A DNA stretch of 64,000 nt from Rhizophagus irregularis (taxonomy: Eukaryota; Glomeromycota; Glomeromycetes; Glomerales; Glomeraceae), in contig NC_089451.1 in NCBI RefSeq assembly GCF_026210795.1, positions 1 to 64,000 of the forward strand, read 5' to 3'. A program made the translations under genes and the position numbers. Below, in pieces: positions 1 through 64,000 of the stretch (positions are counted from its first letter, which is position 1; each line of letters opens with the position of its first letter). The notes under the pieces are model-generated. The model worked only from the letters and a program-made list of their open reading frames with translations, had not been told where the DNA came from and did no database searches.

Positions 1-381
1 TTATATCTTAAATTTCATGAACGTAGATATACGAATTTTTCATTTTTTGTTTATTAAATTCAGAGCGTAATTTTACTACTTTCGCTCAAATAAAATTGAC
101 TTTCTTTATTATGTGAAAATTGTTCAACAAGGTGGAAAATACTTACATGAGTGTAGGTATTATGTTTGCAAAAATATCCGTATTTTTTATAATGGTACTA
201 ATTTTTGAATTTTTCTTGCTAAGAATATAATTTCACCATTTTGGTCAATATTTTAGCTATCAAATTTTATAATGCTTTAATAAAATAAAGAGGAAAATTT
301 TAATTTATTGGCAATTTAGTTAAAATAATTTATTAAAAATCAGTTTTACTTTATGTATATAAATTTTAAAAATCATATGAC
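1..381. other. AT-rich intergenic DNA
   Basis: I see no coding exon, RNA gene or transposon end here. The stretch is strongly AT-rich and runs up to the 8-bp target duplication (catatgac) of the F3 MITE. Confidence 0.6.
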
Positions 382-605
382 TAAGGTTGCTTGTCTAAAC
401 CTCTTTAAAATCCTACGCTATAGATTTATTATAGTTTTGGCAGAGTTTCGGCAGTTTCGGCATTTATAATAAGTTTTGGCAGTTTCGCCTTTCTTCAAAG
501 TTTCGCCAGTTTTTTAATATAACTTTAATATAGTTTTGGCAGAATTTCACTTTTCGGTAAAACGCCATCTTGCCTAAACCCCTAGGTTTCAGCAAGCAAC
601 CTTAC
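382..605. mobile_element. F3 MITE copy 1 (TAAGGTTGCTTG ends)
   Basis: This is a 224-bp non-autonomous element with inverted ends TAAGGTTGCTTG / CAAGCAACCTTA. A perfect 8-bp target duplication catatgac lies at 374-381 and 606-613. The interior is rich in short gttttggca/gtttcggca motifs. It lies in the opposite orientation to the copies at 9886-10130 and 11849-12089. The 8-bp TSD fits the hAT or P superfamilies; which one is an inference. Confidence 0.85.
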
Positions 606-1759
606 ATATGACCAGGTGATTTTCACCCAGGGTGAACGTTAAAATTACCTATTTTAAAATTATGTTATTAAATAAGCAATAATAAATCTCACATAAGAAA
701 AAATTTTTATATGTTGGCTAAGCAAATTCAAAACCTACATTTATATATATTGTTCAGGATTCTACTGACACGTGGTAATTCGCTTAGTCTTTGTTCTTTT
801 AACTTTTGATTTTTCTAAAAAAATTCTAATGTTAATTATTTTGTAGCTGTAAAATTGCACAAACTACTTTTTGAGTGAATATTTAAATTATGTGCACGAT
901 AAGATTTATCAAGTTTAACCTCTTTATTACACACACATCGTACAGTTATTTCATTAATAACTTCCAAAAAATGTGTGTTTTTTTAATTTTTTGTAACATT
1001 CCAATTCGTCACAATTTTTAAAGATAATGTCATCAAGTGTATAGACTATTTTAGGCTTTTTTATTACTAGTTTGTTTGCAGTACATTTTTTATGTTATTT
1101 TTTAGACTTTCCCATATTTGTTTTATTTACATATAATTTTGTAAACAATTTACAATTTTGCGCGTAAATAAAATAACATTTAAATAAACGCGCTAGATAA
1201 TCTTACCTTATTAATTGTATAAACATTTGAAATTTTACCTTATAAATAAATGTAACATCTTTAAAGAATATATAGATTTTACCTTATTAATTATAAGTTA
1301 CATTTTAAAAAAATGCGTCCATTTTACCATATATTATCAGTTACATAAAAAAAATTTACCACAAAATTTCAGTTACATTTTTTAATGTTTAGTGAATTTA
1401 CCTTATAAATTCAACCAGTTTTTTTTTATTTTTCTAAGTAATTTTTACTTTAGGCTTGTGGGTGACCTCCGTTAGAAGTAAGCGGTCCTATTTTACTCTT
1501 AAATCAAAATTTGATCACAATGTACCAAAATAATTAGTAATTTTTACATTCTTATAATTATATAAATTAATTATCCAAACTTGATTTTAAATAAATATAA
1601 TAAGTAATTAAATAGTAATTTATTTTTGATCACAAATCAAAAATGCATACTAAATAATGTAATGCGTCAAATACTTTTTTTTAAAAAAAAGTCAATTTAT
1701 TTCAATTTTATATTTTCAAAATTATAAATTTATAATATCATCTATTATTAAACTTTCAG
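606..1759. other. AT-rich DNA with degenerate short repeats
   Basis: No gene is seen. Between about 1195 and 1410 a loose repeat of roughly 60 bp recurs, built on attttaccttattaa and agttacatttt motifs. It resembles decayed subterminal repeats of a DNA transposon, but I could not find ends for it. Confidence 0.45.
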
Positions 1760-1962
1760 ATATTGAAAAAATATAATGCAGAAGATTTTGCAGATATTGC
1801 AGAAATAGTTAATAAAGATAAGGTAAATAATGTGTGAAATAAGACAATATTTCATTTTTTCTAATAAATAAAATCAAATAGGATAGAGATAATATTAATG
1901 AAGATAAAAATAAAGATGATGAAAATGATAAAACAGTTGCTTTCTTTACTTTTAAACTATAA
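1760..1962 (+). CDS. Two-exon 3' gene fragment, acidic C-terminus
   Basis: Two short exons can be joined. The first is 1760-1822, after a tttcag acceptor and ending at a GTAAAT donor. The second is 1882-1962, after an aaatag acceptor and ending in TAA. Both are multiples of three and read in one frame, giving about 47 residues: a Leu/Lys/Ala helix-like part and then an Asp/Asn/Lys-rich stretch ending FFTFKL. I found no convincing upstream exon, so it is either the last exons of a decayed gene or a chance pairing. No family is recognised. Confidence 0.35.
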
Positions 1963-2866
1963 ATTCTAAAAATAATCTATACAACTGTTCCTATAGAATA
2001 CCCAGAAACCTTACTGAAGGAGTTGCAACAATATACAATGTTACTGGTTAAAAGAATCACATAAATGTGATCTGTTTTTAAACTTATAATTTGGATTTTA
2101 TTTGAAGTATATTAGTTGATGTTATAATCTATGAAATGCATCATAATTCATGGACTTTAAGTTACTATTTTCTTTTAAACTACAATAAACTGATTTATAA
2201 CTCATGCATTTCTACTGGTAGTAATGTAAGTGATTGAGTAATTCAATTAATATTTTACCAGAATTTGGCAATTTATAAATCTCTTAATTTTTCAGAAAAT
2301 TTTTTATTACTTGTTGCAAATTTGCAATGTTTTCATCAATTAAATTTTTGTCTATCATGGTATTCTTTTTACATTACTATAAATTCTTAAAATAGGTCCA
2401 TTATTTAATTTCTATTTTCTAGTATTTTTAAAATAAATCTAATCAATTCCTAATGTATTTATTGGCAAAATGGTATATTTATAATTCCAATGATAGAAAG
2501 TTCTTTTATTAGATCTAATTTTCTTTAAGATATCTACTATTACTTATTGTTCTACTATCCTTTTCATATTTAATAGAATTATTCATTTATATTTATATCA
2601 CATTTCATAATATATACATGCAATTTATCACTGTTTTATTTGTTTATAAAATTTAACATAACAATACATAAGAATTTAATTACATAATAATTGATTAATA
2701 AATAATTGTTATTGGATATGTCCTATGTAAGCACTGGACATTTTTCATATATGTTATTGATCACTTTATAATAGTGATACATAAAAATAATCACTTTATT
2801 ATAAAATAATCAATAATTTACATGAAAAAGATCTCAGTAACTTACGTCAGACATATTCAATAACAA
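1963..2866. other. AT-rich intergenic DNA
   Basis: No coding exon or repeat boundary is recognised. This is probably the 3' flank of the Crinkler-like gene that ends at 2867. Confidence 0.5.
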
Positions 2867-5800
2867 TTATTCAATTTCTTCTTTCTCTTGATTTTCTTCT
2901 TCCTCTTTGTATTTTTCATATCTGAGAGGATGCATGATTTTCAATTCATTATCATCCCAATTATCACCTTCTTCATTATTGACTATCCATTCAGAATCAA
3001 ATGGCGAAACATAAGAAGTTAACATATCCCTAAGAATATCTGCAATATTATCTTCAATTTTGTAATGTGTAAGACCAAAAGTTACCCAATACAAATTTTT
3101 AGTTTCTAAGTTACCACTACGGGTAGATCTACTAGAATGAGACTCTTGATAGTGTTGTTTATATCCGAGTTGCCAATATAAACATAAACATGGTTCAGTA
3201 TGATTTTTTAAGTCAGTACCCTCAAATACATAATCACAATTTAACATTGATTGGGCTGAGGCAGGATATTTTTGGTCAGTTTTTGAAGTTGAAATATTTT
3301 TTATTTGAATAATAATAACACTATATTTTTCGCCAGTTTTCATGCGGACAGGAATACAAATATCTGCACCAGGATGATTTCGTTTCATAATGAAAGCGCA
3401 TCTTCTTTTATAAAAATTTTCCAAATCTTTCCTTTCCGGTACATAACTAACTGCATTAAAATGCGTAAATGCTACAGATCCATCAATAAAATCATCTGAA
3501 AAGTTCGTCAAATCTGGGGTAGAATCTTCATGATAAAGTTCTGTAAGAAAATCTTTAACACTGTTTACTGATCCTTTTTTTTTTAAATTATGAGCCACAA
3601 CAGCAAGGATAATCCGACTAACAATTTCTCCTCGAGGTCCAGGTTCCACAAGTCCCTTTTTGAGAGAAGAATTAAACTGCTTTAATATTTCTGGCAACGT
3701 TGAATCTGACATGAATTCAAGTGCAACTTCTGATAGTAAGGGCTCAGAAGGATAAGCAATAATTAACCGTTCTCTATCTTCTGATAAAGCAAGACAAGTG
3801 GCCATATGCGAAGCGACAAGTTCTGAGGTCAATCTAGACTGTGGCGACATGTCAATTCCTATTACAGATGATAGAATTGCCAAGCTAGAGATTTCCTGCT
3901 GACTTTCTTTAAACGAATTCGCTCCACCAAGCAGTTTTCGACTAAGAAGATTTTTGAGCTTACCAATAGCTTGAGTATTGTCTTTGCAACTTTGCAAGTA
4001 TGAAAAGTATAAAGGACGACCAAACTTAGCCAAATTAAAGTACTCATTATGCTCATTATACTCATTATCATCGGATTTAAGAATATCCATTGTAGTTAGA
4101 CGAAAGTATGGATAAAATAATTTAAGAGGTAAGTTTGAATCATCTCGGCCTGATGGATCCGCCGATTTTGGAGGTGCAAAATTTGATATCCTACTTAATG
4201 TATCCAAAAACATGACAAAAAGCCCATTCCACGTTATATGCCTCAATGCCCTGCGAAAAAATCTAAACAATGAAATTTTCTTGTAATTATCTTGTGATAA
4301 AAGGGTCCTAGCTTCATCAATACAAAAAAGAAGGTGAACATCATCTGTATTGTCATCACTTATAAGGTTATTTGAAGAATTTATAGCATCAAAACTTATA
4401 TTTCTCCAAGTTTCTGATTTTTTTTGAATATCGGTCCATATTCTCTCACAGAATGATGCATCCATCTGGTTATTCCATAACTCTTCAGAGGTACTATTCT
4501 TTAATTCCTCTTTGAAACATAGTATAGCATTCTGTAAAACATAAAGAAACTTCCATTCCTCCTCTTCTTTTAAATCTCCAAGAACTCGTTCAAACAGGTC
4601 TGCACCAACACTGGTACGTGGAGGATATCCTGTGCTTCTTGGATCTCGGAGGCAAATATAAATTGTAGGGATTGTCTTAGCTGTTTCCTTAATCAAACGT
4701 GACTTTCCGTATCCGGAACTTTGGAATATCGTACTATATGGAACATAATTATTTATGTTTCTTTTCCAGGCCTTGTGCTTCTCGTTTAAGTAATTCATAA
4801 AATTTTTTTTCATTCCATGAGGGTCTTTAAATTGATAACTAAAGGCTTCTTCAAGGGTGATCCTGTGTGTTTCAAATCCAGTATCTATAACACCTGGCTT
4901 AGATAAAATAATTTTGAGACAGCCGCCAGATTTTTGTGCGAACTTTATATGTTGTTCACTCAATTGATAATAATCATCTCCCAGGACAGTACAATCAACA
5001 ATTAATGGTTTAAGCGACGGTATACTATTTATAAACTTAATAATTTCCTCGGGTGATCCCGTGCGTGGAGCATTTTCAAAGTAAAATTCTTTATTGTCAG
5101 CTGTTACCACCATTTTCATAGTTTCGACCTCTTTACATTTTTTCAAAAATAAGAAAAAAATACTTGAGTAAAGTCAAACAACATGCAAACTGATATTCTA
5201 ATTTGTTAACATATAATGCTTACCTTTAATTACAATCTCTAATGCTTCGTCTATTTGATTGTATAATCCGGTAATAAAAATATCCCCCTTCAAATTTGTC
5301 TCTCCCTTGTAAATGATAATACGATTTTTTGGTACATCTAATTCAAGTTTATCTTTGATTACTTCCTTCAGATCGTCTACAATATATATATCATTCAAAT
5401 GTGTTGGTGAAAAGGAAATAGCTTGATCTTCACCGCGCATACGGACCCATATTCTTGGAGGTGCTTGAACTACGTTGCAGTTAAAAGAATGTAAGCAATA
5501 CTTTTAAATACGAACAAATACGAATGATTATAAATAATTACCTGATTCTGTTGATGAGCTAACTGACCATGACCCCGGTGAACGTATTGTTCCTAGTATG
5601 ACAAAAGATGCATTTGATAAACAAAGCTCAAGCATTAGATAAATAGTAAAGTACATAAATTAACGAATGAGATATACCTTGAGCCATCTGCAAATTAGCT
5701 ATTTGCTCCTCTAGCTCTCGTATCTTTTCGTCTGCTGCCTTTGAATCTAATATAAAAGACGTAATATTCAGAATTATGCCAGATTCTCAAACTGGCCAAC

Positions 5801-6191
5801 CAATAAATGGACAAACGACGTTTTGTTGTGTTTCTATTCTGTCATGACACATCAAAAATACAAAATGGAAACAAGACATACCCAGAAGTGTCACTATAAT
5901 TGGATTATACGTCTTTATACCAAATTTTTCAACCAAATGCTTAAAGCTACTATTTAATTGATTTCGAAAATAATCATCGTTCAGAGTAATAAATGCAGAA
6001 TCAGGTTCAGCTTGTTTTACTCGTAGAATGAGAGAATCAGCAGGTTCAGAAAGTCCTGAATTTTGCTTGATTGCTTGACAGAGGCTAGTAAAATCAGAAC
6101 CTGGTAACTGTCTGAGTGAGGATGGGTGGCGATCTTCGAATTTATACCAGATTGTATGTTTCTTTAGTATAATTGGCGATTTAGTTGACAT
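2867..6191 (-). CDS. Crinkler-like protein: Ub-like + P-loop NTPase + REase-fold
   Basis: Five exons join in phase: 6191-5882, 5746-5678, 5592-5542, 5469-5224 and 5130-2867. All introns are GT-AG, and the total is 2940 nt or 979 residues. Exon 1 is of unknown family. Exon 2 is a short coiled coil. Exon 4 looks like the ubiquitin-like Crinkler N-terminal domain. Exon 5 has a P-loop (SGYGKSR, near residue 367), a Walker B-like LLFCIDEA near 495, and near 812-838 an ADICIPV...IIIQIKN block that fits a PD-(D/E)XK nuclease fold. Crinklers are described as HTH/Ub-NTPase-nuclease proteins, expanded in oomycetes and in Rhizophagus, with proposed effector or genome-conflict roles. The domain assignments are mine by motif. 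No signal peptide is evident. Confidence 0.75.
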
Positions 6192-6851
6192 TTTGTTGAA
6201 AAAAATATTTTATTTTATTTTATTTTATTTGTATTTTCTGCTTATTTTATGTAAGTTATAGATAAAGCGGGTCCAGATTATCTTAGTTGTACTAGTTGTA
6301 CATCACACATAAAAGGATCTAATTACAAATGATGACGCCTATATATTAAAATATACCGTAGTTTCCTTTGTTTGCTATTTATAACCGGGGATCCTTAACA
6401 TGTACCCCGGGTATAGATTAGCCAGAACTCTTTACATGAATTTTTAACAAATTTTATTAAAAAAAATCAATGTACAAATAATCATAAAGTATAAAAGAAA
6501 TTTAATCAATTCAAAAATTTTTTTCTATATCTTGTGTAATGGATAAACTACTTAGTAAATTTTTTTAATGAGCTTACTATAAAATTTTTTGGAAAAAATA
6601 AGGTTATCTCAGCTTCTATTGATTCAATTAAAATGAAACAAATTTTATTTTATTCTACAACAAATTCTAAGATTTTTTTATTATTTTTTAAAATATAATT
6701 TATTATTAAAAATTTTTTTTTCTTATAATTAAAGTCAAAAAAATACAACTCTATTCAATTTTTGATTAGATTATTTAGACCAGAAAAAAATAATGAACAT
6801 GTATTAGTTATTTACTAATCTAGTAGTACGATACTGTATATAAATTATACA
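6192..6851. other. Promoter side of Crinkler-like gene, AT-rich
   Basis: This is the upstream flank of the minus-strand gene starting at 6191. It has a ttttatttta microsatellite at about 6208-6232 and no other recognisable gene. Confidence 0.5.
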
Positions 6852-8263
6852 TGGCCTGGTAATTCCCTATTTTCGTATAAATACGTAATTCGTAATCCTG
6901 GTAATTAATTACCAGATTTTTTGAAAAATACGTAAATACGTAATTATTTATGTCATACGTAATTAACGTAAATATTATTGGCTGATCATGGATCATGTGC
7001 TTTTTTATACAAAGTCATATCAGCATTTTATTGTTTTTGCATTTTTATATATATAAATGCTGGAACTATCAGTTTCAGCATTTTTTTGCATTATACAAGT
7101 CAAACCGCTGGAACTATCAGTTTTGGCATTTTTTTTTGCATCTTTATAAGTAAAAATGCTGGAACCATCAGTTTTGGCATTTTTTTTGCATTTTACAAGT
7201 AAAAACACTGGAACCATCAGTTTTGGCATTTTTTTTGCATTTCTACTAGTAAAAACGCCAGAACTAATGGTTCTGGCATTTTTTTTGCATTTTATAAGCA
7301 AAAATGCCAAAACCATCAGTTTTAGCATTTTTTTGCATTTTTACTAGTAAAAACGCCAGAACCATCAGTTTCGGCATTTTTTTTCATTTTTACTAGTAAA
7401 AATGCCAGAACTATCAGTTTCGGCATTTTTTTTCATTTTTACTAGTAAAAATACTGGAACTATCAGTTTTAGCATTTTTTTTACATTTCTACTAGTAAAA
7501 ATGCTGGAACCATCAGTTTCGGCATTTTTTTGCATTTCTACTAGTAAAAATGCCAGAACTGATGGTTCTAACGTTTTTTTGCATTTTACAAGCAAAAATG
7601 CCAGAACTATCAGTTTCGGCGTTTTTTTTTGCATTTTTACTAGTAAAAATGCCAGAACTATCAGTTTCGGCATTTTTTTTGCATTTTTATCTAGTAAAAT
7701 GCCAGAACCATCAGTTTCAGCATTTTTTTCATTTTTACTAGTAAAACGCCGAAAACCATCAGTTTCAGCATTTTTTTGCATTTTTACTAGTAAAAACGCT
7801 GAAACCATCAGTTTTAGCATTTTTTTTTCATTTTTACTAGTAAAATACCAGAACTATCAGTTTTGGCGGTTTTTTTCATTTCTACAAGTGAAAATGCCAG
7901 AACCATCAGTTTTGGCGATTTTCTTTTCATTTTTATATGTAAAACTGCCAGAACTATCAGTTTTGGCGATTTTCTTTTTATTTTTACATGTAAAACTGCC
8001 GAACTATCAGTTTTGGCATTTTTTCTCGCATCATGTGATTAATTACCAATAGTATTTACGGTAATTACGTTAAACGTAATTATTTACAGGTACTTTTAAC
8101 TAATTACGAAGATATTAATAATTACAATTAATGTAATAATTTACGTTATACATAATTAATTACGAATTACGTAATTATTTACGTATTTCAAATTACGAAT
8201 TACGTAATTATTTATGTATTTCGAATTACGAATTACGTTTTTGGCTGAAGATTTACCAGGCCA
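6852..8263. mobile_element. hAT-like non-autonomous element carrying a minisatellite
   Basis: The ends are inverted: tggcctggtaa at 6852 and ttaccaggcca ending at 8263. Flanking octamers attataca (6844-6851) and tttatata (8264-8271) match at 6 of 8 positions, a possible decayed 8-bp target duplication. Both subterminal zones (6885-6975 and 8040-8240) are full of acgtaattacgtaa-type motifs in both orientations, as in hAT elements. The centre is a minisatellite listed separately. There is no transposase. Confidence 0.6.
7050..8030. repeat. Minisatellite of about 50-60 bp, made of two palindromes
   Basis: About 17 tandem units, each containing a ccagaaccatcagttt-type core, a T-run, and the palindrome TTTTTACTAGTAAAAA. 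Some units also have a second palindrome around ccagaac...gttctgg (about 7255 and 7550). Units differ by point changes and T-run length. Because no unit contains many stops, long ORFs appear on both strands (for example 7402-8052 and 7820-7365). I regard these as repeat artefacts. Confidence 0.85.
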
Positions 8264-8271
8264 TTTATATA

Positions 8272-9503
8272 CTAAACTAGATCAGTAAATAACTTTTTTA
8301 TAATTCTAGATATACTAATTGGTCTGCCAGTTTATAACTGGCAGAAAAAATCTTAAATACCAATTAGTAGCCAGGTGATAAAATTAGTCATTATATATCA
8401 ATTTAAGATGAATACAAAATTAATTGATCAATTTAATTGTAATTAATCAATTCAGTTTAGAATTGAACAAAACTATAGGACCTGTTTGGCTATTTAATTC
8501 TGGTTTTTTAATTGAAAATCTATTAATTAGTTTTAACATATAATCAAAATCAAAATTGAGTATTTTATTTTTTCATATAATAAAATATTTTTCTTTTTTT
8601 ATAAAATAGAAAATAAAAGATATTATAAAAGTATAGTAAACTTTTTGAGAATATATATTAAAACTTTACTAGACATCAAATATATTAAAGAAAAGTGATC
8701 AAAATAATATTATACTTTTATTGTTTTAAAAATTTGGGTTATTAATTAGATCATAATTTTAATTATTAATTCAAAACCTGATCAAAATTTCAAATAATCA
8801 GAATTGAACAGATCTATAATAGGTTAGTTTATAATTGTTTAATCAAGATTTTTTCAGTTATTTTTAGTTAAGTTACATTAATTTTATAATCAAAGTTCAA
8901 TTTTAAGTTATAAATATTAAATAACTAATAGTTTTGTTTATTTTTGTTAGTATTTAACTAAAATAACCTATATTTTTGATAATGTATATTTAATTATTTT
9001 ACAAATAAAATTTATAATTAAATAAATATTCTATTTAATTAATTATAAATTGGAGTAAAATAGAAATTTATCTATAAGTTTCTAAAGGTTTTAATTAGTT
9101 TTGCTTATTTCATATAATAATTTTTAATGAATCAAATATTGGAATAAATTAGAGCTTCCGTTTGAAATTAGGACATTCAAATATTCAGTTGTAAATCATA
9201 GTTAAATCTATATTTAAAACTGAAATATTAAAATTTGAATCTATAAATAGATTCAAATATGTCATCAAATTCGAATATTATCTGATATTTGAATGTCATG
9301 TAAAATTCAAATGTTTTATAAGATTTGAATCTATTCAAATTTGCCATATGATTTCATTGATTTGACGCCTATTTGTGTATAGAATAAATAAACTAATCAT
9401 TGATAAAGAAAATTCTTCAATAGACAATATTTAATTAATTTTTTCTTTTGACTATAATAAATTTATTATGAAAAAAGGTCAAGAAACAGAATATAATAAC
9501 AAT
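8272..9503. other. AT-rich DNA without genes
   Basis: A hairpin lies at about 8315-8345 (ctgccag...ctggcag). The stretch 9150-9380 is rich in direct and inverted attcaaat motifs. No coding exon is recognised. Confidence 0.5.
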
Positions 9504-9511
9504 ATTGAAAG

Positions 9512-9807
9512 AGGACCCCGGATATCTAATATAAAGGTCATAATGGACTTTTGGCCAAAAACACCCCTTTTTGCTGAAACTCAAAAAATCGTTTTTTGTA
9601 AATATCTCAGCATCCAGTAATTCAATTTTAATGAACATTTTTTTATTTTGTAGCCCTCATTTAGCTCTACAATTTAAAAAAATGTTCATCAAAATTGGAC
9701 CACTGGATGCCGAGATATTTACAAAAAACGATTTTTTGAGCCCTGAAAAATGGGCCAATCTGCCGAAAGTGTGACTTATGACCTGTTTTGGAGATATCCG
9801 GAGTCCT
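9512..9807. mobile_element. F1 MITE copy 1 (AGGACCCCGGATATCT ends)
   Basis: A 296-bp fold-back element with 16-bp inverted ends AGGACCCCGGATATCT and an exact 8-bp target duplication attgaaag (9504-9511 and 9808-9815). The interior is itself a large imperfect palindrome: the arms contain cgttttttgtaaatatctc and its complement, so a transcript would fold into one long hairpin. No coding capacity. Confidence 0.9.
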
Positions 9808-9885
9808 ATTGAAAGAGTTTAAAACTAGAAAAAGTAAAAAATTAATCTTTTTAAAAAGAAATTCCAATTTACTTGATATCATGTA

Positions 9886-10130
9886 TAAGGTTGCTGGAGA
9901 AACTAGGGGGTTTTGGCAAGTTGGCGAAATGCTGAAATAGCGAAACTTTGCTGAAACTATATAAAAGTCTTATTAAAAAATTGGCAAAACTCTAGAGAAA
10001 AGCAAAACCTGACAAAACTTATTATAAATGCCGAAATTGCTGAAACCTTGCCGAAACTATAATAAAACTATAGTAAAATCTTGAAGAAACTAATCGTAGA
10101 ATTTTGGAAAGGTTTAGGCAAACAACCTTA
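9886..10130. mobile_element. F3 MITE copy 2
   Basis: Ends TAAGGTTGCT / CAACCTTA, with an exact 8-bp target duplication atcatgta at 9878-9885 and 10131-10138. The interior matches the copy at 11849-12089 over most of its length. Confidence 0.85.
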
Positions 10131-10138
10131 ATCATGTA

Positions 10139-10764
10139 ATTACTTAATTTAATTTGTAACATAAAGGAAATAATATAAATATTAAATAAAATAAAGAAAT
10201 AAAGACATAATTTTACTAAAAAAAATAAAGTTCGTATTTGAATATTGTATGAGATTTGAATATCATATATTAATTCAAATATCTTGTGAGATTCAAATAT
10301 CATATATTAATTCAAATATCATGTAAGATTCAAATATCATATGATTAATTCAAATATTATATGATATTTGAATTATATTCGAAATTCTATCTCAAATATT
10401 TTCAAACATTCAAAATACAATTTGATTTTCAAACGGAAACTCTAAAATAAATTGAATAAAAAAATTATAAAATTATAAAATGCATTAATACCATATTACA
10501 TGATATTAATTTATAGTATTATGTGAAGTTTAGAATAAGATGCATCATTTAATTAAAATTTAGTTTTTTACTAGTTTTTAACAATTCAGTTTATTAATTT
10601 GGATTTATATTATAAAACTGGTTTGCGTTTAAAGTAAATGTAACTAGAATATATATATTATTTAATAAAAATAGTTATTATTTTTATTGTAATAAGGGAA
10701 TTAGGGGAATTTTTCATTTTTTTTGTTTATATTTAATTTATTAAACTTTTGTTTCTTTTTCTAT
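10139..10764. other. AT-rich DNA with attcaaatatcat repeats
   Basis: Around 10230-10380 the motif attcaaatatcatat recurs in both orientations. No gene is seen. Confidence 0.5.
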
Positions 10765-12480
10765 TTTTCTTTAAGGGAAAGGAAGATAACAAAAAGGAAA
10801 GGGTAAAACGTAAAGGAAAGAATAAAATGAAAGGGAAAAAAGGTAAAATAAAAGGAAAAAGTAAACAAAAAGGGGAAAAGAAAACAAAAATAAAAGGAAA
10901 AAATGAAAAAGAAAAAAGGTAAAACAAAAGGGAAAAAGGTAAAACAAAAAAGAAAGGTAAAAATAAACGGGAAAGGTAAAAATGAATGGGAAAGGTGAAA
11001 ATGAATGGGAAAATGAAAGGGAACAGGAAAAATAAAAGGAATATTTCAAAGGTATACTTCGAAATGTTTGTTTTTATTTTGATTTTTTTCAGCGAAACAT
11101 ATATTAACATTTCATTTTTTTTCTTTTTTAAGGTCAGTAATTTTTGGACATATGGAATTTAATATTTTAAAGGTATATATACTTTGCGTATATTAATATT
11201 TCATTTTTTTTTTTAGGTTGAATGTATGAAATTTAACATTTTGAAGGTATATACTTCAAAATGTTTCTTTATATTTTGATTTTTTTCAATGAAATGTTTA
11301 TTAATGCTTCGTGTTTTTTCTTTTTTTTAAGTTTTCATCAGCTTCTACTTTAGCACTGGACATTTGATACATGATTGAATTAAAAGTGTGAATTATCCAT
11401 AGATCATCAGATATCTGATAAATATAGATTATTGTTAAATAATAATAATTGTGCATTTATTAATAAATAATATTATAATAAATTATGTGAAATTATTAAA
11501 CCAGTGTTTTAAATTGCCATGGCGTTTACATTAAATTATTTAAAATTATTACTAAATTTTACTTAATTATTCGAAATTATTGCAAAATTTTACTCAATTG
11601 TCCAAAATTATTGCAAAATTTCACTAAATTGTCTCTGAAAATGTTGCATTTATACCGTTTACATTCAATTGTCCAAAATCGGTAAAACATTTTCACTCAA
11701 TTGTCCAAAATTATCCCAAATTTCACTAAATTATTGCTAACATTTACCAAAAAAATGCAAAATTCACCACAATTTTCCACAATTTGCATTATATTTGCAT
11801 AACATTACTGAAAAATTCACCTAAATTTTTAACAATTTATATAACATTTAAGGTTGCTTGCTGAAACCTAGGGGTTTAGGCAAAATGGCGTTTTGCCGAA
11901 AAGCGAAATTCTGCCAAAACTATATTAAAGTTATATTAAAAAACTGGCGAAACTTTGGAGAAAGACGAAACTGCCAAAACTTATTATAAATGCTGAAACT
12001 GCTGAAACTCCGAAACTATAATAAATCTATAGTAAAATTTTGACGAAACTAATCGTAGGATTTTGAAGAAGTTTAGACAAGCAACCTTAATAACATTACT
12101 AAAAATACATTACAATTTAACATTACTAAAAATTTATCTAAATCCACCACAATTTGCATTACGTTTACATAACATTACTAAAAATTTACCTAAATTTACT
12201 ATAATTTGCATTACGTTTACATAACATTACTAAAAATTTGACTAAATTTATCACAATTTGCATTACATTTACATAATATTACTAAAAATTTGACTAAATT
12301 TACCACAATTTGCATTACGTTTATATAAAATTACTAAAAATTTGCCTAAAATTTACACAATTTACATTATGTTTACATAACATTACTAAAAATTTACTTA
12401 AAATTTCCCACAATTTAATGATTATTTACAGAAAAATTTCTCTTCGCTATACTCTGAATAATAATATTACTGCGCATATT
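10765..12480 (+). mobile_element. Decayed partial copy of the 5.7-kb CACTA-like element
   Basis: This segment parallels 59491-61470 in order. It has a GA-rich tract (10776-11045), about three degenerate exon-intron units with ggtata donors and tttttttag/aag acceptors (11045-11335), a shared block beginning near atccatagat (11395), and then subterminal repeats built on attactaaaaattta and ccacaatttgcatta. The hairpin stems of the introns are partly eroded. An F3 MITE interrupts it at 11849-12089. I see no CACAGGTCGAA terminus, so the copy is truncated. Confidence 0.75.
11849..12089. mobile_element. F3 MITE copy 3
   Basis: Ends TAAGGTTGCTTG / CAAGCAACCTTA. Exact 8-bp target duplication ataacatt at 11841-11848 and 12090-12097. 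It is inserted in the subterminal repeats of the decayed CACTA-like copy, so it is younger than that copy. Confidence 0.9.
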
Positions 12481-12981
12481 ACAAAAAAATAATACATGAA
12501 AAAAATTATAAAATGTAAATACAGATTATTGTCTACTACAATTTATTCAGTATATTCTCAGTGTATTCTCTTTTACAAGATAGTCCTTTAATAATACCTT
12601 CAGTGAAAATTATACCAATAAAGCTTATATACTAATTATAGTAAACTTAGTAACGCATTATAGATGTGGTTGAAAACTACCTTATCAAAAGTGTAATTAT
12701 TGTAGAAATGACATTATTTTATTTTAAATTAGTTTTAAATCAGATTTAAATCTTTAAATTAATTTTGAACTAATTTCTATTTTTTGCCATTTAGGTTATA
12801 TGTATAGATATACAAGATGGTAGTCTAAAAGCGTTTCCTATTACCAGGCTTTATGACTGTGTTTGTATGATAAAAGAATTTCAAACTGCTAACTGCTACT
12901 CTTCTTTTTTCAGCATGTAGCAACTCATGAAAATTCAGCCAAATTCAACTAACCTTTCTGCAAAGGTATGTAAGCTGCACG
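12481..12981. other. AT-rich intergenic DNA
   Basis: No gene or repeat boundary is recognised before the target duplication gctgcacg at 12974-12981. Confidence 0.5.
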
Positions 12982-13777
12982 TAGGGATTGGAATCAATCC
13001 TCAAAATAAAATCGATTTAAGAATCGATTAATCACGATTAATCGAATCTCAAGATTCGATTCTAAGATTCGATTTTCGATTTCGATTAAATCGATTCTAA
13101 TCGATTCTATGCGTCATAAAAAAAAATTGATCATTATTCATAATTAAATTTGTGACGCAACAATTTTAATAGGCAAAAAATCTATTTTTTTTTTTTACAG
13201 TAATTTTGCTTATTTTATATGGGTATTGCTAAATCTCACTGCTGGCTTAATTTCGGCTGGAATTATAATTTGCCCGGAGTTAATCATGTGATCTAATAAA
13301 AACTTTAATGGGTTCCGTTTATAAGCAAATATTCTTGTGTAACTTTACTGCATAAATCATTAAATCACTTATTTCGTAATGGTTAAAAGTGGTCTAAATA
13401 ACCCAAAAGTAAGTCATTTAGACCACTTTTAACCATTAATTAAAAGTCAAACTTTTTTTATTATGTTACATGATTAACTCCGGCCAAATTATAATTTCGG
13501 CCGAAATTAAGTGGTGAAAAACACCTGCAGTGAGATTTAGCAACGCCCTATTTATTTATTTTACATATAAATTAAAGTAATTTACTGTGTAATAATTAAA
13601 TGAAAATAATTAATTTATATAAAATAATAAAAAATAAATTAATTAATTAAAAACTATTTTAATAAAATATTATAAATGCTAAAAAAAAAATCGAATTACT
13701 GCACCACAATAAAAGATTCGATTTTTTAATTCGATTTTTGATTAATTCGATTTTGCTAGAATCGATTCCATTCTCTA
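12982..13777. mobile_element. hAT-like MITE (TAGGGATTGGAATC ends) with nested element
   Basis: Inverted ends TAGGGATTGGAATC / GATTCCATTCTCTA with an exact 8-bp target duplication gctgcacg (12974-12981 and 13778-13785). TAGGG...GGAAT ends with 8-bp TSD are typical of hAT. The arms are packed with aatcgatt/cgattaatcg motifs. The middle, about 13218-13550, is a second inverted-repeat element with ends gggtattgctaaatctcactgc / gcagtgagatttagcaacgccc. There is no transposase. Confidence 0.8.
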
Positions 13778-13953
13778 GCTGCACGTGTTATGTTTTATTA
13801 ATGAGAAATATATTAATGATAATTGCTATTCACTAATTAATTCTTTAAATTGTTGAAAAGGTAACGAGCTTCTAATTTTGGTAAAATTCAATGAAAATTG
13901 AGGCGATCACTTATGACCTCTTTTCTGTGCAATGCATTTCTGAAATCTGTAAT

Positions 13954-14490
13954 GCAAAAATTATCTTCTTGACTCTTCTCATATTACTTTCTTGACTCAG
14001 TCAAAATATGCATGATTATCTATGACAAAAATGTTCCTTTCTTGACCTAAAACGTGATTGTAATAAACAAAAAAGAAATATTTTATTTTTTATTTATATT
14101 TAACAAAAATAGCATGCAATCTGTCTTTTGCGAGTTGTGAGTATGATCAATACTTTTTTATTTCTACAATATTGATAAAATTAAAATAATTTTATTTTAT
14201 TTACAAAAGATAGCTGATAAAAAGATTACATTTAAGAGAAATACATTAATTAGGTAATAAATACTAGCATAAAACTAAATATTAAAATAAAAAAAACAAT
14301 AAATTATTTTATCATTAATCATTAGTGATAAAAAAATTTAATCTTTGTATATATCTCTTGAAAAATTATGAAAATAAGAAAAATAACAACGCGTTAATGT
14401 TTTTTTGCAGGTTAAGAAAAGAACATTTTTGTCATACATAATCATATTTTATTCAAGTCAAAAAAGTAATATGAGGAGGATCAATTTGCA
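13954..14490. mobile_element. Inverted-repeat MITE abutting the MULE left end
   Basis: About 80-bp imperfect inverted arms (13954-14050 against 14410-14490) sharing catattactttcttgac-type sequence. Flanking nonamers atctgtaat (13945-13953) and atctgtgat (14491-14499) match at 8 of 9 positions, compatible with a Mutator-type 9-bp duplication. No coding capacity. Confidence 0.6.
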
Positions 14491-14499
14491 TCTGTGATG

Positions 14500-14712
14500 C
14501 AAAAGTATCGGACTTGACCCTCCTCGTGGTACTTTCTTGACCTGATCAAATATGCAGATTTATGCATAATAATAAATGTATTTTTCTTGACCTGATCAAA
14601 TATGCAAGTTAATGCGTAATGATAAATAGATTTTTCTTGACTCAGTAATGTGATAAATGATACTGTGATTATTGTGATAATTTTTGTGAAAATGTGATGT
14701 TGATTACGCGAA
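14500..14712 (+). repeat. Left terminal inverted repeat of MULE-like element
   Basis: The stretch beginning gatgcaaaagtatcggactt is repeated in inverted orientation at about 20617-20840 with only scattered mismatches over about 215 bp. It contains two copies of cttgacctgatcaaatatgca. Long terminal inverted repeats flanking a degenerate MULE transposase are the classic Mutator layout. Confidence 0.8.
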
Positions 14713-15798
14713 AGTGTGCTTATGCGAAAATTTTTATTTCTCCGCAATGGGCATTATGTTACATAAATTGTATACGGTAGTAAAGTATTTCTTTAAATAT
14801 TCTTATTATAAAATATGAATAAACTTGTAATATTCTTTTATTAATATGTATTTGCTAATTTTAGTTTGAAAATGAATACTGTAGCAAAAAAAAGTGTTCA
14901 ATTATTAGGTTAAAATTTCTATTTTCTAATAGAAAGGTAAGAACTAAAAAGTATTGTTTATTTAGTAAATGTTAGAGCTACTAATGAAAATACATGTTAT
15001 AAGTATTTGGTAATCTCGCAGAATTATTAATGTAAGTAAATTGTTTTAAGTTGTTCAGAAATAAGGGGTAACTGTAAATTAACTGTTCTTGAGAATTATT
15101 ATAGGAATTATTAGGAACTGTATAAGTTGAATATATGGGTTGGAAAGAAATATTCGTATGTAAAGGAAATGTAATTGGGGTAGATAAAGGAAGACTGGTG
15201 GTAGTATTTAAATCAAAATATGGATTATATGAAGTTATATTATTATTATTTTCGTATGTGAGTGATTCCAAATTAGATTTATTTTCCTGTAATTATAAGA
15301 CATCATTAAATAAATGTACTTTTTTCTGTATAATTTTAGGAAAATAAATGATTACCTTATGTGCATGAATTTGTTTTTGAGTACGTTTTGTTGTTCTTTG
15401 TTGAATTGAAAAGGATTCATTATTTTCTAAGCTACATAAAATTCGTGATGGCTTCCTTGGTTTTGCTGATGACTTTGGTGGAGCTCCAGTAGTACTAAAT
15501 TTACGTTTATTATCATTTAATTCTGAATGGAAAGGATCTTTATTTAAATCTGATTGCTTATTAGTATTTGGCCAAAAGATTCTGGAACCTAAAAAAATAT
15601 TAATATTAATTGAAATAATTAAATTATTGATTAAATTAATAATTATAATACCTTGTAGTTCGAATAGCCTTAAAATTTCATTATAAGCTACATCAATATC
15701 TACTTTGTAAATTAATTTATTTTTTTTTTCTGCAGAAATAATGCGCTCCTTATTTTTAAAATAAACTACTAGTTGATTTTTAACTTCTCGTGTGTACG

Positions 15799-17313
15799 CA
15801 TAAAGATGTTAGCCGTAATTGATTGGCCGATGCCGTAATATTACAGCATACAGCATTACAGTTATGACACTTTTCGTAATACTGTAATTAGGCTGTAATA
15901 CTGTAATTGGGTCGTAATGCTGTAATTAGGTCGCAATGCTATAATTAGGCTGTAATGTCGTAATTTTTAATGGCATAAAAATTTAAAATAAAAGTAATGA
16001 ATTATAAAAGTAAATTACAATAGTTTATATGTCGTGTAATTTTAATTTTTAGGGGGTACATAAGACGCGTCGCGTTTTTTTTTGTATTTTGTATACGCGT
16101 TCGTAAAGATGTTAGCCGTAACTGTAATATTAAGACACAGTGTCGTATGTAATAGGTTGCAACCTATCTACATTAAAAAGCAAAAGTTGTAATGCTGTAA
16201 TTAGGTTGTAATGCCATAATTAGGTCGTAATACTGTAATTAGGTCTTAATGCCGTAACTAATCCGTAATGCCGTAATTCCGAAATTACGTATGTAATTTC
16301 GGCCAGAATTATGCACTTAATTTTAGCAGAAATTAACAAATATCCTAAAAAGGAAAGTGTTGTTACACAAAATTCCAGTGTCGTTCCCACTAAAATCAAT
16401 TTTTGTGGAACGGCTATCGCCAAAAAAGGAAAGATCTGCATTCCCGTTTTGGCTGAATTATGATTTTCGGCTGAAATTACATGTTTAAGTGAAATTACGT
16501 TAATTTCGGCCGGAATTATATTTCGGATTTCGGATTTCGGATTTTAGGAAATATGTGACCGTGTAATTTCAATTTTAAGGGGTAAATAATATCAATAATA
16601 ATAATAATAATAATTTTTTTTTTGTAAAAAAGTTTATATGTAAATTATGCATAAAATCATCTAATTATTAAAGATATTATGCTAATTTAATATAAATTTT
16701 TTGAAAAAAACTTAATATTTCCCACCTTCCACCTCTGACCACCCACCCCTAGGGATTTTAGTTCATTATATAATTTTTTTCTTTACACGAACGCGTATAC
16801 AAAATACAAAAAAAAACGTGACGCGTCTTATGTACCCCCTAAAAATTAAAATTACACGACATATAAACTATTGTAATTTACTTTTATAATTTATTACTTT
16901 TATTTTAAATTTTTATGTCATTAAAAATTACGACATTACAGCCTAATTATAGCAGGACCCCGAAATATATATGTAGAGGTCAGGTTCAGAAGTGGTCCAA
17001 AATACGCATTCTTTCAGGGCCAGAATTACGATAATTTCAGCTATTATCTAAATTAGGAAATATTATTTTGGCTGAGATTATCCATAGAAGGAATGATCTA
17101 CATGATTTTTTTGACTCATTATACGCAAACTTTGACCTGACCCTTTTATGTATATTTCGGGGTCCTATTATAGCATTGCGACCTAATTACAGCATTACGA
17201 CCCAATTACAGCATTACGGTCTAATTATAGTATTACAAAAAGTGTCATAACTGTAATGCTGTATGCTGTAATATTACGGCATCGGCCAATCAATTACGGC
17301 TAATATCTTTATG
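15799..17313. mobile_element. Long-TIR element inserted in the MULE gene
   Basis: Both ends carry cataaagatRttagccg, and the inverted match continues through ttggccgatgccgtaatatta for over 80 bp. A second matched pair, including acgcgtatacaaaatacaaa, lies at about 15950-16110 and 16795-16950. The subterminal zones repeat gtaatgctgtaattaggtc. A further inverted patch with ttcggccg motifs sits at 16280-16530. I could not find a target duplication. No transposase. An F2 MITE (16954-17166) is inserted in the right arm. Confidence 0.65.
16954..17166. mobile_element. F2 MITE (AGGACCCCGAAATATATATG ends)
   Basis: A 213-bp element with inverted ends aggaccccgaaatata / tatatttcggggtcct and an exact 8-bp target duplication attatagc (16946-16953 and 17167-17174). 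The ends, and subterminal atacgcaaa motifs, match those of the transposon at 52127-62902. It is therefore likely a deletion derivative mobilised by that transposase. Confidence 0.85.
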
Positions 17314-18304
17314 GATAACTAAATTTGTTAAAAAAAATTTAATTAATTATTAAATATATTATTTGTTGATTTACTTGAAAAATTAAAATTTACCGGATTG
17401 ACCAAGATATATTCCAGTGTGTAAAATTTTTTCCTATTGTTTTCATTATATGAAACCAACAGAGTATTGAACCACGTAGTAAATTTTGTATAGCAATTTT
17501 TGACGGTCGATGTTTATTAATCATTACGAATGGATTCCATAATTGTGTATTTGCATATTTACTTATTCTTTCAAATCCATTTTCAGATGGTAAATCTTGG
17601 TAATACCATTCATGATTACATCCTTTATGATCACAAGGAATGTTTTGTTTAATTGTTTGAATAGCTAATCAAATGATCCAGTTGTTTTCTTTATTAGACC
17701 TGTATATAAATAAATAAATTAATTAATTAATATTAATTATAACAACTTTAAATAAAATTGTATTTCATACTAACCAAAAGCTAATGGTGTAGCATATCCT
17801 GCATTATTTTCAATTACCATTGTCAAAACCAGAGCATGATCATTATTAAGATCATATTTGCCATCTAGACCAATACAGAAATTCCCAAATTTTTTACCAT
17901 TTTTTAACCATAAATCATTTGATAAAGTTAATTGATAATAGTGATCTGGATGATCTTCTGGTGCTAATGGATTCAGCTGCTGGTAATAAAACACATAGCC
18001 TTTTACTTTGAGAATTTCTGTTACTAAGTAGTGAAGAATAGTCCATGAACCAGAATTTTCTTTTAATCGTCTATCATCTCTTTTAATAAAACTCCCTAGT
18101 TTAATATTATTACAAACTTCGCGTTGTTCATTTAAAGTTTCTTTTAATATTTCTTCATTTTCACAATTATAAGGTGCAAGTAATTTCATTTTAATTTCTT
18201 TAGTTGTTTTGCAATCAGATCTTCTACTTAAAATAATTTTATCCTGTATCTCTCTTGTAAGATTGATTTTAGAAATACTTGGAGTATAAGAATTTAGTAC
18301 ATTT

Positions 18305-19946
18305 CACAGGTCGAAAAGTGAAAAATCAGGCATCAATCAGTCACCAATCAGTCACCAATCAGGTAGCTGATTGGTGACCGATTGGTGACTGATTGGCATT
18401 TTCGCCAAATACCGTTGAGATCCCCCAATTCCCTCTGTCATCAATTTACAGAGTTGCCACATCGAACGGGCATTCCCATGGTCGAACGAACAAATAATCG
18501 AACGAACGAACAATTAAACGAACAAGCAAATAATCAACGTCATAATTAACAAACAACATAATCAACGAACAACGTACAACAACATTCTTGGTTCACGACA
18601 TAAATAGCGTTAGTAATATAAAACATTAAACGATATAAAATAAATTTTACTTCTCTAAATTTTCCCCAAATTATATCCACTTTTACCTTTAATTACAAAC
18701 TTCAATAGCTCTCACTACGAATTATTACTTTTCAAAAATGTATATTTAATTCATCTTAAATTTCCATTTTATTCAATTAAAATTAATTAAGCGAACATTA
18801 ATTAAAGTTTAGGGCGAACCTATTACCTTTAATTAATATTATACTTCATTAACAAATAATTAAATTTAACTTATATTTTTATTGAGTTCTGTGGATGGGA
18901 ACTAAGGAATTACCTTGAATTCCGCTCTCTATATATACAATTTTTATGCTACTTTCTATTCTATCTATATACTATCTTTTATGTTCTTTTTACATATTAT
19001 CTTTGAACTATCTTTCTAATATACTATCTATATTTTAAATACGCTATCTTTTAATATGCTATCTTTTTATATATGTTCTTTTTAATATATTATCTTTTAC
19101 GTTCCATCTTTATACTATCTTTTTATATTATCTTTTACATTATTTTGTGTTCTTTAATCTTTCTGACATTATTTTATATGTTCTTTTAATTCGCTTTATG
19201 TGTTTTGCTTATAATCTATCTTTTGTGGCTTATAATTATTCTTTCTTATCGTTCTTATTGTTAAAGATTGCTAAGCCGCAATTGATCGACTCTATTTATC
19301 CTATTGGTTCCTTGTCAATCATTCAATAAATATTACATCATGTAGATCATTACTCTTCCTAAATGTTTATCAACATTATAGATATCACTTAGTTTATATA
19401 TCACTAAAAATTTGAGTTCGTAAAAATTATGGGATTCCTATTACTCTTCCTAAATGTTTATCCTTTTCGGCTAATTATTTATCCATCTACGCCAATCCAT
19501 AATTAATTTGTTCGTTCTTAATATTTAATAATTACATTTGGTGGTTGAATTTTATCATCTTTTCGTGCTTGATATTCGACCGTTTACACCGTCACCAATC
19601 AGGCAGTTTGCTAACTTTTGATCCAGTGATCAGAAAAAAATGAAATATAGCTCATCTCAACAAGATGAATCTAATGGTAGTAAAATCACATTTTTAGGAT
19701 TAATAGTTAATAAAATATTAAATAAAATATAAATGATACATTTTTATTTTTATATTTTACTTAATTTCTCATCAAGTATTAATCCTAGAAATGCAATTTT
19801 ACTACCATTAGATTCGTTATTGTGAGACGATTCCAATGAGCTATATTTTATTTTTTTCTGATCACTGGATCAAAAGTTAGCAAACTGCCTGATTGGTGAC
19901 CGATTGGTGACTAATTGATGCTTGATTTTTCACTTTTTGACCTGTG
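18305..19946. mobile_element. CACTA-like MITE with CACAGGTCGAA ends, split by a solo LTR
   Basis: The inverted ends are CACAGGTCGAAAAGTG / CACTTTTTGACCTGTG, with a 3-bp target duplication ttt (18302-18304 and 19947-19949). CAC-type ends plus 3-bp TSD fit the CACTA/EnSpm superfamily. The interior is palindromic: both arms contain gattggtgaccgattggtga and ctggatcaaaagttagcaaa. Without the LTR the element would be about 465 bp. Confidence 0.75.
18416..19588. repeat. Solo gypsy LTR, 1173 bp
   Basis: It starts TGAGATCCCCCAATTCC and ends CCGTTTACA, like both LTRs of the 32-43 kb gypsy element, and is similar over its length. Flanking ccgt (18412-18415 and 19589-19592) is a 4-bp target duplication (5 bp if the shared A is counted). 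It is a product of LTR-LTR recombination. It is more diverged from the full element than the two LTRs are from each other, so it belongs to an older insertion. Confidence 0.9.
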
Positions 19947-20616
19947 TTTGGTGGCAAACTGAATGTGTTCCAGTTATTTTAATACGTAAGGGTTTATCAG
20001 ATTTTAACCAGGATAATTTTGACTCTGATATAACGCGAATTTTGCAAAGATGCATATCATGATAATTTTTAAGATTATTTGAAAAATTATGATTTGGACA
20101 ATTCTCTTTACAATTACCAATACTACCACATTCCCTTTGGCATTTATTTCCTTCTCCAGCACAGTACATCACCCAGAACTAACATAATTTATCTTTCTTA
20201 TTACCAGATTCTATTTCCCTAATATATTCTTCTCCTATAGGTGTTAAACATATAGTATCATCAATTCTATTAGTGAACATAGTTTCTCCCTTATTAGTCT
20301 TCCATTCAATAAAGTCTATAGCACCTTCAATACGACTAACAGTTATAATATTTTGTTTAATTAAATCCAGAGTCTTCTTCCTACTCTGGCACTTCAGTCT
20401 GGTACTTTTTAATAAAGGATGTTTAGAAATATACCATTCAGCAATCTGACTAAATGGTATATTGACTGTTCCATCATCATTGTATTGTATCAAACTTTCG
20501 TTTATATTTGCAAAAATTGTAAAAAAAAACAGAAAAAAAAAGACCAAGAAAAAAAGATCGAAATTAAAGCTAAGCCATAATTTCACGCGTTATATTAATT
20601 ACATCACGTGATTCAA

Positions 20617-20840
20617 CATCACTTTTTCACAAAAATTATCACAATAATCACAGTATCATTTATCACATTACCAAGTCAAGAAAAATCTATTTATCATTAA
20701 TTCATTACGCATTAACTTGCATATTTGATCAGGTCAAGAAAAATACATTTATTGTTATACATAAATCTGCATATTTGATCAGGTTAAGAAAGTACCACGA
20801 GGAGGGTCAAGTCCGATACTTTTGCATCTGTGACGCTAAA
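20617..20840 (-). repeat. Right terminal inverted repeat of MULE-like element
   Basis: Reverse complement of 14500-14712, ending at acttttgcatctgtgac. Just downstream (20815-20970) the same agtccgatacttttgcatctgtgac block recurs in direct orientation near 20940, suggesting a further terminal fragment. Confidence 0.8.
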
Positions 20841-21020
20841 GTATTAGACTTGACCCATGACGTGGTGCTAACTTGACCCTCCTGCATGCACGTTATCAAT
20901 CCTATATATGGAGTATTGTAAAATATATGTGATCAAAGGTCAAGTCCGATACTTTTGCATCTGTGACAGTTATTGTCGATCAATACTATACTAGGAAGGA
21001 GATAGGAAGGAGTGATGTTT

Positions 21021-21026
21021 ACGCGT
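21021..21026 (+). promoter_or_regulatory. ACGCGT (MCB-like) site upstream of RFC
   Basis: ACGCGT in tgtttacgcgtcactg, about 195 bp upstream of the RFC start codon. ACGCGT is the MluI cell-cycle box bound by MBF-type factors at fungal G1/S genes. Function here is inferred. Confidence 0.4.
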
Positions 21027-21196
21027 CACTGATCACGTGCAACCACGAGTTCAGTATCTGAGGGACTTAGAATTTTTTTCGTGCCAAAAATTTATTTGTC
21101 ACCCGTTATCTGTCACCGTGATCGGCATAACCTGTCACAGATTTCAGAGAATTTTTGTCGATCGAACAAACCGTGAAGGTATATAAAAATTCGTAA

Positions 21197-21202
21197 ACGC
21201 GT
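21197..21202 (+). promoter_or_regulatory. ACGCGT (MCB-like) site 19 nt upstream of RFC ATG
   Basis: The context acgcgtaaaataaa is shared exactly with the CKS1 promoter at 24403. Both genes act at DNA replication or cell-cycle entry, which fits MBF-type control. The position so close to the ATG would place it in or near the 5' UTR. Confidence 0.5.
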
Positions 21203-21220
21203 AAAATAAAGCAACTTGCA

Positions 21221-22930
21221 ATGGGTTCGTTTTTTCGGAATCAAGACACTCGCTCTAGATCGACAAAAGATTCTACTTCGTGCTTACCATGGATAGAAAA
21301 ATAGTAATGAAGTTTTATTTTATTTATTTTTTTTTTAAACGTTGTAAATGAGTTTTTATAAGTATACCGTAACTTTCTCAATATATCTTATAAGAAAATT
21401 TTTTATTTTAGCCGTCCAAAGTCCTTAAACAATATAAGTGCTCAAGAAGAAACTTTAATTACCTTGAATCATTTTAAAGATAGTGTAAGTTGTTAATATT
21501 AATTTCAGACGTTTCAATAAAAAAAAACTTATGTATTCCCTTTTAAAAGTTACCTCATATGTTATTTTATGGCCCTCCGGGTACTGGGAAAACTTCTACA
21601 ATCTTGGCACTTGCACGTGAATTATTCGGGTATAGAATTTATGTTAAATAGCTAAAACATTGTATTTTAAGGTAAACAAATATTTAATTGATAGTTCAGA
21701 ACTGATGAAATCTCGTGTCTTGGAATTAAATGCTTCGCATGAGCGTGGAATTAGTGTGATCAGGGAGAGAGTAAAAAACTATGCACGGTCATGTATTGTT
21801 GGCGATAGTGATAGGTGATTTGCATACGATCTTTTAATTTAAAATTTCACATTTCGAAGATTTTGCTATGTCTTAACATATTTTATTTTGATATACAGGA
21901 ATAAATGTCCAGGTTTTAAGATTATAATTCTGGACGAAGCCGATTCTTTAACGAAAGACGCTCAAGAGGCATTGAGACGCATAATAGAAAAATACTCTGA
22001 ACTCACTCGGTTTTGTCTTATTTGCAATCAAGTATCGTGGTAGGTTTATAGAAAACATTGCGACTTTTTTATCTTATCAACTCGTTTAACATAACGAAAC
22101 ATATTGTTTTAGTATTATTCCTGCGTTGAAATCTCGTTGTACATTATTTCGATTCAAGAGCATAGGCACTGAAAATATGAGAAATCGCCTTAGTTATATA
22201 TGTGAACAAGAAGGAATCAACTATTATTCAGAGGTTGTAATTTTTTACGTGTAATTTTATATGTAAAACTTAGAAGATTACGTGTAATAAATTATAAAAA
22301 TATGCAATAAATTTATTCAACTTATTTAGGCGCTAGATGAATTGATTAAAGACTCTCAAGGAGATCTAAGAAAGGCGATTACTTGGCTCAATAATGCATC
22401 TAAACTTCACAAGAATGATCGAGTCACAGTCGATACAATTAAAGAAACTGTCGGGGTAATAAATTGACGTTAAATTTATATTATAATGCTATAAAAGTGC
22501 TATAAAAATCTTGTTTTATACTATGACTTATTAGAGACTCAAGGCTAGGATTTTTTAATTCTCAAATAAACAGATTGTACCGGACGACATAATTAATGAC
22601 TTAATTGAAAGTGCTGCGAGCAAATCTTATGATAAAATTCAAGAAACCGTAAGTAATGTCATTGCATCTGGATATTTTGGAAAGCAAATAATAGAACAGG
22701 TAAAGTCAAATTCATAACATGCATACTTTTTTCGACAATGTAATTATTTTATTAATGTAAAATTTTATCAGGTTTTCTTTCAGGTTCTTCAAGATTTACG
22801 ATTTAGTGAAAATCATAAGTGTAATATAGGAGAAAGTATAGGCATAGTAGATAAACGATTAGTTGATGGAGGTAGTGAGTTTTTCCAAGTTCTTTCTTTG
22901 TTGTGTAAAATTTCTGAAAATATGAACTAG
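21221..22930 (+). CDS. RFC2: Replication factor C small subunit (yeast Rfc2 / human RFC4 type)
   Basis: Nine exons join in phase to 338 residues: 21221-21303, 21412-21484, 21550-21629, 21695-21814, 21899-22039, 22113-22233, 22330-22455, 22574-22699 and 22784-22930. RFC loads the PCNA clamp at primer-template junctions. Seen in order: WIEKYRPKSL at the N-terminus, Walker [26 protein letters not shown], Walker [17 protein letters not shown], the SRC arginine-finger motif in [10 protein letters not shown], and a collar-type C-terminus. The [16 protein letters not shown] and RELFG segments favour the yeast Rfc2/human RFC4 orthologue. Odd points: the nearly invariant NASDERG box reads NASHERG, and the expected Arg in NYVSRII is a Cys produced across a splice junction. 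It may be a diverged paralogue. It is convergent with CKS1. Confidence 0.88.
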
Positions 22931-23631
22931 AAATTGCTGTCAAATGTTCAAAAAAATTATTGAATAAGAAATATATGCCAAATTAAATACGATTAAAAAG
23001 ATTGGCTCTTAAATATTATAATAGTTTGACTTAACGATCTAATTGTCGCACTACGGAATATTGGACTAAATTGGTAATAAACAACGTAGATTATTTGATT
23101 CTCATTTTTGTACTTTATTCCAGTTAAAATAGTTAAAATGCGCATAATTAATATTTAATAGTAAATTGGCACAAGGTGATATAACTAAATTATGATATTC
23201 TTTTTATTTGTTATACGTATACTGTCCACGAGCTTAATGCATTGTATGTCATTTATAGCATGAAATTGAACTCATATTGCACGTAAAAATCCATATAAAT
23301 TGTAGATAAATACAATTCTCTTTTTGATTAACCCTTGTTAAATTTTTTGAATCACGCACTGTTTACCGGATTGTCTAACATCTAAGAACTATATCTTGCA
23401 AATAATTCCTTTGAAAATTTTGAAAATGTATCAATAAGGTTTACGTATTGTTAATTAAGATTATTTTGATTTGATTATTTGACTAACGCAAAATTTAAAA
23501 TATTTCACATTCTTTATTTATAAAGAAAATCAACTAAAATTATAAAAAAACGAAAATTTTTTAATCTCATTTCCCATCTCACATTATAAAATACGAACCC
23601 TATATTTATCTAACTATTCAAGAGTCGTGAT
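22931..23631. other. Convergent 3' flanks of RFC and CKS1
   Basis: AT-rich, about 700 bp between the two stop codons. I see no gene or repeat. Confidence 0.6.
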
Positions 23632-24336
23632 TTATTGCGGATTTTCATTTGGATTTTCATTTGGATTTTGATTTTGATTTGGAACGGGATATTTTAATTG
23701 ATAATCCTTTTCACGTTTAAAGAGTAAGATGTGAGGTTCAGGAGAGTGAATTAAATAATGTTCCCAACCTTGAGATTGAATTACGCCATAACTTCTCCAT
23801 TCATCCTCTGATAATAATTTATTGGGAGGTAAGAATTGAGCAATTTCTTTTGGTAGAGTAACGTGTCTATATTCAGAAATATCATCGTAATATCTTGGAG
23901 AATAATATATGAAATCAGCGTATTCTCTTATATAATATTCTCTACGTTCTTCATATGTTGCGTATTTTAATCTTTCTTCAATTTTACGACGTTCCTCTTG
24001 AGTGAGTCTCTTTGGCTCTGGCTGCTGCTGTTGTTGCTGTTGTTGGAGTTGCGGTTGTTGGGGAGGCTGCGGTTGCTGGAGCTGGAGTTGGAGCTGAAGC
24101 TGGGGCTGTTGTGGCTGTTGCTGTTGAACCAACTGTTTTTGCTGAATTTGTTTTTGTTGGAACTGTTTTTGCTGAAACTGTTTTTGTTGGAACTGTTTCT
24201 GTTGGAACTGTTTTTGTTGTTGGAGCTGTTGTTGATGTTTTTGTTGTTGTTGATGTTGTTGTTTTTGTTGTTGATGTTTTTGTTGATAATGGAAATGTTG
24301 CTGTTGTAGATTATGGACGGGAGGTTGTCCTTGCAT
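23632..24336 (-). CDS. CKS1: Cyclin-dependent kinase regulatory subunit (CKS1/Suc1) with N-terminal poly-Q
   Basis: A single-exon 234-residue protein. Residues 1 to about 107 are almost pure Gln with His, Leu, Pro and Lys. From about residue 112 a complete CKS domain follows: [20 protein letters not shown], a [11 protein letters not shown] segment, the [17 protein letters not shown] core, and the hinge [15 protein letters not shown] proteins bind CDK1 and phosphorylated substrates and are needed for mitotic entry and exit. The tail is [15 protein letters not shown]. Budding-yeast Cks1 has its Gln-rich part at the C-terminus; here it is N-terminal. The opposite strand of the CAG-type repeat gives long false ORFs. 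It is divergently transcribed from TAF9. Confidence 0.93.
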
Positions 24337-24675
24337 GGTTGAGGTGTTAGTGTTTTTTTAGATGGAGAAAACTACCAAAGTGATATAAGTATTGATTAAA
24401 AAACGCGTAAAATAAAAAACAGAACAAGCATTGAACTAAGGAATTAATAAACAAAGTGGACTTTTATGACTCAGAGTTGCACTTTTTATGCTTTATAACA
24501 AAAATCGCCAGCGTTCGTGTTTATATCACATGACTTACTAACGCTAAGATGTTTTGCATTACACTGATCAATCTAGCCAATTACAATTTTCTAATGCTGC
24601 GCCACTCTGATTGTCAGCAAACAATGAAACTCTGAAGAGTCTCTTGTTAAAAAAGTTGAAAATTTTGTAAATAAT
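24337..24675. promoter_or_regulatory. Bidirectional CKS1/TAF9 promoter region
   Basis: Only 339 bp separate the divergent start codons. An ACGCGT site at 24403-24408, in the context acgcgtaaaataaa, lies about 67 bp upstream of the CKS1 start and matches the RFC upstream site. Confidence 0.55.
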
Positions 24676-25685
24676 ATGGCACAACCTCCAAATGTGCCAC
24701 AAGCACAATCAAAGGATCAAGTACCGAGAGATTCTAGAGTTATGCAGCTTATACTGCAAGCTGCAGGAGTTGAAGAATATGAACCAAAAGTGGTCCAACA
24801 ACTTTTAGAATTTGCTCATCGTAAGTATCGTGGTAACAAACGTACAATTTTATATATTCGTTTTTTCTTGTTATTTCGTAATGTTTATTATATTATCTTA
24901 CTTTGTTCATATTATAGGATACACAGTTGATGTTATTCAAGATGCTTCGGCGTATGCTGAACATGCAGCAAAAAATGATATTGATATCGATGATGTCAAA
25001 CTTGCGATTCAAGGTCGTATTACTCATTCATTCACTTCACCACCACGACAGGAGGTGAGGTTTGGATATATATATATATTTCTTATAGTTTTATAAAATT
25101 TTTATAATGATTTCGAATAATTAATGTATTTCTTTTGGACATATAGTTTTTGGCGCAACTTGCTAAAGAACGTAATAGAGAACCATTACCACCTGTACCA
25201 GAAAAATACGGACTGAGATTACCACCAGATCGTCATTGTTTAACAGCCGTTAACTTTCAACTTATACCTGAGGTGAACTCTTATTAAATTTTCGTTTCAT
25301 TTATTTTACCTTTTTTTATTTATTTTATAATCACTTTAACTGTTTTATTGTCTTATTATCATTCGCGTAATTTTCTTTTACTTTACTTATACTAAATTTA
25401 TTTTTTTTTAAATTTAAGCCACCACCTGGTCATTTACAAAAAGAAGAATCACCATCAAATATAGAAATATCACAAATTTTACCGGAAGATAACGATGATG
25501 ACATGATGGAAGTTCTTCCATATAATAGTAACACTAGAGAAGAATCTGTTGCAGCAACGACTTCAACATTGCCAAATGCAGACTCAGATTATGATATGCA
25601 TGAATCTCCCGAACCGCAAGTTACTACTACTACAAATAATGATTGGAAAAGAAATAGACCTGAAGATGACGATTACGATTTTTAA
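24676..25685 (+). CDS. TAF9: TAF9: TFIID/SAGA histone-fold subunit
   Basis: Four exons join in phase (24676-24820, 24918-25054, 25147-25272, 25419-25685) to 224 residues. The histone fold covers about residues 17-85: PRDSRVMQLILQAAGVEEYE, then QQLLEFAHRYTVDVIQDASA, then YAEHAAKNDIDIDDVKLAIQ. After it comes the TAF9-conserved segment with KYGLRLPPDRHCLTAVNFQL (about 115-140). The C-terminal 85 residues are acidic and Ser/Thr-rich, ending EDDDYDF. TAF9 pairs with TAF6 in TFIID and SAGA at RNA polymerase II promoters. Introns are short with gtaagt/gtgagg donors. Length is typical for fungal TAF9. Confidence 0.93.
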
Positions 25686-25999
25686 TTTTTAAAATTTTCT
25701 TTTTTTTTCAGAAATTATAGATAAAATCATAGAATCAGACTTTTTTTTTGTAAATTTATATTTTAAATACGGTATATATATTAAAAAAAAAAAGAATTGC
25801 TCACAATCATCTTATAAATTTGTTAGAACCAAAAAAAAAAATACCTTTCCTTTTTTTTCTTAGGAGTTTGTCTCTTTCAACATTGACACATGCATATAAA
25901 TAAATTCTTGTCCTTGTCGTTAGGAACAAGAGTTTTCATAGGCTAAGGAATTTTGTTGGATTAAATGATTTAAATCTATTTCCAAAATTATAAACTTGG
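25686..25999. other. TAF9 3' flank
   Basis: AT-rich with T- and A-runs; no gene seen. Confidence 0.5.
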
Positions 26000-26563
26000 G
26001 TGGCACAATCAATGACGGGCGACTGAAAAAATGTCACGAAATGGCCTAGTACCCTAGCCATGGCGAAAAAAAAGTGACTGACACGTGACTTTTGGCCCAC
26101 ATTACATCTTCCCCAGCGTCGCCCCAAGATTTTTCACCCCCACGTGACCTGCATAAAATGTCACCCCGCGTCACACCTCACCGTTTTCATTTTTTCATGA
26201 GTATTCTGGGGACTTAGAAAATTTTTAGTGGTGAAAAAAATATTTTTCACTCCCCCTTAAACATCACCGGTCACGTGGGGTGGAATTTTACTTAGAAATC
26301 TTGGGCGATGCTGGGGTAAATCCCACATTACGGCGTTATGCACTAACACGTGAAATAACCGGTGACGAATAAGGGGTGACGAATAAGTTTTTACCTACTT
26401 GAAAAAAACTAAGTCCCTCAGATAAATATAAAAAGTGGAAACGCGGTGGTGTGGCAGTTGTGATGAATAAAATGCAGTACGTGTCAGTAACTTTTTTTTC
26501 GCCATGGCTAGGGTTGTAGAAATGGCCGGTATTACGCAACTTGACTGAAATTAATTGTGGCAC
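26000..26563. mobile_element. Inverted-repeat element (gtggcacaat ends)
   Basis: Left arm gtggcacaatc...ccctagccatggcgaaaaaaaa at 26000-26075. Right arm is its imperfect reverse complement at about 26490-26563. The loop contains several cacgtgac and gggactta motifs. The agtccctcagataaatata block at about 26411 recurs at 26688 as agttgctgagataaatata. No target duplication is identified and there is no coding capacity. Confidence 0.5.
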
Positions 26564-27663
26564 ACATGTGGCAGATAGTGCGTGACAAGTAGGATGTTGT
26601 TACTAAAAAAAAATTCTCTGTCCCCTAGATACACTCACAGGGGTGACGAATAAGCATCAGACCACTCAAAAAAAAAAACTAAGTTGCTGAGATAAATATA
26701 AGAGCATCCTTATCCAGGCATGTAACATTTTATCTTAGAAATTTTCATTTATAATATCAGATATATACATTAATACATGTGTAACATTTTTAGAAAATTT
26801 TCAAGATTTTTAATTTTTTTTATTAAAGCAATATTTCACAATAAAATACGAAGTATAAGCATTTTTCTTGGAACAAAAAATTAAACTAAACCAAATATTA
26901 GAAATGTTTATCAAATATTTAACAACTGGGTAAAGAATTATCTATTATATTATTATTTATTCTCTCCTTACAAAATAACCTTGTATTAAAAAAAATACGT
27001 GAAAATACTTCATAAATTTCCATTGAAATTTTGTAAATATGAGTATTCAAACAATTTTATTTTTCAACATAGCTAATTAATTTAATTAGAATGCTAAAAA
27101 TTATACAAAAAGCACGTATATGTTAGTAAAATCACAAATTTTAGTTGAAAGAAGTTTCAAACAATACATAATAATTTAATCTAAAACTCAAAGAAACCAG
27201 AACAAACTTACCTATTGCAAGTGTTAAAGCGTAATTATTAGAGAAAGAACACTTTGTATTTATTAGATTTGAAATTTTTAATAAAAAAGATTTTTTTATT
27301 ATTCTAATATACACTATTATGAAAATAATGTATAATGATCAGCTGTGCCACAAGGTCTAAAATAAGAGATCTGGACCCCCAGGTTTAAGATAAGAAACCT
27401 AAACTCCCTGATCTAGGTTAAGTTTTCTCACTTATTAATTATAATATGTATTGTTATTGTGTATTACATATTATTTTCATATCATTTGAAAAATAAACAG
27501 AAAAATTTTTTTTTAAAACTATATCCTTTCTTTCCTTTTTTTGGCTTCTTTTATAATTAAGAAAAGAAAATAACTGTGAGTAGCAATTATAAAAATCTCT
27601 TTTACAAAATAATTATAATATAATTTAAAAAAATATTATATGTGTTAGATTTTGTTTTATTTA
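26564..27663. other. AT-rich intergenic DNA
   Basis: No coding exon is recognised. There is a short inverted patch at 27350-27430 (aggtttaagataagaaacct, then gatctaggttaag). Confidence 0.5.
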
Positions 27664-27671
27664 AGTAAAGT

Positions 27672-27968
27672 AGGACCCCGGATATCTAATATAAAGGTCA
27701 TAATGGACTTTTGGCCAAAAACACCCCTTTTTGCTGAAACTCAAAAAATCGTTTTTTGTAAATATCTCAGCATCCAGTAATTCAATTTTAATGAACATTT
27801 TTTTATTTTGTAGCCCTCATTTAGCTCTACAATTTAAAAAAAAGTTCATCAAAATTGGACCACTGGATGCCGAGATATTTACAAAAAACGATTTTTTGAG
27901 CCCCTGAAAAATGGGCCAATCTGCCGAAAGTGTGACTTATGACCTGTTTTGGAGATATCCGGGGTCCT
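27672..27968. mobile_element. F1 MITE copy 2
   Basis: 297 bp with ends AGGACCCCGGATATCT and an exact 8-bp target duplication agtaaagt (27664-27671 and 27969-27976). It is nearly identical to the copy at 9512, so recently active. Confidence 0.92.
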
Positions 27969-27976
27969 AGTAAAGT

Positions 27977-29001
27977 TTATCATCTACTTTTTTTTACTAT
28001 GTTAATAAATAAGTATACTTTTTATTGGAGTTTAACCTGAAATTGTTAATTATTATTATTTTTCTTTTTTTGGCTGTAGCATATTTGGATATTTTATTAG
28101 AATAGCGAAAAATTACAATTCATTATATATATAGATGAGAACAATAAAAACTAATCTAATTTATTAAATATCAAATTTATTTGGTCAAACAATTATATGT
28201 GTACTATCAGTTGGAACTCTGAACTAGAAAAGTAAGTTCTTCTTTAAAGAATTCTTTTTTAGAAGTAATCCTTCCTTCTAGTCTATGTTTTGTAAGTACT
28301 TCAAAAAACTTATTGTAACTGCAACACAAAATTTGAAGCTAAAAAAAGAAAATAAAGAGTAACAAATAACAATCAGAGTAAAAAAAAATTATATAAGAGT
28401 AAAAAAATAATAAACTAACATGAGCAATACCATCCCACTACCCATCTCTCCTTCAAGACTCCAATATTATCATATCAGTTTACTAGAAAATGTAGTAGCG
28501 AATGAATTTCAGTTAGAATAGTAAGTTTATTGCCAATTTGCCACCATCAAAGTCTTTCTTGCACGAATTAGTTCTATAAGATTTCTTCTTTTTAAACTAT
28601 ATACCAGATTTTTTCTTTTGTGATATATTAGAATTCTTATTTTGATTTTACTTCTAATTAAGATCTTGGTTTAAAATAAGCGAAAAGTAACTTTTTATTT
28701 ACCTTTAAATTCTTTAAAGTTAAATTCCATATTTAAAGCTTTATCCAAGCTAGACCTTATAATATATAGAGCTAATTAAAGTTAATCAAATCATTTTGTA
28801 ATACCAATTAAATTTAAAATAAAATTCAAAGAAATTTGGCTGGACCAAATAATACTATAATGGACATATTTATATAGAAACCTATACAATTCTACATTTA
28901 TGTTGAACGTACAAAACAATAACAATAATAATAACACTAATCTAGTTAATATAGAAAACTTCTTACACAGTCAACGAATACAGTACGAGGAAAAATAACA
29001 A
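27977..29001. other. AT-rich intergenic DNA
   Basis: No gene or repeat boundary is recognised before the endonuclease-type pseudogene. Confidence 0.5.
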
Positions 29002-32000
29002 ATGGATCTAGACGCATTATACCTCACGCTTTACATTGGAACTCACAACATCAACGGATTAGCAGGGAGCAACACAAAGCTTTATGGAATACTGAACTGA
29101 ATGCACAAAAATCAGGTGAACATTATTATGGCCTTAAACGAAACTAACCTAGACCGAAAAAATGGTTTTTTCAAAATATCTGACAGTTTTAAAGACCAAT
29201 TCCATATATATTGGTCAAGTAGACAGTATGACAAATATAAGGAATTGGGAATGGTGTTAATATATTCACGGAAATAGAATAAACATTATCAAGGACACAA
29301 AACTCATTCACCATATTTACTCTCAGTATACTTTTTATTTAGAAATATAATGTTTAGTATCTGGACTATTTACGCGGCAATACAAGATAAGACAATTCTT
29401 TATGATGCTTTGGAGAAACTCAAAAAGAAATGGGTGATGAAACTACGCGAAAAAAGTCAAACAATATAATACATATATTAATGGGAGACTTTAATTTAAT
29501 CTCAAATGGCCAAATCGATCGCACTCCTCCACAACATATCTCCAAACCCAAATTTTTTAATGATCTTGAAACACTGGGACTTATAGACTCATATAGGAAG
29601 CTTAATAAAAAAATATTAAAGAACACTTATCACAAAAAAGGAGTTAGCATGAGATTAGATCAAATCTGGGTATTTGAAACAGGACCCCGGATATCTAATA
29701 TAAAGGTCATAATGGACTTTTGGCCAAAAACACCCTTTTTTACTGAAACTTAAAAAATCGTTTTTTGTAAATATCTTAGCATCCAGTGATTCAATTTTAA
29801 TGAACATTTTTTTATTTTGTAGCCCTCATTTAGCTCTACAATTTAAAAAATAGTTCATCAAAATTGGCACACTGGATGCTAAAATATTTACAAAAAACGA
29901 TTTTTTGAACCCCTGAAAAATGGGCCAATCTGCCAAAAGTGTGACTTAGATCCCGATCTGCCAACTCTTTCTTGTAGATCCTTGGTCAAAAATTTCGCGG
30001 AAGAAATTTTTATTCTTCATATTAACACATCTCTATTTTACTATTAAAATGCCTCCCAAAGGTAGCAAAAAAGCTGGCAATAACCCTAACGGGGGACCTG
30101 CCAAGCGTCAAGACAAACGAAACAAAAATAAAGACTCTGGCTCTGACGTTTCAAACTCTGATAATGAATAAACAAACAATAAAAACAACCCTTCCAAACG
30201 TACCTGTACGCTCCCAGAAAATCCTATGGAAGAAGACTACGTCGCTGACTCAGCGGCTGACGCTGGAGGTAGCAACACTACTCCTCCTCAACAAAATAAT
30301 GCTGACAATTTTTCGTCTCCTCCTCCCAAAGATACTACTGCGCCTTCTGCGCCTGGTTCTGTCACATCTGGTACCGACGCGTCCATGCATGCTCCAAAAG
30401 ACAAAGAAACTTCCCCCTTAGACGCGTCTCCTAATAAGGACATTATGGATACCAATGATACTTCTCTCTTCCCCTTGACACGCCCACTATTTCCATTTTT
30501 AGGCGTGATTTTCAGGCTACTGTGGCACCTAACACCTCCCCTGATTTTGTCAAAAAATATCCTAATAATCGGGCTATGATTGATGCTGTCAATAATCTCC
30601 TTTTGAAAACTTATCACTCTTATACTGGCCGTGCTCGCATGTCCGGTTCTGGTGACCTCAAAAGATTAGTCATTCATTTTAATTCAACCACTGAACGAGA
30701 TGCCTGCCTTTCCCTCCGACATGATGATCTTGCCGATCTCAAATTTTTTCTACATGACCCTCAGCAACTCCGAACTGATGAAGACCTTCAGGCTATTCAA
30801 GTTACTGATATTCCTTTTTTTATCAAAAAAGATGATGTTATTGCTCTTTTCAAAAAATATGGTAACATACAATCCTGTCGCCTTCATACACGTACCAATG
30901 CCAAAGTCCAACAAGCTCGTATCGTTTATGATGATGCTTCCTCCATCCAACATTTTTTGGATAAACAATGGGCGATCTACTGTTATTCCACTTGTTTACG
31001 CGTTACGCCATGCTCTCTCACCCTCGAACAAAAGAAATCACGACGTGAATTCGTCGCTGTTTTATCTCAGCTCCCCCCTAACACAAAAGATGTGCATTTG
31101 GCGCCTTTGATACGAGCAATTGGCGCTATGGCCGTTAATATCCTCTTATCTCTTAATTCCTACAAACCTAAACGATGGGCTTACATCACTTTTAAGTCAC
31201 AACAAATGATGGACACCGCCATGGAACAATCAATCACCCTGCAAGGCCATAGGCTCCAATGGGAACTCCCAGAGAATACAAATAAACTTTGTCATAGATA
31301 CGGCAAACTCGGCTGCGCTCCTACTGCATGTCCATTGAACAACTCTCGAGGTCGCTCACGCACTCGTAATCCTGTTGCATACTTAAAAGAACGCTTCAAT
31401 ATTGGCCAAACTAATAATAATAACTCTTCTGCTAATCGCAGTAGACAACGCTCCCGTTCTCAATCCAAAGATCGTTCTAATTCCTGACAATATAATCATT
31501 CAGCTAATAATGCTAGACGGAACTATAATACTACCAATACTATCTCTTCGTCCAATTCTTCTAAATCCACTAATTCTACTCAATCTACTCAACGGCCTTG
31601 ATCTAATGAACGTAAAGGCAAAGACCGTTCAGTTTACTTTTCCACTTCCCAACGCAATAGTACCTCTATTTCCAACTCATCTGGTTATAAACCTCCCTTG
31701 GTGGATCCTAATTGTTCCCAAATTCAAGAGATCCTTTCGGTGCTCAAAAGCCTTCAAGAAGATATGGCTAGTGTACGTGCTAGAATTCATGCTTTTGAAT
31801 TAGCTGATCAGAGAATGTCTCGGCTGGAACTTCATGTTTTTGGACATATGCAAGACGATGTTCTCCCACCTGATCCCAATGATTCTTCATATATGCTTGT
31901 TGATAACCACCAATGCACCCCCCTTATATAACACAATCCAACCCGCCCACTTCGAACAGGCCTCCTTCTGGCCCAGTTCTTTTTCTCCCAACGATTCCTG

Positions 32001-32071
32001 TTTCCCATTCCACCATTTCCTCCTCCCCCATCCCCGAAACTGCTGATGAAGTTACTATTAATAAAGAACGT

Positions 32072-33159
32072 TGAGATCCCCCAATTCCCTCTGTCATCAA
32101 TTTACAGAGTTGCCACATCGAACGGGCATTCTCATGGTCGAACGAACGAACAAATGAACAAACGAACAATTAAACTAACAAGCGATTAATCAACAACATA
32201 ATTAACAAACAATACAATTAACGAACAATGTACAATAACATTCTTGGTTCACAACATAAATAGCGTTAGTAATATAAAACATTAAACGATATAAAATAAA
32301 TTTTACTTCTCTAAATTTTTCCCAAATTATATCCACTTTTACCTTTAATTACAAACTTCGATAGCTCTCGCTACGAATCATTACTTTTCACAATGTATAT
32401 TTAATTCTTCTTAAAATTTCCGTTTTTCAATTAAAATTAATTAAGCAAACATTAATTAAAGTTTAGGGCGAACCTATTACCTTTAATTAACATTAAACTT
32501 TACTAACAAATAATTAAAAAAATAAAACTTATATTTTTATTGAGTTCTGTGGATGAGAACTATGGAATTACTTTGAATTCCGTTCTCTATATATACAATT
32601 TTTATACTACTTTCTATTCTATCTATATACTATCTTTTATGTTCTTTACATATTATCTTTGAACTATCTTTCTAATATACTATCTATATTTTAAATACGC
32701 TATCTTTTAATATACTATCTTTTAATATGCTATCTTTTAATATGCTATCTTTTAATATATATATTATCTTTTATAATATCTTTGTATTATCTTTTTATAT
32801 TGTCTTTTATATTCTTTAATCTTTCCGACATTATTTTATATGTTCTTTCAATCCACTTTATATGTTTTGCTTATAATCTATCTTTTGTGGCTTATAATTA
32901 TTCTTTCTTATCGTTCTTATTGTTAAAGATCGCTAAGCCGCAAATGATCGACTCTATTTATCCTATTGGTTCCTTGTTAATCTTTCAATAAATATTACAT
33001 CATGTAGATCATTACTCCTCCTAAATGTTTATCCTTTTCGGCTAATTATTTATCCATCCACGCCAATTCACAATTAATTTGTTCGTTTTTAATATTTGGT
33101 AATTACATTTGGCGATTAAATTTTATCATATTTTCATGCTTGATATTCGGCCGTTTACA
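32072..33159 (-). repeat. gypsy 3' LTR (minus-strand element)
   Basis: 1088 bp, reading TGTAAACGG...GGGATCTCA on the coding strand. It contains a cgaacgaacaaa microsatellite (32140-32180) and tandem ttttaatatgctatc units (32690-32760). Confidence 0.95.
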
Positions 33160-33235
33160 TTATCCCCCTCTTCGCTATTTGTGACCTCACAAATAACTTT
33201 AATAGAATCGAACTCGTGTCTTATCCATAATAGTT

Positions 33236-34462
33236 TTAATCGAATCGAACTCGGGTCTTATCAAATACCTCTTTTCCTTTAATTACTATTTTTGGTGTAA
33301 ATCCCCTTCGATCATAAAATTTCTTTAACCATTCTCCATTTTGTGGTGTTTTTAGTATTCTTCCGTCTAATTCTTTGAGTTTATATGCTCCGTTTCCAAA
33401 TTCTTCGTGGATTAAATATGGTCCTTTCCATTTGCTCTGCAATTTTCCAGACCATTGTTTCTCTCTCCATGCTTCATATAATAATACTTTTTCTCCTATT
33501 TCAAATTTGGGTTTTCTAATTCCCCTTTTGTCGTGTTGTTGTTTTTGTTTCCCTTGAGCTTCTTCCACGTTTTCTTTTATTTTCCTTCTTATTACCGGTA
33601 GCTCCTCAATTAATATTTTTACTCTGTCGGCTAATGTTATTTTATTTTCGTCCTTATCTAATGGTAAATTTGCTCTCCTTCCATATGTTGCATAAAAAGG
33701 TTTAATTTTTGTTGACGACTGCTTCTTCGTTCTATATGCAAATAATACGGATGGTATATGTTTATCCCAATTTTCTTCTCCTAATTTGGCTAATCCTTCG
33801 CATAAAGTTTTATTGAATCTTTCGACCAAACCATTTGTTTGTGGCCTATATGGTGTACTTAATCTATAATTTATTCCACATCTTTCTACTAATTCTTCCA
33901 TCATTTTATTGTTAAAGTGAGTCCCTCTGTCGCTAATTATTTTCTTTGGACATCCATGTCTACAAATTATGTCTCTCCAAATAAATTCTACTACTTCTTT
34001 TGCTGTAGCTCCTTTCAGTAGTGCGGCCTCGGGCCATTTTGTAAAATAATCCATTGCTACTACAATGTACTTATTTCCCTTTTCTGTCTCTTTTAATGGT
34101 CCAACTATATCTATCCCAATCATCTCAAATGGTTCATTTATCTTTATTGACGTTAATTCGTTCTTTCCTCTTGGTTTTCCTCTCATCTGACAATTCCAAC
34201 ACGTTCTTACATATTCTTCTACATCTTCTTTCATATTTTTCCACCAATAATTTTCTTTTATTCTATCTAATGTCGCTTCCATTCCAAAATGTCCTGATAA
34301 TTCATTATCATGCATCATGTACATCAATCCTTCATATTCATAATCCCTGATTACTCTAAATTTGTTTTGTCCTTTTACTCTATATAGAATTCCCTCTTTC
34401 AATTCATATTTATTCTCCCTTTCGATATTGTCAATTATTCTCTTGTAATTATTTTCTTCCAT
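33236..34462 (-). CDS. gypsy integrase (separate ORF)
   Basis: 408 residues. The N-terminal HHCC zinc domain is HDNELSGHFG...CWNCQ (about 51-95). The DDE core has D in MIGIDIVGPL, D in ISDRGTHFNN and E in NGLVERFNK, with 35 residues between the last two as expected. The C-terminus has a GKLQSKWKGPYLI segment of the GPY/F type. It lies in the same frame as the upstream RT-kinase ORF but is separated from it by two stops (at 34525-34523 and about 34474). How it is expressed is not clear: reinitiation, readthrough, or a +1 path through an overlapping frame that is open from about 34565 to 34437. Confidence 0.93.
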   Translation of the reverse strand: MEENNYKRIIDNIERENKYELKEGILYRVKGQNKFRVIRDYEYEGLMYMMHDNELSGHFGMEATLDRIKENYWWKNMKEDVEEYVRTCWNCQMRGKPRGKNELTSIKINEPFEMIGIDIVGPLKETEKGNKYIVVAMDYFTKWPEAALLKGATAKEVVEFIWRDIICRHGCPKKIISDRGTHFNNKMMEELVERCGINYRLSTPYRPQTNGLVERFNKTLCEGLAKLGEENWDKHIPSVLFAYRTKKQSSTKIKPFYATYGRRANLPLDKDENKITLADRVKILIEELPVIRRKIKENVEEAQGKQKQQHDKRGIRKPKFEIGEKVLLYEAWREKQWSGKLQSKWKGPYLIHEEFGNGAYKLKELDGRILKTPQNGEWLKKFYDRRGFTPKIVIKGKEVFDKTRVRFD

Positions 34463-34522
34463 AATACTTCTTTAATTGGTTTCGCTTCTAAATTTGTTAT
34501 TCTCGTTATGTGTTCCGTATTT

Positions 34523-36604
34523 TTAGTTCTGTGCTCTTCTCCATTTCTCCACCTCTTTAAATACTTTTCTCCAACTACTATTGTCATTTTTAACTTTTAC
34601 TCGACTGTATCTTTTGGTATCTTCGTACACACTTTGATTTTCTTCAAACATTTTAACCATGTCCAAATATTCATCCTTCTTTAATGTTGGATATGATGAT
34701 TTTTCCGTTTTCTTTGTTTCTCTTCCAATGTAATTTTCCCAACATACATTGCCATCTTTTTCTAAAAATATCACTATTGATTTATCTATTGTTTCTTTCA
34801 ATCTGAATATTTCTTTTTCCATCTCATGATTTCCATGTGGAGTAATTAATCCTCTGTCAAAACTTTTCGTCTTTTGGTAATAATATTCACAATATGGTGA
34901 TTTGTCTAAAATTATTATATCTGTATCTTCATCATATTCTAACATTCTTCTGTTTATTTGTTCCACTACTTCTTTTCTGAATTTCCATTCCGTCTCCATC
35001 TTTGATTCATAAAATTCATCTTTATCTTTTTTTCTTCTTTTATAAGTATTGAATCTTACTTTTAATCCTTGTTTTTCCCATTCTTTAATTAAATTTTGTA
35101 TTATACTTGTTTTTCCTAATCCATCTACTCCATCGATTATTACTATTTCTGGTTGATCCTCTACTATCTTTAGTAATCTACTTAATGCGTCGGCGTTCGT
35201 ATTTTCTTTTCCTGATCTATGTATTACTTCAAAATTATATTGCTGTAATTCTATTACCCATCTTGCTCTTTTTCCTTTTGGTATCTTTGCATTCATTAAT
35301 CCTTTTAATGCGCTATGATCTGTTATTACTTTAAATTTTCTATCGATTAAATATTTATGAAAATGTTGAATTCCCCAAACTATTCCTAAACATTCCAATT
35401 CTGTTATCGGATAATTTTCTTCTGCTGGTAATAAACTTCTACTTGCATATGCTATTACTACTTCTTTTCCTTTTTCATCCTTTTGACTTAATACTGCACC
35501 TAATCCTTTTCCTGATGCATCTGTTATTAATAGAAATTCTTTCTTCCAATCTGGATGTCGCAATATTGGATATTGTATTAACTTTTCTTTCAATTTTTCA
35601 AATGCTTCTTGTTGTTCTTTTCCCCAAATAAAAGGTATCCCCTTCTTTCTCAAATCGCTTATTGGTCTTGCTATCCTTGAAAAATTCTTCACAAATTTTC
35701 TGTAATATGAACAAAGTCCTAAAAATGATCTTACTTCTTTCACCGTTGTTGGTGCCTTCATTCCTTTTATCTTTTCTATCTTTTTATCGTCCGGCCTTAA
35801 TCCATCATTTCCTACTATATGTCCTAAAAATTCTATATTTCTTTCCAAAAATCTACATTTCTTTAATTTTATTATTAAGTTATTCTCCTGTAACTTCTTT
35901 AATACTTTTTCCACATGTTCCATATGGTCTTTTAAATTTTCTGAATATATCATAATATCATCGATATATACTACTACAAAATCATTTATGTATTCTTCTA
36001 ATATTTCATCCATTAATCTTTGAAATGTTGCTGGTGCGTTCGTTAAACCAAACGGCATTACATTATACTCAAATAATCCTTTCGAACATACAAATGCTGT
36101 TTTCTCTTTGTCTTCTTCTTTCATTTCTACTTGATTAAATCCTGCTGCTAAATCTATACTTGAAAACCATTTTGCTTTTCTGTATTTGTCTAACAATTCA
36201 TCCATTCTTGGTAAAGGAAAACTATCCATTATAGTTATCTTGTTTAACTTTCTGTAATCAATGCAGAATCTATATTTTCCCGTTTTCTTTCCTGCTAATG
36301 TAACAGGTGAACTCCACGGACTTTTTGATTTCCTTATCCTTCCTTGTCTTAGTAATTTATCTACTTCTTCGCTTATAAATTTTGTCTTCTCATCTGTTTC
36401 TTTGTATCTTCTTTGCTTTATTGGTTCTACTCCATCTTTTATTTTTATCTCATGTTGCGCCGCTTTTGTTCTTCCTTCTATTTCTTTGTCGTATTCCAAA
36501 ATATCTTGGTATTCTAACAGTAATTTTACCATATCTTCCCAAATTGGTTCTTCTACTTTCCCTATACTTAGTTTTTGCATAAATTTTCCACTTGGTTCGA
36601 GCAT
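34523..36604 (-). CDS. gypsy reverse transcriptase-RNase H fused to thymidylate-kinase-like domain
   Basis: 693 residues. Reverse transcriptase covers about residues 50-260, with FCIDYRKLNKIT, SIDLAAGFNQV, MPFGLTNAPATFQ and YIDDIMIYSE (about 213). RNase H starts at LLITDASGKGLGAVLSQ (about 365), with ITELECL and ITDHSALKGL, and ends at NADALSRL. From residue 486 (35149 downward) a different domain follows: IIDGVDGLGKTS (P-loop with the DGxGKT form of thymidylate kinases), LDKSPYCEYYYQ (like the DRYxxSxxAYQ motif) and a Lys-rich lid region. Thymidylate kinases phosphorylate dTMP to dTDP. The fusion is in frame, with no stop or indel, and ends in its own stop. The start at 36604 is the first Met after the protease stop; no slippery site is obvious. 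Confidence 0.92.
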   Translation of the reverse strand: MLEPSGKFMQKLSIGKVEEPIWEDMVKLLLEYQDILEYDKEIEGRTKAAQHEIKIKDGVEPIKQRRYKETDEKTKFISEEVDKLLRQGRIRKSKSPWSSPVTLAGKKTGKYRFCIDYRKLNKITIMDSFPLPRMDELLDKYRKAKWFSSIDLAAGFNQVEMKEEDKEKTAFVCSKGLFEYNVMPFGLTNAPATFQRLMDEILEEYINDFVVVYIDDIMIYSENLKDHMEHVEKVLKKLQENNLIIKLKKCRFLERNIEFLGHIVGNDGLRPDDKKIEKIKGMKAPTTVKEVRSFLGLCSYYRKFVKNFSRIARPISDLRKKGIPFIWGKEQQEAFEKLKEKLIQYPILRHPDWKKEFLLITDASGKGLGAVLSQKDEKGKEVVIAYASRSLLPAEENYPITELECLGIVWGIQHFHKYLIDRKFKVITDHSALKGLMNAKIPKGKRARWVIELQQYNFEVIHRSGKENTNADALSRLLKIVEDQPEIVIIDGVDGLGKTSIIQNLIKEWEKQGLKVRFNTYKRRKKDKDEFYESKMETEWKFRKEVVEQINRRMLEYDEDTDIIILDKSPYCEYYYQKTKSFDRGLITPHGNHEMEKEIFRLKETIDKSIVIFLEKDGNVCWENYIGRETKKTEKSSYPTLKKDEYLDMVKMFEENQSVYEDTKRYSRVKVKNDNSSWRKVFKEVEKWRRAQN

Positions 36605-36639
36605 CTTTTCCGTCTCTCTCTCTTCAGAGCCAAGACTTT

Positions 36640-37155
36640 CTATTTAAAATTCTGGTGCATTCTGAATACTTCCCCTTCATCGTTACTTTCGTATTCTTCA
36701 TCGTCCTCGCTCTCCTCACTTTCGTATGCTGCTTCTCTTTCATATCCTACTGGAATCGTTATTATCTCTCCCTGTTCTTCTATTCTTAAGGTATGATCTT
36801 CAAAATTTATTTTTGCATTATACAGCTTCCATATATCATTTCCCAAAATTAGATCCTCCTCTTCTGAATCGATTACTTCAACTTCTTTTAATATCTCTAA
36901 TTCATCTTTGTATCTTAAAATTATATTTGCCTTTCCTAATGCTGCTATCTTTTGTACATTTGCTATTGTACATCTAAATTTACTTTTTCCAAATATAGGT
37001 ATATTCAATCTTCTTCTTAATTTATCTGTTATCACACTTACTGCTGCTCCGGTATCTATTATTACATTCACTAATTGATCCTCGACTTCTAATTCTGTTC
37101 TCATTGCTGTAGTTCTCTTCTCTTCATTTTTCATAGTTCCCACCGAGTGTAGTCA
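36640..37155 (-). CDS. gypsy aspartic protease, gag readthrough product
   Basis: The retropepsin motif is VNVIIDTGAAVSVITDKL, with LILGNDIWKLY as the second conserved strand. The acidic tail is EEYESNDEGE. It is in the same frame as gag. The gag stop at 37155-37153 is UGA followed directly by CUA, the well-known leaky readthrough context in viruses, so a gag-protease fusion by stop readthrough is likely. A Met at 37143 could also start it. Confidence 0.88.
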
Positions 37156-40100
37156 ATTTTTCTCGTTCATACTTCTTGGTCTATATGTTCCTTCCCTCAA
37201 TTGCTTATGATACTTAGTATTCCCATTTACTAATTGTCCAAATGTTATATTCGCTCTACAATTTTTCACATCTCCTACAATGTCGTAAGGTGGTATTCCA
37301 TCAGTTAATCTCGGTCCATACTCTCTGGGTTTTGTTGGTCCTCCTGCTTCTCTCCATTTTTTTAGTCCTTCTGTTGGGTCGTAATAAGCTTGTCTTTTAT
37401 TGCTCCATTTCATTCCCTTTGGTCTTATCATTCTATCCCCATTTTGTTCAGTTTGTTCATGTATATAATTTGGTGCCGTTGTACCACTTGGTATTTCTCT
37501 ATCGTCCATTCTATTTCCTGCTTCTCTTAATTCTTCTTGTAAATTTCCCTCTTCATTATTATTTTTATATCCCGCTATTGGACTCGTCCTTCTTGATTGT
37601 CTTCTTCCTTTTACTGCGTCATCTTTTGCGTATAATTCATTATGATAATTTAATTCTCCATCTTCATAATCATCGTAATAGCCTTGTGTGTAATATATTT
37701 CGTTATATTGTGGTTCCTTGTATCCATATTCATCATAATAATATTCTTCTTGATCATCATATTCGTCTATCATATTTACTCTCGCATTCCTTCCTTCGGG
37801 ACAATTATTCTTATAATGCCCCACTCTATTACATCCGAAACACGTTGGTATCCTATTCTGATTTGGTTGATAACTATTCCTATTACCATTATTTAATCTC
37901 CTTCCCATATTTGGTCGATACCTATTCCCATTACCGTTATTTAATCTTCTCTCCATAATCGCTACTTGTCTTTCTAATTTACTAATTTTCGCCTTTTCTT
38001 TAAACATTTCAGCTAATTCGTCCTCATAATTTTCGTTCAATGGCTTTGCGAACATATTTTGTCTATTGTCATCTCTTCCAATGTCTATTTTCGTACTAAC
38101 TGGTACACCCATTGCTTTTCTCATAAATTCGTCTTTTGCACTTTCTTCTCTTACTGCTATTTCTATCGCCCCATTTAAGTTCCCTGGATTCTGTCTTCTA
38201 ACTTGATACCCTATTGTTGGTTCTAATCCTTCAATATAAGCATCTACTTGCAATTCATCCGCTAAGGCATGTCCTCTAGTTGCTATCCTTAATATTTGTC
38301 TAAATCTTCTTGTGTATTCCTCAATACTTTCATTTATTTCTTGTCGAATCTTTCTCAATTCCAGCATCTTCTTCCTTCTAACATCCTCTCTAGTAAATCT
38401 CCTTTTTATTCTATGCTTTAAATCATTATCATTATCTGCATCCACCCAATTTACTAAGTGACCTGCATTCGCTTCTTTCATTTCATTATACCATTGTGCT
38501 GCTGCCCCTCTTAAATGTGCTGCTGCGTATGCCGCTTGTCTTATGCCATTAGCTCCTGCTGCTTTTCCGACTGCTGTAAATGCTACCTCAAATTGTCTAA
38601 CCCAATCACTAACGTCTTCATCTTCTTTTCCATAAAAGAGTGGTATACTAATTGTTCCTCCTGCTTCATTCCCTGCATTTTCGATCCTTTCCATCAAACT
38701 TCCTCCTGCTCCTACTGCTGCGTTCAAAGTATTAGCTGGATAACCTATAGCATTCTCTAACAATCTTTTTACTTGATTCTCAGTTGCCATATTCAATGTA
38801 TTCTCTTGAAATAAATCTTGCAAATTGTAATCAGATAATTCACTTTCGTTGTCAGAATTTTTAATATTTAATGAACTATTCGTATCTGAGTTTTGACTTA
38901 AGTCAATATCTCCTCTATTTATAACATTTTCAGTTTCATCTTCAAACTCTTCTTCATTAAAATTTTCAATATTTTCATCCCATATTTCATCTGGACTTAA
39001 TATTTCTCCAGTTTTTTCTGAATCATCTGTATTATCTTCTTCTGATTCTTCATTATCACTCTTTTTACCACTTTCTTCACTATCTATTATTCCCGCTTGT
39101 TCTTTCAACAACTTATCTAACTTTTTCTTCAATTCTTTTTCCGACTCATTTTTATTTTCTTGAAAGATTTCAATGAATTCTTTATCTAAAATTTCTCCAT
39201 CTGTATATCCCATACTAGTTAATCTCAACAATTCTTCTTCAGTTATTATTGTTCCAATATCTTCAAAAATCTTCTGTAATCTTTTTACCCGATCATCAAT
39301 TTCATCGATATCTTCTTCTTCACAATCTTTGCATACCGTTCCCCCTAATCTAAACATATCATTCATCCATCTTATTTCGCATCTTTCGCACCAAGTTGTA
39401 TTCTCATTTAACCACTTATAAATCTCTTTTCTTAATTCTTTATCTTCCAAATCTATCATTCCCATATATTCTTCCACAAATTCTTTAGTTATTATTATTC
39501 GATTATTTACTCCGAAACTCTTCATTCTTTGAATTTCTGACACATCTATTTCATATCCCAGTTTTTCTAAATCATCTTTTAATTCTGCTAACTCATCTTG
39601 TTCATTTTTCCGCGTTTCTTTAATACATTCCCCGCATTCACTATCCGCTTTGTCCATCTCGAACCTTCTATTACCACATCTTTCACATATTACTGTTTCT
39701 TTTTCTAACCATTCTCTTATCTTCGATTCTTTTTCCCTTTCATCCATTTCCTCTATCTCTTGGATTTTATCTATAAACATTTTCGTTACCAATATATCCA
39801 TTTCTATCATCAACTTTATTCCTATCTTCCAAATGTACCTCAGTTGATCTTTATCCATAGAACTTGTCCTTCTTTCTAATTCACTAAATTTCCATGACTT
39901 GTCTCCTATTATTATCTCTAATTCTTCCTCAGAACTATTTTCCAATTCGTAACTTGCTGGACTATTTTCACTTTCTGAATCTTCTGGTTCTTTTGTAAAA
40001 CCCCTAGTATCTATAAATATCCTTATTATCTTTTGCACCATACTCTTGTGATATTCGTGAACGTTTTCTATATTTATGTTCTCATATTCTATACTGGACA

Positions 40101-40719
40101 TTAGTTCCTTTACTTTCTCCTCATTCATAGCTATTCCTTCTTCCTCATATAGTAATTCCCTAAATGTCTTTATTGCTCCCATCTTTACTCGTAATGGTCC
40201 AACTTCTTTTGATGTGATTCTATACCATTGCCAAAATTTCTCAAACCTTCTTTCAACATCCCAATCTTCCAAAATATATTTGTGTTCTATTAATTCAGGA
40301 TTTCCAATTAATCTATCAAATACTTCATTCCCCAGATTTCTTTCAATACAATCTCTTACAATTACTAATATAATTGTTCGTAATCCCTTTTCTTTTATTT
40401 TCGGCTGTATCCTATATCTTATTGATTCTGTTATTCTATCCATTATGTCTCTACATTTCCCTTTATGTATTGTATCTTCTCTTTCTGAATTATTCATACT
40501 TAATAAATCTAATACTCCCTTAATCGTTACATCATTATATATTATTATTGCGTCTTCAAATTTAAATAATGCGTCCCAAAATTTCTTGAATACTATTGGT
40601 TCATTTACTATTGGATAACATAATTCACAATTTAAACATTCGTCCAATTCTTCTGTTCCTAATTCGTGTTCCTCTTTATGTGTTCTATATTCGCTTTCCC
40701 ATTGATGGTACCATTCCAT
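37153..40719 (-). CDS. gypsy Gag with long N-terminal zinc-ribbon extension
   Basis: 1188 residues, much longer than ordinary Ty3/gypsy Gag (roughly 300-500). Residues from about 650 on hold the usual part: LRGAAAQWYNEMKEA, then RRKKMLELRKIRQEINESIE (retrotransposon gag domain), and a CCHC knuckle CFGCNRVGHYKNNC near residue 957, then Asp/Tyr-rich and Arg-rich stretches. Residues 1-640 are highly charged, with Cys pairs: CLNCELC near 35, CERCGNR...CGEC and CERCEIR...CKDC, which look like two zinc ribbons. An acidic DE-rich segment follows. The extension has no family I recognise. Confidence 0.88.
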   Translation of the reverse strand: MEWYHQWESEYRTHKEEHELGTEELDECLNCELCYPIVNEPIVFKKFWDALFKFEDAIIIYNDVTIKGVLDLLSMNNSEREDTIHKGKCRDIMDRITESIRYRIQPKIKEKGLRTIILVIVRDCIERNLGNEVFDRLIGNPELIEHKYILEDWDVERRFEKFWQWYRITSKEVGPLRVKMGAIKTFRELLYEEEGIAMNEEKVKELMSSIEYENINIENVHEYHKSMVQKIIRIFIDTRGFTKEPEDSESENSPASYELENSSEEELEIIIGDKSWKFSELERRTSSMDKDQLRYIWKIGIKLMIEMDILVTKMFIDKIQEIEEMDEREKESKIREWLEKETVICERCGNRRFEMDKADSECGECIKETRKNEQDELAELKDDLEKLGYEIDVSEIQRMKSFGVNNRIIITKEFVEEYMGMIDLEDKELRKEIYKWLNENTTWCERCEIRWMNDMFRLGGTVCKDCEEEDIDEIDDRVKRLQKIFEDIGTIITEEELLRLTSMGYTDGEILDKEFIEIFQENKNESEKELKKKLDKLLKEQAGIIDSEESGKKSDNEESEEDNTDDSEKTGEILSPDEIWDENIENFNEEEFEDETENVINRGDIDLSQNSDTNSSLNIKNSDNESELSDYNLQDLFQENTLNMATENQVKRLLENAIGYPANTLNAAVGAGGSLMERIENAGNEAGGTISIPLFYGKEDEDVSDWVRQFEVAFTAVGKAAGANGIRQAAYAAAHLRGAAAQWYNEMKEANAGHLVNWVDADNDNDLKHRIKRRFTREDVRRKKMLELRKIRQEINESIEEYTRRFRQILRIATRGHALADELQVDAYIEGLEPTIGYQVRRQNPGNLNGAIEIAVREESAKDEFMRKAMGVPVSTKIDIGRDDNRQNMFAKPLNENYEDELAEMFKEKAKISKLERQVAIMERRLNNGNGNRYRPNMGRRLNNGNRNSYQPNQNRIPTCFGCNRVGHYKNNCPEGRNARVNMIDEYDDQEEYYYDEYGYKEPQYNEIYYTQGYYDDYEDGELNYHNELYAKDDAVKGRRQSRRTSPIAGYKNNNEEGNLQEELREAGNRMDDREIPSGTTAPNYIHEQTEQNGDRMIRPKGMKWSNKRQAYYDPTEGLKKWREAGGPTKPREYGPRLTDGIPPYDIVGDVKNCRANITFGQLVNGNTKYHKQLREGTYRPRSMNEKN

Positions 40720-42305
40720 TGTATGCTTTAGTTAAATTGCTACGAATATCCATCCAGAATCTCAATCAGACTTCTCTCTCTATATATATATATTTCACTC
40801 TTATCACTTCTATTTTTAATCTTCTAAACATTCTTTTATCTTTAAATAGATTACTTCTTTCAATCTTTAGATTCCATCTTTCGGTTCTATATATTTACTA
40901 CGTCATATTTTACTATTAATTTTTGCTGCGCCTTAAAATTTCAAAAATTTTTCTAAGTCCACGATCTTCTCAGGCTGCGGAGGTTTTTACTGCGCCATAA
41001 AATTTATCTTTTATCACTGATATCCATAATTTCACATGTCACATCTTTTTGTCACCGTGATTCATAATTTCACTTGTCACATATCACAAACTCCAAAATT
41101 TTCATAACTTTTAAAGTTTGCGAATTTCCAATCTTTCTTATCGTCCACATAATTCCTTCTTACTAAATTCTATATTATATAAATTAATCTATAACTTGCA
41201 AAATGTCGTTCTTTTCAGATAAATGTCCTTCTTTTCAAATAAATGTTCTTTTTCAAATAAATATTCTTTTTCAAATAGATGTTCTTCTTTTAAATAAATG
41301 TTCTTCTTTTAAATAAATGTTCTTCTTTAAATAACTGTCCTTCTTTTCAGATTTTACTCTATTATTAAATACTGCACGTAATGTTCATTATACGGCTCGT
41401 TAATGTGTAAATATCCTTCTATTTTATCTTCTTTTAACGGAACATTGTAATGAGAGCGTGAACTAGGACACTACACCAGGAACCCTCATCTGAAATGTAG
41501 CCTAGGACCTGTAACAATACAACGTATCCGTCTTTTCCTTCTTCGTTGGCCGACTTGTTTCTCAACAGGTGAATCTAACCTTCCAAAATCCAGTTTCAAA
41601 AGTCATCAGCTATCCTCAAAACTCATCTAAACCAACTTTCTTAAATTGGTGGACCTATACTGGGCTTATCTCTATCTTTTTCCCTTCGGTCAAAGCATGA
41701 TAGTTTACAGGTTTGTCCCATTTTATCCATTCAACGTTTCTTGATAGTAGGTGTCTTTACAATCTTCATTCCCCGTCCCCAAAGCAATTCGCACGTTATT
41801 GAGCTGGGTATCCAGATTTGACGTAACCCATACGTTATAATCTTTAATATCGAAGAATAAAAATTTTCCAATCTAGAGCATTTATCCAAAATCCAAACTC
41901 AGAGGTAACCCATACCACACAGATGAACCCGGACAATACATTGGTGTTCTCCCATTATTAATCTTTATTCCAAAATTTATCTTTCACTTCCCCATCTCCT
42001 TATGAAATTTCTCAGGTACTTTATTCCCGAAAGAAATATTCTTGTGCTTTCTATCGATTAAATGATTACTTGCACAACTTCAAACTCCAATCTTTCACCT
42101 TTCCAAGTTTTTAACTCGTTAAATCCTTATTGATTTATTGGTTCCTTTTGAACTCGTTAAAACCTGAAATCTAAAAATAAATTCTAAAAATAAAATATTG
42201 ATTAATAATACCTATCAGTGACTTACTAACGAAATTAATTTTCATATTCATTATAATAATAATCATGTGATGATGATCATTTCCTTTCTCGGAGCATGCA
42301 CCATA
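40720..42305 (-). other. gypsy 5' leader with 20-bp tandem repeat
   Basis: 1.6 kb between 5' LTR and gag. It holds about seven tandem copies of an aaataaatgttcttctttt-type unit at 41205-41350. It starts with the candidate primer-binding site (42303-42290). No ORF is supported; a long leader would fit a packaging or internal-initiation role, but this is not shown. Confidence 0.6.
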
Positions 42306-43393
42306 TGAGATCCCCCAATTCCCTCTGTCATCAATTTACAGAGTTGCCACATCGAACGGGCATTCTCATGGTCGAACGAACGAACAAACGAACAAACGAA
42401 CAATTAAACGAACAAGCGATTAATCAACAATATAATTAACAAACAATACAATTAACGAACAATGTACAATAACATTCTTGGTTCACAACATAAATAGCGT
42501 TAGTAATATAAAACATTAAACGATATAAAATAAATTTTACTTCTCTAAATTTTTCCCAAATTATATCTACTTTTACCTTTAATTACAAACTTCGATAGCT
42601 CTCGCTACGAATCATTACTTTTCACAATGTATATTTAATTCTTCTTAAAATTTCCGTTTTTCAATTAAAATTAATTAAGCAAACATTAATTAAAGTTTAG
42701 GGCGAACCTATTACCTTTAATTAACATTAAACTTTACTAACAAATAATTAAAAAAATAAAACTTATATTTTTATTGAGTTCTGTGGATGAGAACTATGGA
42801 ATTACTTTGAATTCCGTTCTCTATATATACAATTTTTATACTACTTTCTATTCTATCTATATACTATCTTTTATGTTCTTTACATATTATCTTTGAACTA
42901 TCTTTCTAATATACTATCTATATTTTAAATACGCTATCTTTTAATATACTATCTTTTAATATGCTATCTTTTAATATGCTATCTTTTAATATATATATTA
43001 TCTTTTATAATATCTTTGTATTATCTTTTTATATTGTCTTTTATATTCTTTAATCTTTCCGACATTATTTTATATGTTCTTTCAATCCACTTTATATGTT
43101 TTGCTTATAATCTATCTTTTGTGGCTTATAATTATTCTTTCTTATCGTTCTTATTGTTAAAGATCGCTAAGCCGCAAATGATCGACTCTATTTATCCTAT
43201 TGGTTCCTTGTTAATCTTTCAATAAATATTACATCATGTAGATCATTACTCCTCCTAAATGTTTATCCTTTTTGGCTAATTATTTATCCATCCACGCCAA
43301 TTCACAATTAATTTGTTCGTTCTTAATATTTGGTAATTACATTTGGCGATTAAATTTTATCATATTTTCATGCTTGATATTCGGCCGTTTACA
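42306..43393 (-). repeat. gypsy 5' LTR (minus-strand element)
   Basis: 1088 bp, the same length as the other LTR and differing from it at about six positions, for example near 42390, 42410, 42428, 42568 and 43272. Confidence 0.95.
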
Positions 43394-43577
43394 ACGTGCT
43401 GAAATTTATTCCTTTCAACGATCTTTAGATAACAAATTCGATCACTTATCCAGTTCTATTGAAAGATTTATTAGCTCCATTTCTGGTGGCTCTTCCTCGG
43501 ACTTAGTCAATAAGACTTCGTCTGATTAATTTGTTATTCTCCCCCTTTCACCCCGTAGTTCTTATCATAGTGTAATA

Positions 43578-46500
43578 ATGATGGACAATAATATAGATTA
43601 TGATACTTTTGTGCGAAATCCCCCCAACCCCGTTGATTTTAGTGATATTTTTAATGATCCTATATCTGATACATTATTTTCTCCCTCTTCCTCTACTTCC
43701 CCCATCCCCAATTCTTTTAACATTTCTTCCTTTAATGTTAATAGTCTTAAAACTCCTGGTCAAAGTTCCTTTAAAATGGACCAAATTTCTTCCTTTTTTT
43801 CTCGTAATCACATCTCCTTTGGTGGCATTGTTGATACTCATTTATCACCCAAACAAATGAAATTTTTATCTAAGCGAGTTTGTGATTATACTTCTTTTCA
43901 TTCTGATTTGGATTCTACCAAACACGGCCGTTCCTCTGGTGGTGTTTCTTTGTTTATACATAGCTCTTTAGCTACGCATGTTCAATTTTATCAATCCCAT
44001 TCTTCTCAAATTCTTTCTGTAGACTTATTTTTTAAAGGCAATGTTAAATTGCGTATATTTGTCATCTATATCCCCCCTACAAATGATCTTGTTCTTCGTT
44101 ACGAAGTCATTGATCAATTAATTTCTCTTATTTCTCAAACTTCTTCACAAAATTTTCACTATGCTATTTGCGGTGATTTTAATATGAATCTGGAGAAATA
44201 TTACCCTATATTTTTGCACCAACCTCAGGTTGCTGCTAAACGTATTCACAAATTATTTCATTATTTGCTTTCTCATAATTATGAGGATTGCACCCCTCTT
44301 AATTTATCTGGTACTTTAGGTACTTGTCACCATTTGGACACTATTACCTGTATTGACTTTGTTTGGTCTTGTCCACTTCTTCGTCAATATATGTTAACAG
44401 CTTCCATTTTTGATGCTCATGATTTACACATTTCTGACCATAACCCTATTATTACATATTTTGATGTTTCATTATTATCAGATGCTATTAAATCTGCACG
44501 AGCTCGTCAACTTAGTCACAATACTCGACGTGTCTTTAAATATGATTCTATTTCTACTGAACGGTGGACTGTCTTTGCTGATGATTTGGATAAATTATGT
44601 CCAATTGATCCACTTATTTTTGATGCTTGGTCTCTCAATCAGAAGTGTGAATATCTTCATTCTAGGATTATCAAGGCTGCTAATTCCGCCTTACCCTCAG
44701 TTACTGTGGGCAACACCTATGTTCCAAAAAAGCCTAAAGACTTGGAAAGTTTATGCCAGTCTTATAGATTTTTGTCTAACGTGGCTAAAACTATCCGTTC
44801 CCTTCATAAGACCCCTACATCATATTCTATTCATCATGAAACCAAATGGTCTTCATATTATATACGTCTTAACAATCTTTTATCCCTTTATAAACAAACA
44901 TTTGTTACGCCTATTATCCTTCCTCCCCTTCTTCGAGATGCAAGAATTGATGATTTTGTTAATTTACTTCAAATGATAGAGAATATGACTCTGCTTTTGC
45001 GAAGCCTACTTTTGCTTAAAGAAAAAGAATTCCAAGCTTCCTCTATTCAGGCAAAAATTGATGCTCGGAATGATAACTTCACCAATGATATTTCCACTTT
45101 CATTGAGTCTGCTTTGTCACGAACCAGACGACGAATAGTTCTTGACCGTGTTTTTATTGATCATCCAACACACCCTACTTTATTAACTTCTCCAGATGCT
45201 ATTGATCAAAAAGTTATTGATCATTTTCAAAATTTTGTTCCAATTACTTCTACTCCTCCTTCTTCCATACAGGATTTGCCTGAACGATGGTCTAATGCTT
45301 ATACACCACTTGCTGATGTTTCTCCAGCTATTTTTGATTCACTAATAGATCCTTCTACCCTTGATGAATGGTACTCAACAATTTCATCCATGCCTAACGA
45401 TAAAGCCCCAGGTCCTTCTATGATCTCGTACGAGATGTTAAAACACCTAGGCCCTTCTGCTTCTACCTTGCTTTTCAACTTAATTTGTGCTTGTTTATCA
45501 GAAGCAAATATCCCTAATTTATGGAGACAAGCTACTGTTTTTCCTATTCCTAAACCGCATGAATGGAAATGCCAACTTAAAAATACACGTCCTATCACTT
45601 TACTGGAGGTGATTCGTAAGGCTTTGGTTAAACTTTTTTACAATCGTCTTGCTCCTTTGCTTGCCTCTCACCATGTTCTCCAAGGCGGTAATTTTGCAGG
45701 TTTACCTGGAGGGTCCTGCCGTGATCCTATTATTACTCTGGAATCCATCATCCATGATTCGGTAGTTACTAAACAACCCTTATGGATTCTTTCTCAAGAC
45801 ATTTCAAAAGCATTTGATTCTGTGGATTTATCTATGTTGCGTTTTGCTCTTCAACGTTTACGTTTGCCTCAAAATGCAATTCAATTCTTACTCTCTTTAT
45901 TTATGTCACGTTCTAATCGTGTCATTACTGCACATGGCCCTACTCCACCATATAGAGTTAGAATTGGAATAGACCAAGGTGAAGTTATCTCTCCGCTTTT
46001 ATGGGTTATTTATTTAGACCCTTTACTTACAACTCTCAGAAATGAGAAGAAATACCCTTATCGTTTGGTCTCTCCATTGGCTCCCTATACTGTTTCATCA
46101 AATTCTTGTTCTCCAGATGTTTTAGAAATTAATAATTTGGTGTTCATGGATGATTCTACTTTACTCTCTTCTTCTAAAGAAGGAATGGAACATATGTTGT
46201 CTATTACTGAAGAATTTTATTGTTTAAACAATACCTTAGCCAATCATAACAAATATGTTTTAGCCACTAATGCAGTCGCTGCTTCTCGAGATTTGTCTCC
46301 TATAGCCTTTAATTTGTCGATTTCATCGCTCAACTCCACGCCCAACATTATTGTTACTCCTATCCCTATGTCCTCATCTTTCCGGTTTTTAGGAGTTTGG
46401 TTTAATATTAACGGCTCTAGGAACTTTATCCGACAACAACTTAAACGAGAATGTAATTCTTTCTCTGCAATTCTTCGCCCTGCGAAACTAACTGTTCAAC

Positions 46501-49229
46501 AAGTGGTGTATCTTTATAATACTGTTTTGATTCTGAAATTGGACTATTGAATGCAAGTTACACATTTATCTGAGGCTGAATGCTCCACTATTACCTCTTC
46601 AGTTCATGCCTTAGTTAAACATAAAGCCAAATTATCACGCTCTGTTCCTAATGTGGTATTATATTTAACACATGCTTTGGGTTTAATCAATTTATTTTCA
46701 TTTCAACAACAAAGTCATTTTACTAATTTATTTTTGTTAGCAAATTCTTCTTCTGTTTTTATGAAATCATTATTTAATTATAGGTTGCGATTTATTCAAT
46801 TTTATTGTTTAATTCCTATTTCTCTCTTGATGGTTTTGGATTGGACTTGTTGGTCTTCTCTTATAATTTTTAAACAAAATTATATCGCTAATACTCTAGC
46901 TTCATTGCTCTCAACTCCCTTTCGCTTGTCACGCGCTAATCTATCATCTGTGCTTAATTTAACCTACCCCAATGGCCATACTCCTATTTATCAATGTCTT
47001 TCTTTAGATGTATTTAAAGCCAATTTAACAAGACTTCGAAAACGTGGCCTTTTCTACCTTTCGCAACTTTTGACACCTCAAGGAACACATTTGCTCTCTT
47101 GGTCTATCATATATGCTAATTCTGTTCAAAAGCGTGGTAATGCCCACCTTTCCATGTGGTACAAAAATCTCTCTACTAATGTCACGATTCCAGATAAACC
47201 TGGTTTATTAAGAGATCGATTCCTGACTGAACAACAACCTGTGAGCCTGATTGCAAAAGAACTTGCTCCTTGCATTCCTCCTTCTGGTTATAAGAAGAAT
47301 TGGATTGTTACGCTGAATGATAATGGCCTTCCCTTATTCGGCAAACAGATTCAGATCCAACCCAAACGCTCCACTTGTACTATTGTATATTGGACTTCAG
47401 ATTGTTTATCTCGTCTGAGCGATTTAATTACTCTACGACCTTGTCCTGGCTGCAACTTAAATATAAACAAATCTTCCTATTCAAAGAAATCAGTTGCTTC
47501 TGGTTCTGTTTCCTGCTCTTATTCGGCCTCTCTTCGTCAGTCATGGATCTTACCTATAAAGAAATCATCCATTTTGAATCACACATCCAGCTTGACTGCT
47601 ACGGTGTCGTGAGCGGAAATTATGGACTTTGTTACCGCATCTTGTAATCCGTTAGGTTGCTCGATGCTTGCTGTTGATATTCCCCATACCTCCTTTGATA
47701 TTATTGATGAGGCTTTGCCTACTCCACATTTACTTACGGCTGGCGATATTGCTGCTTCCTCATCGGTCGTGCTTTCTCTAGACTCTCAATATACCTTTTA
47801 CACTGATGGTTCTCTTATCAATTTAGAAACGTATGATGTTTCTATGGGATGGGGCTGGGTTCAAATTGTCAAGGATTCTGGCTTTCTCAACTCTATTGCC
47901 ACTTATAATAAGCGGGGTATTATTTGTGATTGGCCTTCCTCTTCTCGAGCCGAAGCTGCTGCTATTTATGCAGCTTTATCAGCTTCTCCTGCCAATTCTG
48001 TAGTTCACATTTATACAGATTCACAGTCTTCCATCGAGGGTTTGAAACATTGTTTCTTATCTGATTATTCAGATTCTCATCTTTATTATAAGACTACCAA
48101 TTTTGAACTTTGGGCCATCATCCAACAACTGATTGTGGATAAACAACTTTCAGTTTTACCTTTCAAGGTTAAAGCTCATTCTAATTTTTATTGGAATGAC
48201 TTCGCTGACTCTCTTGCCAATACTGCCCATACATCTGACAATGCTATTCTTATCTCCCGCCTCGATCTTGCCACGGTTCATGATTATATTATGACTTATG
48301 ATGACGTAGTCTGTGAATCCAACCCAAGACATCTGTTTAAACAATATCATCAGATGTTGTATATGAAAGATCTTTTAGCCCTTTCTCATTTCTGTTTCAT
48401 TTCTCTTTTAACAGATCCATCCCGATACGTGGTTGATTGGACTCTTACTTGGCATACGTTAATGTTCCAACCCAAATTTGATAATTCCTTCACTAAGGAA
48501 AATGTCTCTAGACATCATACGTTGAAATTTCAACTTTTTCTGGAAGACTTACCTACTTTGGAATCACTGAAAAGGACACGACCTGATTTATACGTAGAGA
48601 TTCTAACCTGTCGTTCTTGTGAAGACCACTTAGAAGATTTTATGCACTTATTTTTATGTAAAAAGCACCGCGTTAAATTACATCAAATTTTAACGTCATA
48701 TCTTCACCATCTTACCCAAAAAATTAAAGAAGCGGGTGATAATTACTCTTCTTCAATTAATAGAGTTACTTCCCTCCCTTGCTGGACTTTTTCGTCTAAC
48801 AACTGGTCTTCCTATAGTCTTGTCCGTGGCTGTTTGCCTACCGCCTTTCTGGAAGTTTTTGAAAACTTAGGTATTCCTCACCTCACTGCTATGAATGTGG
48901 TCGCCGCCATACATAACAATTTTATCAACAAATTCTGTAAACGAATTTGGAATCCACGTTCGTATGATAAAGGATTATGGGAACATACGATGAACATTTC
49001 TTCAAAACTTAAACAATCTTCAAGGCCTAAAGGTTTGCCCAAATCTTCTTATTTACCTTACTCGTTTTTACCACCTCCGACCCATATTGATTCACGTGAC
49101 TCCGGAACCGATTGGTTAAAAAATTCAATGCAATATGGATTATCTTGGTTTAATCACATTTCGGGTTTTATGGGTCGTCTAACGGTGCTACTTAATAACC
49201 GCTTTTGCAGGATGGAGTGTCAATTTTAA
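43578..49229 (+). pseudogene. LINE ORF2: EEP endonuclease, reverse transcriptase, RNase H; two TGA stops
   Basis: One frame of 1883 codons with only two in-frame stops, both TGA (46548-46550 and 47610-47612). The endonuclease has FNVNSLKTPG, CGDFNMN (about 197) and ISDHNPI (about 287). The reverse transcriptase has KAPGPSMISYEM, RPITLLEVIRKALVKL, SQDISKAFDSVD, GIDQGEVISPLLW and FMDDS (about 856; FADD in most LINEs). RNase H has YTDGS (about 1408), AEAAAIYAAL and YTDSQSSIEGL. The C-terminus has a CRSCEDHLEDFMHLFLC knuckle. The contexts LDY*MQ and TVS*AEI fit Arg (CGA) to TGA changes. Otherwise it is open, so inactivation is recent. Confidence 0.9.
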
Positions 49230-49838
49230 TAGTGGGCGCGTCATTCGTTATTTTGTTAGCATAGTTGCTTCTACTTTGGTTGGAATATATCAAGGGGGAG
49301 ATCTAGGAAGTGTTAGTATTAGCGAATTTTCTTTTGAACTTTCTTTTAATTTTAATTTCTTTCTAGGAGACTATATAGCTTTGTTTTTAGTTAGTTTTTA
49401 TTTTATTTTCTTTTTCTTATATGTAATTTTGTAAAGTTTGATAAATAATTAATAAAGATAAAGACTACTATGCCATGTTTGCCCAAAAGTGTGACTTATG
49501 ACCTGTTTTGGAGATATCCAGGGTCTTTTTGAAACTCACAGTAATAATGTATTAAATTTCTCAATTACTCTCTCGACGTATATCACACATAGTGACCATG
49601 ACATTATTACGGTAACCATAGACACCTCTGACCTCATACGAAATAATAGGAAAAACACAGTATATGATAAATTACCCACTGGTAATGCCCACACCAGAGT
49701 CATATATGACTGCGATAACATCGAAAAAGTGACCTGGGAAAACTTCCAATTCAATATAAAAGATCAGATAGACTCACTTGACCAAGATATCATTGAAGAA
49801 AAAGCCAATTTTACAAAATACTCTCAGGAAGACATAGA

Positions 49839-50048
49839 CACAGGTCGAAATGCTAAAAATCGGCAAAAAAAATGGCGTGAAAAGCAGTGGCTATTCTTGG
49901 CTATTCTTAGCTATTGTTAGCTATTCTTGGCTGTTTTTGGCTATTTGCGAATTAACCTATACTATTTGTAAATAGTTTATATAAATTTGCGAATAGTTTA
50001 TGCAATTCTAGCCATTTTTTTTGCCTGTTTTTGGTCATTTGACGTGTG
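49839..50048. mobile_element. CACTA-like MITE (CACAGGTCGAA end), 210 bp
   Basis: Left end CACAGGTCGAAATGC, right end gacgtgtg. The arms share ggcaaaaaaaatggc and its complement. The 3-bp target duplication is aga (49836-49838 and 50049-50051). It belongs to the same terminal family as 18305-19946 and 55958-61666. Confidence 0.7.
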
Positions 50049-50432
50049 AGATAGATATTGGGACTAACTTAACGGTATAATAGTAAATGCAGTGGATAAA
50101 GAACTACCCAGGAAAGTTCTCAGACTACACAATTTCTTTAAGCGTTATAACAAGAAAAAGTTGAGTTCAGAACGACATATAAACAAATTACTTAGTTTAT
50201 TACATAACTATTACCATGCAACCGACAGATGATAACTAATGAGGATATCAAATCTAGATAATGGACCAGAAAAATTACCAAATATAATCTAGATTATGTT
50301 ACTTTAACTGAGGATAATAATAAGTGTAATATAGCCACGTACGACATTTTCTTAGAGGATTGGTTTAACGCACTTAAAACAAAAGTGAATTGCCGCCTAA
50401 GAGCTGATTACAAAAAACATAAAGCCTCAGAC

Positions 50433-50470
50433 ACAGGTCGAATGAAAAAAAATTGGATTTTGACCCTTTT
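50433..50470 (+). mobile_element. Orphan CACAGGTCGAA terminus
   Basis: CACAGGTCGAATGAAAAA, preceded by aga, looks like another CACTA-like left end, and the retroelement reading frame stops here. No matching right end was found downstream, so the other boundary is lost or diverged. Confidence 0.4.
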
Positions 50471-50556
50471 AAAATAGCTTTGCCGATATTAGCATAAACA
50501 TGCCAATTTTCGCGTATTTATGTATAGATGTGCCCATTTATGCCAATTTTTAATAA

Positions 50557-51085
50557 AATCCGATACATCAGTCAGAAATACCAATTTTTAATGGCCGATC
50601 TTTGTTAATATTAAATTCAGATATTGTATTATTATATAGTATTGCTCGCTTTTCATATCGGAGGTCTGATGTACAAATCGGAATTTGCTCCTTTAAATAT
50701 AGCCATGCCAATTTCAGTATAGCTTTCGATGAAATCCGATACATCAGTCGGAAATACCAATTTTTAATAGCCGATCTTTGTTAATATTAAATTCAGATGT
50801 TGTATTATTATATAGTATTGTTTGCTTTTCATATCGGAGGTTTGATGTACAAATCGGAATTTGCTCCTTTAAATATAGCCATGCCAATTTCAGTATAGCT
50901 TTCGATGAAATCCAATAATTCAGTCAGAAATACTAATTTTTAATGACCGATCTATGTTAAATAAAACTAATATTAAATTCGGATGTTGTATTATTATATA
51001 GTATTATCCGCTTTTCATATCGCAGGTCTGATGTATAAATCAGAATTTGCTCCTTTAAATATAACCATGCCGGTTACAGCATATC
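50557..51085. repeat. Three tandem units of about 176 bp
   Basis: Units start near 50557, 50733 and 50908 at aaatccgatacatcagtc (third copy diverged) and include cttttcatatcggaggtctg and ggaatttgctcctttaaata. No coding potential. They may be the interior of the element whose left end is at 50433. Confidence 0.8.
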
Positions 51086-51477
51086 TTTGTCGATTTAAAG
51101 TATAATACTGTCACGGTAATACTGCAGACTTAATAATTTTAATATATATATATATATACTAATGTACCGACTTCATAACAATGAAATTCGGATAGAGAAG
51201 AAAAAAAAGAAGCATTGAAAAATAAGTGAATTAAACCTTCACGATATACTTAAAGATAATAAACTTAGGACCTTAGGTGGAAAATTAGTTAAGTGCTTCT
51301 TAACTTAACAAATAGAAATATACTTATACCATAAAAGAAAAAGAGAACATAATTATTTAAAAAAAAAATTATTTTGATTTTTTTTTTTATTATTATTATT
51401 ATTAGGTAAGTTGGAGCGTAATAAGTTTCTCAGATTTTTTAGAGCTTGATTTTCTGCTTAAATTAATAAAAGATATG
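51086..51477. other. AT-rich DNA
   Basis: No gene seen; contains a (tat) microsatellite near 51145 and an (att) run near 51390. Confidence 0.5.
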
Positions 51478-51540
51478 TTAATAAAATAATATGAAATAAT
51501 AGGACAAAGATATTTTTAAGTAATAAGGAAGATACTTACA

Positions 51541-51782
51541 TCGTAATTTGCGTATTTGCCGGTGAAGAGTAGAAATTGATTCTACTTCATGATTCTCCAG
51601 CTCCTCAACCCTATCTTCTGCGTCCCAGAGTGCATTAATAGTCCTTTGGTGAGCATTTTGGAGCTTTTGTAGTGCATTAGTAATCCTTCGATGAGCATTT
51701 TGGAGCTCTTGTATCTTGGTTTGCGAAGCATCTAATGCAAGGCATATTCCCAGACCTCTGTTATAACAATCGACTTTCACTG
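51541..51782 (-). CDS. Possible exon: coiled-coil with duplicated helix
   Basis: On the minus strand a ttgctcag acceptor (about 51782) opens a frame that runs to a GTAAGT donor at about 51540. It encodes about 80 residues including KIQELQNAHRRITNAL and then KLQNAHQRTINAL, a 15-16 residue duplication, then ELENHEVESISTLHRQIRKL. The heptad spacing suggests a coiled coil. I found no neighbouring exons. It could be a gene fragment carried with the surrounding transposon debris. Confidence 0.35.
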
Positions 51783-53747
51783 AGCAATAAAAAAAAATAC
51801 ATAACATATATATAAAAATAATAGGTGGTTAGCAAAAGCTAAGTGAATAAGTCGATAGTCCATGGAAGCATTCTTCAGGATTGTTCCATTTAAGAACCGA
51901 GACTGCCTGGAGGTACAAGACCTCATCTTCAGGTGACCCATCTAAGAACCGGACAGCTCTGAGAGTATAAAACTCCGTCTACAAGCGACTCCATTAGAGA
52001 AATACAACCATGAACCTTGTGTACGATACCCACTTTTCAAAAATTTTACGGTCATCATACGCTTCGCTTTGAGCGTCTTAAAACGCTCCTTAGATTTTTT
52101 CTGCGAGGTTGTGGAACGGCGAGAACAGGACCCAGAAATATATATATAGGGGTAGGGTACAGGAATGCGTCACCATCATAGTAACAATATACGAGGTAAA
52201 GTTTGAATTTGCGTATTATTTGAGACTTTTTTGGCCATAGTCTGATCATCAGATTGCATATTTTTGGCCAAATTTATTATATGTAAAATATTCCATTTGC
52301 GTATTTTTAGCCTAAATTTGGAAAATTATATATTATATATATAAAATTGAACACGTTGTGAATAAAAATTAACCTGTTGATCAGCAATCTATGATATATC
52401 AGAGATATATCTTGCATTATTGTTTGAAAAAAAAAATTTTTTTTCTTTGTCTTTTTGTTATCTGCTTATCTTAAATATGCCAAGTTGGAAATATAGCTTC
52501 GAAAGACTTTCAAAACATGAATATGTTGCTTGTGTTATACATCCTAAAAAAGTAGTGTGTATTTGTGGAAAAAAAATAAAATTAAATCGAAAATGGGAAG
52601 AAGATTATCTTAACCGTCATGTTCAACGTTCTGGATGTAAAGCAGATAAAGGACAAAAAACACTTTATAACTGGTTTAAACCAATAGAAAAAACCGAAGA
52701 AGAAGAAGAATATGATTCTGATGTATATGATGATATGGATGATGATGATTTAATCCGAATTGATGAAATAGATGATAACGATCAAAATCAAGAATTTTTA
52801 GATAATATTAATATTGAAGAAACAAGTGATACAAGGAATGCTAAAAAAAGGAAGTTAATTTGTATTGGCCTTCAATCTGAAGAAATATTAAAATACATTA
52901 AGCGAACTCCTGCACAATTTGGAGGTAGTCGTCGTGTTGAAGTTGTTGCACGCGAACTTTTTCCTCATTTGTTTTCACAGAAATTCAGCAGAAAAAAAAT
53001 GGATCATAAACAAAAAAGGAAATTAAATCGACAACTTTTTGCAGAATCCATATGGAAGATTGATCGATTAAGTATGTATTTATCAAGTATTTTATCAAGT
53101 ATTTTAGTTTTTTTTTTAGTTATTGATTTTTTTAATAATCTTTTAAAGGTAATTCTGTTCGTGCAAAAACTTGTACTGGAATTGCTGAAGAAGTGAATGT
53201 ATGTATCGAATGTTCTTCAATTCGATATAACAAAAATTTGAGCAATAAAATTGCTCGTCCTTTACCATTGCCTGTTAATGTCAAATTTACCCCAAAACAT
53301 TACTGGGAATATAACCCCTTAAAAAAAATTCTACAAAATTTTGATCTCTGTGACATTTGGAACAATCTTAACAATGAATCTGAAATTCAAGCAGAAAATC
53401 CGTGGATCACTCTGGCTGATAAAGCACTAAAAGGTGCTTTTAAAGACGTACCAGTATTCACTGGTCTTTGCGAAGTGATGGGTAATGCTATTGAAAGAAA
53501 AATGAAAAATCAAAGTAAAAGAAATATGAAATATAGTGACGAATTTACAAACTTTTTAGTCATATTAGGAGGGTTTAGTTCAAGGGCTCTAGATTTATTT
53601 CGTCAAAATTTAGAAGGCAGAACAATTCAATCAATTCGGTATAATTAATTAAATTTATAAATATATATTTATTTAAATTTGGTTTTTTATTTTATTTTAC
53701 TTTAATTTTATAGGCAGTTAAGAAGAAACGATGAGGATTGTTTGACT

Positions 53748-54046
53748 AGGACCCCGGATATCTCCAAAACAGGTCATAAGTCACACTTTCGGCAGATTGG
53801 CCCATTTTTCGAAATAAAAACAAAAAATCGTTTTTTGTAAATATCTCGGCATCCAGTGGTCCAATTTTGATGAACATTTTTTTAAATTGTAGAGCTAAAT
53901 GAGGGCTACAAAATAAAAAAAGTTCATTAAAATTGAATTACTGGATGCTGAGATATTTACAAAAAACGATTTTTTGAGTTTCAGCAAAAAGGGGTGTTTT
54001 TGGCCAAAAGTCCATTATGACCTTTATATTAGATATTCGGGGTCCT
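53748..54046. mobile_element. F1 MITE copy 4, in transposase exon 3
   Basis: 299 bp in the opposite orientation to the other F1 copies. Exact 8-bp target duplication gtttgact (53740-53747 and 54047-54054). Removing the element and one duplication restores the transposase frame. Confidence 0.93.
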
Positions 54047-56189
54047 GTTTGACTAATCCAGATTGTTGTTATGAGAATGTTGCTAGATTTAAAAGATTAA
54101 TTGATTCAGTTCAATATAATGGTCCAGTAGTAGCTATGACTGATAATACAAAGCTAAAATCTCGTCTTCGATATTCACCAACTCTTGGATGTATTGTTGG
54201 TTCAGTACTTTCAAAAGAAGAGACAACAATCAACGTGTATTCAGATATACCAAATATTATTAATAAAATTAAAAGTGAAAAAGCTATTGCTAAAGATGTT
54301 CGTGTTTACATACTACAGGTAATATTTCATTATTAATTTAAATTATTGCTTGTTATAATTATATTTGGATATTAAATTTCACATTTTTAATTAATAGATT
54401 CCATTACCAAAATTTCCACCTGTTGTAATTGCATTAATACCAAATAAAGGAAATGATAATTCAAAAACTATTAGCCAATTACACAAAAAACTTATTCAAG
54501 AAATCGCACCTCAACTTGGAATTCATATTTTATCTATTGGTTCTGATGGTGCTATTACTGAATTTCAAGCACAACAATCAATAATTGATATTCAGACTTC
54601 TAAAAGACTTTTTATACGTGAACCATCCTTAAACATTCATTTTTCCTGTCCCGTTTTTGATAACGTTGGTCCAATAGTTCGAGTCCAAGATCCAAAGCAT
54701 GCAAAAAAGACAGCCAGAAATGCAATAATTTCTGGAGCTCGGCTTTTAACTTTTGGAACATCATCTGTTCGATACGATCATTTTCTTACCCTAATTAATC
54801 AGCATGATTCAATTATGTACAAAAACGATGTAATTAAGTTAGATAAACAAGATGATGCCGCCGCCTATCGATCTTTTTGTTCTGCAAACTTTAAGCAATG
54901 TCTTACACATGAATTTCGAGTAAAAGAAGGGATGGAAGGCTTTGCAGTATATATATTTGTTATGGGTAAATAATACAAATATTTTCAAAAAATTGGAATT
55001 AATAATTTATATTAATAATTAATCATGTAAATTAATATATTGACATTTTTTTTAAATAGGAGAACTTATTGATAGCTATTTAAATCGTAATATTTCACCA
55101 GTTGAAAGAATACGAATGGCATTAACAAGTTATTTTTTTCTTCACTTATGGCGTTTTCATATTGAAACTCTTCATCAAAAATATTCCAACTATGTATCTA
55201 TCAGGCAAAATTTTCTATCTGACCAAAGTTTTGCTATTTTTACTTCTCTTTGTGAATCAATGGTATTACTTGTAAAAGCTCACCGAGATTACTATCCTCA
55301 AATGCCTTTTCTTCATTGGTTACATAAATCTGAATCATGTGAACACTTCTTTGGTGTGGCAAGACAGATTAATTCAGATTTTGATTTTTCTGAACTTATT
55401 CAGATGTTGCCTAAGATTTCACAATATACAAAGGCCTTACGAAATAAAAAGTTAAGTTTTAATAAGGAAAGATCAGTACGTGAAGGTATGAAATTACTAA
55501 CAAAAATATAATTTGTTAATAATAATAATTAAAATATTATTTATTATCTAGGGTATCTTTTTGACTATACCTCTGATGAATTGGACAAACTATCCATAGA
55601 TAAACTCCGCTTATGGCCTGATGATGAGCAAATACTGAAAATTATTCAACATTCACGCTGTCTTGCACGGGACCTTGCAGAATATGTTGGCATAATACAA
55701 CCATCTGATATTTCTATTGAAATATTTGTTCCGCAAATCTTTGTTGAATCACATGAAGTTGATGTTTCAAGCTCTAGTATTGAAAAGCAATCTAATGAAT
55801 CCAACAATGAAAATATTGATAATGAAGAGTACGATTTATCATCTGCTATTGGTGAAGCTTCTTCAGAAATGAGACGAATTATTATTGAAACTGGTAATGA
55901 GGAACAAGATTCTAATAATAATTTTATTAAAGGTCATTCTCAGTTAAATGAAATTAGCACAGGTCGAAGGGGCACCATTGTCCAAAATTCAAAAAATGCA
56001 AATTCCCCATTTTCCTGGAAAATGGTGGGAAATTGTGAAAAATGCTGCATTACGCTGAGCAATTTTTTGGAATAGCATTGTTACAACATTGTCCGATTTA
56101 GCAAATCTTATAAAATTTTGGGAAAATGCTACATTATATCTCAAATGTAACATTTTTGTAACATTTCGTAACATTGTTATAACATTGTC

Positions 56190-57140
56190 ATTAAAATCAA
56201 ATTTTGCTTTTTTTTTGTTAAATGTTCCAATTTTCTTGCAAATGGTGCATTTTTATGAAAATTTCACATTTTACCTCAAATGTAATAACATTTAATAAAA
56301 TTGTTATAACATTGTCAATTAAAATCAAATTTTGCTTTTTTTTTGTCAAATGTTCCAATTTTCTTGCAAATGGTGCATTTTTATGAAAATGCCACATTTT
56401 ATCTTCAATGTGATATCATTGTAACAACATTTCATAAAATTGTTATAACATTGTCAATTAAATTCAAATTTTGTCAAATATTCCGATTTTCTTGCAAATG
56501 GTGTATTTTTTTATGAAAATTCTATATTTTCTGTCAAATGTTGCATATTTTCAGCAAATTTTACGTTTTTTTGGTCAAAATGTTTCATTTTCGTCAGAAT
56601 GTTAAGATTTTACATTTTTTTTTGAAAATGCTCAGTAATATAGCATTACACTGGAAAATGTAGCATTTCACCAAATTACACTAAAAAGCATCGCAATTAT
56701 CTCATTTTTTGGAAAATTCCACATTACATTAAATTATACTAAAAAATGTAGCACTATACTAGATTATGCAGCATTGCACTAAAAAATACCACAATTACAC
56801 TAGACAATGTAGCATTATACTAAAAAGTACCACAATTATCATATTTTTTAGAAAATTTCGTGTTATGCTGGAAAATGTAACATTATGCTAGAAAATTCAG
56901 AATTGCACTAAAAAATACCACAATTGCACTAGACAATGTAGCATTACACTAAAAAGTACCACAATTATCATTTTTTTTTTAAAAAATTTCGCGTTATACT
57001 GGAAAATGTAACATTATGCTAGAAAATGCGGAATTGCACTAAAAAACGCGGAATTACACTAAAAAACACAAAAAAATACTACAATTACATTGGATAACAT
57101 AGCATTACACTTAATTACATTAAAAATTGATGATAATTTT
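56190..57140. repeat. Left subterminal repeats of the CACTA-like element
   Basis: Three units of about 130 bp (56190-56500) built on tgttccaattttcttgcaaa and cattgtcaattaaaatcaaa, then roughly 20 short units of the gtagcattacactaaaaa type. Clustered subterminal repeats are usual transposase-binding regions in CACTA elements. Confidence 0.75.
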
Positions 57141-57184
57141 TATTTATTTAATTACGTACATTATTAAATTTATAATATTTATAT

Positions 57185-57345
57185 TTTAGAAATAATTTAT
57201 TTATCGCACGTGCGATGCAAATTTTTATGTTTATCATTGCCATTTTAAGGGGGGTGGCGATGTATAAGCAGGTTGATCAACATAAATAATTTACAAAAAA
57301 GGAAAGTGGCGATGCATCGCACGTGCGATGAATAAATTTACTCTA
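57185..57345. repeat. Inverted pair of ATCGCACGTGCGAT palindromes
   Basis: The perfect 14-bp palindrome ATCGCACGTGCGAT occurs at 57203-57216 and 57316-57329. Its flanks are inverted as well (tttatttatcg... and ...cgatgaataaat), so the pair forms a larger inverted repeat with a G-rich loop (aaggggggtggcg). Confidence 0.8.
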
Positions 57346-57544
57346 TATTTTAAACGCATTATTTAACATTAAACACATTGTTAATATAACACGATGTGTT
57401 GTGATGTAATTTAATACTAAACCTTACTACTGAAGACTCCCTCTTTTTGTCACTATAAACAGGCGGAGGGAGCAGCAATGGCTCTCCCCCTATAGGTACT
57501 TTATGACCTCTACCTGTTTACAGAGGAGGGGCTTTTCGTAAAGT

Positions 57545-57770
57545 ATTAGTTAATAGATATATATATATGTATATATAAGCATATATATACATCTATTTAA
57601 AATTATTAAAATAAAAAAAAAAATTCTGGGGCGGGGGAAAGCTCCTATTTATATAAAATTATATATCACGTGCGTCACGTGATATTACTTAATAATTACC
57701 GCAGCTTCAGCTGCGGTATAACGAAAAAAAAAATTAAGCTTTTTTTAGCAAAAGCTTAATTTTTTTTTCT
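57545..57770 (+). promoter_or_regulatory. Chain of palindromes ahead of the intron array (promoter-like)
   Basis: Successive perfect or near-perfect hairpins: tagatatatatatatg...catatatatacatcta, then ATCACGTG/CACGTGAT (two CACGTG boxes, about 57665-57682), then TACCGCAGC-ttca-GCTGCGGTA (57697-57718), then a long attaagc...gcttaat stem. The position just upstream of the CT-rich tract suggests a promoter. This is inferred. Confidence 0.45.
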
Positions 57771-58018
57771 CACGTCCTCTTTCTTCTTCTCTTTCCCCTT
57801 TCCCTTTCGTTCCCTTTCCTTCCCTTTCGTTCTCCCCCTCCCTTTCGTTCCATTTCCCCCTTTCCCTTCTCCTCCTCCCTTTTCGTTTCATTTCCCTTTT
57901 CTCCCCTCCATTTTCCCTTTCCCTTTCGTTCTCTTCCTCCCTTTTCGTTTCATTTCCCTTCCCTTCGCCCTTTTCCCCTCTCTTTCTCTCCCCTTTCCCT
58001 TTCCCTTCCCGGAAAATT
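57771..58018 (+). repeat. CT-rich tract (ccctttcgtt repeats)
   Basis: About 240 nt of almost only C and T, in ccctttcgttc-type units. It is reverse-complementary in style to the GA-rich tract at 59491-59691. It has no stop in the frame that enters the first micro-exon, but also no ATG. Confidence 0.8.
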
Positions 58019-58029
58019 CCAACGAAATG

Positions 58030-59490
58030 GTAAATTTTGAAGCGTTCGCTTCGAAACTTTTAATATATTTTTTTTAATTTCTTTTAGGAAACGTTTCTAA
58101 CGCTTTCTATACTCTCTTTTTTTTTAGATCTCGATATTCGATTTCAGAAATTTAGAAAATTAAGGGTAAGTTTCGAAGCGAGTTCGCTTCGAAACAGTGT
58201 TTTTTTTTTAATTTCTTTAGGAAACGTATCTAACGTTTCTTATTTTTTTTTGTGTAGGTCCTTCGGCATGCTTCTTTGGGATTCGAAATGGTAAGTTTCG
58301 AAGCATATGCTTCGAAACTTTTTGAAAATTTTTAATTTCTTTAGGAAACTTTTCTAACGTTTCCTTTCTTTCTTTTTTTGTGTAGGTCTTTTGGTATTCG
58401 ACTTCGGGAAGCAAGGAACCGAAAGGGTAAGTTTTGAAGCGTTTCGCTTCGAAACTTTTTTAAAAAAAATTATTTTTTTTTAATTTTTTGTAAGGAAACG
58501 TTTCTAACGTTTCCTATTTTTTTTTTGTAGAGATTTTTCGATATTCGACTTTGGAAGGCGAATCGGTGAGTTTCGAAGCGTGTTGTTGTACGCTTCGAAA
58601 CTTTTAAGAAAAAAATTTTTTTCTTTTTTTTGTAAGGAAACGTTTCTAAGTTTCCTTTTTCTTTTTGTAGGAACGCCGGACGTTTGGATGATGAGTTCGA
58701 AACGAACCGGTGAGTTTCGCAACATTGTGTTGCGAAACTTTATTTTTATTTATTTCTTTTTAAGAAACATTAACTAACGTTTCTTTATTTTACTTTTTGT
58801 AGGTTCCGGACGTTAGGATGATGGTAAGTTTCGCAATGTTACATTGCGAAACTTAATTTTTATTTTTTTTATTATAAGAAATGTTTATATTAACGTTTCT
58901 TTTTTACTTTTTGTAGGTTCCGGACGTTAGAATGATGGAAACGAACCGGTAAGTTTCGCAATGTTACATTGCGATACTTAATTTTTTATTTTTTTTTTAT
59001 TAAAAGAACGTTAACTAACGTTTCTTTCCTTCTTTTTGTAGGTTCTGGACGTTTGGATGAAACGACCCGGTGAGTTTCGCAACGAATCATTGCGAAACTT
59101 AATTTATTGTTTTTTTTTAAAGAAACGATATTAAACGTTTCTTTCCTTTACTTTTTGTAGGAACGCCGGAACGAATTCACGAACTGGACTTTGGGTGGAA
59201 GGTAATAAAGGGAATTTTGTTTTTGTTTATATTTTTTTCTTTATTTCTTAATGAAACGTTAACTAACGTTTCAATTTTTTTTATAGATCACCTTAACATC
59301 CACTTCTGCCAAATTGGAACTAAAATGGTTAAGAAGTTCAAAAAGAAAGTGCTTGGCAAAGGTGAATGAATTGAAGAACCCATCCAAGTAATTGGAGGAG
59401 ACAAAGGAAACTCCGGGCATTTGGTGGGGTGTTCTTTTATTATATAACGAAACATTATTTAAGTTTCGTTTATTTTTTGTTTTTTTATAG
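58030..59490 (+). other. Array of 11 mini-introns with hairpins at both splice regions (set 1)
   Basis: Introns run 58030-58127, 58166-58257, 58291-58385, 58427-58530, 58566-58670, 58710-58802, 58824-58916, 58949-59041, 59070-59160, 59202-59286 and 59362-59490. Exons between them are 38, 33, 41, 35, 39, 21, 32, 28, 41 and 75 nt. Introns 2 to 9 begin GTAAGTTTCG or GTGAGTTTCG (the fourth GTAAGTTTTG) and at once fold: AAGTTTCGAAGC pairs with GCTTCGAAACTT, or later AGTTTCGCAATG with CATTGCGAAACT. Upstream of the T-rich tract and (T)GTAG acceptor nearly all have a second hairpin such as GGAAACGTT-TCT-AACGTTTCC containing a CTAAC branch-site match. I do not recognise a family. Confidence 0.85.
58288..58816 (+). 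CDS. Candidate ORF spliced from micro-exons
   Basis: With the splice sites above, the frame entering from 58007-58029 stays open through exons of 38, 33, 41, 35 and 39 nt and ends at a TAG in the 21-nt exon. The first Met is at 58288, giving 43 residues (beginning MVFWYSTSGS, containing DFGRRIGTPDVW, ending RTGSGR); about 27 more in-frame residues lie upstream without a Met. If the 21- and 32-nt exons, which both carry the TAG, are skipped, the frame runs on to a TAA at 59493. Staying open over five splice junctions is suggestive, not proof. There is no recognised domain. Confidence 0.4.
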
Positions 59491-59691
59491 GTTAAAGGAA
59501 TGAAAGGGAAAGGTGAGAATGAAAGGAAAGAGAAAGATGAGAACGAAAGGGAAAGGTGAAAAACGAAAGGGGAATGTGAAAAATGAAAGGGGAAGGTGAA
59601 AAATGTAAAGGAAAAGAGAAAACGAAAGAGAAGACGAAAGGGAAGGGTGAGAACGAAAGGGAAAGGGAAAACGAAAGGGAATATTTCGAAG
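59491..59691 (+). repeat. GA-rich tract / long exon (gaaagggaaagg repeats)
   Basis: 201 nt of purine-rich sequence between an acceptor and a ggtata donor. All three frames contain stops (TAA at once, TGA soon after), so it is unlikely to code through. It is homologous to 10776-11045. Confidence 0.7.
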
Positions 59692-60491
59692 GTATACTTC
59701 GAAATTTTTTTATTTTATTTTTCAACGAAGTGTTTATTAACGCTTCATTTTTTTTTTTTTAGGTTCGGCGGCCATTGGACAGACCAGAATTCAATATTTC
59801 GAAGGTATACTTCGAAATATTTTTTATTTTTATTTTTTTCAACGAAACGGTTATTAATGTTTCGTTTTTTTTCTTTTTTAGGTTCAGCAGCTCATTGGAC
59901 GTATGGAATTCAACATTTCGAAGGTATGTAACTTCGAAATGTTTCTTTAATTTAATTTTTTTCACGAAACATAAATTAATGTTTCGTTTTTTTTCTTTTT
60001 TAGGTTCAGCGGCTTATTGGACGTATGGAATTCAACATTTCGAAGGTATATAACTTCGAAATGTTTTTTTAATTTAATTTTTTTCATGAAACATAAATTA
60101 ATGTTTCGTTTTTTTTCTTTTTTAGGTTCAGCGGCTTATTGGACGTATGGAATTCAACATTTCGAAGGTATATAACTTCAAAATGTTTCTTTAATTTAAT
60201 TTTTTTCATGAAACATAAATTAATGTTTCATTTTTTTTCTTTTTTAGGTTCAGCGGCTTATTGGACGTATGGAATTCAACATTTCGAAGGTATATAACTT
60301 CGAAATGTTTCTTTAATTTAATTTTTTTCATGAAACATAAATTAATGTTTCGTTTTTTTTCTTTTTTAGGTTCAGCGGCTTATTGGACGTATGGAATTCA
60401 ACATTTCGAAGGTATATAACTTCGAAATGTTTCTTTAATTTATTTTTTTTTACGAAACGTATATTAATGTTTCGTTTTTTTTCTTTTTTAG
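59692..60491 (+). repeat. Seven mini-introns alternating with 42-nt exons (set 2)
   Basis: Introns 59692-59762, 59805-59881, 59924-60003, 60046-60125, 60168-60247, 60290-60369 and 60412-60491 (71, 77, then five of 80 nt). The six exons between are all 42 nt: 59763-59804, 59882-59923, 60004-60045, 60126-60167, 60248-60289 and 60370-60411. The last four are identical and the second differs by one base. In one frame each encodes VQRLIGRMEFNISK, but the other two frames are also open. Here the 5' hairpin spans the junction: exon CATTTCGAAG pairs with intron CTTCGAAATG, leaving GTATATAA as the loop. The second stem is ACGAAACAT / ATGTTTCGT. The last acceptor leads to an exon with a stop within 12 codons. 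Confidence 0.88.
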
Positions 60492-60949
60492 GTTTTCTAT
60501 TTTGGCACTGGTGCAGATTATCCATAGATTATCGGATATCTGATAAATATAGATTATCGTTAAATAATAATAATTGTGCATTTATTAATAAATAAAATTA
60601 TAATAGATTATAAATCAGTGTTTTAAATTGTCATGGCGTTTACACTAAATTGTTTAAAATTATTACTAAATTTCGCTCAATTGTCCGAAAATTTCACTCA
60701 ATTATCTGAAATTATTGCAAAATTTCACTAAATTATCTTCGAAAATGTTGCATTTATATCGTTTACACTCAATTGTCCAAAATCGGTAAAACATTTTCAC
60801 TCAATTGTCTGAAATTATCCTAAATTTCACTAAATTATTCAAAAATCTAGCTAATATTTACCAAAAAAATGCAAAATTCACCACAATTTTCCACAATTTG
60901 TATTACGTTTGCACAACATTGCTGAAAAATTCACCTAAATTTTCAACAA

Positions 60950-61480
60950 TTTACATAATATTACTAAAAATACATTACAATTTACCACTATTTGCATTAC
61001 GTTTGCATAACATTACTAAAAATTTAACTAAATTTACCACAATTTGCACTTCGTTTGCATAGCATTACTAAAAATTTAACTAAATTCACCACAATTTACA
61101 TTACGTTTACATATAATTACTAAAAATTTAACTAAATTACCCACAATTTGCACTTCGTTTGCATAGCATTACTAAAAATTTAACTAAATTCACCACAATT
61201 TACATTACGTTTACATATAATTACTAAAAATTTAACTAAATTCACCACAATTTGCACTTTGTTTACATAACATTACTAAAAATTTAACTAAATTTACCAC
61301 AATTTGCACTTCGTTTGCATAAAATTACTAAAAATTTGCCTAAAATTCACCACAATTTACATTACGTTTGCATAAAATTACTAAAAATTTAACTAAATTC
61401 ACCACAATTTACACTTCGTTTGCATAACATTACTAAAAATTTGCCTAAAATTTCCCACAATTTAATGATAATTTACTGAA
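60950..61480. repeat. Right subterminal repeats of the CACTA-like element
   Basis: About nine units of roughly 60 bp: ccacaatttgcacttcgttt, then gcataacattactaaaaatt, then taactaaattca. The same unit is found at 12120-12470. Confidence 0.85.
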
Positions 61481-62902
61481 AAATTTCTCAACATTTGAAT
61501 TAGAAATTCTGTAGGAATTCCGCCATTTTGACAAAATTTGCCAAATTGTAAGTCCTCCATTATCCCAAAATTGTAACACAATTTACCTCAATTTACCGGG
61601 ATAATTCTCAATTTGCCAGAAAAATTCCAGGCAAATTTTGCGACAATGACATCTGTTCGACCTGTGTAGTCAACCTCCTGATAACTTGTATATATTAAAT
61701 AACGGGGATAGCGGTAAATTTTTTGATTTTAATTTTTTTTTAAAAAAAAATTTTGAGGATGAATATAACTGGATACTTTGCTGTGTAACATCTTTATACA
61801 GAAACAAACATGACAATCATTTAAAGTAACAATTTAAACATTAATATTTACTATTACAGTTGATTTGTCACATCGGTACTTATTATTTGATAAATTGGAT
61901 TTTGAGTTTTTATATAATCAACGAAAACTTCATGAGGCATATAGTTCAAAACCTCTTGAGCAAAAATTCAAAATTGTTGGAGCAAGTTCAAGAATAACAG
62001 AAGAAGTAAGTTCAATTCAGCCAAATAAAGCCAGTCATATTGTTGCTTATTTCACCAAAAATGAAAATCCAGAACAAAGATTTGTAACCCAAAGGGAGAA
62101 GCGATGGAAAGATAATCGAAAAAATATTGCTATAATATTAGCACAGTTACATGCTCAAGAATTGGCTAAATCTAAAAAAGAAAAAAAATCAAATAAAAGA
62201 AACGCTCAAGAAGGTTTGATTGAAAGTAAGTTTTATAATAGTCATGTTTCTAAAAAAAAATTTATTTTAATCTTTATTAATTTTTTTTTTAAAAAAAAAA
62301 TAGTTCCAAATATTGAAACTGCTAATATATGTACAAATTTTCCATTAGAGATAGGAGATTATGTATTTGTTCGATATGATTTACAGATGTGCGTTGGACG
62401 AGTTGAAGCTTTGTATTTTGAGGCATACAATCACCATTGTTATACTCGTGAAGCCATTAAAGACCTTAACGATATTTCATATATTTCGCTACATGTATTT
62501 ATGCCTTTATATTTGGAATTATTTACTGATAAGATTAAGGAAGGTTGTTATATCCTTACACATCAAATTCCTTCAAATATTGTATATCATATTAAACAGG
62601 ATGGGGTAGTAGTTGAGGGAAATTTTCTAAGATTAGTTGGCAATGAAAAGCGATACTATTTTAATTATTTTGAACGAGAAGATATTATTGAAAAAATGTT
62701 AAAATAAGTGATTTTATTAAATAATGAATCGTTATAATAAATCATGTGACATTAAAGTTAGAAATTTGATTTGCGTATTTTTGCCAATTTTTAAATGTCA
62801 AGTGCTAAGAATGCGTACCACTCTTATAAAAAACCCTTGCGTACAGCTAATAGTAAAATTTTTGATCATCACCTGACCCCTATATGTATATTTCTGAGTC
62901 CT

Positions 62903-64000
62903 GTTGGGCTTATAAAAAGACAAAAAATATTGTTAACAATGTTGTTATAGATTTAACAACAACATAATTTGGATCATTTAACTTTAATTTTTTATATATT
63001 TATTTTTATTTTTAATTCTATATTTACTTTATTTTAGTTTATTTGTTACTTTTTACTATTAATTTTTACTTTTATTTTAAATTTTATTTTAAATTGCATG
63101 TTTATTTTTTCTTTTTCTATTTTATTATTATTTTTATTTATATTTTATTTGTATTTTATTAATGTTGTTATTTTCTTTATTTGTTTTGCTATTATTTATA
63201 TTTTGATGATCGCATCCTATTGGGTGAATATAGCTTATGATAATTTGTTTATATGGTATATGAACTTAATATCAATAAAGTATATATAAATCATTAAAAA
63301 AATATATATATATATATATTATAATATATAATCAACTTTTTACACTTACATTTTTAAAATAATTTTAAATGCATATATAGCAATCTTTATAAGGAGCTAA
63401 TAATAACTGGACCAGATTTTTAACAAATATATATAATACATTTATATCAAACCTAATGAATATATTCAATAATACAACTTGAAATCTTTTATGTTTTTTG
63501 TGTTACTTTATAATTTAAGATGCTAGAAATTATCATACAGGCAATCCACTAAGAAAAGCTATTTAAATTTGTTTATTTTACAAATTCAATGTTCTTTTAA
63601 AAAATTTTATAAACAATGTATGGTCTGGTGCAAAAAGATTTGTACATCAAAAAAAATGGCAATAAAAAATTTTTTAATAAATTAAATTTCATTTTTTTTT
63701 ATATAAATCTTATTAGTATATATTCAGAAATATTATAATATCATTATTACACCAAATTGTGCATCATTATCAGATTTACTATAATTATTAAATTTTTTAT
63801 TAATTAGGCCACTCCAACTCAATTCTATGTTTAACATAACCCCCCTCTTTTTCGAAATTTTACATAAAATATTATACATTATAAAACAGCTAATAAAATC
63901 ACAGTATTTTTTGTTACGTAATATTTAATCAATGCAAATCTATCGTGTAAAAATAAAATATAACAGATAATGTAAATCCTACTACTTAAATAAAATTTGA
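62903..64000. other. AT-rich DNA without genes
   Basis: Very T-rich to about 63170, then an (at) microsatellite near 63300-63330. No coding exon, RNA gene or transposon end is seen. The ORF at 63098-63289 is low-complexity Phe/Ile/Leu from T-rich DNA. Confidence 0.5.

Follow-up and report, generated by a model that had tools for sequence, protein, structure and literature searches.

What kind of genetic element is formed when 18 short GT..AG segments, nearly all of them bearing hairpins, follow one another head to tail on one strand of the Rhizophagus irregularis genome? A preliminary description had read the series as structured mini-introns inside a DNA transposon and had proposed an intron-multiplying module or a transposon device. 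We analysed the same 64,000 nucleotides, the first 64 kb of contig C23 (hereafter the window), and searched the whole assembly (146,748,485 bases, 32 contigs) for related sequences. The reading that we prefer, with a probability of roughly 60%, is that a non-autonomous transposon of the CACTA/EnSpm type carries a spliced, mostly non-coding transcription unit that grows by tandem duplication of exon plus intron. The features of the locus, with the basis of each in brackets, are as follows.

55955..55957, no strand: left copy of the target-site duplication (TSD), TAG (flank comparison)
55958..55982, + strand: left terminal inverted repeat (TIR), CACAGGTCGAAGGGGC(A/G)CCATTGTC (flank comparison, genome pattern search)
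56122..57046, no strand: left subterminal tandem repeats, periods of about 128, 41 and 20 bp (repeat search)
57189..57343, no strand: palindromic insertion of ~155 bp in this copy (near-copy matches break at 57188/57344)
57344..58010, + strand: conserved block upstream of the array, C/T-rich at its end (kept in diverged elements)
58030..59160, + strand: introns 1-9, with exons of 21-41 nt (intron map, folding, profile model)
58030-58127, 58166-58257, 58291-58385, + strand: introns 1-3
58427-58530, 58566-58670, 58710-58802, + strand: introns 4-6
58824-58916, 58949-59041, 59070-59160, + strand: introns 7-9
59202..59286, + strand: intron 10, weak donor GTAATA, branch-point hairpin present (map; folding; predicted protein P0003 crosses the junction)
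59287..59691, + strand: long exons 11 and 12 around doubtful intron 11 (inverted pairs I1, I2, I5; map)
59424-59490, + strand: doubtful intron 11, weak donor GTGGGG
59692..60491, + strand: introns 12-18, with six 42-nt exons (repeats, map, folding)
59692-59762, 59805-59881, 59924-60003, 60046-60125, + strand: introns 12-15
60168-60247, 60290-60369, 60412-60491, + strand: introns 16-18
60492..60600, + strand: putative last exon, AATAAA at 60587 and 60591 (sequence)
60950..61463, no strand: right subterminal 52-bp tandem repeats (repeat search)
61642..61666, - strand: right TIR, GACAATGACATCTGTTCGACCTGTG (flank comparison, genome pattern search)
61667..61669, no strand: right copy of the TSD, TAG (flank comparison)

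Our map of 58030-60491 agrees with the tandem array of 18 GT..AG mini-introns first described, although the lengths differ: introns measure 67-105 nt rather than the 71-129 nt claimed, and the exons between them 21-42 nt, save two long ones of 137 and about 200 nt. Most donors are good, as had been stated, but those at 59202 (GTAATA) and 59424 (GTGGGG) are weak, and the donors of introns 10-12 are uncertain. The statement that nearly every intron holds two perfect palindromes proved slightly too strong, since no donor palindrome is present in introns 10 and 11 and several stems contain a mismatch (e.g., intron 8). Intron 1 has the donor GTAAAT in the window and GTAAGT in all nine near copies. 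Introns 1-9 form one related set and introns 12-18 another, the latter with a period of 122 bp. We consider the block at 57344..58010 a putative promoter and read the two AATAAA motifs as possible end signals of the putative last exon. The G/A-rich repeat that makes up exon 12 can pair with a C/T-rich stretch preceding the array; the two repeats (57760-58010 and 59490-59690) are complementary over up to 47 nt at 85%, so that introns 1-11 could be enclosed by a long stem in a transcript. The window has no match in Rfam, and a known RNA family was rejected on that ground.

Comparison of the flanks of near copies showed that the array lies, as first suggested, inside a DNA transposon, a 5.7-kb element at 55958-61666 with inverted ends of the CACAGGTCGAA type, which read CACAGGTCGAAGGGGC.. 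and ..GACATCTGTTCGACCTGTG. Duplications of 3 bp flank eight of ten near copies (TAG in the window; TTA, TTT, ATA, ATA, TCT, AAA and TAT elsewhere); among the ten, no matching duplication was seen in L016, whose right end is altered, or in L017. TIRs beginning with CAC and a TSD of 2-3 bp are the hallmarks of CACTA/EnSpm elements. Genome searches found the left-end pattern CACAGGTYGAAGGRGC at 68 places and the right-end pattern GACATCTGTTYGACCTGTG at 71 (no matches in either control), and these ends form 54 pairs less than 20 kb apart. An exact TIR pair encloses 29 of the 40 array loci listed. Eleven pairs are longer, at 7.9-9.1 kb; one of them has an array match and ten do not, and each of these ten contains, among the matches listed, a transposase piece at 91-100% identity. 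The piece itself matches no Pfam model, and its CACTA/Tnp2 type is assigned through distant relatives, which directly adjoin matches to PF02992 (Transposase_21, Tnp2 family): C20:993913-994392 lies beside a match at 993430-993891, and C23:3340101-3340580 beside one at 3340602-3341063. Because long elements with the same ends carry this piece, the elements with arrays would seem to be non-autonomous and to belong to a CACTA/EnSpm-type family. Wholly inside 55958-61666 there is no + strand open reading frame of at least 120 aa, and the single - strand frame of that size has 147 aa. In nearly all near copies the matches skip the palindromic segment 57189..57343. Inverted-repeat searches around two arrays of unrelated sequence, L013 and L025, gave no clear transposon ends.

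The element is inserted in a transposase-like gene, reading-frame pieces of which lie on both sides (52381-56075 and 61838-62707). This split gene spans 52381-62707 and is not assigned to a family; all Pfam matches were below the cut-off, and the names they suggested were dropped. No right end of a larger element around it was found within C23:60001-70000. Elsewhere in the window are a second element with CACAGGTCGAA-type ends (~1.6 kb, 18305-19946), two further left-end-like sequences at 49839 and 50432, and a possible remnant of a relative of the array element at 10776-12416, where 52-bp tandem repeats come after G/A-rich ones, much as at 60950 and 59500.

An intron scan requiring a donor, a T-rich acceptor and hairpins gave 11 calls in the 64-kb window, all inside the array; no call came from the other strand of the window or from the 100 kb of sequence obtained by Markov-resampling 58000-60500 40 times. 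Four of the 11 calls join the right acceptor to a GTATGG that belongs to the exon part of the 122-bp repeats, so donor choice in these repeats is ambiguous to the scan. The reversed and complementary strands of four loci yielded no calls. On the complementary strand of other loci there was one call in L012 and four in L014, the four belonging to another array.

A profile of the nine first introns, built without the donor hexamer and the last 4 nt, was then run on 10 diverged loci. It produced 157 matches, 124 on the array strand versus 33 on the other. The 92 full-length units on the array strand have GT at the donor in 89 cases (GTAAGT 75, GTGAGT 14) and end in YAG in 89; the base before the donor is G in 84/89, and the base after the acceptor is G or A in 86/89. 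Donor position 3 is exclusively A or G in 91 of the 92 units. On the other strand only one match was full-length, and that one had no GT. The invariant A of the CTRAY/TTRAY-like branch-point motifs sits in the second hairpin. Since GT, the branch-point motif, a T-rich tract and YAG recur on a single strand with constant spacing, we infer that these are U2-type spliceosomal introns, which would be removed from RNA in vivo. Among the ten near-identical copies, GT/AG changed in 4/578 cells versus 78/10435 other non-CpG intron cells, and donor positions 3-6 changed slightly more often (10/588). The dinucleotides thus change as often as other non-CpG intron sites, and no current selection on splice sites is seen in these recent copies; in this comparison most substitutions hit CpG sites, and the 3' repeats of L012 are partly shifted in the alignment.

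Most array introns have one small hairpin at the donor and one at the branch point. Folded with 14 nt of upstream exon, the introns of the window gave a mean z of -4.77, with 16 of 18 below -2, and diverged units gave -4.91 (35/35 below -2), versus -0.57 for six ordinary introns of the interrupted neighbour gene (0/6 below -2). In the predicted folds of most of introns 2-9 the stem of the first hairpin takes in part of the donor hexamer; in introns 12-18 the donor would lie in the loop, the end of the exon forming the 5' arm. Covariation was examined over 17 predicted pairs in 44 units of less than 93% identity. Paired cells amounted to 96.7% versus 87.6 +/- 0.6 in shuffles, the covariation score was 0.357 versus 0.185, and sliding the partners by 1-3 columns left 38-54% paired; both controls ignore the relatedness of the units. 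Two-sided change occurred in 11 of the 17 pairs, in donor and branch-point hairpins alike, and as judged from these alignments both hairpins are maintained by compensatory change. In three arrays of unrelated sequence (L013, L016, L014), all 20 introns folded have a predicted hairpin in contact with the donor hexamer, and most of these introns have a second one at the branch-point motif. No branch-point hairpin was seen by eye in array L038, indicating that the two-hairpin plan is not universal.

The preliminary description had named an assembly artefact as a possible explanation and a search for further copies as a check. Nine more copies of 58100-58800, at 96-98% identity and with other flanks, occur elsewhere in the genome, which makes an artefact unlikely and led us to reject it. 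Across ten near copies of 58000-60500, substitutions cluster at CpG (~6-8% of cells versus 1-2% elsewhere), as expected for a methylated transposon. Among the matches listed, whole 122-bp exon+intron units are present in some near-identical copies and absent from others. The array therefore turns over by tandem duplication and loss, in line with the internal multiplication first proposed and with the tandem periods.

Arrays of this kind are widespread. The donor-hairpin pattern GTRAGTTTYG-N8-20-CRAAACTT has 1,124 genome matches (538 and 586), a few palindromes being counted on both strands, and none in the reversed control; the palindrome pattern without the GT requirement has 1,594 sites (control 26). 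Contig C1 (8.0 Mb) holds 68 donor-hairpin matches in 29 clusters, which extrapolates to ~530 clusters genome-wide. Sixteen of the 29 are single matches; all four of these that were fetched lay within further arrays, and none was a lone intron in an open frame. A 21-nt core of the upstream block occurs exactly at 54 places (control 0), and of the five listed on C1 and C2, four are within 2 kb upstream of donor-hairpin matches.

We considered whether the array might be a protein-coding family of micro-exons, whose tiny exons, used alternatively, would yield short, variable proteins. NCBI entries named 'unnamed protein product [Rhizophagus irregularis]' do match spliced translations across the predicted junctions (P0001, E 6.4e-24; P0002, 2.3e-15; P0003, 4.7e-8). 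P0003 follows exons 3, 4, 6, 9 and 10 and continues into 11, and the 3' exons have eight more protein matches, two below E 1e-3 and six weaker. Pieces of another such protein, OCT59_007266 (P0008), lie in order at C15:2527541-2528716 with 54-94% identity, a spread that may reflect either pieces that overrun exon edges or a source in another array. The 42-nt exons keep frame, and exon frames are somewhat more open than composition shuffles (106/189 versus 82.9 +/- 6.3). Against a coding role, the reverse strand is more open still (150/189), of the 63 inner exons flanked by neighbouring called introns only 10 have a length divisible by three, and in the ten near copies exons change more than introns at non-CpG positions (130/8017 versus 78/10435 cells). 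Moreover, homologous exons are read in several frames. Exon 4 gives VFWYSTSGSKEPK-like, SFGIRLREARNRK and LLVFDFGKQGT-like peptides in different proteins, which together use all three frames, and P0002 reads homologous exon 4 copies in two frames within one protein. No single reading frame is kept, as a micro-exon gene would require, and on these grounds we rejected a coding gene; translation as the purpose of the array seems to us rather improbable, and its exons look mostly non-coding. Annotation pipelines place introns at the array junctions, perhaps with RNA support for them, and the gene-model proteins over the array may be ab initio predictions.

It is unlikely, in our estimate, that the array is a transposon satellite acting at the DNA level, whose palindromes would serve as cruciforms or as transposase or replication sites and whose splice-like signals would be incidental or fossil. 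Palindromes together with long subterminal repeats would suit a satellite, as would the unconstrained GT/AG of near copies, and hairpin tests on one strand cannot separate RNA from DNA hairpins. A satellite would not, however, account for a donor position 3 restricted to purines, for a branch-point motif that stays CTRAY/TTRAY-like while the stems change, for strand-specific acceptors, for gene models that use the array junctions, or for hairpins in the same place relative to the splice sites in unrelated sequences. Another view holds that the hairpins or lariats are themselves the product, the array being processed into small RNAs or stable intron RNAs. We think this very unlikely: perfect short hairpins in series would fit it, but Dicer products usually come from longer stems than these of about 8-15 bp, and Rfam has no match in the window. 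That this fungus makes abundant small RNAs from young genomic regions, according to the available part of PMC10234402, speaks in its favour. Least credible to us is an introner-like module in which individual hairpin-introns escape from the array to serve as introns in host genes, a possibility that the preliminary description had proposed to test. The many genome copies and the strong folding, which is typical of fungal introner-like elements, are what such a module would show, but the single matches fetched were all in arrays, TIRs and TSDs mark the ends of the transposon rather than of the introns, and the six ordinary introns next door are unstructured.

Under the reading that we favour, a transposon-borne mostly non-coding transcription unit, the + strand of the element would hold a Pol II-like unit made up of the conserved upstream block, from which transcription may start, the 18 mini-introns and the last exon with AATAAA. 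The introns would be spliced serially by the spliceosome, leaving a mostly non-coding RNA. In almost every intron one predicted hairpin lies over the 5' splice site and one holds the CTRAY/TTRAY branch-point motif, and these could make each tiny intron recognisable as a local unit by shortening the path from donor to branch point and by hindering pairing between near-identical neighbouring splice sites. Alternatively, the hairpins might cover the donor and in this way act as a gate on splicing. Pairing of the donor in a stem could also make access harder for U1, and the data are compatible with either role, organiser or gate. Whole exon+intron units would be gained or lost in tandem, and the transposon would carry the array through the genome. 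Whether this amounts to a new class of mobile cargo is a bolder proposal, to which we give somewhat less than an even chance: transposon-borne, mostly non-coding 'intron trains' at hundreds of loci, with a hairpin at nearly every 5' splice site and branch point, in which exon+intron units multiply selfishly in tandem and structured introns organise or gate the splicing of one long RNA.

Several known systems resemble the array in part. Non-autonomous CACTA/EnSpm elements with cargo are known (Pack-CACTA type), and the present element shares with them a TIR starting from CACAG, a 3-bp duplication, subterminal repeats and ends in common with transposase-bearing elements; its cargo differs in consisting of structured mini-introns with no recognisable piece of a host gene. 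The micro-exon genes (MEGs) of schistosomes likewise have many tiny exons in series, but MEG exons keep frame and code for secreted proteins, whereas array exon lengths are mostly not multiples of three. Introners and introner-like elements of fungi and Micromonas, as far as covered in the available part of the survey PMC9860276, are also repeated, similar spliceosomal introns with a link to DNA transposons. They occur as single units in many host genes, with intron ends that are the ends of the mobile unit, whereas the array has head-to-tail units with exons and the mobile unit is the whole of 55958-61666, bounded by TIR and TSD. In that part of the survey the terms 'Glomero', 'Rhizophagus', 'hairpin', 'tandem' and 'palindrom' do not occur. 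Hypoxylaceae stwintrons, as presented in the accessible parts of PMC9024468, PMC8469720 and PMC12403724, are related fungal introns in repeated copies too; they are nested, whereas no nested introns were found in the array, where units stand side by side. Among titles and abstract openings of the open-access literature, we found no description of such arrays. We file the array as a variant that joins two known kinds, CACTA cargo and an array of spliceosomal introns; the head-to-tail structured mini-introns and a transposon cargo built on splice signals, both pointed out in the preliminary description, hold in our analysis.

If the array is spliced as its sequence suggests, it would be a natural experiment in which the spliceosome must pair dozens of near-identical sites around exons of 21-42 nt, with compensatorily maintained RNA hairpins at the two sites read by U1 and U2. 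Transposons would then propagate whole intron trains, intermediate between introners and ordinary genes, and questions of intron birth and of how the host treats transposon RNAs could be put to a direct test in a major plant symbiont. Proteins predicted from array loci in R. irregularis may be artefacts.

The window also contains other repeats and mobile elements. At 32663-43047, with open reading frames at 33236-40731 on the - strand, is a Ty3-like LTR retroelement with gag, reverse transcriptase/RNase H and integrase by Pfam; its RNase H is followed by a weak thymidylate-kinase-like P-loop stretch (PF02223, E 0.0011, 19.1 bits versus a cut-off of 27). A tandem 49-bp unit holding the palindrome GCATTTTTACTAGTAAAAATGC occupies 7030-8024, and the long + strand open reading frames at 43530-49229 have, by eye, the look of a LINE-type retroelement.
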